From: Chloroflexota bacterium
Lineage (GTDB): Bacteria > Chloroflexota > Dehalococcoidia > Lucifugimonadales > Australimonadaceae
DNA length: 64,000 nt
Assembly (NCBI GenBank): GCA_028874795.1
Contig: JAPPHT010000056.1
Span: forward strand, 186,001 to 250,000
Direction of reading: 5' to 3'
In this document: positions 1 to 64,000 of the stretch, piece after piece
Layout of the letters: each line of letters starts with the position of its first letter
Position numbering within the stretch: the first letter of the stretch is position 1
Program-made: the position numbers and the translations under genes
The notes under the pieces: model-generated
Seen by the model: the letters and a program-made list of their open reading frames with translations, nothing else
What the model was told of the DNA's origin: nothing
Databases searched by the model: none

Positions 1-93
1 AAGCTGTACGTGGGCGCCTGCCACTCGGACGAGGACATCGAGCGCACCATCGAGGTGTTCCGCATGGGCGTCGCCGCCGTCCGCGACGCGTGA
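1..93 (+). CDS. C-terminal fragment of class III aminotransferase / glutamate-1-semialdehyde 2,1-aminomutase-like protein (truncated by window edge)
   Basis: Frame +1 reads KLYVGACHSDEDIERTIEVFRMGVAAVRDA*; the H(S/T)DEDIERTIE ending is typical of the GSA aminomutase family. Confidence 0.6.
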   Translation, partial: KLYVGACHSDEDIERTIEVFRMGVAAVRDA

Positions 94-691
94 TGGCCGC
101 AGCCGCCCTCCGACTCGCCCGCGAGGACGACGCCGAGCAGATCGCGGCCATCTACGAGCCGTACGCGAACAGCACCGCCGTGAGCTTCTCCTACCGAGCG
201 CCCACCGCAGAGGAGTACCGCGAGCGCATCCGCATGATCACTGCGCGCCTGCCATGGCTCGTCTGCGAGCGGCATGGCGTCGTGGCAGGCTATGCCTACG
301 CCGGCCCGCACCGCGTTTCCCCCGCCTACCGGTGGTCGGTCGAGACGAGCGTCTACGTCCACCCGGAGCGCCACCGGACGGGGGTCGGGCGGGCGCTCTA
401 CACCGCCCTGCTGGAGGCGCTCCGCCTGCTCGGCTATCACCGTGCCTACGCGGGCGTCACCGACCCCAACCCCCCGCCAGCACCGGGCTGCACGAGGCCG
501 TCGGCTTCGAGCGTTTCGGCACGTTCGAGGAGGTCGGCTACAAGCTGGGGGCGTGGCAGAGCGTCATCTGGCTCGTCTACCGGCTCGGCAACAACAACTA
601 TCCGCCGAGGGAGCCGCGCCTGCTCCCGGACCTGGTCGGCACACCCGAGTGGGACGCCGCGCTGGCAGCCGGCAGGGCGCTGCTTCGCTAG
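93..691 (+). pseudogene. GNAT family N-acetyltransferase, apparently frameshifted
   Basis: N-terminal half (LRLAREDDAEQIAAIYEPY...VYVHPERHRTGVGRALYTALLEALRLLGYHRAYAGVTDPNP) is in frame with 90; C-terminal half (ASTGLHEAVGFERFGTFEEVGYKLGAWQSVIWLVYRL) lies in the 254..691 frame; the switch is at the C-run 471-475. Confidence 0.8.
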
Positions 692-702
692 CCCACGCGC
701 TC

Positions 703-1626
703 CTAGCGCGCTCCGTCGAAGAACAATTCCTCCGGCGTGAAGCGGCGTCCGATGATGCCGAGGTCCGCCGCGTAGCGCACGATCGTCTCGATGGCGCGGC
801 GGTTGTTCTCCAGGCCATTCTCGTGCGGAAAGAGGCCGTTCTCGCGCAGCCAGCCGACCCGTAGCCCCATGTGCTGATCGTCGTCCGCGGCGTTCGCATA
901 GTAGAGGCGGCGCGCCTCGTCGCACGCGTCAACGACCGCCTGCCCGAGCCCGGGGTTGGCGTCCAGCACCTCGCTCTTCGCCACGAGCATGACGTTGACC
1001 GGGAATACGCCGCTCTGCCGGTGATAGGTGAGCGCGGCCTCGAGTGGGTCGTCGAACAGCCGCGCGCGGTTGCCGCCCAGGGGCGGGCCCGCGCGGTCGA
1101 ACAGCACCGCGTCCAGCTCGCCGCTCTCCAGCTCGGTGACCTGGTCCCCGCCCTTCGACACACTGAAGCGCGGGTCGCGGGGGTAGTCCACGCTCATCAG
1201 CGAGTTCGGCTCCGCCTCCACCCAGTGCACCTTCGTGAGATCGAGGCCGTAGACGTCGGCGAGCCCGCCGCGCAGCCACGTGCCGGGGTTGAACCCCCAG
1301 CCGCGCACCCCAACGCGCTTGCCTTCCAGGTCCTTCGGCTCCCGGATGCCCGCGTTCACGTTCACCTGGGCCCCGATATGCGCGAACGACACGTCAGGGA
1401 ATACGGGAATGCCCATCACCGGACGGCCGAGGTCCCGCGCGATGAGGTAGTTGGTGATCGGCACCACCATGATGTCGTAGGCCGGGTCGGTGAAGAGCCT
1501 GGGATAGACGGCGGCTGCGCCGCCTTCCGGCCATCCGGTCTCCACGTCGAAGCCCTGCACCTGCACCGTGCCGTTCGCCAGGTACTCGGCGGCGTACTCG
1601 CGGTCCGCCATCAGCGATATAGCCAC
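703..1626 (-). CDS. 4,5-dihydroxyphthalate decarboxylase-like / NMT1-type substrate-binding-fold protein
   Basis: Translation MAISLMADREYAAEYLANGTVQVQGFDVE...FAHIGAQVNVNAGIREPKDLEGKRVGVRGW resembles the Pht5/4,5-DHP decarboxylase family. Confidence 0.65.
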   Translation of the reverse strand: MAISLMADREYAAEYLANGTVQVQGFDVETGWPEGGAAAVYPRLFTDPAYDIMVVPITNYLIARDLGRPVMGIPVFPDVSFAHIGAQVNVNAGIREPKDLEGKRVGVRGWGFNPGTWLRGGLADVYGLDLTKVHWVEAEPNSLMSVDYPRDPRFSVSKGGDQVTELESGELDAVLFDRAGPPLGGNRARLFDDPLEAALTYHRQSGVFPVNVMLVAKSEVLDANPGLGQAVVDACDEARRLYYANAADDDQHMGLRVGWLRENGLFPHENGLENNRRAIETIVRYAADLGIIGRRFTPEELFFDGAR

Positions 1627-1668
1627 GTGGTCTCCTTCATCAGGCCCATCTCCCCGGCAGGGAGGGGC

Positions 1669-3318
1669 CTATTCGGGGATGGGGTAGCCGTCGGAGCGGC
1701 GGTCGGTGCCGCCCGTGTGGACGCCCCGCTCATGGTCGATGCCGATCAGCTGCACGGCGCCGGGCGTTCCCACGCTGGGGTAGGTCCTGATCTTGTGCCC
1801 CTTCGCCTCCAGCGCCCGCAGCGTCTCCTCCGGGAAGCCGTCTTCCATGCGAAGCACCATCTCCTCATCTATCGAGCGCGGGTCGGTGCCGGGGAAGTGC
1901 GTCCAGCGCGGCGCGTCGGCCGCCTCTTGCACGTTCATCCCGTGGTCGATCACGTTGGAGACCGCCTGGGCGTTCCACTGCGGCTGGTTGTCGCCGCCGG
2001 GCGTCCCGCCGACGAGCACGGGCCTGTCGTCCTTGAACACCATGTAGTTGTGGATCGTGTTGATGGTCTTCTTGCCCGGAGCGATCACGTTCACGTGCCC
2101 CTCGTCCAGGTAGAAGCCGCGCCCTGCCCTGTCGTTCAGCAGGATGCCGGTGTCGCCGGCAACGAACCCGCTGCCCCAGTAGGCGGACAGGCTGTGGATG
2201 AACGAGACCGCGTTCCCCTCCCGGTCGACCACGTTGAAGTACGACGTGCTCGGCGTGGGCGCCACGGAGTGCGCGAGTTCGCCAGCATGCACGATGCCCT
2301 CGGCTGCGCGTTCCGGGTCGATGCGCTTGATGCGCTCGGCGGCGTACTCCGGCGAAAGCAACTCGTCAAGGGGCACGTCGATGAATGCCGGGTCGCCGAC
2401 GTACGCGAGGCGGTCGGCGAACGCCAGCCGCTTGGCCTCGACCATCGTGTGGATGCTCTCGATGGTGTTGTGCCCCATGGCCGCGAGGTCGAACCCGTCC
2501 AGCAGGCTCAGCAGCTCCAGCGTGAGCACGCCCTGCGACGGCAGACCGGTCGCGTAGACGGTGTGCCCGTGGAACCGCACAGAGGGCGGGTTGTCATAGA
2601 CCAGCGTCTCCTGCGCGGCAAGGTCGGCCTCGTCGATGAGACCGCCGCCGGCCTCCATCGCCTGCGCTATCTCCCGTGCGAGCGCGCCGCGGTAGAACTC
2701 GTCCGGCCCGTGCTGCGCGATGCGGCGCAGGGACCGCGCGAGGTTCGGCTGCGCGAACACGTCGCCCACGAGGTACGGCGAACCGTCGGGCCTGATGTAG
2801 GTCTTCGCGGTCGACTCGTACTTGGCGATCTTGTCGTAGTGGTCGCTGAAATAGCTGGCCGAGCGCGGCGGCAGGGAGAAGCCCTCCGACGCGAGGCCGA
2901 TGGCCGGGTCGATGAGCGACGCGAGCGAGCGCGTCCCGAACCGGTCGACGATCGTCTGCCACGCGAGCACCTCACCGGGCACCGAGGGCGTCAGCGGACC
3001 GTCCGCCGGCATCTTCACGTAGCCGCGGCTCGTGAAGTACTCCCGCGTCGCGCGCATCGGCGCCCTGCCGGAGCTGGAGACGCCATGGAGCGTGCCGGAC
3101 GCCGCGTGGTAGAGGAGCGCGAACACCTCGCCGCCGATGCCGCACATCATGGGCAGCGTCACGGCTTCCGCCGCCGCGACCGCCACCGCGGCGTCGAACG
3201 CGTTGCCTCCCTCGCGCATCACCTGTGCGCCCACGGCCCCGGCCGGCGTCGATGCCGAGCCGACCAGTCCGCGCGTCGTGTATACCGGGCTATGCGACCT
3301 GTTGATTGCGCTGCTCAC
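1669..3318 (-). CDS. ggt: gamma-glutamyltransferase family protein
   Basis: GGNAFDAAVAVAAAEAV..GIGGEVFALLY, catalytic-Thr region APTPSTSYFNVVDREGNAVSFIHSLSAYWGSGFV, GGTPGGDNQ; GTG start at 3318 after GGAGAG; the longer ORF call (to 4326) is antisense read-through. Confidence 0.9.
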   Translation of the reverse strand: MSSAINRSHSPVYTTRGLVGSASTPAGAVGAQVMREGGNAFDAAVAVAAAEAVTLPMMCGIGGEVFALLYHAASGTLHGVSSSGRAPMRATREYFTSRGYVKMPADGPLTPSVPGEVLAWQTIVDRFGTRSLASLIDPAIGLASEGFSLPPRSASYFSDHYDKIAKYESTAKTYIRPDGSPYLVGDVFAQPNLARSLRRIAQHGPDEFYRGALAREIAQAMEAGGGLIDEADLAAQETLVYDNPPSVRFHGHTVYATGLPSQGVLTLELLSLLDGFDLAAMGHNTIESIHTMVEAKRLAFADRLAYVGDPAFIDVPLDELLSPEYAAERIKRIDPERAAEGIVHAGELAHSVAPTPSTSYFNVVDREGNAVSFIHSLSAYWGSGFVAGDTGILLNDRAGRGFYLDEGHVNVIAPGKKTINTIHNYMVFKDDRPVLVGGTPGGDNQPQWNAQAVSNVIDHGMNVQEAADAPRWTHFPGTDPRSIDEEMVLRMEDGFPEETLRALEAKGHKIRTYPSVGTPGAVQLIGIDHERGVHTGGTDRRSDGYPIPE

Positions 3319-3435
3319 GATGACATACCTCTCTCCAGCAAGTATCCGGGCAGCGGCATGATATGCTCCCCATCTGACACCGGCAAACGCTCCGCGCTCC
3401 GGCGCGGCCGAAACTGGACACTGAAGGGAGACATC

Positions 3436-4527
3436 ATGGCCGAGGACTTCACCTACGACCGATGGATGAACAGCCAGGGGATACCCGTCCATCGCGGCTA
3501 CTACATCGAGGACCTGCGCGACATCGAACTCGGCCACTGGAGCCTGCGCGACTGCGACGCCGCCTTCATCCAGCTGGAGGGCATGCCCGGCGTGGTGGAG
3601 GGACGCGTGCAGGAGGTCCCGCCCGGAGGTTCCATCAAACCGTTCAAGCAGGCGATCGACGAGATGGTCTACGTCGCCAGTGGACAGGGGACGGCGTCCG
3701 TCTGGAGCGGCGACGGCGAGCCGCACACGTTCGAGTGGTCCCCCCGCAGCCTCTTCCTCGTCCCGCGCAACTCGTGGGCGCAGTTCAACAACATGCAGGG
3801 TGACAGGCCGGCCCGCCTGCTGCACTACAACTACCTGCCCATCGCCATGTCCGCCATTCCCAACCCGGACTTCTTCTTCAACAACCCGTTCGAGGAGAAC
3901 GTGCTCACCGGCAGCGACTTCTACTCCGAGGCCGAGGCGACGACACAGGAGCACGTCGCCGAGGGCGCGGCCGGGCGCACCCTCTGGCTGGGCAACTTCT
4001 TCCCGGACATGGGTGTGTGGGACAAGCTGATGCACCGCCCCGGACGCGGCTCGCTGAACCGCTCCGTCTACATGCGCATCCCCGGATCGGAACTGCGCGC
4101 GCACATGTCGGTCTTCCCGGCGGGGACGTACAAGAAGGGGCACCGCCATGGGCCGGGGCGCGTCATCGTCATCCCCGGCGGCGAGGGCTACTCCATCATG
4201 TGGCAGGAGGGCCAGGAGAAGATCGTCATCCACTGGCACGAAGCGAGTTGCTTCGTGCCGCCTGACCGGTGGTTCCACCAGCACTTCAACCTCGGCGCCG
4301 TTCCCGGACGCTACCTCGCTCTCCATCCGCCGAACCAGTTCATGGGCATGTCCGAGTCGATCCAGGACCTCTCACGCGACCAGATCGAGTACCCGGACGA
4401 GGACCCCTGGATTCGGGAGTACTTCGAGAACCAGCTCGCCGAGCGCGGCATCGAGACCCAGATGCCTGACGAGGCGTACCGGGACCGCAACTACCGGTGG
4501 GACTACACCGGCGTCAAGGAGAACTAG
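3436..4527 (+). CDS. cupin-domain protein (bicupin)
   Basis: MAEDFTYDRWMNSQGIPVHRGYYIEDLRDIELGHWSLRDC.. with cupin-type repeats; SD-like GAAGGGAG upstream; in frame with the ORF ending 4527. Confidence 0.75.
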   Translation: MAEDFTYDRWMNSQGIPVHRGYYIEDLRDIELGHWSLRDCDAAFIQLEGMPGVVEGRVQEVPPGGSIKPFKQAIDEMVYVASGQGTASVWSGDGEPHTFEWSPRSLFLVPRNSWAQFNNMQGDRPARLLHYNYLPIAMSAIPNPDFFFNNPFEENVLTGSDFYSEAEATTQEHVAEGAAGRTLWLGNFFPDMGVWDKLMHRPGRGSLNRSVYMRIPGSELRAHMSVFPAGTYKKGHRHGPGRVIVIPGGEGYSIMWQEGQEKIVIHWHEASCFVPPDRWFHQHFNLGAVPGRYLALHPPNQFMGMSESIQDLSRDQIEYPDEDPWIREYFENQLAERGIETQMPDEAYRDRNYRWDYTGVKEN

Positions 4528-4573
4528 CGCCTCCCGCCCGCACAACGCACACCGGAAAGGAACACCAGCCCCC

Positions 4574-6136
4574 ATGCACGACGAGCCCTGGGCGCACGTC
4601 CACGACCCTGACGAAGAGCGCCTCGCCAAACTCACCATCGAACTGAACAACCCGGACCACGACTACTACCACCACGAGGTCATCGAGCTCACGACGGTCG
4701 GCATCGACATCGGTTCCTCCACGTCGCACCTCATGTTCTCCAGCATCACGCTCCAGCGCGTCCAGGAGATGCACTCCAGCCGGTACGTGGTCGTGGACAG
4801 GCAGACGCTCTACAAGTCGCCCATCCTGCTCACGCCGTACACGCACGACAACCTGATCAACACGGAGCAGCTGGAGCGGTTCGTCGCCGAGTCGTACGCG
4901 GAGGCGGGGTTCGAGCCTCAGGACGTCGATAGCGGCGCGATCATCCTCACAGGCGAGGCGATCAAGCGGCGCAACGCCCACGCCATCGCCGACATCTTCG
5001 CCGACCAGGCGGGCAAGTTCGTCTGCGCCTCCGCAGGCCACAACCTGGAGTCTGTCCTCGCAGCCAACGGGTCGGGGGCAGTGAAACTGTCGCGCAATCC
5101 GCGCCAGACAGTGCTGAACGTTGACATCGGCGGCGGCACCACAAAGTTCGCGCTCGTCCACGGCGGACGTGTCCAGCACACCGCCGCCCTGAACGTCGGC
5201 GGACGGCTCGTCGCAACGGACGGGGACGACATCGTGACGCGCATCGAGGACGCCGCGCACACCGTCGCGGACAGCATCGGCGTGCCGCTCGTCCTCGGCC
5301 AGCCCCTGGCGGACGAGCACCGCACCGGCATAGCGGACGCGCTTGCCGACTGCCTGCTGGACGTGATCCAGGGACGCCCCCGCTCCGAGTTGACGCAGGC
5401 GCTGCTGCTGACCGCCGACGTTCCGCTCGATGCAGCCTACGACGCGCTCGTCTTCTCCGGCGGCGTCTCCGAGTACGTCTACAACAACGAGACACAGGAG
5501 TTCGGCGACCTTGCGGTCGCGCTGGCGGCAGCCGTGCGGCGCAAGATGGAGGAGCACGCCCTGCCCGCGCCGGTGCAGCCCGCGGCGGAGCGCATCCGCG
5601 CCACCGTCATCGGCGCGTCGCAGTTCACGGTGCAGTTGAGCGGGAACACGCTCTCCATATCGGACCCGTCGCTCCTCCCCTACCGGAACGTGCCGGTGCT
5701 CATCTCCCGCCTGCCCGAGGACCGCGAGGTGCAGCCGGAAGAGGTCGCCGCGCTCGTCGCGGAGGCCTTCGAGCGGCAGGACCTCGTGGAGGGCGAGCAG
5801 CAGGTCGCGCTCGCGTTCGAGTGGGACGGTCTGCCGCGCTACGCGCAGATACGGAAGATCGCGGACGGCATCGCGTCGGCGGTGCCGCGCTCGTTGGCGA
5901 ACGGCGCGCCGCTCATGCTCGTCTTCACCGGCGACTTCGCCAAGCTCGTCGGCGACACCATCACAAATGACATGGGCATCGCCAACCCGGTCATCTCGAT
6001 CGACAACCTCTTCCTGCAGGAGTTCGACTTCATCGACATCGGAGAGATGATCTACCCGGCGCGTGTCGTGCCGGTGGTCGTCAAATCACTGCTCTTCCCG
6101 GAGATAGAGAAGCAGACCGCCGAGGTGCTGGACTAG
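4574..6136 (+). CDS. eutA: ethanolamine ammonia-lyase reactivating factor EutA-like
   Basis: TTVGIDIGSSTSHLMFS actin-fold phosphate-1 motif, NVDIGGGTTKFALVHGG, YDALVFSGGVSEYVY, FLQEFDFIDIGEMIYPARVVPVVVKSLLFP. Confidence 0.85.
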   Translation: MHDEPWAHVHDPDEERLAKLTIELNNPDHDYYHHEVIELTTVGIDIGSSTSHLMFSSITLQRVQEMHSSRYVVVDRQTLYKSPILLTPYTHDNLINTEQLERFVAESYAEAGFEPQDVDSGAIILTGEAIKRRNAHAIADIFADQAGKFVCASAGHNLESVLAANGSGAVKLSRNPRQTVLNVDIGGGTTKFALVHGGRVQHTAALNVGGRLVATDGDDIVTRIEDAAHTVADSIGVPLVLGQPLADEHRTGIADALADCLLDVIQGRPRSELTQALLLTADVPLDAAYDALVFSGGVSEYVYNNETQEFGDLAVALAAAVRRKMEEHALPAPVQPAAERIRATVIGASQFTVQLSGNTLSISDPSLLPYRNVPVLISRLPEDREVQPEEVAALVAEAFERQDLVEGEQQVALAFEWDGLPRYAQIRKIADGIASAVPRSLANGAPLMLVFTGDFAKLVGDTITNDMGIANPVISIDNLFLQEFDFIDIGEMIYPARVVPVVVKSLLFPEIEKQTAEVLD

Positions 6137-6195
6137 CGCCCCGACCGCGCCTGCCCAGTACATCGCTCCATCCTCGACAGGACAGAACAGAAGAG

Positions 6196-6225
6196 GTCCC
6201 GCGGAGCTTTGCAGCCCCGCGGGAC
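6196..6225. terminator. hairpin between convergent genes (9-bp stem)
   Basis: GTCCCGCGG-N12-CCGCGGGAC; no clear T-run. Confidence 0.55.
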
Positions 6226-6254
6226 GCGTTCACCTTCCTCTGCCGGCGACCCCG

Positions 6255-7607
6255 CTACCCGCTGATGTACTCCGCGAAGTACTTCGGCAGCAGTCGCGCC
6301 TTCTGTTCGTCGATGAGCGCCTGGGAGCCTTCCAGCAGGCCCTCGTTGTAGATCGTCGCTGCCTTCAGGTCGTCCCTGCCGACCCAGGCGGGGCTCTCGC
6401 CGGCAACGTTGGAGTACTTCTCGATGAGTTCCTCGTTGGTCGTCAGCGCTTCCTCGAACGCAGAGGAGAGCGCATCAGCGATGTGGTCCGGCGTGCCGGG
6501 CGGCATCCAGAGCGCCTTCAGTGCGTAGCTCGAGGGACCCGTCATCGAGTTGAAGATGTGTTTCTGTTCCTCGCTGAAGTGGTCGCGGACGTCGCCGCAC
6601 GGGGGCTCACCCAGTACGTTCGGCTTGACCTGGCCAGGCCCGAAACCGCCCATCATGCGCATGAAGCCGGTCTGCAGCCAGTCAGGGTGCTCGAACGGGA
6701 AGCGGTGCCAGAAGCTGGGTTGGATAGTGCTGTTGACGTCGCCGCGCGCCCACATCAGGAAGAGCGCGTTCGTGTCCACCGTGTCGAACCCGAAGTAGCG
6801 GAACGGGAGGTCCAACTGCTCCGCCGCGTAGACGTGGGCGAGCAGGGTGGGGTTGCCGTCGGCGATGTCGGAGAGCTCGTCGGCCAGCAGGAACTGATCG
6901 TGCCTGCCGCCGCCCGTGCCGCTCATGCCTGAGAACTCCCAGATGCACTTGTCCGCGGCGGCCTCGCCGAGGTTGCCGACAACGTCGTACACGAGCCAGG
7001 CGCGGGTCGGGTCGATGGTGGAGCCCAGCGGCTCGAAGGTGCTTCGCTTGATGAACCGCGTGGACTCGTTGAACCCGAAGTTCAGCTGCGGGCTGCTGTT
7101 CCAGGAGATGTACGTGCCGTCCTTCGGCGCCTCGGTCGCAGAGTAGATGTACTCCAGCGGCTTGTTCGGCTGGTTCGTGAACACCACCCGCGGGTTCCCG
7201 GGGATGTGGTCGCTCATGAAGGCGGCCATCACGCGGCCCTGCGTGTCGGTGCCCCCGCCGGGCGACGAGTTGGCGACAATGCGGACCGTCTTGCCTCGGA
7301 AGTACTCGGCAGCGTCGAATCCGGGAGGAGGCGTCGGGGTCGCGGTCGGCGCCGGCCGGGGAGTGGGCGTCGGAGCTTCCATCATCGCCTCGGGCGTTGG
7401 CTCCTCTGTCATCGCCTCAGGGGTCGGCTCATCCGTCATCGCTTCCGCCGGCTGCGGCGTCGGCTCCTCCATCATCGCTTCCGCCGGTGTCGGCGTGGCG
7501 GCCGGCTGCGGGGTGGCGGTCGGCTCTTCAGCGCCGCATGCGGCAAGTGCGGCGAGCAGACCCACTCCCATGACGGTAACGAGTAACCGTGAAGCCCATA
7601 CGCGCAT
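6255..7607 (-). CDS. TctC-type tripartite tricarboxylate transporter solute-binding lipoprotein (paralog 1)
   Basis: Lipobox LAAC; low-complexity MMEEPTP linker; VRIVANSSPGGGTDTQGRVMAAFM...PGNPRVVFTNQPNKP. Confidence 0.85.
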   Translation of the reverse strand: MRVWASRLLVTVMGVGLLAALAACGAEEPTATPQPAATPTPAEAMMEEPTPQPAEAMTDEPTPEAMTEEPTPEAMMEAPTPTPRPAPTATPTPPPGFDAAEYFRGKTVRIVANSSPGGGTDTQGRVMAAFMSDHIPGNPRVVFTNQPNKPLEYIYSATEAPKDGTYISWNSSPQLNFGFNESTRFIKRSTFEPLGSTIDPTRAWLVYDVVGNLGEAAADKCIWEFSGMSGTGGGRHDQFLLADELSDIADGNPTLLAHVYAAEQLDLPFRYFGFDTVDTNALFLMWARGDVNSTIQPSFWHRFPFEHPDWLQTGFMRMMGGFGPGQVKPNVLGEPPCGDVRDHFSEEQKHIFNSMTGPSSYALKALWMPPGTPDHIADALSSAFEEALTTNEELIEKYSNVAGESPAWVGRDDLKAATIYNEGLLEGSQALIDEQKARLLPKYFAEYISG

Positions 7608-7734
7608 GACACCCTCCTCAATGCACTACAAGGATGCGCCGGATCCGCCGCCAGCATAAGGGCAGTGAGTCCGTCTGTCTATCGTCGGCCGAGGAAGCAC
7701 GAATAAGGCCCGTTCATCGGCAGGCCACGGCGCG

Positions 7735-8199
7735 CTATTCCAATTCGGCAGGAGGCGCCTGCTGGCCCGCTATCTCCGGACGCCGCAGCCGCCGGTAAAG
7801 CGGCGATGCGAACCATAGCCACAGGAGCGCGAAGATTCCCAGGGCCATGCCGCCCCACAGCAGCCCGGTCGCCAGCTGGCCGCCCGGCGTTGGCCCCTTC
7901 CAGGTGCGCGTCGGGTCCGCCGAGTCGAAGGAGATGACGACCTCATCGCCGTCCGCATAGCGTTGCCGACAGTCTCTGGACGGGGGCCTGGCGTACTGCT
8001 TACAGTCGTCGGTCTGGGCAATTGTGATCGTCTCACCGGCCCTGGTCGCGTAAGTGAGCGTAGCGTTCTCATAGACGGCGACGGCGCGGTCGGTGCGGTC
8101 GGCCAGTTCGCCCACCTGATCGAGGCGTATCAGGCCCACCACCACCGCAAGAACGGCGATAGCGAGCCCGGCAAGCACCCACCGCAGAGTAAGTCTCAT
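7735..8199 (-). CDS. small membrane protein, DUF3592-like
   Basis: Two TM segments flanking an extracytoplasmic domain (MRLTLRWVLAGLAIAVLAVVVGL ... LLWGGMALGIFALLWLWF). Confidence 0.55.
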   Translation of the reverse strand: MRLTLRWVLAGLAIAVLAVVVGLIRLDQVGELADRTDRAVAVYENATLTYATRAGETITIAQTDDCKQYARPPSRDCRQRYADGDEVVISFDSADPTRTWKGPTPGGQLATGLLWGGMALGIFALLWLWFASPLYRRLRRPEIAGQQAPPAELE

Positions 8200-8324
8200 C
8201 GTCTACCTCAGCGCCATGGACTTATCGCCCGGCGAATGTACCACTTCTCCGAGGGCGAGCGATGCGCCACCACACGGAAAGAGGCTCCGCAGAGCCCCTT
8301 GTCCGTCCGATGTACAACGTACCC

Positions 8325-10376
8325 CTACGCTCCGAACCAGTCCAGGATGAACGGCTGCGGCCAGATCACTGCCAGCATGTAGTCGAAGAAGAGGAAGTTC
8401 AGGATGACGATAACCGCGCCAGCGATGACGCCGCCGATGTAGCCGGTCTTGTTCTGCATCATCAGCATGGGGCCGAACGTGGCGATGACAACGGCGCCCC
8501 ACTTGAGGCCTTCTTCTATCACGCCGGTCATGATCAGCATGATCCCCAGCATGGCGAGGAAGATGAGCCCGGCGGAGCGCGCCCCCGCCATACCCCGGCT
8601 CCGTATGCCGATGTCCATGATCGCGCCCGTCTCTTTGCCAAGTCCTTCGCGAATGAACTGCGCTATGCAGAAGACGATGCCGAAGGAAGCGAGGCTGAGG
8701 GGGAACCACTTGCCAAAGAACGAGTAGCTGAGCGCTTCCCAGATGGCATACGCCATCATGAGGATCATGGCGACGGTGAACCATTGCTCCTCGCGCCAGC
8801 GCCAGCCACCGCCCAACAGCCTCGCTCTGATTCCCGGCGCGCCGCCGGACGGCGCGGGTCTGCCGCTCGCGAGGCCGGTCTCTTCGTCCATGGCCTGAGC
8901 CCCTGTTCCCCCGCTCATGAACTTCACGAAGAGGCCGCCGATGAGGATAGCTATCACCAGGAGCACGATGAACAGCGGGCGAGTGAAGGTACCCACCCAG
9001 TCGTACCGAGCGACCGAGTTCGTGATGTTCGATTCGATGATGGGGCCGAGGATGAAGCCGATCAGCAACGGCGGGCGGGGCCAGCGGTACCGCTTCATCA
9101 ACATGCCCAGCCCCGCGCCAACGAGCACGATGCCGATGGCGCTTACGTCGCGCGTGTCCTGAAATGCGGCCAGCAGCGATATGGGGATGATGAGGAAACC
9201 CAGCACCGGGTACGGGATGAGCGTGAGGCGCGCCATCTGCCGCGTGAAGCCCAGACCCAGCATGGTCACCATCAGGTTCCCCAACCCGAGGCTCACGATG
9301 ATCATGATGGTGATGTCCGCGTGGTCCTCGAGCATGCGGGGGCCTGGAGCGATGCCATAGGAGAGCATCGCCAGGATGACGAAAGCCCAGGCACGCCCGC
9401 CGGGGATGCCGAGCGCGAGCGTCGGGACGGCCTGTCCGCCTTCTTTCGAGTTCTGCGCCGACTCTGCGAAGAGCACGCCATCCAGCGAGCCCTTGCCGAA
9501 CTGCGTCTTGTCCTTCGTCCAGAAGATGCCGAACGCATAGGACATCCAGTCCACGACGCCGCTGCCGATACCCGGCACCGCGCCGAGGAAGACACCGAAC
9601 AGGGACTGCCGGATCGCCATCGGCCAGCGGGCGAAGCCGTAGCGCGCGCCTTTGAATATCTCGTTGTAGCTGATCCTGGCGTCCTTGGGCGCGAGCGGCT
9701 TGCGCGTCATCGTGAGGTCGATGATCTCGGGCAGCGCAAACACACCGATGGTGGTCGCGATGAGCGGGAGCCCTTCCCACAGCCACTGCTGCTCGAACAT
9801 GTAGCGGAAGTCGAGGCTCACCTTGCCGGGGCCGACCGTGCCGAGGAGCATGCCGAGGCAGGCCGCGAACATGCCCTTGATCATCGCGCCGCCGCTCAGC
9901 GCGGCGACCATCGCTACGCCGAAGATCGCCATCGCGGCGATCTCCGCAAAGCCGAACTTCAGCACGAAGGGAGCGATGACGGGAATGATGACGGCGAGCG
10001 AGAGCGCGCCCACGACGCCGCCTATCGCCGAGACGGCATAGACCGCTCCCAGCGTGTGTGCCGCCTCCCCACGCTGCGCCAACTGGTTCCCTTCCAGGAA
10101 GGTCACCTGCGTCGCACCGCCCGGCATGCCAAGCAGGATGGATGGGATGGAGTCGAGCGTGTTGTCGATGCCGGTGAGCACCGCCAGCATCACGAGGCCG
10201 ATGACCGGATCGTCCACCGATATCACGATGAACGGGATCATGATGGCCATCACCAGGGTGGCCGAGATGCCAGGGATCAGGGCGATGGGAACGGTGATGA
10301 ACACCGCGACCAGGAACCCGTACCAGTAACCCGCGGTCCCGAGATAAGAGAGTCCCGCCCAGAAGTCAGCCAGCAT
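8325..10376 (-). CDS. TctA family permease with C-terminal TctB-like extension (683 aa)
   Basis: TctA motifs IPGISATLVMAIMIPF, GMPGGATQVTFLEGNQLAQRGEAAHTLGA, ALGIPGGRAWAFVILAMLSYGIAPGP; extra ~170-aa multi-TM C-terminus. Confidence 0.85.
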   Translation of the reverse strand: MLADFWAGLSYLGTAGYWYGFLVAVFITVPIALIPGISATLVMAIMIPFIVISVDDPVIGLVMLAVLTGIDNTLDSIPSILLGMPGGATQVTFLEGNQLAQRGEAAHTLGAVYAVSAIGGVVGALSLAVIIPVIAPFVLKFGFAEIAAMAIFGVAMVAALSGGAMIKGMFAACLGMLLGTVGPGKVSLDFRYMFEQQWLWEGLPLIATTIGVFALPEIIDLTMTRKPLAPKDARISYNEIFKGARYGFARWPMAIRQSLFGVFLGAVPGIGSGVVDWMSYAFGIFWTKDKTQFGKGSLDGVLFAESAQNSKEGGQAVPTLALGIPGGRAWAFVILAMLSYGIAPGPRMLEDHADITIMIIVSLGLGNLMVTMLGLGFTRQMARLTLIPYPVLGFLIIPISLLAAFQDTRDVSAIGIVLVGAGLGMLMKRYRWPRPPLLIGFILGPIIESNITNSVARYDWVGTFTRPLFIVLLVIAILIGGLFVKFMSGGTGAQAMDEETGLASGRPAPSGGAPGIRARLLGGGWRWREEQWFTVAMILMMAYAIWEALSYSFFGKWFPLSLASFGIVFCIAQFIREGLGKETGAIMDIGIRSRGMAGARSAGLIFLAMLGIMLIMTGVIEEGLKWGAVVIATFGPMLMMQNKTGYIGGVIAGAVIVILNFLFFDYMLAVIWPQPFILDWFGA

Positions 10377-10410
10377 CGCCTACTCCCCCCGATCGGGTAG
10401 ATGCTCAAGA

Positions 10411-10443
10411 GGGGGGCGGGGCAAGTGGCTCGCCCCGCCCCCC
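10411..10443. terminator. strong intercistronic hairpin between tctC and tctA (12-bp GC stem)
   Basis: GGGGGGCGGGGC-N9-GCCCCGCCCCCC. Confidence 0.65.
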
Positions 10444-10475
10444 TTCTCTTCAGTCCAGCTTAGTCCAGCTTGCGG

Positions 10476-11840
10476 CTATCCGCTGATGTACTGGGAGAAG
10501 TACTTCGGCAGCAACCGCGCCTTCTGTGCCTCGATGACTGCCTGCGAGCCCTGCAGCAGGTCCTCGTTCTCGAGCGTCGCCGCTTGTATCTCGGCCCTGC
10601 CCGTCCAACCAGGAGACTCACCCGCAACAGCCCCGTACTTCGCTATGAGCTCCTGGTCCGTGGTCAGTGCCTCTTCGAAAGCAGAGGACAATGCATCCGC
10701 GATGTGGTCCGGCGTGCCCGGCGGCAGCCAGAGCGTCTTGGAAGCGTAGTTCGTCGGACCCATCATCGAGTTGAAGACGAACGTCTGCTCCTCGTTGAAC
10801 TGCTCACGGACGTCCGCGCAGTGCGGCTCTGTCTGGGCGTTGGGCTTCAACTGGCCGGGGCCCATGCCCGCCATCGCGCGCATCAGGCCGCTCGGGATCC
10901 AGTCCGGGTTCTCCACGGGGAACCGGTACCAGAGGCTGGCACGCACCGTGCTGTTGATGTCACCGCGCGCCCACATCAGGCGCACCGCGTTCGTGTCAAC
11001 CGTGTCGAACCCGAAGTAGCGGAACGGGATGTTCAGCTGCTCCGCTGCGAACACAGAGGCAAGCAGCGTTGGGTTGCCCTCGGCGATGTCCGAGAGCTCG
11101 TCGGCCAGCAGGAACTCACCGTGGGCACCGCCGCCCGTGCTGCTCTGCCCGGAGTAGTCCCAGAGACAACTGTCAGCGGCACTGGGGCCCAGGTTGCCCA
11201 CCGGGTCGTATGTCATCCAAGCGCGGGTCGGGTCGATCGTGGCGCCGAGCGCCTGGAACGTGCTGCGCTTGATGTTCAGGGTCTCGTCACTGAAGCCGAA
11301 AGCCAACTGCGGCGTGCTGTTCCAGGAGACGTAGGTGCCGTCCTTCGCCGCCTCGGTCGCAGCGTAGATGTACTCCAGCGGCTTGTTCGGCTGGTTCGTG
11401 AACACCACCCGGGGGTTGCCGGGGATGTACTGGCTCATGAACGCCGCCATCACGCGGCCCTGGGTGTCGGTGCCGCCGCCGGGCGAGGAGTTCGCCACGA
11501 TGCGGACGGTCTTGCCGCGGAAGTGCTCAGCGGCGTCGAAGCCCGGAGGGGGCACTGGGGTCGCCGTCGGTGCGGGGCGCGGGGTCGGCGTGGGCTCCTC
11601 CATCATCGTGTCACCGGGCTCCGCGGTCGGCTCCATCATCGTGTCACCGGGCTCCGCAGTCGGTTCCATCATCGTGTCACCGGGCTCCGCGGTCGGCTCC
11701 ATCATCGTGTCTGCCGGGGTCGGCGTTGCGGCGGGCCGCGGTGTGGCTGTGGGTTCGTCCGCTCCACACGCCGCCAGTACGACCATCATGGCCGCAGCTG
11801 CGACGACTCCAGCAAGCCATCGGTTCGGTCGAATAAGCAT
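10476..11840 (-). CDS. TctC-type solute-binding lipoprotein (paralog 2)
   Basis: MLIRPNRWLAGVVAAAAMMVVLAACGADEP lipobox; start preceded by GGGAGGAGAG; same VRIVANSSPGGGTDTQGRVMAAFM core as the 6255-7607 protein. Confidence 0.85.
   Translation of the reverse strand: MLIRPNRWLAGVVAAAAMMVVLAACGADEPTATPRPAATPTPADTMMEPTAEPGDTMMEPTAEPGDTMMEPTAEPGDTMMEEPTPTPRPAPTATPVPPPGFDAAEHFRGKTVRIVANSSPGGGTDTQGRVMAAFMSQYIPGNPRVVFTNQPNKPLEYIYAATEAAKDGTYVSWNSTPQLAFGFSDETLNIKRSTFQALGATIDPTRAWMTYDPVGNLGPSAADSCLWDYSGQSSTGGGAHGEFLLADELSDIAEGNPTLLASVFAAEQLNIPFRYFGFDTVDTNAVRLMWARGDINSTVRASLWYRFPVENPDWIPSGLMRAMAGMGPGQLKPNAQTEPHCADVREQFNEEQTFVFNSMMGPTNYASKTLWLPPGTPDHIADALSSAFEEALTTDQELIAKYGAVAGESPGWTGRAEIQAATLENEDLLQGSQAVIEAQKARLLPKYFSQYISG
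11607..11715 (-). repeat. 33-bp coding tandem repeat (TAEPGDTMMEP units) in the lipoprotein linker
   Basis: Near-identical units TCCATCATCGTGTCACCGGGCTCCGC(G/A)GTCGG(C/T) repeated about three times. Confidence 0.85.
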
Positions 11841-11972
11841 CTCTCCTCCCTTGTCCGTCACCCATTCCGTCGCCGGAATGAATGAGCCGCCCTCTCGGCG
11901 GCGATTGCTCGATGCTGCTGCCGTGCCGCTGGCCGCGAGGCCAGCGTACGGTTAACAGCCAGTTACAAACGC

Positions 11973-11986
11973 GTGATTTTTATCAC
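11973..11986. promoter_or_regulatory. GTGA-N6-TCAC palindrome, candidate operator (CRP-like half-sites)
   Basis: GTGATTTTTATCAC in the AT-richer divergent intergenic region between tctC (-) and the regulator (+). Confidence 0.4.
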
Positions 11987-12071
11987 AGGGCAGGCGGCGT
12001 GTCATCAAACCGTATTGCAAACCGTTGCCCCAAATGTTGTAATGCCATTTGCTCTTCCAGAGGGGATACTC

Positions 12072-13238
12072 ATGCTCAGCTCGATACTGAAGGCACACCA
12101 CATCTCTCGCGCAGACCTCGCGCACCGGCTCGACGTGTCAGTTCAGACCGTCCATAACTGGTGCAGCGGCCGCATCCTCATCCCCAGCCGCAAGCTGGGA
12201 CGCCTCTGCGACCTGCTCGAGGCACTTGGAGTGCCGCCAGATGAGCTTGCGCAGTTGGCGGTCCGCGAACTGGAGACACTGGGCGTGCAACAGGGGCGGC
12301 TCGCCCTCCGGTCCAGGAGCGCGCAGCCCGTCGTGGGACTGGTGACGTGGGACCTCATGAACCCCGGCCTGTTCGGCCCCCTGGCGCGTGTGGCCCGAAC
12401 GGCCCTGGAGGGCATGGGCTACCAGTGCATGGCGCTCGATTGCGGAGGGGAACACCGCCAGCGGCGCGCCTACCTGCAATGGGCAGTTCAGGCCGACGTG
12501 GACGGGCTGCTCCTCTGCGGCGTTCCGGGCGACGTGCCCGACCCCGACGAGGACCTCTTCGCGTCGCTCAAACCGGTAACGGCCAAGGGCATACCTGTCG
12601 TGCTCCTGAAGCCGTGGACGGGCTCCTCGGTCGCCATCCCGGAGGGCATAGGGAGCATCGGGTGGGACTCTCTCGCTGCCGTGGAGATGGCGGTCGGACT
12701 GCTACAACGATTCGGCCACGAACACGTGCACGCCGTGCTGGCTGACACCGGCGCCGGGTTCGGCGGGCGTTATCGCGGGCTCGACCATGCGTGGAGCAAC
12801 CTCGGCCTGCCGTTCGACGAAGACTCGATCATCTGGACCCAGGAGGGCGAAACGACGCATGAACTGGCAGATGCACTCACCGGCACGGGTGCGATATTCA
12901 CGCCGCCTTCGCAGCTGCCCACGGTGGCGCGCGCGTGCTTCTCAGGCGGCATCCGGTGGCCGGACGACATCAGTATCGTCTCCCTTGGCAACCGGGCCTT
13001 CGTTCCGCAGATGGACAGGCGACCGTTCACGTTCGTCACCATACCCATAGGCAGAGTGGGCCGCGGGGCGGCACAGGTGCTCTCCAGCATGGTCCGTGGC
13101 GAACGGTTCCAGACGGGACAGGAGTACGTCATCTACGGCGCCAGCACCATGTCGATCGAGAATGAACGCGGTGGCTCGGTCGGGCATCCCATGCAGCAGG
13201 CGGGATACGCTGACGCGCCGCGCGCTGCCCTGGCCTAG
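12072..13238 (+). CDS. transcriptional regulator: XRE/Cro-type HTH fused to LacI-like periplasmic-binding-fold domain
   Basis: LKAHHISRADLAHRLDVSVQTVHNWCSGRILIPSRKLGRLCDLLEALGV (XRE-like HTH), then PVVGLVTWDLMNPGLFGPLARVARTALEGMGYQ...GIPVVLL...GSIGWDSLAAVEMAVGLL (LacI/PBP-like). Confidence 0.7.
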   Translation: MLSSILKAHHISRADLAHRLDVSVQTVHNWCSGRILIPSRKLGRLCDLLEALGVPPDELAQLAVRELETLGVQQGRLALRSRSAQPVVGLVTWDLMNPGLFGPLARVARTALEGMGYQCMALDCGGEHRQRRAYLQWAVQADVDGLLLCGVPGDVPDPDEDLFASLKPVTAKGIPVVLLKPWTGSSVAIPEGIGSIGWDSLAAVEMAVGLLQRFGHEHVHAVLADTGAGFGGRYRGLDHAWSNLGLPFDEDSIIWTQEGETTHELADALTGTGAIFTPPSQLPTVARACFSGGIRWPDDISIVSLGNRAFVPQMDRRPFTFVTIPIGRVGRGAAQVLSSMVRGERFQTGQEYVIYGASTMSIENERGGSVGHPMQQAGYADAPRAALA

Positions 13239-13245
13239 GCCGCCC

Positions 13246-14529
13246 TCACTCCCTTCGCAGCGTTTCGCGTAACACCAACCCGATGAGAAGCGACGCCGCC
13301 ACGGCGAATCCTCCCATGGAGAGGAACGCCACCGTGAACCCGCCGGCCCCCGCGATGATCGCGACCGAGAGCGTGAAGATGCCCGGGTTGCTCGCCGAGC
13401 CCGCCTCCGCGATGAGCCGGTTCACGCCGAAGAACTTGCCCCGCGCCGCTGCGGGCGCTACGTCCGAGCCCAGCGTCTGCATCGACCCCGCCATGAACGA
13501 TACGGCCAGATTGATGACGACGAAACCGAAGATGAAGAACGGCAGCCCCAGCTCACCCCAGGCGACGCCACCCATAATTCCGAGCCCGACCGCCAGCAGC
13601 GCGCTCGCGGGCACGATGGTGCGCTTCCGTCCGAACCTATCCATCACCTGTCCGGCCATCAGCGTCACGGGGATACCCACGACACCCATCGCCGAACTGA
13701 CGCCCCCGAGCGCGAGTGAGTTGAGACCATAGGCGAAAGCCGCATAGGCGACGTATATCCCGCCCTGCCCCTGCACGCCGCCGCGGCCGACGTTCGCCAT
13801 GAACTGCGCCGCGAACAGGACGAGCACCGGTCTCGTGATGAGCCGCGCCCAGGAGACGTCCACCGCTGCCGCCGCTGCTTCCCCCCGGCGCCGGGCCAGG
13901 ACCGCGGGCGCGGTCTCCCGCACGAACAGGTAGGACGGCACGGTTGCCAGGAGCGCGAAGATGCCGAACAGCAGGAACGGTATCCGCAGGTCGAGTAATG
14001 CGATGGCCCCGCCGGCGAGCGGTCCCAGCAACGTTCCGGCCCGGTTCACGCCCGCCATGCCGGTGATCATGCGTCCGCGCCGGTTCTGCGCGCTGGAGTC
14101 TGCGATGACGGTGAGCCTCGTCATCTGCCACATCTGCTGCGCGAGGCCGTTGATACCCATGTACACGAGAATCTCGTTGAAGCTCGAAGCCCGGAGCACG
14201 AGCAGCGCGGACAGAGACAGGAGGAGCGTGCTGGCGATAAGCAGGCTCCGCCGTCCTATCCGGTCCATGAGGTACCCAGTGGGCAGCGAGACGATGACAC
14301 CGCCGACCATCGGCACGAAGATCAACAGCCCGGCCCCCGTGGCGCCCGCGCCGAAGTCGATCGCCAGGAGTGGAAGGACCGGCACGATGAATCCGCGCCC
14401 CATGCCCAGCAGGAAGGCGGGCACCAGTAGCGATACGAGCGTGTCGTTGCGTTCGGCCCAGCGTCGGATACCCGTCGCGGGTCTCGCTGCGCTCGAAAGC
14501 GCCTGCCCGCCTTGTTCGTCAGGCGGCAT
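13246..14529 (-). CDS. MFS transporter
   Basis: ~12 TM segments; PTGYLMDRIGRRSLLIAST and MAGQVMDRFGRKRTIVPAS loops. Confidence 0.85.
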   Translation of the reverse strand: MPPDEQGGQALSSAARPATGIRRWAERNDTLVSLLVPAFLLGMGRGFIVPVLPLLAIDFGAGATGAGLLIFVPMVGGVIVSLPTGYLMDRIGRRSLLIASTLLLSLSALLVLRASSFNEILVYMGINGLAQQMWQMTRLTVIADSSAQNRRGRMITGMAGVNRAGTLLGPLAGGAIALLDLRIPFLLFGIFALLATVPSYLFVRETAPAVLARRRGEAAAAAVDVSWARLITRPVLVLFAAQFMANVGRGGVQGQGGIYVAYAAFAYGLNSLALGGVSSAMGVVGIPVTLMAGQVMDRFGRKRTIVPASALLAVGLGIMGGVAWGELGLPFFIFGFVVINLAVSFMAGSMQTLGSDVAPAAARGKFFGVNRLIAEAGSASNPGIFTLSVAIIAGAGGFTVAFLSMGGFAVAASLLIGLVLRETLRRE

Positions 14530-14531
14530 GC

Positions 14532-15392
14532 CTATCCGATGGCGTCCGTCAGACGTTCGAGTTGCTCAAGGTCCGGCGTCACGGGCCGGAAGATGACCTC
14601 GTCCGAGCCCAGCTCTTCGTGCATGGCGATCGTGTTGCGAATGACCTCGGGCGTGGTGGGTTGCAGCCGCGCCTGACGCGACGGGTCCCCGCCATAGTAG
14701 TGCCCCAGCGCGGCTGCGACGGCGTCGTCAGCACCGGGGCCGAGCGCGCACGGCAGGGTGACGACGATGCGCGGCTTTCCCTCACGTTCGTGCTCCACCC
14801 AGGACTCGTCGATCTGGGCCATCGTGTTCCTGACCCACTCGGCTTCGAGCGACCTTGTGCCCATCACGTAGCCGCTGGCGAACTTCCCTATGCGCGCTAT
14901 AGCTCTGGGATGCGTTCCACCGATGAGTATCTCCGGCCCCCCGGGCTGCACCGGGGCGGGCCCAACGGGATGTTGCGCCCCCTCGAACACTTCGCCGGCC
15001 CAGATACGCTTCATATGAACGAGCTGCTCCTCGAACAGCCTGCCCCGGTTGCGGAACTGAGCAGGCGCGACGATGGCGTCGTCTTCCCGTCCGCCGACCG
15101 CAAGCCCCAGCGTCAGGCGCCCGTTCGAGATGGCGTCTATCGTCGCCGCCTGCTTGGCGAGCACGCCCGCGTTCCGCAACGGCGCGAGCAGGATGCCGGT
15201 CACGAGGCGCAGCCGTTTCGTGATGGCAGCCACCGCCGCCAGCTCAGCCATCGCCTCGAAGTTGTCGTACGCCAGCCTGTCGAGCGCCGCGAACGAAGAG
15301 TACGGTCCTTCGTCGGCCCGGCGCGCCAGCTCGGAGATGTAGCCCCAACTGTCCGTTGGCATCCTGTACGGAAGCCCGACGCCCACCTTCAT
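14532..15392 (-). CDS. LLM class flavin-dependent (luciferase-like) oxidoreductase
   Basis: MKVGVGLPYRMPTDSWGYISELARRAD...LRLVTGILLAPLRNAGVLAKQAATIDAISNGRLTLGLAVGGREDD. Confidence 0.9.
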   Translation of the reverse strand: MKVGVGLPYRMPTDSWGYISELARRADEGPYSSFAALDRLAYDNFEAMAELAAVAAITKRLRLVTGILLAPLRNAGVLAKQAATIDAISNGRLTLGLAVGGREDDAIVAPAQFRNRGRLFEEQLVHMKRIWAGEVFEGAQHPVGPAPVQPGGPEILIGGTHPRAIARIGKFASGYVMGTRSLEAEWVRNTMAQIDESWVEHEREGKPRIVVTLPCALGPGADDAVAAALGHYYGGDPSRQARLQPTTPEVIRNTIAMHEELGSDEVIFRPVTPDLEQLERLTDAIG

Positions 15393-15396
15393 GCGC

Positions 15397-16296
15397 TCAC
15401 CTTCCCTTGAACTCCGGACTCCGCTTATCGAGGAAGGCCCGTACCGCTTCCTTGTGGTCCTCAGATCGGCGCGCCAGCTCCTGGGCCGTCTGCGCCAGGC
15501 GCAGACTCTCCGCGAACCCCATGTCGAACGACCGTTGTACGAGATACTTCGTCAGCGACATCGAATACGTCGCGCCGGAGGCAAGACGCCGGGCGAACTC
15601 AATGGCGGCGGAAAGCATCTCCTCGTGGGGATGCACCTTGCTCACGAGCCCCATCCGGTACGCGTCGTCGGCACTCAGCCGGTCGCCCGTGTACTGCATG
15701 TAGTACGTGTTGCTCAAGCCTATGAGGCGGGGCAACTGCCAGCAGGAGCCGTCGCCCGGTACGAGTCCCATCCGCACGAACGCCTCAGCGAACTCCGCCT
15801 TCTCAGACGCTATGCGGATGTCGCACGAAAGCGCGAGACCGAGCCCGACCCCGATGGCATGACCGTTCACCGCCGCGATGGTTGGCTTCTGCACCTCGCC
15901 GATCCGCAGAGGAACGTTCGAGACAGGGCCGAACCCCGCCTCCGCCCTCTCCGACGAGCGCTGACCGAGCCGCGCCTCCATGTCGCCCCAGGGCAACGGC
16001 TGGCGCTCTGTTCGCGCCCCCTCTTCCTGCTGGATGCGGCCGATCACCTCGTCGAACCTGCGGATGTTCGCGCCCGAACAGAACGAAGGATCGCGCCCCG
16101 TGAGCACGAGCACGCGGTCGGCCTCGTTGCCCTCGAACGCATCGAGCTCGGCGTACAGCTCCGCGGCCATCTCCGACCCGAGCGCATTGCGCGTCTCAGC
16201 ATGGTCGAGCGTGATGAGCACGACACCGTCGGCTCGGTGGACTTCGATGAATTCGCTCGTGACACTCCTCCTCTGCGGCGTGGGGTCGCCCGGCAT
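15397..16296 (-). CDS. enoyl-CoA hydratase/isomerase family protein
   Basis: VHRADGVVLITLDHAETRNALGSEM, GRDPSFCSGANIRRFDE, KPTIAAVNGHAIGVGLGLALSCDIRIASEKAEFAEAFVRMGLVPGDG; exact start uncertain. Confidence 0.9.
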   Translation of the reverse strand: MPGDPTPQRRSVTSEFIEVHRADGVVLITLDHAETRNALGSEMAAELYAELDAFEGNEADRVLVLTGRDPSFCSGANIRRFDEVIGRIQQEEGARTERQPLPWGDMEARLGQRSSERAEAGFGPVSNVPLRIGEVQKPTIAAVNGHAIGVGLGLALSCDIRIASEKAEFAEAFVRMGLVPGDGSCWQLPRLIGLSNTYYMQYTGDRLSADDAYRMGLVSKVHPHEEMLSAAIEFARRLASGATYSMSLTKYLVQRSFDMGFAESLRLAQTAQELARRSEDHKEAVRAFLDKRSPEFKGR

Positions 16297-16417
16297 TCTA
16301 TGGAGGGGCATGCCGGCTGTCCAACGTGAGGGCAATGCCGGGCCAGGCGCAGCGCACGGCGATTGACGCCGCGCGGGCTGCCAACTACGCTCAGCCCAAC
16401 CTGACCCGAGGTACCAC

Positions 16418-16942
16418 ATGAGCGCAGGCGAGATCTCGAACGCAGCCTATGACCGCATCGGCGGCGTCTTCCACCGCGCCCTCACCGACCTGACCCTCGA
16501 TCAGCTCAAGGCGCAGCCCTCCGGGCCTGAGAGCAATCCCATCGGCTGGCTGGCCTGGCACCTCACCCGCACGCAGGACAAGAACTACTCCGAACTGCTC
16601 GGTGAAGAGCAAGCCTGGACGGCGGATGGGTGGTGCGAGCGTTTCGGCCTGCCTGCGGACAGGGGCTCCGGCAACGGCGACTCGCTCGAGCAGGTGCGTG
16701 CGTTCGACCCCATCGATTCGGACACGCTCATCGCCTATTTCGAGGCCGCGCGCGAGAAGTCCCGACGGTTCCTCGACGCCGTCACCGACGACGACCTCGA
16801 GAGGCCGAGCGCAGCGGGAGTCGCGCGCAACGAGACGATCAAGATGTCCGTCGCCCGCGTCACCGGAGACCTCATCCAGCACACAGGCCAGATTGCCTAC
16901 GTGCGCGGGTTGGTCGACCGGCACGGCTGGTACGGTGCGTAG
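16418..16942 (+). CDS. DinB-like / DUF664 family protein
   Basis: NPIGWLAWHLTRTQDKNYSELLGEEQAW...VTGDLIQHTGQIAYVRGLVD pattern of a DinB-like metal-binding four-helix bundle. Confidence 0.75.
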   Translation: MSAGEISNAAYDRIGGVFHRALTDLTLDQLKAQPSGPESNPIGWLAWHLTRTQDKNYSELLGEEQAWTADGWCERFGLPADRGSGNGDSLEQVRAFDPIDSDTLIAYFEAAREKSRRFLDAVTDDDLERPSAAGVARNETIKMSVARVTGDLIQHTGQIAYVRGLVDRHGWYGA

Positions 16943-16984
16943 CACCTGAAACGCAGGGAGATCCAGGACTGAGAGGACGAGCAC

Positions 16985-18262
16985 ATGCTGACGCAAGAGC
17001 AGAACGATCGCATCACGCGGGTTGGCTCCGGTACCCCTATGGGCGAACTGATGCGCCGCTACTGGCACCCCATCGCAGCCACGGCAGAGCTGGACGAGCG
17101 CCCCACCAAGCCGATCCGCGTCCTCGGCGAGGACCTCGTCCTCTACAGGGACAGGTCCGGCGCCCTCGGTCTCATCGAACGCTTCTGCCCCCACCGCCGC
17201 GTCGACCTCTCATACGGCATCCCCGAGGAGCACGGCCTCCGCTGCATGTACCACGGCTGGATGATGGACGAGACCGGACAGTGCATCGAGCAACCCTTCG
17301 AGGAGACGGTGCACCCGGACGGGCGCTTCAAGGAGAAGGTGAAGGTCGCCGGCTACCCCGTACAGGAGCTCGGAGGACTCATCTTCGCCTACATGGGCCC
17401 GCAGCCCGCGCCGCTGCTCCCCAACTACGACATCCTCGCGCAGAAGGAAGGCGTGTTGCGGGAGGCCTTCATCGCGGTGGTCCCGTGCAACTGGGTGCAG
17501 TGCATGGAGAACTCCGTGGACCCCGTACACCTGGAGTGGCTTCACGGCGTGTACGGCGCCCACCGCGCAAAGCTGGAGGGCCGCCGCGACGCCGTTGCGG
17601 AGAGTCTCGCCATGTACGACCGCCACAAAGAGATCGGCTTCGACGAGTTCGAACGCGGCATCATCAAACGCCGCGTCTACGGCAACACGACCAAGGAGTC
17701 GCCCAAGTGGAGCGTGGGCCATCCCCTGCTCTTCCCGAACATCCTCCAGCAAGGCGGCGGCGGACGTTACTTCTTCCAGTACCGCGTGCCGATCGACGAC
17801 ACGCACACCTGGCACGTCGAGCTCACGAGCTACTGGTTCCCGGACGACATCGAGGTCCCGGAGCAGGACAGCATCCCTTGCACGAACATCGAACTGAGGA
17901 ACCCGGACGGCACGTGGCGCAGCGACGACACGCTCGCGCAGGACCACGCGGCGTGGATACTGCAGGGGCCCATCATGGACCGCACGGCGGAGCGGCTCGG
18001 CGAGTCCGACCGCGGCCTCATCCTCTACCGGAAGATGCTGGACGAGCAGGCCGCTGTCGTCGAGGACGGCGCCGAGCCGCTCAACGTGCTCCGCGACCCT
18101 GCGGAGAACGTGATGATCCACGTGCCGCAGGAGGGCTGGGGCAAGCTGGGGCGGACGTCGGACATCGACGAGGTCGCCCGGTACGGCAGCAAGGTCAAGC
18201 CGCTCATCGTCGACCTGCTTTCGCAGACCTCATACGTCCAGCAGCACCACGCAACAGCCTAG
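16985..18262 (+). CDS. Rieske [2Fe-2S] ring-hydroxylating oxygenase alpha subunit, phthalate 4,5-dioxygenase-like (paralog 1)
   Basis: CPHRRVDLSYG...GLRCMYHGWMMDETGQC Rieske CxH-CxxH; catalytic N-SVDPVHLEWLHG. Confidence 0.9.
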   Translation: MLTQEQNDRITRVGSGTPMGELMRRYWHPIAATAELDERPTKPIRVLGEDLVLYRDRSGALGLIERFCPHRRVDLSYGIPEEHGLRCMYHGWMMDETGQCIEQPFEETVHPDGRFKEKVKVAGYPVQELGGLIFAYMGPQPAPLLPNYDILAQKEGVLREAFIAVVPCNWVQCMENSVDPVHLEWLHGVYGAHRAKLEGRRDAVAESLAMYDRHKEIGFDEFERGIIKRRVYGNTTKESPKWSVGHPLLFPNILQQGGGGRYFFQYRVPIDDTHTWHVELTSYWFPDDIEVPEQDSIPCTNIELRNPDGTWRSDDTLAQDHAAWILQGPIMDRTAERLGESDRGLILYRKMLDEQAAVVEDGAEPLNVLRDPAENVMIHVPQEGWGKLGRTSDIDEVARYGSKVKPLIVDLLSQTSYVQQHHATA

Positions 18263-18280
18263 GGAGACGAACGACACGCC

Positions 18281-19507
18281 ATGACGACCAACTCACCACT
18301 GAACTTCGGCATCATCGGTCTGGGCGCGGGCGCGATGAACATGATCCCCGAGCTGCGAGCGAACCCGAACGCTCGCATCGTGGCCGTCGCCGACCCGCGC
18401 GCCCCCGCTCGCGAGCGGTTCGAGCGCGACTTCGGCGGGCGCGCTTACGACGACGCTGAGGGACTGTGCGCCGACCCCGGCGTGGACATCGTCTACGTGA
18501 TGACGCCGGATGAGATGCATTCGGCGCATACCGTGATGGCGGCGGAGCGTGGCAAGCAGGTCATCCTCGACAAGCCCATGGGACTGACGCTCGACGAGTG
18601 CGATGCGATCATCGAGGCGACGGAGCGCAACGGCACGCGCGTCCTCGTCGGCCACTCGCAGAGCCTCGACCTCCCGAACCTGAAGATGGCGGAGATCGCC
18701 AACAGCGGCAGGCTCGGCAGGGTCGTGATGATGCACACCATGTTCTACAGCGACTGGATCTACCGGCCGCGCGCCAAGGAAGAGCTGATGCAGGACCGCG
18801 GCGGGAGCATCGTGCGCCGGCAGGGCCCCATCCAGGTGGACATCTCCCGCATGATCGGCGGTGGCAAGGTGCGCTCCGTTCGCGCCCGCACGAACATTGT
18901 CGACCCGGACCGCCCCATCGACGGCTCGTTCATGGCGTTCCTCGATTTCGAGGACGGCCACACCGCCACTATCACCTACGACGGCTACGGCCACTTCAAC
19001 AGCGCGGAGTTGACGTTCGGCTACACGCTCCAGGGACAGCAGATGGACGCTGCGCTGCACGTCAACTCGCGGAGGCGCATCGCTGCGTTCGCGGATGCGG
19101 ACGCGGAGGAGGCGTACAAGGAGTCCACACGCTACGGCGGCTCGCTCGAACGCTCCATCGAATACCCGGTCTCGCCCGACCGTCGGCTCGCCTTCTTCGG
19201 CATGACGCTCGTGTCGTGCGAGCACGGCGACATGCGGCAGACGCCCACCGGCGTCATCGTCTACGGCAACGACGGCAACGAAGAGATAGACCTTCCCGCG
19301 GGCCCCGGCTACAACCGACGTTACTGCTCGATAGAGGTCGACGAGATGTGCCGCGCCATCCGCACGGACACGCCCGTTCGCGTCCACGACGCCTACTGGG
19401 GCAAGGCGACCCAGGAGGTCGTCCTCGGCATCATCCAGTCCTCGGACGAACGCCGGGAGGTCTTCATGGAGCACCAGGTCCCCTACACCGGTCAGGGAGT
19501 CGAGTAG
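18281..19507 (+). CDS. Gfo/Idh/MocA oxidoreductase, phthalate cis-dihydrodiol dehydrogenase-like (paralog 1)
   Basis: FGIIGLGAGAMNMIPELRANPNARIVAVADPR...VDIVYVMTPDEMHSAHTVMAAERGKQVILDKPMGLTLDE. Confidence 0.9.
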   Translation: MTTNSPLNFGIIGLGAGAMNMIPELRANPNARIVAVADPRAPARERFERDFGGRAYDDAEGLCADPGVDIVYVMTPDEMHSAHTVMAAERGKQVILDKPMGLTLDECDAIIEATERNGTRVLVGHSQSLDLPNLKMAEIANSGRLGRVVMMHTMFYSDWIYRPRAKEELMQDRGGSIVRRQGPIQVDISRMIGGGKVRSVRARTNIVDPDRPIDGSFMAFLDFEDGHTATITYDGYGHFNSAELTFGYTLQGQQMDAALHVNSRRRIAAFADADAEEAYKESTRYGGSLERSIEYPVSPDRRLAFFGMTLVSCEHGDMRQTPTGVIVYGNDGNEEIDLPAGPGYNRRYCSIEVDEMCRAIRTDTPVRVHDAYWGKATQEVVLGIIQSSDERREVFMEHQVPYTGQGVE

Positions 19508-19580
19508 GCGTTCCGGGGATCCCCAGGCGACCGACGTCAAGGGGAACCTTCGGGGTCTCCCCGGCATATACTCCAACGCG

Positions 19581-22500
19581 ATGAGAACAGTTCAGCGTGT
19601 CACAGGCATCGGATCCCTGTGCTTGATCATCGCCCTTCTGCCGCTTGCATGTGACGACGCCCCGCCTCCCACCAAGCCACCGCCTGCCGCGCTGCCAACG
19701 GCCACCGATACTCCCCTGCCCACCCAGACTCCACCGCCTACCAGCACACCCATGCCTCAGGGGGAACATGGTCCCGAGGAACCAGCCACCCTCGAGCTCC
19801 CGCGCGGTTCCATCAGCAGCGGCGGATATCACACGTGCAAGCTGGACGAGGATGGTGCTCCCGCCTGCTGGTGGGTGTCCGAACAGGACCTTCGCGTCCC
19901 CCTGGCGCCGCCGCCGGAGGGTGAGACCTTCACCTCCATCAGCAGCGGGGTCGCCCACACCTGCGGACTGCGCGAGGACGGAACGGCCGTCTGCTGGGCG
20001 ATAATCGAGGAAGAGGGCCTGGAAGTCCTGTCGTCCCCGGAGGGAGAGGCCCTCACCGCCATCAGCAGCGGGGCGTACCACGCCTGCGGCCTCCGCGAGG
20101 ACGGAGCGCCCGTCTGCTGGCTGGTTATCGAGGAACTCCTCGGCGAGACGATTGCATCCCCGCCGGAGGCTGAGACCTTCACCTCCATCAGCAGCGGCGC
20201 CGCCCACACCTGTGGCCTGCGCGAAGGCGGTACACCCGTCTGTTGGCTGGTCGTCGACGACGGCGAGACCCTCATCCAATCGCCTCCCGAAGGGGAGACT
20301 TTCGTCTCCATCAGCAGCGGGGCCTACCACACCTGCGGGCTGCGCGAGAACGGTACGCCCGCCTGCTGGCCCGTCGTCGATGAAGCCACTGGCGATGTAC
20401 TGTCGCCTCCTCCGCAGGGCTCGCCTTTCGTATCTGTCAGCAGCGGCCTCTTCCACACGTGCGGCCTCCACGAGGACGGGACGTCGACGTGCTGGTGGAC
20501 CTTTGGCGAAACGATTGACTACTCCCTGGCGCCTCCATCCCCTGCGCAGGAGGAACGGTTCATCGCCATCAGCAGCGGGCTGTCTCACGCGTGCGGACTG
20601 CGCCAGGACGGCAGCCACGCCTGCTGGACCGCAGACCCGTATGCCGCCATCAGACAGGGGTTCGGCGGACAGACCATCTTTGAACCTATCGACGGCGCCT
20701 ACTTCGCCATCAGCAACGGCGCAGGCCATACCTGTGCGTTGCAGGAGGGCGGCAGGCCGGCCTGTTGGGGCAACGATGACCATGGCCAGGCATCGCCACC
20801 GGAGGACGAGTCGTTCACCGCGATCAGCAGTGGTGGTGACTCTACCTGCGCCCTGCGCAACGACGGCTCCGCCGCGTGTTGGGGCGCGGACGACCAGGGC
20901 CAATCTTCCCCGCCGGAAGGCGAGTCCTTCACGGCAATCAGCAGCGGAGGTGACTCTACCTGCGCCCTGCGCAACGACGGCTCCGCCGCGTGTTGGGGCG
21001 CGAACGACCAAGGCCAATCGTCTCCGCCGGAAGGCGAGTCCTTCACGGCCATCAGCAGTGGAGAGGCGTTCTCATGCGGCCTGCGGGGGGATGGTTCAGT
21101 CGTCTGCTGGGGCAGCAACGAGGAGGGCCAGGCGTCGCCGCCGCAGAGTGGGCGGTTCGTCTCCATCAACAGCGGCGCCACGCACGTTTGTGCGCTGCAC
21201 GCGGACGGCAGCCCGTACTGCTGGGGAAGCGACGAGTACGGCAGGGCATCGGCCCCGCTCGCCGATGAGTTCGTTTCCATCACCAGTGGACGGGACCACA
21301 GCTGTGGTCAACGCAGCGACGGCGACGTGGTGTGCTGGGGCCTCAGCCCTGAGATTCCTCTGGGCGAACGGCTGACGCACCTGACCATCGGGGACCACCA
21401 CACGTGCGCCCTGCGGCACGACGGCAGCCCCGTCTGCTGGGGATACGGCTACGACACCCCTGCGGAATCGGCCAGGCGTCCGCCGCTCGAAGCGATGAGC
21501 GACGACCGGTTCACCGCGATCAGCAGTGGCTACTACCATGCCTGCGCGCTGCAGGAGAACGGTGAGCCGGTCTGCTGGTCCTGGTACGGGTCTGGCAGCG
21601 AACAGTTCGTCCCTTACGGCAAAAGGCTCGCGTCCATCAGCAGCGGAGGGGCCCACGTTTGCGGGCTTCGGCAGGACGGAACGGCCGACTGCTGGGGTGA
21701 CGATTCGTACGGTCAGAGCTCGCCTCCGCAAGGTGAACGGTTCCTGCAGCTCAGCAGCGGTTATACGTATGCCTGCGGGCTGCGTGAAGACGGCTCGCCG
21801 ACCTGTTGGGGCGCAGACGAGCACGGGGAGGCCTCTCCGCCTGAGGGCGAGCGCTTCACCGCCATCGCCGCCGCCGACGGGTTGTACGACAGACACACCT
21901 GCGCACTACGCCAGAATGGGAGCGCCGTCTGTTGGGGCGCCGACTCCGATGGCCAGGCGTCGCCGCCGGAAGAGGAGCGGTTCCAGACTATCAGCGTGGG
22001 CGGGAGCCACACTTGCGGGCTGCGCGTTGAGGACGGGACGGCCGTCTGCTGGGGCAAGGACGACGTGCATCAGGCGTCGTCGCCGGAAGGCGAAGCCTTC
22101 TCGGCCATCACCAGCGGCAGGGCGCACACCTGCGCGCTGCGTCAGGACGATGGCACAGCCATCTGCTGGGGGTCCGACCGCAACCACGTGAACGACTACA
22201 CAGGCCAAGCGTCGCCGCCTTATGGCGTTCGGCTTGCTGCCATCAGCGCGGGCGAGGATTCCACCTGCGCGCTTCGGGCCGAGGACGCTACGCCAATCTG
22301 CTGGGGCGAGGGCTTTCAGTACGACCAGCCGGAGGAGGTCCCATTCTCTTCGGCGAGCGAAGGGGTATTCTCCGCCATCAGCAGCGGAGCGGACCACGTC
22401 TGCGCGCTCCGCGAGGACCAGACCGCGGCGTGCTGGGGTGGCAACGACGCCAACAAGGCGTCGCCGCCGCCAGAGCGGTTCAGCGCGATCAGCAGCGGTA

Positions 22501-24095
22501 CGACGCACACCTGCGCTCTTCGGGCGGACGACGGCGTAGCCGTCTGTTGGGGCAGCAACACGGACCCCTTGGACAGGTATGAAGCGTACAAGGGCCAGGC
22601 CTCTCCGCCATATAACGAGCGGTTCACGACGATCAGCAGCGGGGAAGCCCACACCTGCGCCCTGAGAGAGGATGGAACAGCAGCATGCTGGGGCGACAAC
22701 GACTACGGTCAGTCGTCACCCCCCGAAGGCGAACGGTTCGTTGCGCTCCTCAGCCTGGGAATCGCCTCCTGCGGGCTGCGCGACGATGGCGTAGTCATCT
22801 GTTGGGGCGATTACTTCTCCCGCCATAGTCCCTACGAAGAGGGCCTTTCCTCGATAGGGACAGGACGCGGCAACGGCCACATCTGTGGACTCCGCGAGGA
22901 TGGTTCCGCGTTCTGCTGGGGGGCGGACCACCACGATCAGGCATCCCCGCCGGACGGTGAAACGTTCTCGGAGATAAGCATGGGCCGAGCGCACACCTGC
23001 GCGCTGCGGGAGGATGGTACGGCGGTCTGCTGGGGCCTCAACATTCAGCCCACCTACGGAGCCTGGTACGGCCAGGCGTCGCCGCCGGAGGGCCAACGCT
23101 TCAAGGCCATCAGCAGCGGTCCGCTGTTTACATGCGCACTGCGTCTCGATGGCACTCCAAGCTGTTGGGGCCAGGACTACGACACTCCGGAACCGGAGCG
23201 GACCGAATACGCGGCGGTCGTCAACGACAGCTTTGTGGCCATCGACACCGGATCGAACTACAGCTGCGGGCTTCGCGCCGATGGCACGACGGTCTGTTGG
23301 GGCGACTGGGATCCAGATACGGGGCGATATGGAGACCACGGGCGGGAATGGCCGCCGGAAAGCGAGCGGTTCTCGTCCATCAGCACGGGATCGTCGCATA
23401 CGTGCGGACTCCGGACACGAGACGGGACCGTAGTCTGCTGGGGTGAGAATCTCAACGGGGAGGCATTCCCTCCGGATGAAGAGAGATTCGCCGCCATCAG
23501 CGCCGGCTCATCAGACACGTGCGGCATCCGACTCGACGGCACGTGGAGTTGCTGGGGTTTTGTCAGTAACGTCTCCGGTGGCCACTATGTACCCGCGCCC
23601 GACCCCGGCGAGCGTTTCACTTCCATCGCGAACGGCTCGTTTCACATGTGCGGGCTCCGGGAAGACGGCTCAGCCGTTTGCTGGGGCAGCAATCGCGAGG
23701 GCCAGACCCTGGTTCCGGAGGGCGAGGTGTTCACCGAGCTCAGCGGCGGTTCGTCGCACACGTGCGGATTACGGCCGGACCAGACTGCCGTCTGCTGGGG
23801 CGCCATCGATACCGATCAGGGATTCGGCCAATCAACGCCGCCGTCCAACGAGCGGTTCGTCTCCATCAGCAGCGGCGGGTACCACACATGCGCCTTGCGT
23901 GAGGACGGCTCCGCCGTGTGTTGGGGCGCCCGGATGAGTGATACGCATCCCTTGCGGGAGAACAGCGTCGGACAATCAGAGGCGCCTGCGGGAGAGGTCT
24001 TCACCGCCATCAGTTGCGGAGACCTCCACACATGCGCCCTCCGCCCGGACGGCACGCCCGTCTGCTGGGGCAAGGGATTTCCGGCAACACCCTGA
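19581..24095 (+). CDS. giant RCC1-like repeat lipoprotein (1504 aa, 35 repeats)
   Basis: Signal peptide with lipobox LPLAC, Pro/Thr-rich stalk, then 35 copies of ISSGxxHTCxLRxDGxxxCWGxxxxGQxSPPEGExF. Confidence 0.9.
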   Translation: MRTVQRVTGIGSLCLIIALLPLACDDAPPPTKPPPAALPTATDTPLPTQTPPPTSTPMPQGEHGPEEPATLELPRGSISSGGYHTCKLDEDGAPACWWVSEQDLRVPLAPPPEGETFTSISSGVAHTCGLREDGTAVCWAIIEEEGLEVLSSPEGEALTAISSGAYHACGLREDGAPVCWLVIEELLGETIASPPEAETFTSISSGAAHTCGLREGGTPVCWLVVDDGETLIQSPPEGETFVSISSGAYHTCGLRENGTPACWPVVDEATGDVLSPPPQGSPFVSVSSGLFHTCGLHEDGTSTCWWTFGETIDYSLAPPSPAQEERFIAISSGLSHACGLRQDGSHACWTADPYAAIRQGFGGQTIFEPIDGAYFAISNGAGHTCALQEGGRPACWGNDDHGQASPPEDESFTAISSGGDSTCALRNDGSAACWGADDQGQSSPPEGESFTAISSGGDSTCALRNDGSAACWGANDQGQSSPPEGESFTAISSGEAFSCGLRGDGSVVCWGSNEEGQASPPQSGRFVSINSGATHVCALHADGSPYCWGSDEYGRASAPLADEFVSITSGRDHSCGQRSDGDVVCWGLSPEIPLGERLTHLTIGDHHTCALRHDGSPVCWGYGYDTPAESARRPPLEAMSDDRFTAISSGYYHACALQENGEPVCWSWYGSGSEQFVPYGKRLASISSGGAHVCGLRQDGTADCWGDDSYGQSSPPQGERFLQLSSGYTYACGLREDGSPTCWGADEHGEASPPEGERFTAIAAADGLYDRHTCALRQNGSAVCWGADSDGQASPPEEERFQTISVGGSHTCGLRVEDGTAVCWGKDDVHQASSPEGEAFSAITSGRAHTCALRQDDGTAICWGSDRNHVNDYTGQASPPYGVRLAAISAGEDSTCALRAEDATPICWGEGFQYDQPEEVPFSSASEGVFSAISSGADHVCALREDQTAACWGGNDANKASPPPERFSAISSGTTHTCALRADDGVAVCWGSNTDPLDRYEAYKGQASPPYNERFTTISSGEAHTCALREDGTAACWGDNDYGQSSPPEGERFVALLSLGIASCGLRDDGVVICWGDYFSRHSPYEEGLSSIGTGRGNGHICGLREDGSAFCWGADHHDQASPPDGETFSEISMGRAHTCALREDGTAVCWGLNIQPTYGAWYGQASPPEGQRFKAISSGPLFTCALRLDGTPSCWGQDYDTPEPERTEYAAVVNDSFVAIDTGSNYSCGLRADGTTVCWGDWDPDTGRYGDHGREWPPESERFSSISTGSSHTCGLRTRDGTVVCWGENLNGEAFPPDEERFAAISAGSSDTCGIRLDGTWSCWGFVSNVSGGHYVPAPDPGERFTSIANGSFHMCGLREDGSAVCWGSNREGQTLVPEGEVFTELSGGSSHTCGLRPDQTAVCWGAIDTDQGFGQSTPPSNERFVSISSGGYHTCALREDGSAVCWGARMSDTHPLRENSVGQSEAPAGEVFTAISCGDLHTCALRPDGTPVCWGKGFPATP
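20823..21050 (+). repeat. recent 114-bp tandem duplication (repeats 9 and 10) inside the RCC1-like gene
   Basis: Both units encode ISSGGDSTCALRNDGSAACWGA(D/N)DQGQSSPPEGESFTA; period 114 nt (20823 and 20937). Confidence 0.9.
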
Positions 24096-24211
24096 TCGTA
24101 TCGGCGCCGCTGGCCCCTCACCACCATGCAGGCTACTGACGGCGCTGCTCGTGTGATAGGCTCACCGCGCCCCGTCATCGGGAGCGCATACGCCAATGTG
24201 CAGAGGGACGA

Positions 24212-25299
24212 ATGAAAGCAGCCGTTCTGGTAGAAGCGAACGAACCGCTGAGGATAGAAGAAGTCGAGCTCGACCCACCGAAGGCGAACGAGGTGCGCGT
24301 CAACATCGCGGCGGCGGGCGTCTGCCGCAGCGACCTCCACTTCATGCGCGGTGAGGCCATCATCGCCAAGCCGGCTGTGCTCGGTCACGAGGGTTCCGCC
24401 ATCGTCCAGGAGGTCGGTGAGGGCGTGACACGCGTCGCTCCCGGCGATCACGTCATCCTCTCCTTCGTGCCGTTCTGCGGTCGCTGCCCGTCCTGCATCA
24501 GCGGACGCGCCAACCTCTGCGACACCCACCTGGCAACCGGCCCGCAGATGTTCGACGGCACGCGCCGCCTGCACTGGAACGGTCAAGACCTCGCGCACAT
24601 GGGGAAGGTGGCGTGCTTCGCGGAGCAGGCCGTCGTGCCGGAGGCGGGCTGCATGAAGATCGACCCGGACTTCCCGCTTCCGGTGGCCGCGCTCATCGGC
24701 TGCAGCGTCACCACCGGCGTCGGCTCGGTGCTGTTCAGCGCGCAGGTCGAGCCCGGCAGCACCGTCGCGGTCATCGGCTGCGGCGGCGTGGGGTTGAACG
24801 TCGTGCAGGGCGCGCGCCTCGCGGGCGCCAGACGCATCATCGCGGTGGACATCAACGACGCCGCGCTCGAGTTCGCCACCCGGTTCGGCGCCACCGACAC
24901 CGTCAACCCCAACGACGGCGACGCGTTGAAGACGATCCGCCACATGACCGGCGGCGGCGTGGACTACGCCTTCGAGGCGTTCGGCTCTTCCGAGACGGCC
25001 TCCCTCACGTTCGACGCCGCGCGCAAGGGCGGCACCGCCGTCATCGTCGGTCTCGCGCCCGTGGGCGACTACGCCAGCATCGACGCTGTCGCGCTCGTGC
25101 GCTACGAGAAGACGCTGAAGGGCGCCTACTACGGCTCATCCCGTCCCGCCATAGACTTCTACCGCATGGTGGACTTCTACCAGAGCGGCAAGATAGACGT
25201 GGACGGCCTCATCACGCGCACCTACAGCCTCGACCAGATCAACGAGGCGTACGAGGAGCTGGACCGGGGCGTCGTCGGCCGCGGGGTCATCACGTTCTG

Positions 25300-25300
<1 letters not shown>
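24212..25300 (+). CDS. zinc-binding alcohol dehydrogenase (class III-like MDR)
   Basis: [81 protein letters not shown]. Confidence 0.95.
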
Positions 25301-25769
<469 letters not shown>

Positions 25770-25773
<4 letters not shown>

Positions 25774-26642
25774 TCCCCGCGGCGTTCACCTACCACGCGC
25801 CCCGGACGCTCGGCGACGCCGTCCGCCTGCTGCGCGCGTACGAAGGCGAGGCCCGCGTCGTCTCCGGCGGCATGAGCCTCATACCCGCAATGAAGCTGCG
25901 GCTCGTCCAGCCCGAACACCTGATCGACATCGGGAGGCTCGGCGAACTCGATTACGTCCGGCGCACCGAGGACGGCGGCGCCGCCATCGGCGCGGGCGCG
26001 ACGTACCGCAGCATCGAGCGGTCGCGGACGGTGGCAGCGGTTGCGCCGATGCTGGTCGAGACGGTGCGCCAGGTGGGCGACCTGCAGGTACGGAACCGCG
26101 GGACGCTGTGCGGCAGCGCCGCGCACGCCGATCCCGCAGCCGACGCGCCAGCGGCGCTCCTGGCCCTCGACGCCACCCTCCACACCACCGGCGGGCCGAG
26201 CCGCCGCTCGATACAGGCGCGCCGGTTCTTCGTCGACGCCTACGAGACCGTGCTCGGGCCGACCGAGGTGCTGACCGAGATACGCATCCCGAAGCAGCCT
26301 GCGCGCACGGGCTCGACGTACCTGAAGTTCGCGAACAAGGCTTCGCGATTCGCCATCGTGGGCGTCGCGGCAGCCGTCACGGTTGACCGGGGCGGCGTCT
26401 GCACACGGGCGCGCATCGCGGTGACCGGGGCGGGGCCGCGCGCGGTGCGCGCGACGGCGAGCGAGCGCTATCTCGAAGGCCGGCAGCTCTCGGCGGAGGC
26501 CATCGCGGCAGCGGCATCACGGGCGTCGCGCGGCATGGAGTTCATCGAGGACGTCCACGGCTCCGAGGAGTACCGCGAACACCTTACCGGCGTGCTCACC
26601 CAGCGCGCGCTGATGGAAGCCGCGCGCCGCGCGGGCGTGTAG
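25770..26642 (+). CDS. FAD-binding medium subunit, xanthine dehydrogenase/CO dehydrogenase family
   Basis: [63 protein letters not shown]; 4-nt overlap with the upstream gene. Confidence 0.9.
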
Positions 26643-26646
26643 AGCG

Positions 26647-26946
26647 CTAAACCCCGCGCTTCTTCCCAGCGGCGACAGGAGCCAAGCTGACGTCCTCCGT
26701 GGAGGGCACGCCGGCCCACCCGACGGTCGTCACCACGCGAACGTGATCAATGTCAAAGTCCGATATGGCTCGGACCTGATCGGCAGGAACAGGGGCAATC
26801 GCTACCGTCCTGCCGGTGCGCGTCATGAACTCCACAAGGAACTTACCGGGGTAGACAGAAACGATCGTCCCCATGTCCCCCGCTTCGAGTCCTTCCTTGG
26901 GAAGGTCGGCGGTCAGTACGATGACGTCGTGTTCCTCAAACATCAT
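26647..26946 (-). CDS. DUF4926-like small protein
   Basis: MMFEEHDVIVLTADLPKEGLEAGDMGTIVSVYPGKFLVEF; ATG overlaps the stop of the upstream ORF. Confidence 0.7.
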   Translation of the reverse strand: MMFEEHDVIVLTADLPKEGLEAGDMGTIVSVYPGKFLVEFMTRTGRTVAIAPVPADQVRAISDFDIDHVRVVTTVGWAGVPSTEDVSLAPVAAGKKRGV

Positions 26947-27302
26947 CTCTCCCTCAGCGTCGGATACGCCGAAATCAGCCTCGGCACCGGAGTGCTCGGG
27001 CCAATCTCCCACACGGCCCGGATGGTCGGGTTACGACCGTCTGGGACGTTCATGATACTTTCCACCGCATAGCTCGTGCCAGTACCCGTCTCCCTGCTGT
27101 TTACAACCTCATTGCTTGCGGCATGCACGCGCAACGCCTCCGCGAACTCTTCCCAGCGGTCCGCACTGAACCCGAACCGCAGGAAGAACTCTGCCTTGGC
27201 TTTACCGCGGACATGGACAGGACTGAGCAGGTAGTCCACGACCTTCGCCCGATCGACGCGTGCCTGCTCGGCGTTGGGAAGCCTCAACCCCGATTGCCCC
27301 AC
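26943..27302 (-). CDS. DUF6883-like small protein
   Basis: LPNAEQARVDRAKVVDYLLSPVHVRGKAKAEFFLRFGFSADRWEEFAEAL...GTSYAVESIMNVPDGRNPTIRAVWEI. Confidence 0.65.
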   Translation of the reverse strand: MGQSGLRLPNAEQARVDRAKVVDYLLSPVHVRGKAKAEFFLRFGFSADRWEEFAEALRVHAASNEVVNSRETGTGTSYAVESIMNVPDGRNPTIRAVWEIGPSTPVPRLISAYPTLRER

Positions 27303-27889
27303 CTGTCCCAGTGGGTGACCTCGGACGCCGGGCGGCGCGTGGTCGGGCCGTAGCGATGGCCGTCCTGCGGCCAGCCGAGCGGGATCATGGCGGCGGTGGC
27401 GAAGTCCTCGGGCAGCCCGATGGCCTCGCGTATCTGCGGCTCGAAGCCGCGCCGGACGCGAGTCGTCAGCACGCTCCCCAGCCCGAGCGCCCGCGCCGCG
27501 AGCAGCATGTTCTGCACAGCCGGGTAGATGGAGGCGCCATGGCTGATGTCGGTCCCGGGGTGCCGCGTGACGGCGAGTATCCAGACCGGCACGTCCATGA
27601 CGTGCTGCGCGAGGTAGTCCGCGGACTCAGCGGCGCGCACCTGCGAGGGCGTCAGGGCCTCGTCATGGTCCGGTCGCGGGGTGCCCGGGTAGTGTTCCGC
27701 GATGATGCGCTTCGTCGCCTCGTCCTTGATGACGACGAACCCCCATTGCTGGTTGTTGCCACCGTTGGGAGCACGGATGCCGGCCTCGATGACCTTCCGC
27801 ACGAGGTCGTCCGGGACGGGGTCGGTCTTCAGGTAGCGCAGCGCCCGCTGCGTATACATCGCATCGAACAGTCCTATGTCCTCGCTCAT
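27284..27889 (-). CDS. nitroreductase family protein
   Basis: MSEDIGLFDAMYTQRALRYLKTDPVPDDLVRKVIEAGIRAPNGGNNQQWGFVVIKD. Confidence 0.9.
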   Translation of the reverse strand: MSEDIGLFDAMYTQRALRYLKTDPVPDDLVRKVIEAGIRAPNGGNNQQWGFVVIKDEATKRIIAEHYPGTPRPDHDEALTPSQVRAAESADYLAQHVMDVPVWILAVTRHPGTDISHGASIYPAVQNMLLAARALGLGSVLTTRVRRGFEPQIREAIGLPEDFATAAMIPLGWPQDGHRYGPTTRRPASEVTHWDRWGNRG

Positions 27890-27947
27890 CGCCGCTCCTC
27901 GTTTCGTCGTAGTGGAGTCTGAGTGCCCCGGGGAACCCTGTTCACTG

Positions 27948-28154
27948 CTAGACGGCCTCAAAGTCAAAGATCGGCATGATCTCCCAGTGCGTCCATACCC
28001 CAGTGTCGGTGTTGCACGGAGGCGGAGGGTTGCGGCGAGCAAACTCCTGTGCTTCCTTCTGCGTACTGTAGGACTCGAACCAGGACTCTCTTCCGTGCCT
28101 CTCGCACGAGGCTATCAACTGATATCTGCTGGGTTCACCGAACTCTCCGGTCAT
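27948..28154 (-). CDS. small hypothetical protein (68 aa)
   Basis: MTGEFGEPSRYQLIASCERHGRESWFESYSTQKEAQEFARRN... with upstream AGAAGGGAA. Confidence 0.45.
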   Translation of the reverse strand: MTGEFGEPSRYQLIASCERHGRESWFESYSTQKEAQEFARRNPPPPCNTDTGVWTHWEIMPIFDFEAV

Positions 28155-28277
28155 ATTCCCTTCTCGCTTTCCGCTATCCACTCCTCTCCTCTTCACTCCT
28201 GCCGTGCAACATTGTATATAGTTCCCTAAACTTACCATCGAAGATACCGCACGGGCACCGAAGCACGGAGGAACTCG

Positions 28278-29510
28278 ATGCTGACGACCGACATGAACGA
28301 CCGACTGACTCAGGTGGGGCCGGGCACGCCGATGGGAGATCTGATGCGCCGCTACTGGCACCCCATCGCCGCGAGCCTCGAGCTCAACGAGGAGAACCCC
28401 ACAAAGGAGATACGCCTCCTCGGCGAGGACCTCGTCCTCTACCGCGACGCCAGCGGCAAGGTCGGCTGCATCGAGCCGTCGTGCGCGCACCGCAAGGCGA
28501 ACCTGTCCTACGGCATCCCGGAAGAGAACGGGCTGCGCTGCGCCTACCATGGCTGGATATTCAACGAGACCGGACAGTGCGTCGACCAGCCGTCGGAGCC
28601 GGAAGGCTCCAAGTTCAAGGAGAAGGTGCGCATCAGGGCGTACCCCGTGGAGGAGAAGGGCGGGGTCATCCACGTCTACATGGGGCCGGACCCGGTCCCC
28701 GTGCTCCCGAACTGGGACCTGTACCAGTGGGAGGGGGTGGAGCGCTCGACCTACGCGGTGATGCTGCCGTGCAACTGGCTGCAGTGCCACGAGAACTCGC
28801 TGGACCCGGTGCACTTCCAGTGGCTGCACCGCTACTACGGGATGTGGCGCGCGTCCAAGATCATGGGCGAGGAGCGCCGCGAGGAGTTTGACCGCATCTC
28901 CGCGGCGCGCGGCAAGGCCCACGTCAAGATCGGCTTCGACCGGTTCGAGTACGGCATCATCAAGCGGCGGATGCTGGAGGGCGAGGACGAGCAGAGCGAG
29001 TGGTGGCGCATCGGCCACCCCATCCTCTTCCCGTACACGCTGCGCGTCGGCCAGGGAACGTGGTTCGAGTTCCAGCACCGGGTGCCGGTGGACGACACCC
29101 ACACGCTGCACTTCGGCTACACCATCCGCACTCCGGAGCCCGGTGAGGTCATCGCGCCCACGCCGATGAGGCACGAGGACCGGCCCGCCTTCTTCGACAA
29201 CGGCCGCATCAAGGACGACTGGGTCGTCGGGCAGGACCAACTCGCGTGGATCATCCAGGGCCCGCGCATGGACCGAAGCACGGAGGCGCTGGGCATCACG
29301 GACATCGGTCTCATCATGTTCCGCAACATGCTCAACGAGCAGATCAAGGTGGTCGAGGACGGCGGCGACCCGGTCAACGTCCACCGGACCGCCAGGGAGA
29401 TCATCGAGCTGCCGACCGAGTTCGCCTGGTACCCCGGCTACGACCGCACCGGCGGCCCGTTCGCCGACCTCCAGCCGCAACCCGTGGAGCTGGAGCGGAG
29501 CCTGCTGTAG
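28278..29510 (+). CDS. Rieske ring-hydroxylating oxygenase alpha subunit (paralog 2)
   Basis: CAHRKANLSYGIPEENGLRCAYHGWIFNETGQC; NSLDPVHFQWLHRYYG. Confidence 0.9.
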   Translation: MLTTDMNDRLTQVGPGTPMGDLMRRYWHPIAASLELNEENPTKEIRLLGEDLVLYRDASGKVGCIEPSCAHRKANLSYGIPEENGLRCAYHGWIFNETGQCVDQPSEPEGSKFKEKVRIRAYPVEEKGGVIHVYMGPDPVPVLPNWDLYQWEGVERSTYAVMLPCNWLQCHENSLDPVHFQWLHRYYGMWRASKIMGEERREEFDRISAARGKAHVKIGFDRFEYGIIKRRMLEGEDEQSEWWRIGHPILFPYTLRVGQGTWFEFQHRVPVDDTHTLHFGYTIRTPEPGEVIAPTPMRHEDRPAFFDNGRIKDDWVVGQDQLAWIIQGPRMDRSTEALGITDIGLIMFRNMLNEQIKVVEDGGDPVNVHRTAREIIELPTEFAWYPGYDRTGGPFADLQPQPVELERSLL

Positions 29511-29554
29511 CCGACAGGGTCCGGCGCCAGCCCATACCAGGAGGAGGCTCACCC

Positions 29555-30664
29555 ATGCCCCTTGTCGACGGTGACACGCACTACTGGCCGACTCACATGC
29601 TCGAGCGGGTGTCGCATCCCGGCAAGGGCGAGGTGCGCACCTACGATGGAGCAGCCGACTACATCCGCGACGGGAAGGCCATCTGGGAACGCATCCCGGA
29701 AGGCCGGTGGAACCTCGACAAGCGCTACGCAATCATGGACAGGGAGGGATTCGACCTCCAGGTCCTGATCCCCGACAACCGGCCCCTTCCGTACGAGTTG
29801 GAGCCCGCGCTTGGATGCGAGCTCGCGACCGCGTACAACGATACGGTTGCTGAGGACCTGGCCGACCACGACCGCTTCATCGGAGTTGCCTGGGTCTACC
29901 TCCCCGATGTCGAAGAGTCCGTGCGTGAAGTGCGGCGGGCCGTTGAGGAGCTCGGGCTGCAGGCCGTAAAGGTCATGGGGTCGTTCGGCGACCTCCACCT
30001 GAGCGACAGGCGGCTGTGGCCCTTCTACGAGGAAGCAGCGCGGCTGGACATCCCCGTCCTGGTTCACCCGGTGGCCGGCGTCGTCCAGAAACGCTTCTTC
30101 GCGGCGGACACGCGAGTCGATAACCGCCCCGACCTGCAGGGTGTAGGGGCCCTGGGACTTCCGTTCGAGTACATGGCCGAGATCGCTCGACTGGTGTTCA
30201 GCGGCGTGTTCGACGACTTCCCAACGCTCCGGCTCGGCTTCTTCGAGGGTGGCGTCGGATGGGTGCCATTCCTGATGAACAGGCTGGACTACTCCGTGGC
30301 GCGAGGGCACGACGACGAGCCGAACCCACGGCAGACGCTCAGCCAGGGGCCGGAGACGCTGCTCAGGAAGCCCAGCGAGTACTTCGAGCAGATATACGTG
30401 GCCGCCGTCTCCTGGGAGACATACCTCCCGGACATCCTCGCGTTGTGGCCCAACCACAACGTGATCATCGGGAGCGACTACGACCACGGCGACGCCATCG
30501 CGACGTGGCCGCGGACGATCGAGGGACTCGACAAGATCCCCGGCCTGTCACCGGAAGACCGGCGCAAGGTCCTCAGCGACAATGTCAGCCGCTTGTTCGG
30601 GTTCGACCGGCATCCCGAGCGCTTGCCAACTGGGCGACTCCGCACGTCGCCGGCTCCAGCGTAG
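29555..30664 (+). CDS. ACMSD-type metal-dependent amidohydrolase/decarboxylase (paralog 1)
   Basis: MPLVDGDTHYWPTHML.., DIPVLVHPVAG, LRLGFFEGGVGWVPFLMNRLD, VIIGSDYDHGD. Confidence 0.85.
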   Translation: MPLVDGDTHYWPTHMLERVSHPGKGEVRTYDGAADYIRDGKAIWERIPEGRWNLDKRYAIMDREGFDLQVLIPDNRPLPYELEPALGCELATAYNDTVAEDLADHDRFIGVAWVYLPDVEESVREVRRAVEELGLQAVKVMGSFGDLHLSDRRLWPFYEEAARLDIPVLVHPVAGVVQKRFFAADTRVDNRPDLQGVGALGLPFEYMAEIARLVFSGVFDDFPTLRLGFFEGGVGWVPFLMNRLDYSVARGHDDEPNPRQTLSQGPETLLRKPSEYFEQIYVAAVSWETYLPDILALWPNHNVIIGSDYDHGDAIATWPRTIEGLDKIPGLSPEDRRKVLSDNVSRLFGFDRHPERLPTGRLRTSPAPA

Positions 30665-30674
30665 CGTCCCGCGT

Positions 30675-31119
30675 TCACCCTTGGCCCATCCCCTCGAGTG
30701 AGCGGGCAACCCGCTCCATGAGCGAAGGGCGTTCGCGCTCGCCGCCAGGCGCGTCGCCCCGGGGGCGCAGGGGCTTGATGAGGGGTTCACGCATGGGACA
30801 GGCACAGGTCTCACCCTGCAGCCCCATGAGGTTGGCTTCCGCATAGCCGTGCACAACGGCCGTGACGACGCGGTTGGGGTCGGGGACCCGCCGGGCCGCG
30901 GGCGCAGCGTTTGAGGTAGGCGTCGACGGGCGCGACGGCGAGTACGGGGACGGCAACCTTCCCGGCAGCCTCGATGAGATCGAAGGTGTCCGGCGGGGGC
31001 TCGCCCCGATCGACAGCGTCGTACCAGCGGCCGGCGAATTCCTCGGCGACGGGATAGAGAGCGGCCTGCGCACGGAGGCAGGCGAGGTGGCGTTCGAGGG
31101 CCTTGAGCCGGGCGGTCAT
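30675..31119 (-). pseudogene. hypothetical partner gene, apparently frameshifted
   Basis: MTARLKALERHLACLRAQAALYPVAEEFAGRWYDAVDRGEPPPDTFDLIEAAGKVAVPVLAVAPVDAYLKRCA in one frame; VPDPNRVVTAVVHGYAEANLMGLQGETCACPMREPLIKPLRPRGDAPGG in another; switch near 30885-30905. Confidence 0.5.
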
Positions 31120-31568
31120 CGGGCACCGCGCTGGCCCTTCAGCATGCTGAAGGCGTAGTCCATGATGTCCATGCGGTCGCGTACCTCGGCGATCTCCTTG
31201 AGCTTGAGGGAGTGCTGGAGGGCGATGCGGACGGCGGCATTCCTGACGCGGGGGTCGGGGTCTTCCAGGAGGTCGGCGAGAGCGATAGCGCCCTTGAGGG
31301 CGAGGCCGTTGATCTCGGCGAAAGCCAGGTCGGGGACGTGGCGGCGGGCCTGCCCAATCTCGGCGCGGAAGTTGGGATCCTGCATCCACCGGGTGAGGGT
31401 GTTGCGGCCGATGCGGGCTGCCTGAGCGCCCCTCCGGAGCGAGGGCGCCGAGACGATGTAGGGAATCGCGAGCATCTGCCTGGGGGTGAGCTGCGCGGGT
31501 ACTGGCGGCGAGGCATTGGCATCGCCGTGATCGGCGTTTTCTTGAATCGTGGCTCCATCCTGCACCAT
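31116..31568 (-). CDS. phBC6A51-like HTH / phage terminase small-subunit-like protein
   Basis: LTPRQMLAIPYIVSAPSLRRGAQAARIGRNTLTRWMQDPNFRAEIGQARR...LEDPDPRVRNAAVRIALQHSLKL; overlaps the downstream start (ATGA); start uncertain. Confidence 0.6.
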   Translation of the reverse strand: MVQDGATIQENADHGDANASPPVPAQLTPRQMLAIPYIVSAPSLRRGAQAARIGRNTLTRWMQDPNFRAEIGQARRHVPDLAFAEINGLALKGAIALADLLEDPDPRVRNAAVRIALQHSLKLKEIAEVRDRMDIMDYAFSMLKGQRGAR

Positions 31569-31845
31569 CTGGCACCATCCATTCCTAGATTCCGGCGTTC
31601 CAGCGGGGCCATCGCGGGGCTGTTCCGGGGCCGCCCTGGGGGTGATCCGGGTGTGGACGGGGCAGGCATGGGGCCAAATGGAGCCAGCCCTCCTGCCACC
31701 GTCCACGCGATCCGCGCCATGGGCCGCCGCGCCGGTCAGACCATCGTAGGGAGGGGCGCGGCGTCGGCGCAACGGGCGGATGTCACAGATGTGACGAATG
31801 GGGAGGGAGTATCATGGAGGGCCAATCGCACGGGAGGTCTTGCCC

Positions 31846-32856
31846 ATGACCAGCGACTCGCTTCTCGCTCATCTCGCCTGGAGGTTCCCGGGCGCCACCG
31901 AAGACATCGCGACCGAGGCGCTGTGTTACATCCTCCGCAAGCAGGAGGGCGCGCGGACGGCGCTGGCCGACCTGCTGCGGTCGGGCGGCGCGAACCCCGA
32001 GCCGATGGACTCTTTCGACACGCAGCGTGTCTACCAGCGGTCCAAGAAGCCCGACCTCGTTGCCTTCAACGGGGACAAGGAGGTGTTGCTGGTCGAGTCG
32101 AAGTTCTGGGCCTGGCTCACGCCCAACCAGCCGAACGGATATCTCAGGCTGATGATGGACGACCTACCGGACGCCAGGAACCTGCTCTTCATTGCCCCGG
32201 AAGCCAGTCAGGGCTGGCTCTGGGACGAACTGTGCAGACGAGCCAAGAATTTCAATCTAACCGGCAAGCGTACCGGAGGCGGCGTACAGAGCACGGTAGT
32301 GGGCAGCGGTGGTCACCGCATGATGCTGACCACCTGGGATTCCCTGCTCGAACGCATCGCACTCAGCGGGGCTGACGAGGACGGCGACCTGCGGCAGCTC
32401 GTCGGGCTATGCGCACAGATGGACGATGATGCGCCACGCCCCAGCGGTAACGCAGAGGAGTTAAGTGAAGTAAGCCACTATGAAGACCTCATAAGGAGTG
32501 CTGTTCAGCAGGCGAGGGAACGGGGCTATATCGACACGAAAGGCTTGGGGTCTGCGCGGTGGCAGAGCAGCTACGGAAGGTATATTTGGTTTGTGAACGC
32601 CGAGGGTGACCATCTCGGTACGGCCAGAATCGGCATCGATTTCGACCGTAGCGAATCTCCCCTTTTCCTCTGGTTCACCGATAACTACAAGTATTTCTCA
32701 CCCGAGCGGATGGACCAGATACGCACCCAGGTGGGAAAAGATTTGGAACCGGGCGACCAACTCTCCATTCCTGTCTCCCCCGACCCGGCATATGCGAACG
32801 TCCTCGCGGACGTGGTCGGCAGGCTGAAGGAGATCAGGGATCGAATCGCGGTCTGA
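31846..32856 (+). CDS. PD-(D/E)XK-like nuclease-domain protein (orphan)
   Basis: QRSKKPDLVAFNGDKEVLLVESKFWAWLTPNQPNGYL: D...ExK active-site pattern; SD GGGAGG before the ATG. Confidence 0.55.
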   Translation: MTSDSLLAHLAWRFPGATEDIATEALCYILRKQEGARTALADLLRSGGANPEPMDSFDTQRVYQRSKKPDLVAFNGDKEVLLVESKFWAWLTPNQPNGYLRLMMDDLPDARNLLFIAPEASQGWLWDELCRRAKNFNLTGKRTGGGVQSTVVGSGGHRMMLTTWDSLLERIALSGADEDGDLRQLVGLCAQMDDDAPRPSGNAEELSEVSHYEDLIRSAVQQARERGYIDTKGLGSARWQSSYGRYIWFVNAEGDHLGTARIGIDFDRSESPLFLWFTDNYKYFSPERMDQIRTQVGKDLEPGDQLSIPVSPDPAYANVLADVVGRLKEIRDRIAV

Positions 32857-32867
32857 GAGTAGGCGCC

Positions 32868-33722
32868 ATGACCACACCCCTGCGCATACTGCCTGACCGG
32901 CTCGTTGAGAACCTGGAGAGCGCGACGTACCAGTACGCGGTCACGATGCAGAACATCCCGCACTACTACACGGTCGCAAGGACGTGGGCCGATCACAAGG
33001 ATGGCATGAGCGAGGAACTCATGTGGACCGTGTGGGAGATGCGGAAGCACGACGTGATGCGTCCGTTCGGGAACATGGAGCAGCACTACCTGGACGTGAA
33101 CGGCTTCTCCTACTGGACGATGGTCCCGCGCGACGAGGAGACGATGCTCATCAACCGGCAGTACTCGACGCACGGGGCGTACGACTCGCCGTTCGACGCC
33201 ATCGCGCACCGCTACGACGATTCGGAGAAGCCGTGGTACGTCGTGCAGGCGGAGCGCGAGGCGTTGTACGCGCCCGCCGCGCCGTCGGGGCGCGTGCTCG
33301 ACATCGGGTGCGGGACCGGGCTGCTGGTCGACTACTGCTATCGGGCTATCGACCGCCAGCGGTACGTCGGCATTGATCCGAGCGCGGGGATGCTGGCGAA
33401 GTTCGCGCTGAAGCACCCCGACTATCAGGCGGACGCGACGCTGCTGCGGACGACGTTCGAGGACTACGAGACGCCGCTGCGGTTCGACACGATCGTTGCG
33501 ATGGCGGGGTCAGGGTCTCATGTCACCGGCGTGGACATCGTGGAGAAGGCGCGGCATCTGCTCGCTCCGGGGGGACGGGCGTTCCTGACGTTCTACCGCG
33601 ACCCAACTGCGGCATTCGAGCGGATGGGGCTCAACAGGGCGCCGGAGGTCGCGGCGACGCCGGACGGGGCCGTGATGGACGGGGAGTACGTCGTGGTGGA
33701 GCTCACGCGGGGCGAGGACTAG
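32868..33722 (+). CDS. SAM-dependent methyltransferase (class I)
   Basis: GRVLDIGCGTGLLVDYCYRAIDRQRYVGIDPSAGMLAKF..FDTIVAMAGSGSHV. Confidence 0.85.
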   Translation: MTTPLRILPDRLVENLESATYQYAVTMQNIPHYYTVARTWADHKDGMSEELMWTVWEMRKHDVMRPFGNMEQHYLDVNGFSYWTMVPRDEETMLINRQYSTHGAYDSPFDAIAHRYDDSEKPWYVVQAEREALYAPAAPSGRVLDIGCGTGLLVDYCYRAIDRQRYVGIDPSAGMLAKFALKHPDYQADATLLRTTFEDYETPLRFDTIVAMAGSGSHVTGVDIVEKARHLLAPGGRAFLTFYRDPTAAFERMGLNRAPEVAATPDGAVMDGEYVVVELTRGED

Positions 33723-33997
33723 AGCCTGGTGAACAAGGCGATGAAGCCGCCGACCGTCGTGGCCCAGAGCGTTCCCAGGAGCACGAGGAGGACGTTGAAG
33801 CGGCTGTTCATCTCACCGCGGAGTGCGGCCTGGCCCTCATTCATCTCCGAACGGAGACCGCCAATCTCAGCGTGCATGTCGGCGCGCAATCCAGCGATGG
33901 CCTGGAAGAGGTCCCCCAAGCGTTCACTCACCTGTTCGTAGGCGCCTTCCAAACGGCTCACACGCTGCTCCAGATCAGTCGACGGTTGCGTTGTCAT
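33719..33997 (-). CDS. small coiled-coil protein with C-terminal TM segment
   Basis: LEQRVSRLEGAYEQVSERLGDLFQAIAGLRADMHAEIGGLRSEM..FNVLLVLLGTLWATTVGGFIALF. Confidence 0.65.
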   Translation of the reverse strand: MTTQPSTDLEQRVSRLEGAYEQVSERLGDLFQAIAGLRADMHAEIGGLRSEMNEGQAALRGEMNSRFNVLLVLLGTLWATTVGGFIALFTRL

Positions 33998-34115
33998 CGG
34001 CTCGTCACTCCAATGTAGTGTAGCACGCACGGTCAAGCTGAACCGATCGTGCTACACGCACCATAGGAAGCGGCTTACTCAACGGGCAATGGGCGGATGT
34101 CACCGCTTACAATGC

Positions 34116-34300
34116 CCCACCCCACGCCGTGTGCCCTGCCGGGCACGCTGGGTTCCCGCCTTCGCGGGATCGACATCGCTCGAAATGACGCGCCCCCCAC
34201 CCCACTCCCCGCCGTGTGCCCTGCCGGGCACGCTGGATTCCCGCCTTCGCGGGAATGACGGAAGGGGCGGGAATGACGGAGGGGGCGGGAATGACGGAGG
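34116..34300. repeat. interspersed repeat cluster of TTCCCGCCTTCGCGGGAATGACGG type, two core copies plus GGGCGGGAATGACGGA units
   Basis: GCCGTGTGCCCTGCCGGGCACGCTGG(G/A)TTCCCGCCTTCGCGGGA occurs twice, followed by tandem GGAATGACGGA(A/G)GGGGC. Confidence 0.85.
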
Positions 34301-34304
34301 TTTC

Positions 34305-35126
34305 CTACCGCACGCCGGGGCCGCCGTGCTGCTGCTGGCCGAGGCGGTTGTAGGTGACAGGAGTCGTGACGAGCAGGCCGGCGTCGACCGGGAGGACGAC
34401 GCCGGTCACCCAGCGCGCCTCGTCGCTGGCGAGGTAAACCGCTGCCCAGCCGATGTCCCACGCGGTGCCCTCGGTGCCGAGGACGCCGGCCTCGCGGCGG
34501 ACCTGGCGCAGGTCGTCGTCCATGCGGGGCGCGACCATCGGGGTGTACACGAGGCCCGGCGCGATGCAGTTGACGCGTATGCCGTCTCGCCCGTGGTCGC
34601 CCGCCATCGACTGCGTGAGTCCGACCACAGCCGCCTTGGACGTCGTGTACGGCGTGCTGCTGTTGGCGCGCAGGCCAGCGATGGAGGAGAGGGTGATGAT
34701 GGAGCCGCCCCCGCCCTTCTTCATCTCCGGGATGGCGTACCTGGAGGCGAGAACGATGCTCTTGACGTTCACCGCCATGATGTGGTCCCACTGCTCTTCG
34801 GTGACCTCGGTAACGTCCGCGCGGGTGGAGATGCCGACGTTGTTGTGCAGGATGTCGAGCCGGCCGTAGCGCTCGACCGCCGTGCGCACCATCGCCTCGC
34901 AGTCGGCGGCGCTCGTCACATCGGCGGCCATGGCGGACGCGGTCCCGCCTTCCTCCGCGATGAGGCGAAGCGTCTCCTCGGCGCGTTCGAGCTCGCGGTC
35001 GACGAGCAGCACCTTTGCGCCCTCGCGCGCGAAGAGGATGGAAGCCGCCTTGCCATTGCCGATGCCGTGGCCGCTGGACCCCGCGCCCGTCACGATCGCC
35101 ACCTTGCCTGCGAGCCTGTCCGTCAC
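34305..35126 (-). CDS. SDR family oxidoreductase
   Basis: GKVAIVTGAGSSGHGIGNGKAASILFAREGAKVLLVDR, ILHNNVGIS, SSIAGLRANSSTPYTTSKAAVVGLTQSMA; GTG start with GGAGGAG. Confidence 0.9.
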   Translation of the reverse strand: MTDRLAGKVAIVTGAGSSGHGIGNGKAASILFAREGAKVLLVDRELERAEETLRLIAEEGGTASAMAADVTSAADCEAMVRTAVERYGRLDILHNNVGISTRADVTEVTEEQWDHIMAVNVKSIVLASRYAIPEMKKGGGGSIITLSSIAGLRANSSTPYTTSKAAVVGLTQSMAGDHGRDGIRVNCIAPGLVYTPMVAPRMDDDLRQVRREAGVLGTEGTAWDIGWAAVYLASDEARWVTGVVLPVDAGLLVTTPVTYNRLGQQQHGGPGVR

Positions 35127-35127
35127 A

Positions 35128-35337
35128 CTACTCCTCCTCTGAGTCGTCATCGGCGAGGCCGCCCACGATGGGGTGCCCCGCGAGCAGGCCCGACATCTCC
35201 GTGACCCGCCCCTCGAAGATCCTGCCCTCGATGGCGGACTCAACCTGCGCGTACCAGCCATCGGCCAGCTTGAACAGCTTGATGGTGAGGTGACCGTCGC
35301 ACACGACGATCTCGTCTGCCGCTTCGGGCCACCGCAT
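35128..35337 (-). CDS. small hypothetical protein (69 aa)
   Basis: MRWPEAADEIVVCDGHLTIKLFKLADGWYAQVESAIEGRIFEGRVTEMSG; abuts the SDR start. Confidence 0.5.
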   Translation of the reverse strand: MRWPEAADEIVVCDGHLTIKLFKLADGWYAQVESAIEGRIFEGRVTEMSGLLAGHPIVGGLADDDSEEE

Positions 35338-35450
35338 GATCCGGCCTCCCTTCGCTGCGGCGCATCTTCCGCCACGCAGGGCTACGGCGCAAGCAGCGCC
35401 GTTCAGTCCTTACTTTGCATGCTGGAGGAGAATATGGTAATATTATGTAC

Positions 35451-35675
35451 ATGAAGGCTATACAGGTCACTATCGACGAAGGACTACTTGAGCGACTGGA
35501 CAACTGCCAACAGGTCCGCTCGCGTGGGCGCTCTGCCGTATTCCGTGAAGCTGTCGACGCATACCTTGCCAAGTTGGAAGCCGAGGAGATTGACCGCGCC
35601 TACGAAGTTGGATACGGCGCAGCACCGCCTGAGGAGTTCGACGACTGGCCCGCGGAGGCAGCATGGTTGGGATAG
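35451..35675 (+). CDS. ribbon-helix-helix antitoxin (MazE/CopG-type)
   Basis: MKAIQVTIDEGLLERLDNCQQVRSRGRSAVFREAVDAYLAKLEAEEIDRAY; overlaps the downstream toxin. Confidence 0.8.
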   Translation: MKAIQVTIDEGLLERLDNCQQVRSRGRSAVFREAVDAYLAKLEAEEIDRAYEVGYGAAPPEEFDDWPAEAAWLG

Positions 35676-35995
35676 ACAGTCTGCGGCGCGGAGAGATCTG
35701 GCTCTACCAGTTCGCCGCGCCCGACAAGCGCCGGCCTGTGGTCATACTCTCTCGGACGCGGGCCTTGCCATTGCTGCGTACTGCCGTCGTGGCTCAGATA
35801 ACTTCAACCATCCGAGGCATACCCAGCGAGGTGGTCGTCGGTCCCGATGAGGGCTTGAAGACACCTTCTGCAATCAACCTCGACCACGTGCAGACTGTCG
35901 AAAAGCGCAATCTACGCAACTACGTCGGCACCCTGAGCGACGAAAAGATGCAGCAGGTCTGCCGTGCTCTCGCGATCGCTACAGGCTGCGTTTAG
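35663..35995 (+). CDS. MazF/PemK-family toxin
   Basis: LRRGEIWLYQFAAPDKRRPVVILSRTRALPLL..VVAQITSTIRGIPSEVVVGPDEGLKTPSAINLDHVQTV. Confidence 0.9.
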   Translation: MVGIDSLRRGEIWLYQFAAPDKRRPVVILSRTRALPLLRTAVVAQITSTIRGIPSEVVVGPDEGLKTPSAINLDHVQTVEKRNLRNYVGTLSDEKMQQVCRALAIATGCV

Positions 35996-36060
35996 CTTCC
36001 CAGCCTGGTCTCGCCGGAGAGAGGAAGGCTGCTCCTCCGCCACGATCGGCCCCTGAAAGC

Positions 36061-36092
36061 AACGCCACCCGGCCTGCAGGCCGGGTGGCGTT
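36061..36092. terminator. perfect 16-bp inverted repeat, bidirectional terminator
   Basis: AACGCCACCCGGCCTGCAGGCCGGGTGGCGTT between convergent mazF and Rieske genes. Confidence 0.8.
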
Positions 36093-36115
36093 CGGAGCCT
36101 CTGCTCTGGACCGCG

Positions 36116-37381
36116 CTAGGCGAAGTTGGCGTCGATCTCCGGGGCGAGTTGCGCCTCGATGAGCGGTTTCAGGTTCGGTTTGTCGCGGAAGGGGCCGCCG
36201 GTGACGTCGTAGCCGGGATAGTAGGAGTGCTCCTGGGGCAGGACGATGACGCCCTTGTCCTCCCGGTGAACGTTCATCGGCTCGCCGCCGTCCTCGACGA
36301 TCTGCATCTGCTCCTCCAGTATCTTGCGGTAGAGGATGATGCCGATGTCGGTGACGCCGAGCGCTTCGGTCGTGCGGTCGCTGATGGGGCCCTGCATGAT
36401 CCAGGCGGCCTGGTCCTGGCCGAGCACCCAGTCTGCCCGGATGCGCCCGTTGTCCTTGAACACGTTCTCGTACTTGTACGGTATCTCTGCCTGCTCAACG
36501 ACCTCGCCCGCCTCCGGCACGCGCACGCGGAGCACGATGTGGTACGTGTGGGTGTCGTCCATCGGCACGCGCATCTGGAAGGCGTGGCTGCGCTGCTGGC
36601 CGACACGGAGGATGTTGGGGAAGAGCACCGGGTGGCCGATGCGCCACCACTCGTTCTCCTCGGTGTCACCCGTCATGAGCCGGCGCTTGATGACACCGTA
36701 GTCGAAGCGGTCGAACCCGACCTTCACCTCGTGGCGTCCGCGCGCGCCGTCGCCCTGCATCTGCTTCTTCCACGCCTCGCGCTCTTCCGGCGGCTTCTCC
36801 ATGCCGAGCACGTAGGAGCCCCAGTAGTTGTGCAGCCACTCGAAGTGCACGGGGTCCAGCGAGTTGTCCATGCACTGGAGCCAGTTGCACGGGAGCTCCA
36901 TCGCGATGACCCAGCGCTCGACGTTCTCCCACTCGAGGAGGTCCCAGCGCGGGAGGAGGGGCGTGGGCGCAGGTCCCATGTACGCGAAGATGATGCCGGC
37001 CTTCTCCTGGACGGGGTACGCCTTGATGCGCACCTTGTCCTTGAACTTGGAGCCCTCCGGCTCGGACGGCTGGTCGACGCACTGTCCGGTCTCGTTGAAT
37101 ATCCAGCCGTGGTAGGCGCAGCGGATGCCCTGGGGCTCCGGGATGCCGTAGGAGAGGTTCGCCTTGCGGTGCGCGCACGACGGCTCGATGAGGCCGAGCG
37201 TGCCCTTCGCGTCGCGGTAGAGGACGAGGTCCTCACCGAGCAGGCGCATCTCCTTCGTGGGGTTGTCGGCGTTCAGCTCGGCGCTCGGGGCGATGGGGTG
37301 CCAGTAACGCCGGAGCAAATCGCCCATCGGCGTGCCGGGTCCGACCCGAGTGAGACGCTGGTTCTGTGCCGCGGTAAGCAT
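36116..37381 (-). CDS. Rieske ring-hydroxylating oxygenase alpha subunit (paralog 3)
   Basis: CAHRKANLSYGIPEPQGIRCAYHGWIFNETGQC; NSLDPVHFEWLHNYWG. Confidence 0.9.
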   Translation of the reverse strand: MLTAAQNQRLTRVGPGTPMGDLLRRYWHPIAPSAELNADNPTKEMRLLGEDLVLYRDAKGTLGLIEPSCAHRKANLSYGIPEPQGIRCAYHGWIFNETGQCVDQPSEPEGSKFKDKVRIKAYPVQEKAGIIFAYMGPAPTPLLPRWDLLEWENVERWVIAMELPCNWLQCMDNSLDPVHFEWLHNYWGSYVLGMEKPPEEREAWKKQMQGDGARGRHEVKVGFDRFDYGVIKRRLMTGDTEENEWWRIGHPVLFPNILRVGQQRSHAFQMRVPMDDTHTYHIVLRVRVPEAGEVVEQAEIPYKYENVFKDNGRIRADWVLGQDQAAWIMQGPISDRTTEALGVTDIGIILYRKILEEQMQIVEDGGEPMNVHREDKGVIVLPQEHSYYPGYDVTGGPFRDKPNLKPLIEAQLAPEIDANFA

Positions 37382-37465
37382 CCGTCACACCTCCATTGCT
37401 GAGGTCACTCGTTCTTCTCTGCTAATGATACTCCGCGGCACAAGCCCTGCCTGCGCCGCCGGGCA

Positions 37466-38704
37466 TCAGCGGGCGTAATCGGGCGACATCGGCACCTGGT
37501 GCGTGAGCTGGACGTCCCTGCCCGTGCGCGACGATTCCATGATGCCGGTGATGAGCTCCAGCGTCGCCATACCCCAGAGGCCGTCGTGGTAGACGGGGGC
37601 GTCATTCCGCACCGCGTTGTAGAGCTCCATCAGGTCTTCCCTGCCCGCGTGGTAGCGGTTCTCCGTCAGCGATCGGTCCTCGATCTCGCCGTCCTTGTAG
37701 ACGTACAACCCGTAGCGCGACTGCCGCAGGTCGCCGCGCTCGCACGTCGCGATGAGGATGCCGAGGTTGGTGGGCCGCCACGGCGGGACCTCCTTCGGCT
37801 GCTCGCGCCAGAAGCGGCGCTCGTGGTCCGAGCCGATGCGGAGCGAGTCCTTGGCCTCGAACTCGTCGCGCGTACCGTCCTTCAGCCCGGCGCGGATGCG
37901 GATGCGGTCGTCGTGGGTGTAGCCCTCTATGAGCCCCCTGCCCTGCTCGTCGCTCCAGGGGACGAGGTCGGCAGTCATGGAGTAGCCGTAGCCGTTGTTG
38001 GTGACGGTGGCGGTCGCGCCGTTCTCGAAGTCCATGAAGGCGGAGTAGTAGCCGACCGCGTTGCGCTCCGGCCACCACTTGCCGGTGGTGCCGCGTATGG
38101 TGCGCACCATGCCGCCGCCGAGCAGACGCAGGCTGTCCAACTGGTGCGGTCCCTGCCGGTAGAGCACGCCTCCGCCGCGGCTCTCGTCCAGCTCCTCCGG
38201 CTGGCGCGCCTGGAGCATCCAGTCCGTGAAGGCGAAGTTGTTGAGCGCCTTGAGCGGCCCGAGCTCGCCGGACTGGATGATGCGCCGCATCTCCATGACG
38301 GGCGGACTGAAGCCGAGGGTGTGACCGCAGAGCAGCTTCACGTTGTTCTTCGCCGCCGCCTCCACCATCGCCTCGGCCTCCGGCATGTTGAGCGCCATCG
38401 GCTTCTCCGAGACGGCGTGCTTGCCCGCGTTCGCCACGAGCACGACGTGGGGGCTGTGGAAGTTGTTAGGGGTCGCGACCCACACCGCCTCGACGTCCGG
38501 GTCCGCACAGAGCGCCTCGGCGCTGTCATAGACGCGGGCGTCCGGGTAGCGGGCCTTGAACGCTTCGAGGACGCGGGGGTTGGTGTCCGCCGCGGCCATC
38601 AGCTCTATCTCGTCCAGTCCCTCCATGCTGGGCATGATCTGCGTCGCGCCGACGCCCACACCGATGATGCCCATCTTGAGGGGTCTGACGGAGCCTGTGG
38701 TCAT
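37466..38704 (-). CDS. Gfo/Idh/MocA oxidoreductase (paralog 2)
   Basis: MGIIGVGVGATQIMPSMEGLDEIELMAAADTNPR..VEAVWVATPNNFHSPHVVLVANAGKHAVSEKPMALNMPEAEAM. Confidence 0.9.
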   Translation of the reverse strand: MTTGSVRPLKMGIIGVGVGATQIMPSMEGLDEIELMAAADTNPRVLEAFKARYPDARVYDSAEALCADPDVEAVWVATPNNFHSPHVVLVANAGKHAVSEKPMALNMPEAEAMVEAAAKNNVKLLCGHTLGFSPPVMEMRRIIQSGELGPLKALNNFAFTDWMLQARQPEELDESRGGGVLYRQGPHQLDSLRLLGGGMVRTIRGTTGKWWPERNAVGYYSAFMDFENGATATVTNNGYGYSMTADLVPWSDEQGRGLIEGYTHDDRIRIRAGLKDGTRDEFEAKDSLRIGSDHERRFWREQPKEVPPWRPTNLGILIATCERGDLRQSRYGLYVYKDGEIEDRSLTENRYHAGREDLMELYNAVRNDAPVYHDGLWGMATLELITGIMESSRTGRDVQLTHQVPMSPDYAR

Positions 38705-38812
38705 GGTTCGTTCCTCTCCTTCCTCATACTGCAAAGAGTGGGGTGATGACGAGGCACCCATGGCTGCGCGGCCTCGCAGGTTCACCCCCGTTCCAGCCTT
38801 CCCTCATCAAGA

Positions 38813-38917
38813 GACCTTTGCGTAACCCATCCCCCCACCGAGGGCCCTCACCCTAACCCTCTCCCCCAGGAGAGGGAACCAAACATCCTGACCCTTCCAC
38901 TCACTTACGCAAAGGTC
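38813..38917. mobile_element. MITE-like ~105-bp element bounded by perfect 13-bp inverted repeats
   Basis: GACCTTTGCGTAA (38813-38825) and TTACGCAAAGGTC (38905-38917); interior CCCTCACCCTAACCCTCTCCCCCAGGAGAGGG. Confidence 0.5.
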
Positions 38918-39032
38918 CCCTTGTAGGGCGAGGGTGGCAGGCACGGCCTCGATCCGCTGCGCGCGACCCGCGGCCCCACTCTCCGGATCCCCGCCTGCAC
39001 GGGAATGACGGGGGAGGGCAGGAATGACGAGG

Positions 39033-40088
39033 CTAGGCGATCGCGCCGACGACCTCCTGACGCTTGCCCTCTTCCTCGCGGTAGAGGCCTATCGCCTCGA
39101 TCACCGGCAGGTCGCTCATCGAGAAGAGCACCGCGTCCTCCGACGAGTCGGTCCCGTGCTCGTGCAAGGCCCAGGGGGGCAGCACGAAGGTGTCGGCCCT
39201 CGACCAGTCGAGCCGCTTACCGTCGATGATCGAGTAGCCCTCGCCCTTGGCGACGTGGTAGACGACGCTGGAGGTGTGCCGGTGGGCTTCGGTGTGCGAG
39301 CCGGGGGCGAGACGCTGCAGCTTGAGCGCGAGCGTCGGCATGGAGTGCCCGCCGGTCACCGGGTTGGCGTACTCCATGATTACGCCGTCGAAGGGGTCCT
39401 CTTCGCCGTAGCCGAGGAGGGCGCCGTAGGCCTCGTCCCACCGGTAGGTCAGCGGCAGGGCGCCGCCGTGGACGTCCTCCAGCCTGGGGCGCATGAGGCC
39501 GTTGCCGATGGAGGCATTGGTGAAGCCGACGGGCTTGGTTACGGGTTGCACGTCCTCCGGGAACGGCTCCTGGAACATGGCGTCGAGGTAGCCGACCAGC
39601 GGGGCGTCGAGGCAGTCGAGCCAGATGACTGGTTTGTCGGTCGGGTTGTTGTGGTCATGCCACGCCCAGCTGGGGGAGAGGACGAGGTCGCCCTCCTGCA
39701 TCCGGAAGCGCTCGCCGTCCTGCACCGTGAAGGCGCCCTCGCCCTCGATCACGAAGCGGATGGCGGCTGCGGTATGGCGGTGCGCCTCGGCGATCTCGCC
39801 CGGCCAGACGATCTGGACGGCGGCCGACATCGTCTTGGTCGCCCCGGCCTGCGGGTTCTTGAGGCCGGGGTTGCGCATGGTGAGCGCCCGCCGGAAGCCC
39901 TGGCCCTTCAGGCTCTCCAACTCGCCGGCCTGTATCGCCAGCTCGCGCATCCGGTCCCAGCGCCACACGTGCGGCGCCAGCCTCGGCCGCTCTGGCGGGT
40001 TCGCGTGTGCGATCCACAGGGGATTGATGTTCTCGTCGTCCAACTCCTGGTGGTACGCCCTCTCGCTCTCCGGCATGGTCCAGCTCAT
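39033..40088 (-). CDS. gentisate 1,2-dioxygenase-like bicupin
   Basis: AEAHRHTAAAIRFVIEGEGAFTVQDGERFRMQEGDLVLSPSWAWHDHNNPTDKPVIWLDCLDAPLV; second cupin GSHTEAHRHTSSVVYHVAKGEGYSIIDGKRLDWSRADTFVLPPWALHEH. Confidence 0.85.
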   Translation of the reverse strand: MSWTMPESERAYHQELDDENINPLWIAHANPPERPRLAPHVWRWDRMRELAIQAGELESLKGQGFRRALTMRNPGLKNPQAGATKTMSAAVQIVWPGEIAEAHRHTAAAIRFVIEGEGAFTVQDGERFRMQEGDLVLSPSWAWHDHNNPTDKPVIWLDCLDAPLVGYLDAMFQEPFPEDVQPVTKPVGFTNASIGNGLMRPRLEDVHGGALPLTYRWDEAYGALLGYGEEDPFDGVIMEYANPVTGGHSMPTLALKLQRLAPGSHTEAHRHTSSVVYHVAKGEGYSIIDGKRLDWSRADTFVLPPWALHEHGTDSSEDAVLFSMSDLPVIEAIGLYREEEGKRQEVVGAIA

Positions 40089-40101
40089 GGTCGTCCTCCC
40101 T

Positions 40102-40962
40102 TTACTCGCGGGCCTCGGCCCTCGCCGACAGTTCGCCTACCTGAGTGATGTTGATCGTAACCAGATCGCCGGGGGTGACGGAGCCGACGCCCTCCGGCGT
40201 ACCGGTGAATACGAGGTCGCCCGGCTCCATGCGGGCCACCCAGGACATGTTGGCTATCTGGTTCTTGCAGTCCACAATCATATCTCGCGTGAACGCGTGC
40301 TGGCGCAGCTCTTCGTTCACCCAGAGGTTGATCTCCAGGTCCTGCGGGTCCGGCACCTCGTCCGCCGTCACGATGCACGAGCCGATGGGCGCGAAGCTGT
40401 CGAACGACTTGCGCTTGCTCCGGTCCTCCGGTCCGCGCACGGTGATGTCCAGCCCGCATGTGTAGCCGAACACGTGGGAGAGCGCCTCCTCCACCGGGAT
40501 CATGCTGCCGCCCTTGCCCATCACCATGACCAGCTCGGACTCGTGGTGGATCACCCGGTCCGGGTAAGGGAGCAGGATGGGGTCGTTCGGGCCGGAGACG
40601 GCGCTGGACGCCTTCAGAAACATCCCCATGTCGGCCGTGACCTGCGGCGCCGTGCCGCTCCACGGGCTCTCCTGCATCTCCTCGCTGTGCGCCTTGTAGT
40701 TGGTCGGCTGTGCGTACACCTTGCGGGGCGCCGGGACCGGCGGCAGCAGGCGCACGGAGCTGAGCGGCACACCGCCTTCCGACGCGGCCCTGGCCTCCAC
40801 CTGTCCGCGGAGGCTGTCCCACCGCTCGATGAGCAGCACCATCCGGAGGGGCTTGAACTCCTCCGGGAGCTCCGGCAGCAGACCGGTCACGTCGACCACG
40901 TCGTCGCTGTCGTTCAGCACGCCAATGCGGTAATCGTCGAAACTCACCAGGCGCATCCGCAT
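40102..40962 (-). CDS. fumarylacetoacetate hydrolase (FAH) family protein
   Basis: KVYAQPTNYKAHSEEM, HHESELVMVMGKGGSMI, GYTCGLDITVRG, GDLVFTGTPEGVGSVTPGD. Confidence 0.92.
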   Translation of the reverse strand: MRMRLVSFDDYRIGVLNDSDDVVDVTGLLPELPEEFKPLRMVLLIERWDSLRGQVEARAASEGGVPLSSVRLLPPVPAPRKVYAQPTNYKAHSEEMQESPWSGTAPQVTADMGMFLKASSAVSGPNDPILLPYPDRVIHHESELVMVMGKGGSMIPVEEALSHVFGYTCGLDITVRGPEDRSKRKSFDSFAPIGSCIVTADEVPDPQDLEINLWVNEELRQHAFTRDMIVDCKNQIANMSWVARMEPGDLVFTGTPEGVGSVTPGDLVTINITQVGELSARAEARE

Positions 40963-41058
40963 CCTCCTGTTCGCTTGTCAGGCATGACGCTAACACCTGC
41001 GCAGAGGCGGGGTCAACGCGCCTCAGGGGCGTCGCTGACGCACCGCCGCCGAGGCGGG

Positions 41059-41673
41059 TCAGTGCAGCGGCGAGAACGACGCCGGGACCATGTGGCGCAC
41101 GAGCTGGTGTACCGCACGCTCGTCCGTGTGCGGCGGCCAGATGCCCTCCTTGAGATAGATGGCGCGGAGCTCGTCACGGTGGTCCCAGTCCTTGTACGGC
41201 CACAGCTGGTAGAAGCGGTTCAGCTGCCCGAGGTCACTCATGAAGAAGCAGCCGGGGTAGAGCTCGAGGCGCTTCGCGGACTGATCGCTGAACTGCTGCA
41301 TGACGGAGCGGAGCGTGCCGGAGGGGAAGGTGTACATCCGCAGCTCGTACAGGTTGCCCCACTCCCGCGGACCGTCCAGCGCATCGTTCACCGGCGACCC
41401 GACGAGGATGTCGCTCTCCATGGAGACGGCGAACTCGGCGATGCCGGGCGGCCACACGCCCGTCTCCAGCGCCTTGGCGCGGACGTCGGCGCGCTGCTGC
41501 AACGAGTCGTATGCCCACAGGTGGAGTATCTGGTTGAGCGGGCCGATGTCCGTGTGCCAGAAGCCGACGAGAGGCGAGAGCTTCGTACGCGCCTCTATCT
41601 TCTCGGCGAAACGGCGCTCCACCTCGGGCACCGAGTTGGGGGTGAGATTGTAGGTCCGGAGTTCGTAGATCAT
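41059..41673 (-). CDS. NIPSNAP family protein
   Basis: MIYELRTYNLTPNSVPEVERRFAEKIEARTKLSPLVGFWHTDIGPLNQILHLWAYDSLQQRADVR. Confidence 0.9.
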   Translation of the reverse strand: MIYELRTYNLTPNSVPEVERRFAEKIEARTKLSPLVGFWHTDIGPLNQILHLWAYDSLQQRADVRAKALETGVWPPGIAEFAVSMESDILVGSPVNDALDGPREWGNLYELRMYTFPSGTLRSVMQQFSDQSAKRLELYPGCFFMSDLGQLNRFYQLWPYKDWDHRDELRAIYLKEGIWPPHTDERAVHQLVRHMVPASFSPLH

Positions 41674-41965
41674 CCGCGCTCCTCCTCGGGAAAGTGGAGA
41701 GAGTGTAGCGCAGTGGGGGAACGGCCGTGGGGCTGCCGGCGCGCCGGTGACGAGCGAGTGGCAGGTCTGGCGGCCGTATGCGGGCGCCACGCCACGCGGG
41801 GCCATGCGGAAGGTGGGCGGGGAATGGCCCGTCTTCAGGCGTGAACCTGCGAAATTCCCCAAAAATGAGGCTTCAGGGGACTTGTAGAGTGCCTATCTGG
41901 TAGGAAAGCATTGCAGAGTATCGATACGGCAGCCGACAGAGCTGCAGCAGCAGAAGGAGGAAAAC

Positions 41966-42121
41966 ATGCAGGCATACTGCGTCAAGTGTCGGGACAAGCG
42001 GGACATGAACAGCCCGCGCGATGAAACGACCAAGAACGGCAAGCCGATCATCAAGGGCACGTGCCCGACCTGCGGCACGGGCCTCAACATCATCGGCAAG
42101 ACCATGGCGGAGATGGGCTAG
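41966..42121 (+). CDS. DUF5679-like zinc-ribbon mini-protein (51 aa; absent from the ORF track)
   Basis: MQAYCVKCRDKRDMNSPRDETTKNGKPIIKGTCPTCGTGLNIIGKTMAEMG*; strong SD AGAAGGAGGAAAAC. Confidence 0.88.
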   Translation: MQAYCVKCRDKRDMNSPRDETTKNGKPIIKGTCPTCGTGLNIIGKTMAEMG

Positions 42122-42143
42122 CGTCCACTCGCCTGAGGGCGGA

Positions 42144-42166
42144 AGGCCCGGCGTCGAGCCGGGCCT
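42144..42166 (+). terminator. hairpin terminator after the zinc-ribbon gene
   Basis: AGGCCCGGC-GTCGA-GCCGGGCCT. Confidence 0.65.
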
Positions 42167-42178
42167 CCGGCCGCCTCC

Positions 42179-43021
42179 TCAATACATAACGTCCCCACCG
42201 GAGACGGAGACCGCAAGCCCCGTGAGGTAGTCCGACTCAGCGGACGCCAGGAACGCGGCCATCCTTGCGATGTCTTCCGTCTCCGTGATGCGTCCGAGCG
42301 GGTTCGCCCGCGTTCGGTCCTCCACCATACCGCGCAACTGGTCCTCGGCCGTCGTGCCCGGCGGCCTTATGGCGTCTGCGATGAACGCGGCGCGCTCCGT
42401 CTCGGCCAGCCCCGGGCAGATGGCGTTCACGTTCACGCCGTGAGGCCCAAGTTCATGCGCGACGGACTGCGTGAACCCCACCAGCGCGAACTTCGACGCG
42501 GTGTAGGCCGCATAGCGCGGCATCCCCCGCTTGCCGGCCGTGGAGGCGATGACGATGATCTTGCCCCCGCCTCCCCGCTCGATCATGTGCCGCGCCACCG
42601 CGCGCGTGCACAGGAACGTGCCGCGGACGTTCACGCGCTGCACCTCGTCGAACGCCTCTTCCGTCAGCTCCACCAGGGGCACGCGGTCCGGCCCCGGACG
42701 CGACCCCGCGTTGTTCACCAGGATGTCGATCCGCCCGAACCGCTCCAGCGTCTCCTGCACCATCCGCTCGACCGACGCGTTGTCCGACACGTCGCCCACG
42801 AGCGCAAGCGAACCACGCCCCGCCGAGGCTATCTCCGCCGCAACCGACTCCAGTCCCTGCCAGCCGCCCGAGCTGCCGTAGGGGTTGAGGGCGACGTCGT
42901 TCACTGCGACGTCCGCGCCCTCGCGCGCCAGCCGGTTGGCGATGGCACGCCCGAAGCCCCGCTCGCCTCCTGCGCCGGTCACGAGCGCCACCTTGCCGGT
43001 GAGGTCGTACATCGCGCTCAC
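42179..43021 (-). CDS. SDR family oxidoreductase
   Basis: GKVALVTGAGGERGFGRAIANRLAREGADVAVND, ILVNNAGSRPG, IASTAGKRGMPRYAAYTASKFALVGFTQSVAHELGPHGVNVNAICPG. Confidence 0.92.
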   Translation of the reverse strand: MSAMYDLTGKVALVTGAGGERGFGRAIANRLAREGADVAVNDVALNPYGSSGGWQGLESVAAEIASAGRGSLALVGDVSDNASVERMVQETLERFGRIDILVNNAGSRPGPDRVPLVELTEEAFDEVQRVNVRGTFLCTRAVARHMIERGGGGKIIVIASTAGKRGMPRYAAYTASKFALVGFTQSVAHELGPHGVNVNAICPGLAETERAAFIADAIRPPGTTAEDQLRGMVEDRTRANPLGRITETEDIARMAAFLASAESDYLTGLAVSVSGGDVMY

Positions 43022-44043
43022 TCCATGCCGTAGAACCGGCGCGCGTTGAGGCCGGCGACCTTCGCACGCTGCTCCGGCGTCATGTCCTCTCGCGCGAGCA
43101 GGTGCTGGATGTTCTCGGGGAACTCGGCGTCCCAGTGCGGGAAGTCGGATGCGAACATGATGATGTCCTCGCCCAGGATGCGCATCGTCTCAGGCAGCAT
43201 CCGTTCCTCCGCCTCGCAGGAGATGAAGATGTTCCCGGACGAGAGGTATTCGCTGGGGTACTTCGTGAGCAGGGGCGAGTCCACGCGCCCGCGCAGGTGG
43301 AAGCGCTCGTCCATCCGGTCGAGCATGTACACCGTCCACCCGCAGCCGGCCTCCAGGAACGCGAGCTTGAGGTCGGGGAACTTCTCCGGGACGCCGGACA
43401 GGATGATGCTGACGAACTGCTTCATCTGCGTGAACGCGTGACCGAGCGAGTGCACCTGCGAGAGGTTGTCGAACATGAACTCGTCGAACGTGCCGTTCAT
43501 GCGTCCGCTGCCGTGGACGGCGAGCGGCACGCCGAGGCGCTGCGCCTCCTCGTAGATCACGTCGAACCGCGGCTGGCCGAAGTGGTACGGCCCCTCCGGG
43601 AGCATGCCGCCGAGCATGCCGAGCTCATCGACGGCGCGGCGAAGCTCGGCTGCGGCGGCCGGCGGGTCCTGCACGGGCAGCAGGGCGACGCCCTTGAAGC
43701 GGGAGTCCGCCTGGAGGTAGGTGTCGAACAACCAGTTGTTGTAGGCGCGCGACCGCGCTATGGCGAAGTCCGGCTCCATCAGCCAGCCCGCGCCCAGACT
43801 CCCCGTGGGAAAGAGGGCCGACGCCGCAAGCCCTCCGCGGTCCAGCGCGTCCAGCCAGACGGCGGTGTCCACCTGCCGCGTGCCGAGGCGGCCGCCGAGC
43901 GTGTTGTCGAACCCGTCGCGCGGGGAGTTCGCGCTCAGGCGCGGTCTTTCGTTGTAGGGCGCCGGCAGATAGGGGCGTATGTCCTCGTCCGAATCACGCA
44001 CGTGCCCGTCCGCGTCTATGCAGAGCGTTGCCGTTGTCGTCAT
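43018..44043 (-). CDS. ACMSD-type amidohydrolase (paralog 2)
   Basis: LCIDADGHVRDSDEDIRPYLP.., GVPLAVHGSGR, LKLAFLEAGCGWTVYMLDRMDERF, IIMFASDFPHWD. Confidence 0.88.
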   Translation of the reverse strand: MTTTATLCIDADGHVRDSDEDIRPYLPAPYNERPRLSANSPRDGFDNTLGGRLGTRQVDTAVWLDALDRGGLAASALFPTGSLGAGWLMEPDFAIARSRAYNNWLFDTYLQADSRFKGVALLPVQDPPAAAAELRRAVDELGMLGGMLPEGPYHFGQPRFDVIYEEAQRLGVPLAVHGSGRMNGTFDEFMFDNLSQVHSLGHAFTQMKQFVSIILSGVPEKFPDLKLAFLEAGCGWTVYMLDRMDERFHLRGRVDSPLLTKYPSEYLSSGNIFISCEAEERMLPETMRILGEDIIMFASDFPHWDAEFPENIQHLLAREDMTPEQRAKVAGLNARRFYGME

Positions 44044-44261
44044 GTCCGGCCTCCTGTTGCGATCGCCGTGCGGTTGCCGCCGTTGGCAGCATAGGCTGCG
44101 GCATGAGAGACGGCAAATTGTGAAGACGGTTCACACACCCTTGCGCCAGACATTGACCTGAGGCGCACGCACAGGTAGAGTGCCCGCAACAATCGCGGTA
44201 CAGACGATCCGCGCGCTAGGCGGTTCGTTCCCGCGTGTCTGGAAAATCGGGGAGGAGACCG

Positions 44262-45566
44262 ATGCATATCCACCGCTACCTGGCCCTCGGTGCGCTGGCG
44301 GCCATTCTCGCGCTCTTCGCGGCGTGCGGGGGCGACGACCCCGAGCCCGCGGCGCCGACGCCCACGCCCGCCGACACGATGATGGAGGCTCCGACCCCCA
44401 CGCCCGCCGACACGATGATGGAGGAGCCCACTCCCGCCCCCGGCGACACGATGATGGAAGAGCCGACCCCCACGCCCGGCGACGCGATGATGGAGGCGCC
44501 GACCCCCACGCCGGTCGTCGTGCGCCCGACCCCCACGCCCGTGCCGCCTCCCGCCGGTTTCGACGCGGAGGAGTACTTCGGCGGCAGGACCATCCGCATC
44601 ATCACCGGGACCAGCCCCGGAGGCGGCTACGACACCTTCAGCCGGATCGTCGCCGCAGCCGGCAAGAAGTACTTCCCGGACAGCACCCGGTTCATAGTCC
44701 AGAACCTCCCCGGCGCGGGACAGCTCCGCGGTCTGCGGGCGGTGCTGAGCGCAGAGCCTGACGGGCTTACGATCGGCCCGGTCCACCAGCGCTGGTGGAC
44801 GCGGCAGGCGCTCGTTGGAGACATCGAAGGGTTCGACTTCGACAGGATCCACATCCTTGGCTCACCGACGTACGCGGTCAACCCGGACGGTTTCTGCATA
44901 GACCGCAACTTCGCCTCGTCGTGGCAGGAGGTGCTGGACAAGGGCCTGACGATCAGGGTCGGGTCCGTGGGACCGGGCAACGAGCCTGCCATCGAGTTCA
45001 TGCAGGAGAACGGCGGTCCGTTCAGGCTCATCTACGGCTACGGCGGCACCTCCGAGATCATGGCCTCCTTCGACCGCGGAGAGACGGACGGGACCGACCG
45101 CTGCAGCCGGAGCACGGCGGGTCGGCTGTTCCCCGAGTGGATAGAGCAGGGACGCCTCGTCCCCATCTACTACCAGACGGCGCCGTACGACGATGAGTGG
45201 ATGGCCGAACTCGGCTACCCGGGAGTGCAGTTGCCTTCCTTCCGCGATCTGCCCGGGCTCACCTTCAACCCGGCACAGGCTGAGGCGCTCGACCTCAACC
45301 TGCTCACCGACGAGATCTCCCGTGTGTTCATCATGCCTGAGGGCATACCGGACGACGTGGCACAGTACTGGCAGTCGGTGTTCGACCAGCTGGTGGTAGA
45401 CCAGGAGTTCAGGGAGCTGACTACTATCGCCGGATACGACGAGTCCTACGGCTACGGCACCGCCGAGGACATCCTCGGCATCGTCAACCGGCTGCGCAAC
45501 GCCAGCCCGGAGACAAGGGCCGAAGCGCTCAGACTGAGCGGCGTCGACCAGCTGCAGGTGAACTAG
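44262..45566 (+). CDS. TctC-type solute-binding lipoprotein (paralog 3)
   Basis: Lipobox LFAAC; PTPTPADTMMEE repeats; IRIITGTSPGGGYDTFSRIVAAAGKKYFPDSTRFIVQNLPGAGQL. Confidence 0.85.
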   Translation: MHIHRYLALGALAAILALFAACGGDDPEPAAPTPTPADTMMEAPTPTPADTMMEEPTPAPGDTMMEEPTPTPGDAMMEAPTPTPVVVRPTPTPVPPPAGFDAEEYFGGRTIRIITGTSPGGGYDTFSRIVAAAGKKYFPDSTRFIVQNLPGAGQLRGLRAVLSAEPDGLTIGPVHQRWWTRQALVGDIEGFDFDRIHILGSPTYAVNPDGFCIDRNFASSWQEVLDKGLTIRVGSVGPGNEPAIEFMQENGGPFRLIYGYGGTSEIMASFDRGETDGTDRCSRSTAGRLFPEWIEQGRLVPIYYQTAPYDDEWMAELGYPGVQLPSFRDLPGLTFNPAQAEALDLNLLTDEISRVFIMPEGIPDDVAQYWQSVFDQLVVDQEFRELTTIAGYDESYGYGTAEDILGIVNRLRNASPETRAEALRLSGVDQLQVN

Positions 45567-45581
45567 GTTACGGCACGACGC

Positions 45582-45611
45582 GGCCGATGCGGGGAGACTT
45601 CCGCATCGGCC
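45582..45611 (+). terminator. intercistronic hairpin between tctC and tctA (11-bp stem)
   Basis: GGCCGATGCGG-N8-CCGCATCGGCC. Confidence 0.65.
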
Positions 45612-45655
45612 ACGTCACGGCTTGAAGCTGACCGGCAGAAAGGACGTCCCGCCGC

Positions 45656-47215
45656 ATGTGGGAAGCAAGCATCAGCGCGGCTGAACACCTGTTCAGCCGC
45701 GGCCCGCTCATAGCGTTCGCCATCATCACGCCCATCGCCCTGTTCAACGGCGTGATGATCGCCGGAGGCGTGCCGGTCTTCATCCTGTTGCTCAGCTTCG
45801 CGGCACAACTCGACCCCTTCATAGCACTGCCGGCCGCGGTCTTCTACGCGGCCGCGAACGACGCGACGGAGCCGATACCCTCGATCCTGATCGGCGTGCC
45901 GGGCTCCCGAGGCTCCCAGGCCACGATCATCGACGGCTACCCGATGTCGCGGCAGGGCCGCGCCGGCGAGGCGCTCGGCGCCGTATACGTCTCCTCGCTC
46001 ATCGGCGGCATCGTCGGCGCTGTGCTGCTCATGAGCGTTCTCCCCGTCGCGCGCGAGCTGCTCAAGCTCTTCGGGGCGGCGGAGTTCTTCCTCCTCACGC
46101 TCCTCGGCATCATGACGGTGGCGTTGCTCAGCTCGGGCGCCATGGTCAAGGGGTTGCTCACCGCGGCGTTCGGACTCGCCATCGCGCTCATCGGCTTCTC
46201 ACCCATCGGCGGAGTGGTCCGCGCGAACATGGGCATCGGTTACCTGTGGGACGGCCTCCCCATCGTGCCGATGCTGCTGGGGCTGTTTGCGATACCGGAG
46301 CTGGCCAACCTGGTCGTCAGCAACACCACGATAGCGACGGAGCGGCTGGACGAGGTGCTCTCCGGCTCCGGAGAGGGCGTCAAGAAGGGCATGAAGGAGG
46401 CGACGCGCCACAAGTGGCTCATCACACGCTCATCGCTCATCGGCGCCGCGGTGGGCATGATGCCGGGACTCGGCGCGGTGCCGGCACACTGGATCGCCTA
46501 CGCGCAGGCGCGCCAGACAGAGCCGGGAGCGGTCGAGTCGTTCGGCACCGGCGACATCAGAGGCGTCATCGCACCAGAGGCGTCGAACAACGCGATCGAC
46601 GGCGGAGTGCTGGTGCCAACGCTGTTCTTCTCGATACCCGGCAGCCCGAACATGGTGCTCATCCTCGCCATGCTCATCCTGGTCGGCATCCAGCCGGGCC
46701 CGCCGATGCTCAACAAGCACCTGGACCTCACCATCTCGCTCGTGTGGACGATCGTGCTCGCGAACATAATCGTGGTGCCCATCGTGCTGCGGTTCGCGCC
46801 GCTCATCGCGCGCGTGACGGTGATACCGCCGAACATCCTCTTCCCGCTGGTGATGGCAATCATCGTCATCGGCGTCTACCAGAGCTCGCAATCGGTGGGA
46901 GACCTCTGGCTGTTCGCGGCGGCGGGAGTGCTGGGCCTGTTCATGAAGGCGTACGGCTGGCCCCGGCCACCCATCGTCATCGCGATCGCGCTGGCGAACG
47001 AGACCGAGAAGTGGCTCTGGATCGCCACCAACACGTACGGCTGGGAGATGTTCACGCGCTGGCAGTTCCTCAATATCCTGGCGCTCGTCGTCATCGCAGC
47101 GGTCATCGGCCTCCGCACGCAGCAGAGCGCCTCGCGCATCCGCGCGGCTGAGGAAGCGGAGCACCCGGACGCGGCAGCGGAAGCGGAGCGCCGGGCGGGA
47201 GAGCCATCGCCATGA
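45656..47215 (+). CDS. TctA family permease
   Basis: FAIITPIALFNGVMIAGGVPVFILLL, PIPSILIGVPGSRGSQATIIDGYPMSRQGRAGEALGAVYVSSLIGGIVGAVLL. Confidence 0.9.
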   Translation: MWEASISAAEHLFSRGPLIAFAIITPIALFNGVMIAGGVPVFILLLSFAAQLDPFIALPAAVFYAAANDATEPIPSILIGVPGSRGSQATIIDGYPMSRQGRAGEALGAVYVSSLIGGIVGAVLLMSVLPVARELLKLFGAAEFFLLTLLGIMTVALLSSGAMVKGLLTAAFGLAIALIGFSPIGGVVRANMGIGYLWDGLPIVPMLLGLFAIPELANLVVSNTTIATERLDEVLSGSGEGVKKGMKEATRHKWLITRSSLIGAAVGMMPGLGAVPAHWIAYAQARQTEPGAVESFGTGDIRGVIAPEASNNAIDGGVLVPTLFFSIPGSPNMVLILAMLILVGIQPGPPMLNKHLDLTISLVWTIVLANIIVVPIVLRFAPLIARVTVIPPNILFPLVMAIIVIGVYQSSQSVGDLWLFAAAGVLGLFMKAYGWPRPPIVIAIALANETEKWLWIATNTYGWEMFTRWQFLNILALVVIAAVIGLRTQQSASRIRAAEEAEHPDAAAEAERRAGEPSP

Positions 47216-47847
47216 CATCCCGCACCAACGGCACGACGGTCCCGCGCAACCGCTTCATGACCGTGGAGTTCATCGGGGAGGTGGTCCTCCTCGCCGCCGT
47301 GGGGGCGTTCTTCGTTTACATGTACCTCGACTCGGTGGACTGGGAGACCGGACCCCTGCCATGGCTTCCCTGGCGGCTCGATTGGGGCGACGGCGGATGG
47401 CTGCTGCCGCGCATCGCTATCCTGTTCGGAACGCCTTTCTGGTTCTGGCGCGCCGTCTCCCTCTTTCAGGCCGGCAAGTCCACCGAGGGCGGCCAGATCA
47501 TGGACACCGGCTTCCTGGAAACAGACGACCCTCCTGCCACCATCGCGTTGCGCTGGGTGCAACTGCTTGGCACGACGGGCGGACTGCTGATAGCCCTCTG
47601 GGTGTTCGGCTTCCACATCGCCGTGCCCGCCTACACCGTCCTCTATCTCGTCATCTTCGGCAGGATGAAGTGGTACTGGACGCTCATCCCGGCGGTGTTC
47701 TTCGAGATCATCATCGTCGGCATCTACGGCTACATCCTTCTGGCGGAATGGGGCACGCCGGTGGCCCGTGACTGGCCAGTCATCGGCTCCATCTGGGACG
47801 CAGCCGTGGATGCCTGGCACAACTACTACGCCTCCAATATCGAGTAG
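47212..47847 (+). CDS. TctB-like small membrane protein
   Basis: Four-TM pattern directly downstream of and overlapping tctA (ATGA overlap). Confidence 0.65.
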   Translation: MTSRTNGTTVPRNRFMTVEFIGEVVLLAAVGAFFVYMYLDSVDWETGPLPWLPWRLDWGDGGWLLPRIAILFGTPFWFWRAVSLFQAGKSTEGGQIMDTGFLETDDPPATIALRWVQLLGTTGGLLIALWVFGFHIAVPAYTVLYLVIFGRMKWYWTLIPAVFFEIIIVGIYGYILLAEWGTPVARDWPVIGSIWDAAVDAWHNYYASNIE

Positions 47848-47877
47848 CACCCAACCGCCGCGGGGAGGACGAACAGG

Positions 47878-48192
47878 GTGAGCAAGGCACCGGAGAACCA
47901 GGCAACGAAGAAGCTCTACTCCTTCGGCATAGTCCTGCTGGGCAGCCTGATAGGCGGCGCTGCCGTGGTTGGCGTGCTCCGGGAACAGAACTTCGGGTTC
48001 TTCACGAGCGGAGAGATGGTCCACGCATGGGGACGGTTGTCCTCACTGGTCCTCGCCATCGGGATCTTCCTGTGGGGACTGCGTGAGATGAGGCAGGCGA
48101 ACGCAAGCAGCGGCGAAGTTGCCGCAGCGGTCGTCGGCGGTCTGGCAGTCGTTGCGGCGTCAGGCTACTTCCTCGAGTCCCTCATCACGTAA
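47878..48192 (+). CDS. small membrane protein (104 aa)
   Basis: IVLLGSLIGGAAVVGVLREQNFGFFTSGEMVHAWGRLSSLVLAIGIFLWGL..; co-directional in the tct operon. Confidence 0.6.
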   Translation: MSKAPENQATKKLYSFGIVLLGSLIGGAAVVGVLREQNFGFFTSGEMVHAWGRLSSLVLAIGIFLWGLREMRQANASSGEVAAAVVGGLAVVAASGYFLESLIT

Positions 48193-48266
48193 CTTGCCGC
48201 AGGGAGTATCATTACCGGTAGGGTTCCACCAGACAGAACGCTGACTCACAGGAGGAGTAACACGCA

Positions 48267-49535
48267 ATGCTGTCCACCGCGAACAACGAAATGATCACCC
48301 GAGTGGGCCCGGGAACGCCGATGGGCGAAGCCATGCGGCGCTACTGGATACCCGCGCTCATGGACTTCGAACTGCCGGAGCCCGACTGCGACCCCGTGCG
48401 CGTGCGGCTCCTCGGCGAGAACCTCGTGGCCTTCCGCGACTCGAAGGGGCGCATAGGCCTCCTGCCGGACGCGTGCCCGCACCGCCGCGTGAGCCTCTAC
48501 TTCGGCAGGAACGAGGAAGAGGGCCTGCGCTGCGTCTACCACGGCTGGAAGTTCGACGTGGACGGCATCTGCGTAGACCAGCCGAACGAGCCGATGGAGA
48601 GCAACTTCCAGCACAAGGTGAAGACCCGCGCCTACAAGACCTGGGAGGGCGGCAACGTCATCTGGGCTTACATGGGCCCGTTGGACCAGGTCCCGCCTCC
48701 GCCCGCGTTCGAGTGGACGACCGTGCCGGACTCGCACCGGGGCGTCACGAAGCTCGTCCAGACCTGCAACTGGGTGCAGGCTGTCGAAGGCGGCATCGAC
48801 ACGTCCCACTCCTCTTTCCTCCACAACAACGACCTCTCCGACAAGACGCTGCTCCGCTCCCGCTCGACCGCTCCGTACCTCGAGGTCGAGCAGACCAACT
48901 ACGGCTACACCTACAGCTCAGTGCGGCCGCTCTCCAAGGATGAGGGCAACTACGTGCGCACGTACCACTACGTGCTGCCGTTCCATCAGCTCCGCGCAGG
49001 ACAGGTGGGACGCAGCGGCGAGCCGGTGCAGCCCCGGAGCTCAGGCCACTGCTGGGTGCCGATAGACGACGAGAACACGATGGTGTTCAACTGGACCTTC
49101 ACCTGGGACGAGAACCCGCTCCCCGACAAGGAGAAGCGTCTGGCGGGCACCGGGAACGAGTGGGACGTCGACATAGACCGCACCACGTTCCGCACGGTGC
49201 GCAACAAGGGGAACGACTGGCTGATCGACCGGCAGATGCAGCGCACAGAGAACTTCACCGGCATCGTCGGCGTCAACACCCAGGACCGCGCGTTGCAGGA
49301 GACGATGGGGACCATCGCCGACCGCAGCCAGGAGCACCTCGGCACCAGCGACCGCGCCATCATCGCGATGCGCAAGCTGCTGCAGGAGGCTATCCGCGTG
49401 AACGCGGACGGCGGTACGCCAAAGGGCAGCCAGGGCGAGTTCGTCGGCATCCGCGCCATTGACCGCATCCTCCCCGCCGACCAGCCGTGGTCCGTCCTCA
49501 AGCCGGACATGTACCCGGTGACAGCCGGGCGCTAG
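48267..49535 (+). CDS. Rieske ring-hydroxylating oxygenase alpha subunit (paralog 4)
   Basis: CPHRRVSLYFGRNEEEGLRCVYHGWKFDVDGICVDQPNEP; GGIDTSHSSFLH. Confidence 0.9.
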   Translation: MLSTANNEMITRVGPGTPMGEAMRRYWIPALMDFELPEPDCDPVRVRLLGENLVAFRDSKGRIGLLPDACPHRRVSLYFGRNEEEGLRCVYHGWKFDVDGICVDQPNEPMESNFQHKVKTRAYKTWEGGNVIWAYMGPLDQVPPPPAFEWTTVPDSHRGVTKLVQTCNWVQAVEGGIDTSHSSFLHNNDLSDKTLLRSRSTAPYLEVEQTNYGYTYSSVRPLSKDEGNYVRTYHYVLPFHQLRAGQVGRSGEPVQPRSSGHCWVPIDDENTMVFNWTFTWDENPLPDKEKRLAGTGNEWDVDIDRTTFRTVRNKGNDWLIDRQMQRTENFTGIVGVNTQDRALQETMGTIADRSQEHLGTSDRAIIAMRKLLQEAIRVNADGGTPKGSQGEFVGIRAIDRILPADQPWSVLKPDMYPVTAGR

Positions 49536-49572
49536 GCAGCCGCGCCGCTGGGCGCGCACGAGAGAAACACAC

Positions 49573-49602
49573 ACGGCAGGGCTCGACGATGAGCCCTGCC
49601 GT
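49573..49602 (+). terminator. hairpin terminator downstream of Rieske paralog 4
   Basis: ACGGCAGGGCTC-GACGAT-GAGCCCTGCCGT (12-bp perfect stem), followed by ATGTTATTGT. Confidence 0.75.
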
Positions 49603-49624
49603 ATGTTATTGTCCGTACAACGGG

Positions 49625-49646
49625 TGCCGTACAGTTCTGTACGGCA
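49625..49646. promoter_or_regulatory. palindromic operator candidate upstream of the RHH/PIN locus
   Basis: TGCCGTACAG-TT-CTGTACGGCA perfect 10-bp inverted repeat next to the SD/start of the RHH gene. Confidence 0.6.
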
Positions 49647-49660
49647 AAGGAGGTACGGCA

Positions 49661-49915
49661 GTGAGTGTACGGCTCGAGGTCCGGCTGGACGAGAAGCGCC
49701 GCGCGCAACTGGAAGAGATCGCCGGGAACAGGGGCGCTTCCATCTCGGAAGTGGTACGCGCCCTCATAGACGACGCGTATGAGGAGATCATCCGGGAAGA
49801 CCGGCGCCGCGCGGTCCAGGAACTTATCACCATGAACGTCGAAGAAATGCCCGATCCGGAAGAACTGGCGCGCCAGTTGAACAACAAGTATGAACCAGCC
49901 GACTACAGGCTCTAG
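49661..49915 (+). CDS. ribbon-helix-helix antitoxin
   Basis: GTG start after AAAGGAGG; MSVRLEVRLDEKRRAQLEEIAGNRGASISEVVRALIDDAYEEI. Confidence 0.8.
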   Translation: MSVRLEVRLDEKRRAQLEEIAGNRGASISEVVRALIDDAYEEIIREDRRRAVQELITMNVEEMPDPEELARQLNNKYEPADYRL

Positions 49916-50357
49916 CCCGGCAGGACTGCTTGACACGAACGTTTTTGTGTATGCCGCAGGCAGCGATCATCCGCTCCGTGAACCGTGTGCCCGTGTGGTG
50001 GAGTTGGTGAACGCGCACCCAGACAGGTTCTTGACTAACTCAGAGGTCTTTCAGGAGATCATCCACCGGTACCGCTCTGTACAGCGATGGGAGATGGGAA
50101 GGGAGGTCTTCAACAGGTTCGCCCGGATAATGCGAGGACGGATCGAGCCGGTATACGCACAGGACGTTCTCGACGCCGCGGTGCTGGCCGACGACCACCC
50201 CAACATCAGTTCGCGTGATCTCGTCCATGCCGCAGTCGCGCTGCGGCTCGGCGTGTCGCACATCATCTCCACGGATACGGACTTCGACCGCCTGCCGGTC
50301 GTAACCCGGCTGGCCCCGGAGCGCATCGACGAATGGGCCGTCGCCCTGTTCGCGTAG
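49890..50357 (+). CDS. PIN-domain toxin (VapC-like)
   Basis: LLDTNVFVYAAGSDHPLREPCARVVELV..DVLDAAVLADDHPNISSRDLVHAAVALRLGVSHIISTDTDFDRL; overlaps the antitoxin. Confidence 0.88.
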   Translation: MNQPTTGSSPAGLLDTNVFVYAAGSDHPLREPCARVVELVNAHPDRFLTNSEVFQEIIHRYRSVQRWEMGREVFNRFARIMRGRIEPVYAQDVLDAAVLADDHPNISSRDLVHAAVALRLGVSHIISTDTDFDRLPVVTRLAPERIDEWAVALFA

Positions 50358-50388
50358 GACTCGTGCGGGCACATGACGCCCCCCTGCC

Positions 50389-51663
50389 CTACGCCCGCTT
50401 CGTCACCGGCCTAGCGAGCGCGAACGCAACGAATGCGATCCCGAACACCCCCGCGAATATGGTGAACGACAGGTCGTAGCTGTCCGTGATGTCCTTCACC
50501 AATCCCGCGAGTATCGGTCCCACCATGCTCACGCCGGCCATGATGGGCGCGGCGAACCCTCGTATCGTGCCGAACGAGCGGCGTCCGAAGTAGTTCGCGA
50601 ACATCATCCGGCTCACGACCGTCCATACACCCAATGCGGACCCGAACGCGACGCTGAACGCCACCGCCGTCGGGAATGAACTGACTGCTATCGCCAGCAC
50701 CATCGCCGTGAAGTAGAAGAGCACCGACGCGAGCGCGAGGTAGCGCGTGTGAACGCGCTCCATCAACAGTCCCCATCCGAACACGGAGAGCGCCGCCACG
50801 GTCAGATAGATCGTCACCGCCATCGCCGCCGAGAACTGCGACAGGCCCTTGTCCTGGAGGTTCGCATTGATGTGCAGGTTCGTCGCGTTCACCGCCAGCA
50901 CCACCGACGCCTGCCCCACGATGAGGGCCCAGAGCGTTACCGTCCGCTTCGCCTCCGCCAGGCTCCATAACTCCTCGCCGGCCTCCTCCGCGGCTTCGCC
51001 GATGCGCACGTCGTGCGTGGGGCGCCTTCCGTCCGGCAGCATGCCGTAGTCCTCGGGCCTGCGGCGCATGTACGCCGCGCTCGGCAGTACGAGCGCAAGG
51101 AAGGCGAACCCCGCCAGTGCCAGCCACGCCTCCCGCCAGCCCAGCCACGCCATGATCGCCACGATCGGGAGGGGCATGAGCAACTGGCCCGTCCGTTGTC
51201 CGACGCCCAGCAGCCCGACGACACGGCCCCGTTTCTGCACGAACCACGACGCCAGCGCGACCATCGTCCCCAACTGCGCGCCCGCCGCCGCGGTGCCCCG
51301 CGCCAGACCGAAGAATCCCCAGAAGTGCCAGACCTGCGTCATCGCGGCGAGGCCCACCATGCACCCCACCAGGATCATCCCCGCCGCCACCGTCACACCG
51401 CGGGCGCCGCGTTTGTCCAGTATCCGTCCCACCCATATCGAGGAGACGCCGCCCAGTCCCGACCCCAACGCGAAGCCGATGCTGATGGACGTCGCTGACC
51501 AGCCCAGCTCGTCCCGCATGGGGACTACGAACACGCCCACGATGGGCCCCTGCATGGGGACGCTGGCTGCCGCGTTCAGCATGCTCGCGGTCATGATGGC
51601 CCAGCCGTAGTAGACGCGGGGGAACGGCCAGAACCGGGATATGCGGGGCTGCTGCGACGCCAT
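50389..51663 (-). CDS. MFS transporter (oxalate/formate-antiporter-like)
   Basis: RVYYGWAIMTASMLNAAASVPMQGPIVGVFVVPMRDELGWSATSISIGFALGSGLGG; ~12 TM. Confidence 0.88.
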   Translation of the reverse strand: MASQQPRISRFWPFPRVYYGWAIMTASMLNAAASVPMQGPIVGVFVVPMRDELGWSATSISIGFALGSGLGGVSSIWVGRILDKRGARGVTVAAGMILVGCMVGLAAMTQVWHFWGFFGLARGTAAAGAQLGTMVALASWFVQKRGRVVGLLGVGQRTGQLLMPLPIVAIMAWLGWREAWLALAGFAFLALVLPSAAYMRRRPEDYGMLPDGRRPTHDVRIGEAAEEAGEELWSLAEAKRTVTLWALIVGQASVVLAVNATNLHINANLQDKGLSQFSAAMAVTIYLTVAALSVFGWGLLMERVHTRYLALASVLFYFTAMVLAIAVSSFPTAVAFSVAFGSALGVWTVVSRMMFANYFGRRSFGTIRGFAAPIMAGVSMVGPILAGLVKDITDSYDLSFTIFAGVFGIAFVAFALARPVTKRA

Positions 51664-51751
51664 GGGAATGCACGCAACCCTATCACCCGCGCGCGGCCCG
51701 CGCCTGCAAACGGCTATACTCCCCACGCTCACCCTCCACCCCGAGGCGCCC

Positions 51752-52927
51752 ATGCAACTGTCAGAAGACCAGCGGACGCTCGTCGCCGCCGTCCGCGATT
51801 TCGTCAAGCGAGAGGTTGTCCCCGCCGCGACCGGGCTGGAACTCGCTGACGAGTACCCTCACGCTCTCGTCGAGCAGATGCGTGAGCTCGGCTTCTTCGG
51901 AGCGACCATCCCGGAGGAGTACGGCGGCAGCGGCGCCGGCGCGGAGACCTATGCCCTGCTCATCGAGGAGCTCGCCAGGGGATGGATGAGCCTCACCGGC
52001 GTATTGAACACCCACCTCCTCGTCGCGCACATGATCGATTCCTTCGGCACGCCGGAGCAGAAGGAGCGCCTGCTGCCCGTCATGGCAGTGGGAGAGCGGC
52101 GCGCCGCCCTCTGCATCACCGAACCCGACGCGGGAACGGACGTGGCCGCCGTCAAGACGAGCGCGGTCCGCGATGGCGACGACTACGTTGTCAACGGGCG
52201 CAAGATGTTCATCACCAACGGACGCTACGCCGGCATCTACGCCATCGTCTGCAAGACCGACCTGCAGGCCGACCCGCCGCACCGCGGCATCAGCATCCTC
52301 CTCGGCGAGAAGGGCCCCGGACTCGATGTGGTGCGGGACATACCCAAGCTCGGCTACCGCGGCGTGGAGACCACGGAGATCGCGTTCGAGGACTACCGCA
52401 CGCCCGCGACGAACCTGCTCGGCGGAGCGGAGGGCGAGGGCTTCCGGCACGTCATGGGCGGGCTGGAGCTGGGCCGCATCAACGTCGCCGCGCGGGCCGT
52501 CGGCGTAGCGCGCGCCGCGCTGGAGGCGGCGATGCAGTACGCGCAGCAGCGGCGCACGTTCGGCAAGGCCATCGCGGAGCACCAGGCGATCCAGCAGAAG
52601 CTCGCGGACATGGCGACCCAGGTGAAGGCCGCGCACCTGCTGGTGATGGACGCCGCCCGCAAGAAGGACCAGGGCCAGCGGGTCGACCTCGAAGCAGGGA
52701 TGGCGAAGCTGTTCGCGAGCGAGACGTGCCTGAACGTCGCCACCGAAGCGATGCGCATCCACGGTGGCGTCGGCTACACGCAGGACCTCCCCGTCGAGCG
52801 CTACTTCCGTGACGCCCCGCTCATGATCATCGGCGAGGGCACCAACGAGATCCAGCGGCAGGTCATCGCCCGGAACCTGCTCCGGAACTATCCCTCCGGC
52901 GACTTCCTCTTCGAGGCCGGGTTGTGA
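51752..52927 (+). CDS. acyl-CoA dehydrogenase family protein
   Basis: LCITEPDAGTDVAAVKTSAVRDGDDYVVNGRKMFITNG, YAQQRRTFGKAIAEHQAIQQKLADMA, MRIHGGVGYTQDLPVERYFRDA. Confidence 0.95.
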   Translation: MQLSEDQRTLVAAVRDFVKREVVPAATGLELADEYPHALVEQMRELGFFGATIPEEYGGSGAGAETYALLIEELARGWMSLTGVLNTHLLVAHMIDSFGTPEQKERLLPVMAVGERRAALCITEPDAGTDVAAVKTSAVRDGDDYVVNGRKMFITNGRYAGIYAIVCKTDLQADPPHRGISILLGEKGPGLDVVRDIPKLGYRGVETTEIAFEDYRTPATNLLGGAEGEGFRHVMGGLELGRINVAARAVGVARAALEAAMQYAQQRRTFGKAIAEHQAIQQKLADMATQVKAAHLLVMDAARKKDQGQRVDLEAGMAKLFASETCLNVATEAMRIHGGVGYTQDLPVERYFRDAPLMIIGEGTNEIQRQVIARNLLRNYPSGDFLFEAGL

Positions 52928-54126
52928 GCATGCCGCTGGAAGACGTCCGTATCCTGGAGCTCACCTCCGTCCTCGGCGGACCGCTCGGCGGACGCCTGCT
53001 CGCCGACCTCGGCGCGGACGTCATCAAGATAGAGCAGCCCGGCTCCGGCGACGCCTCGCGCAAGCTCGGCCCCTACTTCCTGAACGGTGAGAGCGCCTAC
53101 TTCCTGGGGTTCAACCGCAACAAGCGCAGCGTCACGCTGAACCTCCAGACGGAACCGGGGCGCGAGGCCTTCTATGCGCTCGCCGCCAAGGCTGACGTGG
53201 TGCTGGACAACTTCCGTCCCGGCGTCCTCGACCGCCTGCGGATAGACCACGAGACGCTCAAGAAGGTCAATCCGTCCATCATCTCCGCGTCGCTCTCCGG
53301 CTTCGGGCAGGACGGCCCCTACGCCGGACGCCCCGCCTTCGACGGCGTCGTGCAGGCGCTGGGCGGCGCCATGAGCGTGACCGGCAACCCCGGCGACGAC
53401 CCCGTGTACATGGGCTTCCCGATGGGCGACGTGGGCGGCGGCTGGGGCCTCGCGTTCGGCGTGCTCACCGCGCTCCACGAGCGTTCCCGAACAGGCGAGG
53501 GCAAGCGCGTCGACGTGAGCATGCTGGACATGCAGGTCTCGTTCCAGGCGCACCTCGCCGCGTTCTACCTTGCGTCCGGCGTCACACCGCAGCCCATAGG
53601 CTCCGGACACCCCAGCAACATCCCGGCCAAGGCGTTCCGCACGAGCGATGAGCGGTGGGTGCAGGTCCACTGCAGCACCGAGCCGTTCTGGTTCAAGACG
53701 GCCGAGATGATGGCTGCAACCGTCCCCGGATACGAATCGCTGCCGGACGACCCCCGATTCAGGACCGCCGACGGCCGGATGAAGCACCGCCGCGAGCTAG
53801 AGGACCTGTTGGCGGAGGCCGTGCGGCAGAAGACGCAGGACGAATGGGGCCGCCTCTTCGCGGAATGGGACGTTCCCGGCGCGCCCATCAACGACATCGC
53901 CGACGTCTACCGGGACCCGCAGGTGCTCCACCGCAACATGCTCGTGGAGATGGACCACCCCACCGCGGGGCGCATCCGCACCTCCGGCAATCCTATCAAG
54001 ACAGGCCACGAGGAGCGTTTCACACCTCCACCGACGCTCGGACAGCACACCGTCGAGGTACTGCGGGAGATCGCGGGCTACACGGACGCGCAGCTCGACG
54101 CCTTGCGGGCCGCTCAGGCGATATAG
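52924..54126 (+). CDS. CaiB/BaiF (family III) CoA-transferase
   Basis: PLEDVRILELTSVLGGPLGGRLLADLGADVIKIEQPGSGDASR, GREAFYALAAKADVVLDNFRPGVLDRL. Confidence 0.95.
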   Translation: MSMPLEDVRILELTSVLGGPLGGRLLADLGADVIKIEQPGSGDASRKLGPYFLNGESAYFLGFNRNKRSVTLNLQTEPGREAFYALAAKADVVLDNFRPGVLDRLRIDHETLKKVNPSIISASLSGFGQDGPYAGRPAFDGVVQALGGAMSVTGNPGDDPVYMGFPMGDVGGGWGLAFGVLTALHERSRTGEGKRVDVSMLDMQVSFQAHLAAFYLASGVTPQPIGSGHPSNIPAKAFRTSDERWVQVHCSTEPFWFKTAEMMAATVPGYESLPDDPRFRTADGRMKHRRELEDLLAEAVRQKTQDEWGRLFAEWDVPGAPINDIADVYRDPQVLHRNMLVEMDHPTAGRIRTSGNPIKTGHEERFTPPPTLGQHTVEVLREIAGYTDAQLDALRAAQAI

Positions 54127-54140
54127 GTCCGGCCCGCGTC

Positions 54141-55409
54141 ATGCAGACCCAGGAGTCGCCGGCGCCGGACATCACCCGGCTCGCCGTACCCATCGCCATC
54201 ATCTTCTTCATGTGGGGCTTCGGCACCGGCGCGCTGTGGGTGGCGCGTCCCCTCTTCGCTCTTGCGCTCGGGGGCACGCTGCTGCAGGTCGGCCTCGTCT
54301 CTGCACTCAGCGCGACGCCGCGGCCCATCTTCGGTCCCGTCACCGGCCTCCTGTGCGACCGCTGGGGCAGACGCCCCCTGCTCATCCTGGCCGCGATCGG
54401 TCACGGCGGCATACTCGTCGCTCAGTTCGCCAGCACCAGCTATCTGCATTTCGTCCTGCTGGAGGGTCTGGCCGGCATCAGTATCGCCATCTGGACCATC
54501 AGTTCCAGCGTCCTCATAGCCGACATCACGAAGATCGCGAGCCGCGGCCGCGCGGTAGCCTTCCGCGACACGGCGATGCGCCTGGGCATGCTCGCCGGGC
54601 CCATCGTCGGCGGCGTCATCGCCGCCCAGTTCGAGTGGCGCTGGGTGTTCATCTTCATCGCATCCACCAAGGTCGTGGCCATCTACATCGTGCTGTTCTT
54701 CATCCCGGAGACGAAACCGGCGAGCGTCCCGCTCGGGGCCACCGGGCGTCCGGGCGCCATACGGGCCTCCGGCGCCGGCATTCCATGGGCCATGTTCCGC
54801 ACCAGGTCGTTCGTTGCGATCGCCGCCGCCACCGTCTGCTTCGGCATGATCGGCCTGGGGCCGGGCCTCTTCCGTACCTACTACCCCGTCCACGCGCAGG
54901 AGACGCTGATGCTCGCCCCGGACGTTATCGGCAACCTCGTGGCCATGGGGGCCGTGCTGACGTTGCTCACGGCTGCCCCTGTCGGTTTCGCGGTCGACCG
55001 GTTCGGCCGCAAGTGGCCCCTCGTGCTCGGACTCGTCCTGCTCGGCGCTGCCGTTTACCTGCTTGGGATGTCGGCTGCCTTCATCGGCGTTGCTGCAGCC
55101 TTCGCGGTCTTCGCCATAGCCGAGGGGATGAACAGCAACACGATGCAGACCTACGCCATGGACCTTGCACCCGCCGCGCAGCGAGGCGTCTTCCTCAGCG
55201 CGTTCCACGTGGCGACGAGCTCCGGCATGATAGCCGGGCCGCTGCTCGCGGGGCTCCTGGCGGAGCGCGTGGGGCTGGAGACGACGCTCATCATCTTCAC
55301 AGGCGTCGTCGCCAGTTGCGTGCTGCTGTTCGCCGTGCTCGCTCAGGAGACGCTGCAGCGGGGGCAGCGGCAGGACTCTCCTGCCAGCCACACGGGTTTC
55401 CCTTCCTAG
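54141..55409 (+). CDS. MFS transporter
   Basis: ~12 TM; PVTGLLCDRWGRRPLLILAAIGH; VDRFGRKWPLVLGL. Confidence 0.88.
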   Translation: MQTQESPAPDITRLAVPIAIIFFMWGFGTGALWVARPLFALALGGTLLQVGLVSALSATPRPIFGPVTGLLCDRWGRRPLLILAAIGHGGILVAQFASTSYLHFVLLEGLAGISIAIWTISSSVLIADITKIASRGRAVAFRDTAMRLGMLAGPIVGGVIAAQFEWRWVFIFIASTKVVAIYIVLFFIPETKPASVPLGATGRPGAIRASGAGIPWAMFRTRSFVAIAAATVCFGMIGLGPGLFRTYYPVHAQETLMLAPDVIGNLVAMGAVLTLLTAAPVGFAVDRFGRKWPLVLGLVLLGAAVYLLGMSAAFIGVAAAFAVFAIAEGMNSNTMQTYAMDLAPAAQRGVFLSAFHVATSSGMIAGPLLAGLLAERVGLETTLIIFTGVVASCVLLFAVLAQETLQRGQRQDSPASHTGFPS

Positions 55410-55418
55410 CGACGCTCC

Positions 55419-56540
55419 CTACCGCACCGTCGCGTAGCCGCCCGGCACGCCGCGCTTCGCCAGCACGATCTGCCACAGCTGGATGTTGCGGGAGCGGAAG
55501 CCGCCCGCGCACGCGAGCAGGTAGAACTTCCACATGCGGTAGAAGCGCTCGTCGTACCGGTCCTTCAGCGAGTCCCAGTTGCTGTGGAACTTCTCATACC
55601 ACGCCACGAGCGTCTTGTCGTAGTCGGCGCCGAAGTTGTGCCAGTCCTCCACCATGAACAAGCCCTCGATCGCCTGCCCTATCTGCGCGACCGACGGCAA
55701 CACGCCGTTCACGAATATGTACTTGTCCATCCACGGGTCTATCGCGTTCGTGGACCTGTTGGAGCCGATGGTGTGCAGCAGGAAGAAGCCGCCGTTCTCC
55801 AGCAGACGCGCGGCTGTCTCGAAATACACGCGGTAGTTCCGGGGCCCCACGTGCTCGAACATGCCCATCGAGACCACGTGGTCGAAGCGCCCCTCCGCGT
55901 CGCGGTAGTCCTGCAGCAGCCCTGTGACCGGCAGGTGGCCGTACCGCTCGGCGATGTACTTCACCTGCTCCTCGGAGATGGTGACGCCGGTGCAGCGCGC
56001 GCCGTACTTCTCCGCGGCGAACCCCATGAACGCCCCCCAGCCGCAGCCGATGTCGAACACCGACTGCCCTGCCTGCAGCCCTATCTTGCGGCAGATGAGG
56101 TCCAGCTTCGCGTCCTGCGCGGCGTCGAGGTCGGTCGCCTCCTTCCAGTAGCCGCAGCTGCCCGTGATGCGCGAGTCAAACGTCGCGGCGAAGAGGTCGT
56201 TGCCCAGGTTGTAGTGCTGGTCGCCCACGTCCCAGGCGCGCTTCTTGTTCTGCCGGTTCGTCCAGCGCGCCGTGAGCGCCAGTCTCAGCGTTTTCAGGTT
56301 CCGCGGGAGGAGGTGTTGCGCGCCGGAGCCGAGGATGCGCGCCATCGTCTCGTCCAGTTGGCCGGAGTCCCACCAGCCGTCCATGTACGCTTCGCCGAAA
56401 CCGAGCGAACCCTCCGCGAACACGCGCGCGAACAGCCGCTCGTCGTGCACCTGTATGTCCCACGGCTCCGGTCCGTTGATCTCCACCTCCGCAGGCGCCA
56501 GGAGGCGCTCCGCCTGCTCTCTGAACTTGTCGTTCGCCAT
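55419..56540 (-). CDS. cfa: cyclopropane-fatty-acyl-phospholipid synthase family methyltransferase
   Basis: FGEAYMDGWWDSGQLDETM, DVGDQHYNLGNDLFAATFDSRITGSCGYWKEATDLDAAQDAKLDLICRKIGLQAGQSVFDIGCGWGAFM. Confidence 0.92.
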   Translation of the reverse strand: MANDKFREQAERLLAPAEVEINGPEPWDIQVHDERLFARVFAEGSLGFGEAYMDGWWDSGQLDETMARILGSGAQHLLPRNLKTLRLALTARWTNRQNKKRAWDVGDQHYNLGNDLFAATFDSRITGSCGYWKEATDLDAAQDAKLDLICRKIGLQAGQSVFDIGCGWGAFMGFAAEKYGARCTGVTISEEQVKYIAERYGHLPVTGLLQDYRDAEGRFDHVVSMGMFEHVGPRNYRVYFETAARLLENGGFFLLHTIGSNRSTNAIDPWMDKYIFVNGVLPSVAQIGQAIEGLFMVEDWHNFGADYDKTLVAWYEKFHSNWDSLKDRYDERFYRMWKFYLLACAGGFRSRNIQLWQIVLAKRGVPGGYATVR

Positions 56541-56684
56541 AGGGGTTTCGTGACGCTCCTTGCCGCTGGCTATCGGCGAGAGAGTATAGCGCGGCGCGCG
56601 GCGGGGCGTGCGTGCGAGTGTGACGCAGGCGCGCACGGGCGTATACTCGCGGAGCGCAGCCGCGCATGGAGAGGAGAACGCATC

Positions 56685-57806
56685 ATGGCAGGGATCGTCG
56701 ACGCGGACACCCACATCATCGAACACCCCGGCGTCTGGGAGCACTTCGACGCCGACATGTACGAGCGCAGACCCCTCCTCGCCTCCATCCCCCTCGACGG
56801 CGACGACGGCCCGCGGGACTTCGTCTGGATGATCAACGGCACCGCCGTCCCCAAGCGCTCCGGCAAGGGCAGCTACGCGGTCGCCGTCGGCGGCTCCGAC
56901 TCCGAGAACGCCCGCACCGACATCCGCGCCTCCGTGCGCTACATCACCGACCCACTCGCGCGCGTCGAGGACATGGACAAGCGCGGGGTCGACTCGGAGG
57001 TTGTCTTCCCCACCGTGCTCCTCGCCTACATCACTGACGACGTCGAGTTGGAGGTCGCCATCTGCCGCAGCTACAACCGCTACATGGCCGAGGCCTGGCG
57101 CGTTACCGGCGACCGCATGGCGTGGGTCGTCGTGCCCCCGCTGCGCGACATCGAGGCGTCGCTGCAGGAGATCGAGACGGCACGCGACAACGGCGCGGTA
57201 GGCGTCTTCTTCCGCGGCGTTGAAGACGACCGCTCGCTCGCGGAGTCGTACTTCTTCCCCATCTACGAGGCGGCGCAGCGGCTCGGGATGGCGATCAGCG
57301 TCCACACCGGGGGCGGCTCGCCGGGCATGCTGCAGGTGTTCGACCGTAACGTCTCCCACAACCTGCCGCACGTGCGCTCGCTGCCGCTCTTCGCCTTCCG
57401 GGACCTGGTCGCGCACAAGATCCCGGAGCGCTTCCCGGACCTCACCTTCGGTTTCATCGAGGCGTCGGCCTCGTGGGTGCCGTACGTCGTCCACCACCTC
57501 CGGCGCTCGACCCGGACCTCCGACCGCGGCATCGGGCGCGCCAACCCCGATGCGGCGCTCGACTTCGGCCCCGCCCTCTTCCGCGACTACCGGCTCTTCA
57601 TCGCCGCCGAGACTGATGAGGACATCCCGTACCTCATCAACTACATCGGCGAGGACAACATCATCATGGGGTCCGACTACGGCCACCAGGACCAGTCGAA
57701 GGACAACGGTATGGTGGGTGTCATGCAGAGCCGGGAGGACCTGCCCGCCCGCGTGGTCGAGAAGATCCTGGCCGACAACCCCACGCGCTACTACGGCCTG
57801 GGCTGA
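56685..57806 (+). CDS. ACMSD-type amidohydrolase (paralog 3)
   Basis: GIVDADTHIIEHPGVWEHF, AISVHTGGG, LTFGFIEASASWVPYVVHHLRR, NIIMGSDYGHQD. Confidence 0.9.
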   Translation: MAGIVDADTHIIEHPGVWEHFDADMYERRPLLASIPLDGDDGPRDFVWMINGTAVPKRSGKGSYAVAVGGSDSENARTDIRASVRYITDPLARVEDMDKRGVDSEVVFPTVLLAYITDDVELEVAICRSYNRYMAEAWRVTGDRMAWVVVPPLRDIEASLQEIETARDNGAVGVFFRGVEDDRSLAESYFFPIYEAAQRLGMAISVHTGGGSPGMLQVFDRNVSHNLPHVRSLPLFAFRDLVAHKIPERFPDLTFGFIEASASWVPYVVHHLRRSTRTSDRGIGRANPDAALDFGPALFRDYRLFIAAETDEDIPYLINYIGEDNIIMGSDYGHQDQSKDNGMVGVMQSREDLPARVVEKILADNPTRYYGLG

Positions 57807-57828
57807 GTCTCGCCATTCCCGCGCCCTT

Positions 57829-57914
57829 CCGTCATTCCCGCGAAGGCGGGAATCCAGGGCGGCCGCGAGGTCGCGCGGGCGAGAGGGGCGTCGTGGCAAG
57901 CCTGTCGAACCGCG
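57829..57914. repeat. interspersed-repeat fragments (CATTCCCGCGAAGGCGGGAATCCAG hairpin; GGCAAGCCTGTCGAACCG)
   Basis: Same core, inverted, as the 34116-34300 cluster, followed by a TTCGACAGGCTTGCC-type motif. Confidence 0.65.
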
Positions 57915-57930
57915 CCTGCTGTGGCCGCGC

Positions 57931-58374
57931 CTATCTTGCCCTCGTCGGCCTGCGCATCCAAGCACACCAGAACAGCAACACGCTGGGCACGGCGAAACCC
58001 AGCCCGATGACCAGGAAGTAGCCACTGATAGTGCGCTCGATGTCGCCGTCGCCCAGCGCGCCAAGCACGCCTAAGGACAACAAGAAGATGCTGACTGCCG
58101 CGGGCAAGGCCCCTGCCATAACCAGCAGGATAGTGAACGGAAACTCACTGGTGCGAGGTCCGTCAGGACGCCGTAGCGCGCTCAGCCGCTTGTAGACCAG
58201 CCAGAACAGCAGTACAGCCAGTGGGACTGACGGTACGCCCACCAGCAACCGCCACGCGTTCGGCCACACACCACCTTGTAGCAGGGCCATCAATAGCGCC
58301 AGCGCGGCCATTCCCCCCGCCACAGCTATCAGCAGCGTGACGGCGAAATGCCGCTCTTCCTTAGGCAGCCTCAC
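57931..58374 (-). CDS. membrane protein (147 aa)
   Basis: GTG start at 58374; FAVTLLIAVAGGMAALALLMALL..LLVGVPSVPLAVLLFWLVY..ILLVMAGALPAAVSIFLLSLGVLGAL. Confidence 0.65.
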   Translation of the reverse strand: MRLPKEERHFAVTLLIAVAGGMAALALLMALLQGGVWPNAWRLLVGVPSVPLAVLLFWLVYKRLSALRRPDGPRTSEFPFTILLVMAGALPAAVSIFLLSLGVLGALGDGDIERTISGYFLVIGLGFAVPSVLLFWCAWMRRPTRAR

Positions 58375-59393
58375 ACACCCTCCCCGTCCAGCTTGAGCAG
58401 CCTGCGCGCGTTCCCCTCGAAGATCTTCTGCTTGTCCTCGATACTCGCCGTGATGCCGTCCATCACCGCCAGCGTCGACCGGATATAGCCGGAGCCCTTC
58501 TCCGGATCGAACGGCGCGTCCGACGCGAAGAGCACCCGGTCCGCGCCGAAGAACGCCAGCCCGCACTCCGTCGCCGGCACCGAGCCGAACGTCGCCGTGT
58601 CCGCGTAGAACATGCGGAAGTAGTCGTACGGGCGCTTCTCCAGCCGTCCCAGGGTGCCCGCCTCGTGCGGGTCGTCGCTGCGTCGCCCGAGCTGGTCCAG
58701 GCCGGGCCCAACGCGGCCCTCGAAGAACGGCACCATCCCGCCGAGGTGGTGCGCGATGATCTTGATGTCCGGGAGCCTGTCGAACATGCCGGACATGACG
58801 ATGCGCCCCATCGCCACGCTCGTCTCGTACGGCCAGCCGAACGCCCACCACATGTCGTACCAGGAGCGCTCCTCGGTCACGTAGTCCGGGAACTCGGCGG
58901 AGCGCGTCGGGTGCAGCCAGATCGGCAGGTCGAGCTCGGCCATCTTGTCGAACACGGGCGCGAGCTCGGGGTCGTCCAGCGGGCGGCCGTTCACGTTCGA
59001 GAAGACCTGCACGCCCTTCGCGCCGAGCTTGTTGATGGAGCGATCGATCTCGTCCAGCGATGCCTGCACGTTGTTCAGCGGGAGCGCCGCGACGAACCCG
59101 GGGAACCGGTCCGGGTGCTGCGAGACGACCTCAGCCATGCCGTCGTTGGCGATCTGCGCGAGCTCCGGGCTGTCCTCCGGCCCGGCGACTACCTCGACGG
59201 GCGGCAGGTTCAGCGAGAACACCTGCTTGTAGTCGTCGCCGAACTGGTCGATCTTCTCGAACCGCGCGTCGACGTCGTACAGCATGGGGATGGCGGAGAC
59301 GCGTTTCATCATGTACGCGCCACCTTCGCTCATGTTCGTCATCGCGTCGAAGTAGGGCTTGGGCAGAATGTGGTTGAAGATGTCTATCTTCAC
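58371..59393 (-). CDS. ACMSD-type amidohydrolase (paralog 4)
   Basis: VKIDIFNHILPKPYFDAMTNM, LDLPIWLHPTRS, IKIIAHHLGGMVPFFEGRV, VLFASDAPFDPEKG. Confidence 0.9.
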   Translation of the reverse strand: MKIDIFNHILPKPYFDAMTNMSEGGAYMMKRVSAIPMLYDVDARFEKIDQFGDDYKQVFSLNLPPVEVVAGPEDSPELAQIANDGMAEVVSQHPDRFPGFVAALPLNNVQASLDEIDRSINKLGAKGVQVFSNVNGRPLDDPELAPVFDKMAELDLPIWLHPTRSAEFPDYVTEERSWYDMWWAFGWPYETSVAMGRIVMSGMFDRLPDIKIIAHHLGGMVPFFEGRVGPGLDQLGRRSDDPHEAGTLGRLEKRPYDYFRMFYADTATFGSVPATECGLAFFGADRVLFASDAPFDPEKGSGYIRSTLAVMDGITASIEDKQKIFEGNARRLLKLDGEGV

Positions 59394-59537
59394 GTGATCC
59401 TCCGTTGGGGCGCCTTGGTACCGCACCCGTTATCATCCGACTAACCCTAAGCCCTCACCCCCTCGTCGGTCAAAGGGGCGCGGGGACGGGAGAACGACGC
59501 GGTCCTTCAGCAGATGGGTGGAACGCCGCGACAGGCT

Positions 59538-59819
59538 CTACCGCCTGATGGCGTTGATCTTCCTGAGGACAACGCGGCGGTTGGCTTCGTCAACGTCGTA
59601 GAAGAGCACGATAGGCGGAGGGCCATCTGAGACGATAGCCCACGTGTCGCCCTCGATGTTCGTAGTCCGGGTGCCGGTCGTGGGTTGTCTCTTCAACTCG
59701 TATTCCAGGGCAAACTCAATCTCCAGCAGAACTGAGTCGTATGGCTGACCGGATCGATGGAGGCTGTCAACGGACTCTCGGAACCCCTCGTCGTCATAGA
59801 CGATCTCATACAGGTCCAT
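59538..59819 (-). CDS. putative toxin partner of the Panacea-domain protein (RelE/ParE-like by eye)
   Basis: MDLYEIVYDDEGFRESVDSLHRSGQPYDSVLLEIEFALEYEL...PPPIVLFYDVDEANRRVVLRKINAIRR; start overlaps the stop of the upstream gene (TGATG). Confidence 0.6.
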   Translation of the reverse strand: MDLYEIVYDDEGFRESVDSLHRSGQPYDSVLLEIEFALEYELKRQPTTGTRTTNIEGDTWAIVSDGPPPIVLFYDVDEANRRVVLRKINAIRR

Positions 59820-60376
59820 CAGTTGATGCCCATCTCCCGGATGGCCTCTTCAGTCTCCTGGTCGATGGGGTCTGCGCTCAGCCAGGCCGTCTCGTATGGA
59901 ATGGCCTCTCCGTCGTTCGCCAGCATCCATCCGGGCTCACGGTGTGAGAAGTCTGAGACCTCGCGAGCTGTCTTCCCGCGGAAGAAACCTATGATTGTAT
60001 CGACCAGGTCAAGCTCGTCTTCTGAGAACCATCTAAGGTCCGCCTGGCGTGCCCGGTCGACAACAAGCCTGTGCTGCCGACCAGTAAAATACTCCCGGTA
60101 CTCGACAGAGACATCGCCGGAGTCGATGAGTTCCCTGCGTATTTCGAGAAACTCCCGAGGTGCTGGCCCCTCTCGCAGTTTCTGGTAGCTGGCGCCTGTT
60201 ATCGGCCTGTGCAGGGAGCGGAACGCCGCAAAATCCGCGTAGTACAGGATCTTGTTGAGCTTCACGGCTCCGAAGGTAGGGTCGTCCTCGCACTGTCTGG
60301 ACACATAGACGACCAACTCCCTGAATTTCTCTCTGTCAAAATCGAACCGCTCCGCAGCCTCTACGTATGCATCCAT
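59819..60376 (-). CDS. Panacea (DUF4065/SocA-like) domain protein, putative antitoxin
   Basis: FDREKFRELVVYVSRQCEDDPTFGAVKLNKILYYADFAAFRSLHRPITGASYQKLREGPAPREFLEIRREL. Confidence 0.8.
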   Translation of the reverse strand: MDAYVEAAERFDFDREKFRELVVYVSRQCEDDPTFGAVKLNKILYYADFAAFRSLHRPITGASYQKLREGPAPREFLEIRRELIDSGDVSVEYREYFTGRQHRLVVDRARQADLRWFSEDELDLVDTIIGFFRGKTAREVSDFSHREPGWMLANDGEAIPYETAWLSADPIDQETEEAIREMGIN

Positions 60377-60590
60377 GTTCAGCCTCGTGCTGGCCTTGTC
60401 CTGTCCGCTCGGCCTCTCTTGCCCCTACACTGCGTGGAAGAGCCTGGACGTTGACACTGGCGATAGTACACCCCGGAATTGCACTGTCAACGCGGCGGTG
60501 TCACAACACAGGACATCCGCCCCATTGCCCCGAGGCAACACGGCTCGCTACTATCGCCTCACGACTACTCTTGGTCCTCTGGAGCACCCT

Positions 60591-61365
60591 GTGCAGGTAC
60601 GCATCGTCGGCGCACACAGCCTGGACTCGAAGCACGCCCACCACAACTGCTTCCTCATCGACGGGTGTATCGCCGTCGACGCCGGAAGCATCATGAGCGC
60701 GCTCGCCGCTGACGAGCAGGAGCGCATCGAGGCCGTCCTCCTCACGCACCACCACTTCGACCACTGCCGCGACCTCCCGACGCTCGCACTGGACTGCCGC
60801 GACGCGGGCAGGACCGTCCAGGTGCATGGCGAGCCGCCGGCCCTCAGGACGACCAACTCCCGCCTGCTGGACGGAGGCATCTACATCGACGCCACGAGGG
60901 CGCCTGGGGCCCGGCGTCTCCCCACCGCTCTCGCTCCGTCCCTTCGCCGCAGGCGAGACGCATGAACTGTTCGGCTACCGCGTCTCCAGCGTGCGCGTCG
61001 ACCATCCCGTGCCAACTATGGGCTACATCGTCGGCGCTGGTGGGCTGAGCGTTGGCTTCTCGGGCGACACCGGCGGCGCGCTCATGGGCTTCTTCACGCA
61101 CCCCGCGCCGCCGGACGTGCTGCTGATCGACGTCACGTGGCCTGAGCGCATGCGCGCCCACGCCGAGGCATCGCGCCACATGACGCCGGGGATGCTGCGG
61201 GAAGAGTTGCTCGCCGCGAGGCAGGCGGGCGTCGCGCTCCCGAAGCTCATCGCCGTGCACCGCTCGCTGCGTGAGGAGCCCGAACTGCTGCGCGAACTCG
61301 CCGCCCTCCAGACCGAACTGAACGTCGACCTCGAGCCCGGCTACGAGGACATGGTCATCGGCTGA
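60591..61365 (+). pseudogene. MBL-fold metallo-hydrolase, apparently frameshifted
   Basis: Frame 1: VQVRIVGAHSLDSKHAHHNCFLIDGCIAVDAGSIM..LLTHHHFDHCRDLP; frame 2: PLSLRPFAAGETHELFGYRVSSVRVDHPVPTMGYIVGAGGLSVGFSGDTGG; switch at GGGG 60906-60909. Confidence 0.8.
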
Positions 61366-61389
61366 GTAGTGTGAGCGCCGGCAACAGAT

Positions 61390-61590
61390 CTACTTAGCGT
61401 TGCCCGCAATCAGGGCGCGTACAGCTGGCGCGAGCTCCTTCGGAACAGTCATGACCGTCTCAGTGGAGTCCTCGAAGGCCGCTTCGCCCTCAGCGACTGC
61501 TTCGTCTTCACTGAGGGATTCGTAGTGCTGGAGCACACGCCGGACGCGTTCTTCATCCCACCCCGGCGGGAATTCTGTTTTCTTCTTCAT
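61390..61590 (-). CDS. putative antitoxin (BrnA/CopG-like)
   Basis: MKKKTEFPPGWDEERVRRVLQHYESLSEDEAVAEGEAAFEDSTETVMTVPKELAPAVRALIAG; overlaps the upstream partner. Confidence 0.65.
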   Translation of the reverse strand: MKKKTEFPPGWDEERVRRVLQHYESLSEDEAVAEGEAAFEDSTETVMTVPKELAPAVRALIAGNAK

Positions 61591-61871
61591 TGCCCTCTCC
61601 TTCTCATACGCCGCCGGAATGCAGCAAGGGGTTTCCCACTTAGCTCGTACGCCGTGATGACGAAGACGTAGTCCGGTTCGGGGTCAGGCACGTAGATTAC
61701 CTGCAGGCAACGACCAGCGCGGGTCCGGCCGATCGCGATACGTACTCCGTCTCGTCCAGACCGATCTTCATCCGGCGACTCGAGAACATCCGCTACCTCA
61801 TGCTCTTCGACTCCATGAGAAAGAATATGCAGGTCGTCGGTTTCTGGGTCAATATAGAACCTGGTATGCAA
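61587..61871 (-). CDS. putative toxin (DUF4258/BrnT-like)
   Basis: VADVLESPDEDRSGRDGVRIAIGRTRAGRCLQVIYVPDPEPDYVFVITAYELSGKPLAAFRRRMRRRG. Confidence 0.6.
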   Translation of the reverse strand: MHTRFYIDPETDDLHILSHGVEEHEVADVLESPDEDRSGRDGVRIAIGRTRAGRCLQVIYVPDPEPDYVFVITAYELSGKPLAAFRRRMRRRGQ

Positions 61872-61945
61872 GGCTGCGACCCCTGCCTATGATAAGACAC
61901 CCTCAAACGTGCGCAACCTCAGCACCTTGGCACAGGACGAAGTCC

Positions 61946-62176
61946 ATGACGACCGTGAATGTTCGCGAAGCGAAAGCCCAGCTCTCCCGCCTGCTCGCAC
62001 AGGTCGAAGCCGGCGAGGAAGTCACCATCGCCCGCAACGGCAAGCCTGTTGCGCGGCTTGTTGCGTGCAAACCCAAGCGCAAACCGCAGCCCGATGTGTT
62101 GAAAGGGATCATCAGCATCGACGAGCGTTTCTTCGAGCCGCTGCCCGAGGAGGAGTTGGAGCTCTGGGGCGTTTGA
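61946..62176 (+). CDS. Phd/YefM-type antitoxin
   Basis: MTTVNVREAKAQLSRLLAQVEAGEEVTIARNGKPVARLVACKPKRKPQ. Confidence 0.92.
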   Translation: MTTVNVREAKAQLSRLLAQVEAGEEVTIARNGKPVARLVACKPKRKPQPDVLKGIISIDERFFEPLPEEELELWGV

Positions 62177-62179
62177 TCA

Positions 62180-62565
62180 TTGCGCCTCCTGCTCGACACC
62201 CACGCCTTCATCTGGTGGTACAGCGACAGTTCACGGCTGTCGTTGCCTGTGCATCGTCAAGTCCTTGATGAATCGAACGAAAAACTGATCAGCGCGGCCT
62301 CGGCATGGGAAATCGTAATCAAGCACCGCCTCGGCAAGCTGCTGGGCGCCGAAGCACTGGCCCTTGACATCCCCGGAGCGATCGCCTTCCAAGGCTTCGA
62401 AGAACTGCCCGTGACCGTAGCAGAGGGCGTTCGGGCCGGGAACTCCCCGGCCCGCTCCGCGACCCGTTCGACCGCATGCTCATCGCGCAGGCGCTGGCAC
62501 ACGACCTCGTGGTCGTCTCGAACGAGACGCTCTTCGACCGCTACGGCGTGCGCCGCCTCTGGTAA
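62180..62565 (+). pseudogene. PIN-domain toxin (VapC-like), apparently frameshifted
   Basis: LRLLLDTHAFIWWYSDSSRL..LISAASAWEIVIKHRLGKL in one frame; RDPFDRMLIAQALAHDLVVVSNETLFDRYGVRRLW* in another; a missing G at GGG 62438-62440 restores RAGELPGPLRDPFDRM. Confidence 0.85.
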
Positions 62566-62575
62566 CGCGACTGCC

Positions 62576-63283
62576 TCAGCCTGCGAGGTGCTTCCCGAAC
62601 CACGCAAGCGCGTCGGCCCACGCGGCCTCGGCGGCGTCCTGCACGTAGCGGTCCGCGTTCGTGTGGTTGTGGAACGCGTGCGGCGCGTTGGCGTACACCT
62701 TCATGTCGCAGGTCGTTCCGGCATCGTTCAGCGCCTTTGTGATGTCGTCGATGCCCGCGTTGATGCGCTCGTCCAGCTCGCCGTAGACGGCGTAGACCGC
62801 GCCCTTGATGTTCGGCACCTGCTCCAGCGGCGGGTTCGCGCCGTAGAACGGCACAGCGGCCGCGATATCCTCGCTCTCCGTGGCCACACGCCACGTGATG
62901 CCCCCGCCGAAGCAGAAGCCGATGATGCCGATGCGCGTCACGTCCGCCTGCGACTTCAGGTACGCGATCACCGCCTGCACGTCGCTGATGTGGCGTTCCC
63001 GCGGGATCTGACCCAGCATCGCGGGGATGTCCTCGATGCTCGCCGTCCCGCCGTCGCGCGACAGCAGGTCCGGCGCGACCGCGATGTAGCCGTTGCTCGC
63101 GAGTCCGTCCGCCACGTCGCGCAGGTAGGGCACCAAGCCGCGGTTCTCGTGGATGACGATGACTGCCGGAGCGCTGCCGCCAGCCGCCGGCCTCGACTCG
63201 TACGCCGCCAGTTGCGCGTCGCCCGCGTCTATCGAGATGTCGCTTCCGTTGGGCTCAGGCCCGTCGATGAGTGGGTTCGCCAT
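62576..63283 (-). CDS. dienelactone hydrolase family protein
   Basis: AYESRPAAGGSAPAVIVIHENRGLVPYLRDVADGLASNGYIAVAPDLL, IGIIGFCFGGGITWRVA, KVYANAPHAFHNHT. Confidence 0.95.
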   Translation of the reverse strand: MANPLIDGPEPNGSDISIDAGDAQLAAYESRPAAGGSAPAVIVIHENRGLVPYLRDVADGLASNGYIAVAPDLLSRDGGTASIEDIPAMLGQIPRERHISDVQAVIAYLKSQADVTRIGIIGFCFGGGITWRVATESEDIAAAVPFYGANPPLEQVPNIKGAVYAVYGELDERINAGIDDITKALNDAGTTCDMKVYANAPHAFHNHTNADRYVQDAAEAAWADALAWFGKHLAG

Positions 63284-63433
63284 ACTCCCGTCCTCCTTTG
63301 GTTTCCCGCATTATAGGCAATCTCCAGGCGCGCAGAGGGACCGCGTCGATACCCGGAAATCGGACACGCGGCCATTGCTCGTTCGCATTCCGCCGTCCTA
63401 GACTCGCGCCAACCCACCGGGTCTGGAGGCCGC

Positions 63434-63715
63434 GTGAACATCAGACTGCCGTTTCCCCGCCGCAGCGTCGCCTCTCGCGGGCGCGCCATCTACATGGAGA
63501 AGATTCGCCCGCACGTCTACCCCCAGCAGATAGGCACGGTCATCATCATTGACGTCCGCAGCGGCGACTACGAGGTCAGTACAGGCCCGATGGACCAGGT
63601 CCCCGCTCTGGACAGACTACGCGAGCGCAGGCCCGACGCCCTCATCTGGCGGAAGCGCGTCGGCTATCAGACCGTCGCAGGTTTCGGCGGGCTCCGGGTG
63701 GACAAGGATGGTTAG
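63434..63715 (+). CDS. small hypothetical protein paired with a clan AA protease-like ORF
   Basis: GTVIIIDVRSGDYEVSTGPMDQVPALDRLRERRPDALIWRKRVGYQTVAGFGG; overlaps the next start. Confidence 0.6.
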   Translation: MNIRLPFPRRSVASRGRAIYMEKIRPHVYPQQIGTVIIIDVRSGDYEVSTGPMDQVPALDRLRERRPDALIWRKRVGYQTVAGFGGLRVDKDG

Positions 63716-64000
63716 CGGAGCAGTCAAAGGTCTCGTGCCCGTAGTCCCCGTAGCCATCGTTGACGGAAGCGGCGTCCCGCAGCAGTTCCAGGCGGTCCTG
63801 GACACAGCCTTCATCGGAACCGTCAGCTTGCCGCACTCCTCCATCGAGCGGCTTGGTCTGACAGACCCGTCTACAGAGGCCGTAACCTTCGCAAACGGCG
63901 AGACGGAGGAGTGCAACATCTATCTGGCAACCGCAATTTGGGGCGGGGAACGCTATTCCGTCTCTGTCTACGAACTTGGGCCGGAACCGCTCATCGGCAT
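63708..64000 (+). CDS. retropepsin-like clan AA aspartic protease-like protein (truncated by window edge)
   Basis: MVSGAVKGLVPVVPVAIVDGSGVPQQFQAVLDTAFIGTVSLPHSSIERLGL: D-T-(A/G)-F type active-site region. Confidence 0.6.
   Translation, partial: MVSGAVKGLVPVVPVAIVDGSGVPQQFQAVLDTAFIGTVSLPHSSIERLGLTDPSTEAVTFANGETEECNIYLATAIWGGERYSVSVYELGPEPLIG

Follow-up and report, generated by a model that had tools for sequence, protein, structure and literature searches.

A Chloroflexota gene for a putative stalked lipoprotein with 35 cysteine-paired RCC1-type repeats, most likely arranged as five beta-propellers

The locus and the encoded protein

Within the window, a stretch of 64,000 nucleotides from a Chloroflexota bacterium, an open reading frame on the plus strand (positions 19581-24095) runs from an ATG to a stop codon and encodes a protein of 1504 aa. 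Judging from Pfam matches, it lies between a Gfo/Idh/MocA oxidoreductase gene (18281-19507, plus strand) and a zinc alcohol dehydrogenase gene (24212-25300, plus strand), which mark the left and right edges of an accessory site. The Gfo/Idh/MocA neighbour is present in 6/6 genomes of the genus and, in two congeners without the repeat gene, the alcohol dehydrogenase gene is located about 110 bp from it, leaving the site empty. The repeat gene is accessory in this genus. A search of the neighbourhood for a partner gene found none, only Rieske, Gfo/Idh, alcohol dehydrogenase, molybdopterin-type dehydrogenase and similar metabolic genes.

The original prediction had described 35 RCC1-like repeats reaching the C-terminus and had proposed a profile search against RCC1 and RCC1_2. 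Exactly 35 repeats were counted from residue 72 onward up to the C-terminus, each 34-48 aa long, with a mean identity of 53% among their cores. The Pfam search matched RCC1_2 (PF13540) with 597 bits (E 2e-185) in 28 stretches; since the curated cut-off of this family is 22 bits, the protein belongs to it, and a score of this size shows that the repeat array is not a product of chance. Apart from RCC1-type repeats, Pfam returned one sub-threshold match.

Upstream of the repeats, we read from the sequence a signal peptide (residues 1-23) followed by a putative lipidation site, Cys24, in the motif LPLAC (19581-19652, plus strand). A Pro/Thr-rich stalk (residues 25-71; 19653-19793, plus strand) follows; of its 47 aa (about 50 in the original prediction), 16 are Pro and 9 are Thr. 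The LPLAC sequence claimed as a lipobox is present and identical in the ortholog, but its Pro at -3, next to Leu at -2, is atypical: usual lipobox patterns, such as [LVI][ASTVI][GAS]C, exclude Pro at this position. A simple script detected a canonical lipobox in 40 of the 59 listed open reading frames and none in the 35-repeat protein, and most of its relatives carry a canonical lipobox at the equivalent position. In addition, Lgt is encoded in the host genome. The protein is probably anchored to the membrane or surface, with Cys24 as the candidate site of lipidation.

Cysteine pairs

The 35 repeats contain exactly 35 Cys pairs, one per repeat, of the form C-X9-CW or C-X10-CW. The two Cys of a pair are thus 10 or 11 residues apart in every case, and the spacing of 11-13 residues given in the original prediction has to be corrected, while its total of about 70 holds: 70 of the 73 Cys are paired. 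The three outside the pairs are C14, which belongs to the signal peptide, C24, the putative site of lipidation, and C1479. Both Cys and the Trp are invariant (35/35 repeats), and the full CWG is found in 27. This is the signature of the crinkly repeats of plant CRINKLY4, where seven C-X~10-CWG motifs occur per propeller and a disulfide per repeat has been proposed (PMC4617170).

Among the repeats counted, loss of Cys was coupled: 1054 repeats had both, 13 had neither and one had a single Cys. That the Cys are lost as pairs favours disulfides, one per blade. Furthermore, there are repeats that have no Cys and are otherwise unchanged in sequence, which indicates that the blade can do without the pair. 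We also considered that the pairs might hold a metal or be redox-active, switching from thiol to disulfide and back. The regular spacing of 70 Cys would suit such an array, as would the outcome of searches for the dedicated disulfide-forming enzymes VKOR, DsbB, Thioredoxin_4 and DsbD, which found none and to that extent weigh against disulfides. However, two Cys per blade provide only two ligands, the His of GxxHTC is kept in just 26/35 repeats, the same pairs are interpreted as disulfides in the crinkly repeats of plants, and the Cys-free repeats argue against any need for the pair in the blade. A metal- or redox-active role is consequently highly improbable, so that from a prediction of disulfide- or metal-stabilised repeats the disulfide part is retained as the probable one and the metal part found no support. 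A single match to PF01323 was set aside: it contained an in-frame stop, and the long open reading frames around this match showed no CxxC.

Predicted propellers, repeat number and evolution of the gene

The second group of seven repeats (heptad 2), the sole heptad modelled, was predicted by AlphaFold with a pLDDT of 90.1 and a pTM of 0.87. Its 21 strands form seven antiparallel three-stranded blades, as in BLIP-II, which was also the best structural match in Foldseek (TM 0.83). Together with the RCC1_2 match, this supports the assignment to RCC1-type propellers. The original prediction had been staked on two points, a propeller in the structure model and conservation in homologues; the heptad model is a propeller, and homologues have kept both the repeats and their Cys pairs.

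Among the relatives, the repeat number was a multiple of seven in 45/58 open reading frames and in 30/37 groups. Most bacterial RCC1_2 relatives have 7 or 14 repeats; of those counted, only this gene and its ortholog have 35, and 49 (7x7) occur in another family, with homologues in four other Chloroflexota genomes. There are also paralogs in which two sets of seven repeats are joined by a Pro/Thr linker. The RCC1_2 family as a whole is found in 74/251 Chloroflexota genomes, and the same Cys-type repeats appeared in one Burkholderiales and one Polyangiaceae MAG. Linkers in the 1504-aa protein are longest after repeats 7, 14, 21 and 28, in the same phase as in the 49-repeat homologues, where every seventh linker is longest. 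Because the counts of relatives are quantised and the linkers are longest every seventh repeat, we conclude that the 35 repeats most likely fold as five seven-bladed propellers in a row, presumably as separate units.

On the plus strand, propeller 1 (repeats 1-7, residues 72-370; 19794-20690) was delimited from Cys pairs, the repeat table and linker phase, and is a divergent subtype without Gly after CW. The modelled propeller 2 comprises repeats 8-14 (residues 371-640; 20691-21500). Propeller 3 (repeats 15-21, residues 641-926; 21501-22358), placed by the repeat table, aligns in register with propeller 2, and the repeat table and in-register alignment likewise define propeller 4 (repeats 22-28, residues 927-1214; 22359-23222) and propeller 5 (repeats 29-35, residues 1215-1504; 23223-24092). 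A 24-repeat model, set off-phase for the boundaries, reached a pLDDT of 52 and a pTM of only 0.34. Of the multi-propeller rod envisaged in the original prediction, the several propellers are supported by the counts in sevens, but the 24-repeat model was too poor to show a rigid rod.

The survey of related genomes that had been suggested revealed variation mainly in whole sevens, as a series of 1, 2, 5 and 7 propellers, which suggests that propellers are for the most part gained or lost as complete units. Such variation would also be expected of a length-setting part, and a spacer or surface-layer rod, in which the propellers supply length or bulk and bind no specific ligand, would be in keeping with the Pro/Thr stalk and with two congeners living without the gene. 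Yet spacer domains are usually homogenised, whereas the propellers of this protein are mutually diverged (normalised similarity about 0.3-0.43) and each retains its own identity between orthologs (0.66-0.80), as if each had its own role. We regard a mere spacer as rather unlikely. A lag analysis of the repeats gave no sign that whole propellers had recently been duplicated within the protein: at lags 7 and 14 the values (0.544 and 0.548) formed local maxima that barely rose above the mean of 0.531.

Comparison with the ortholog gave a dN/dS of 0.21, indicative of purifying selection, and all Cys were kept in 33/33 aligned repeats. At the same time, dS was 0.71 for the repeat gene and 0.36 for the flanking genes, about a twofold difference; the gene appears, from these rates, to be fast-evolving yet under purifying selection. 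The doubled dS, the absence from two congeners and a frameshift ahead of repeats 34-35 in the ortholog record could be taken for a dispensable, decaying gene that is maintained by repeat recombination instead of function, but this is very unlikely in view of the low dN/dS, the retained Cys and a quantisation in sevens that points to selection on a folded domain. For the xx positions of GxxH, the dN/dS between orthologs was 0.42, compared to 0.18 for the core. This difference does not establish accelerated evolution of a putative binding face, since xx was only moderately above the rest and other columns were as variable.

Comparison with known propellers and a possible function

BLIP-II, the Streptomyces beta-lactamase inhibitory protein II (PDB 1jtd, 3qhy, 3qi0), shares with the present protein seven three-stranded blades, repeats of ~38 aa and secretion. 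It differs in being a single propeller that is not a stalked lipoprotein, in having a known target, and in that its aligned repeats show no Cys pair for each blade. Its contact residues W152, E268 and W269 align with the variable xx of GxxH. This alignment, and the rank of BLIP-II as best structural match, would fit a multi-headed tethered inhibitor that blocks a hydrolase (beta-lactamase-like or a protease) of competitors or hosts. However, the aromatic contacts of BLIP-II are not conserved at these widely varying positions, BLIP-II itself has only one propeller, and the related propellers of ACR4, UVR8 and RCC1 have quite different jobs, which makes an inhibitor distinctly unlikely.

The best PDB sequence match was the extracellular ectodomain of plant CRINKLY4/ACR4 (PDB 7a0j, 7a0k), which shares C-X~10-CWG in each of seven repeats. 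There, a single propeller precedes TNFR-like, transmembrane and kinase parts, which are absent here. As Pfam kinase and TNFR models gave no match and the repeats reach the C-terminus, the 1504-aa protein is not a member of the CR4 family. Arrays of many blades that divide into more than one propeller have been described as highly repetitive beta-propellers, with RCC1/BLIP-II named among the amplifying lineages (PMC9218822). Those are recent, near-identical amplifications of variable blade number, in contrast to the diverged repeats and settled multiples of seven found here. A term search of the literature available to us for RCC1 proteins of SAR202/Chloroflexi retrieved none.

On balance, we consider it slightly more likely than not that the protein is a stalked lipoprotein that presents five RCC1-superfamily propellers of the BLIP-II/crinkly subtype as a multivalent extracellular binder. 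The Sec pathway would export it, a lipid on Cys24 would anchor it, and beyond the Pro/Thr stalk that carries it the five consecutive seven-bladed beta-propellers would follow. One disulfide may staple the hairpin of each blade, giving seven per propeller. The xx of GxxH and the loop after CWG would form a variable face on each propeller, at the same face positions through which BLIP-II grips beta-lactamase. Such faces might bind extracellular proteins or glycans multivalently, for adhesion, capture or as a decoy.

More tentatively, the protein could belong to a modular family of Chloroflexota surface receptors, in which propellers are gained and lost as whole units (1, 2, 5 or 7), each with its own ligand, to yield multivalent capture or decoy arrays; the CR4 ectodomain of plants would then possibly be this bacterial module put to use in eukaryotes. 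The natural series of 1-, 2-, 5- and 7-propeller proteins makes propeller closure and the evolution of tandem propellers directly testable, and it points to a bacterial counterpart of a plant receptor ectodomain, the two sharing one Cys signature. To a lineage whose surface biology is little known, the gene also contributes a protein that is large, variable and accessory and that probably lies exposed at the surface.

Repeat architecture and predicted fold

The ORF at 19581-24095 (+) encodes a protein of 1504 aa, which starts with a signal peptide ending at LPLAC24 and continues into a Pro/Thr-rich stalk of 47 residues (16 Pro, 9 Thr). From this stalk to the C-terminus the protein is filled by repeats of 34-48 aa; translation and the repeat table confirmed the proposed number of 35, with one Cys pair each. 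The spacing within the pair was 10-11 residues and not 11-13 as in the original prediction. The pattern C-X9/10-C-W is present in all repeats, with both Cys and the Trp invariant (35/35), and CWG occurs in 27 of the 35. Seventy of the 73 Cys are in pairs, the others being the putative lipidation site, one signal peptide residue and an additional Cys (C1479).

The expected RCC1-family membership was borne out by a profile search (RCC1_2, PF13540; E 2e-185). The nearest solved structures by sequence were the ectodomains of the CRINKLY4-type plant receptor kinases ACR4 (7a0j) and CR4 (7a0k), followed by BLIP-II, the Streptomyces beta-lactamase inhibitory protein. In plants, C-X~10-CWG is the hallmark of the "crinkly" repeat, a unit of ~39 aa that occurs seven times per protein and is considered to be stabilised by disulfides joining neighbouring strands (PMC4617170). 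The propellers of the window protein also bear this signature, but the protein, without a kinase or TNFR part, is not a CRINKLY4 family member.

Repeats 8-14 were modelled with AlphaFold2 from an alignment of 13 in-register heptads, drawn from the window protein, its ortholog in the congener Dehalococcoidia bacterium p16x34bins.71, a Burkholderiales MAG and a Polyangiaceae MAG. The model reproduced the anticipated propeller, with 21 strands (pLDDT 90.1, pTM 0.87), i.e. seven predicted three-stranded blades. Foldseek placed BLIP-II on top (TM 0.83, rmsd 1.8 Å) and CR4/ACR4 after it (TM about 0.8), and the window protein is thus a predicted member of the BLIP-II-type propeller subtype. A 24-repeat model was poor (pLDDT 52, pTM 0.34). 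Seven-repeat input alone is no proof that seven is the natural closure, a question addressed by repeat counts in relatives.

Seven repeats as a unit

A profile built from the window protein was used to count repeats in 58 complete ORFs of the same genus and order: 28 have 7, 16 have 14, and the window protein has 35. The variation sought among related genomes was therefore present, mostly as multiples of seven, which accounted for 45/58 ORFs (P 4e-27 vs 1/7) and 30/37 similarity groups (P 1.6e-19 vs 1/7). Some of the counts off the sevens (6, 8, 15, 22) are genuine; others arose from the counting itself, for example where an insertion interrupts a repeat. The source genome encodes six more RCC1_2 proteins, on contigs C17, C4, C81, C45, C22 and C84 (loci L021-L026), whose repeats number 7, about 8, 14 or 15-16. 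The majority are lipoproteins on long Thr/Pro stalks, and the C81 protein has Ig/fn3-like domains instead. The C17 and C45 proteins consist of seven repeats, a Pro/Thr-rich linker and seven further repeats.

RCC1_2 was found in 74/251 Chloroflexota genomes. Elsewhere in this phylum, homologues with 49 repeats (7x7) and a length of about 2040-2119 aa occur in four genomes, all from one other family (loci L115, 1794-7925; L133, 4543-10668; L134, minus strand; L135, 1034-7390). No lipobox was seen in these four proteins, which likely have an ordinary signal peptide. Their longest linkers follow repeats 7, 14, 21, 28, 35 and 42 (P <= 2e-4; three proteins tested), and those of the window protein are in the same every-seventh phase (P 0.003-0.012). 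Moreover, the closest counterparts of the window protein's heptads 2 and 3 in the 49-repeat proteins were heptads 3 and 4, indicating that the array is partly collinear and old. We conclude that the window protein probably folds into five propellers, divided near residues 370, 640, 926 and 1214, whose arrangement may be that of a rod, a stack or beads. Long propeller arrays are already known in general (PMC9218822); the literature searched yielded no account of five or seven RCC1_2/BLIP-II-type propellers in a single array that is diverged and Cys-paired.

Cysteine pairs and putative membrane anchor

The Cys pairs were conserved in homologues: among 1068 distinct repeats in which both positions could be aligned, the pair was complete in 1054, absent in 13 and reduced to a single Cys in one. 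The profile was biased towards Cys-bearing repeats, yet loss of a single Cys is easier to detect than loss of both. All 33 aligned pairs were retained in the ortholog. Such coupled retention would fit one disulfide per blade hairpin. Counting against disulfides, the VKOR, DsbB, Thioredoxin_4 and DsbD families were not found in the 97%-complete source genome, though this genome encodes at least seven proteins with many conserved Cys pairs.

The source genome has two copies of Lgt. The lipobox of the window protein, like that of the ortholog, has an atypical Pro at -3; canonical lipoboxes, as a rule ahead of a Pro/Thr stalk, occur in about two thirds of the ORFs listed. Three lipoprotein-like ORFs in the window, at 6258-7625 (-), 10479-11951 (-) and 44220-45563 (+), have similar Thr/Pro stalks of short tandem repeats (TPxPxDTMMEEPTP and similar). 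They are unrelated to the window protein and by eye resemble tripartite-tricarboxylate-type solute-binding proteins; stalked lipoproteins thus look ordinary for this organism.

Locus, evolution and putative binding role

The repeat gene is flanked by genes for a Gfo/Idh oxidoreductase and a zinc alcohol dehydrogenase (ADH), an order conserved in the ortholog's genome. In two congeners this site is no more than about 110 bp long and the ADH-upstream region is retained, which points to accessory insertion or lineage-specific loss. In the ortholog (L027; L087 is the same contig), a frameshift follows the 33rd repeat, and repeats 34-35 can be read in a different frame; the frameshift, at about 10270-10360 of L027, is either real or an assembly error. 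Between the orthologs dS was 0.71 and dN/dS 0.21, compared with about 0.36 and 0.06-0.075 for flanking genes. The repeat gene is under selection, yet evolves much faster than its neighbours, and repeat recombination or transfer may underlie the doubled dS. The surroundings (14532-18262 and 24212-29510) are catabolic, encoding two Rieske/LigXa-type oxygenases, a luciferase-like monooxygenase, an enoyl-CoA hydratase, a molybdopterin-type dehydrogenase subunit and a nitroreductase, a content that seems to resemble reported SAR202-type Dehalococcoidia.

Among relatives at other loci, adjacent RCC1_2 genes at L102 3656-14227 (genome G036) have near-identical 37-43-aa repeats (14, 14+8, 14, 7+partial), some with a fused trypsin-like domain, and look like a recent blade amplification. 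A 2282-aa ORF at L124 10029-16874 (genome G267) has two sets of 14 Cys-pair repeats with carboxypeptidase-regulatory-like repeats between them; its C-terminal part by eye resembles a clostripain-type protease.

BLIP-II touches beta-lactamase through W152, F230, E268, W269, N304 and other residues, among them the two that separate G from H in its repeats (PMC10817188). W152 and E268/W269 (chain numbers plus 38) align with the variable xx of SSGxxHTC in the window protein. Between the orthologs, dN/dS was 0.42 at xx positions versus 0.18 for the core, an elevated variability that is not unique to xx. In some relatives the repeats are fused to trypsin-like, alpha/beta-hydrolase, fn3/Ig and PD40 domains, as would suit a binding module. 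We therefore take the window protein to be a putative multivalent extracellular binder.
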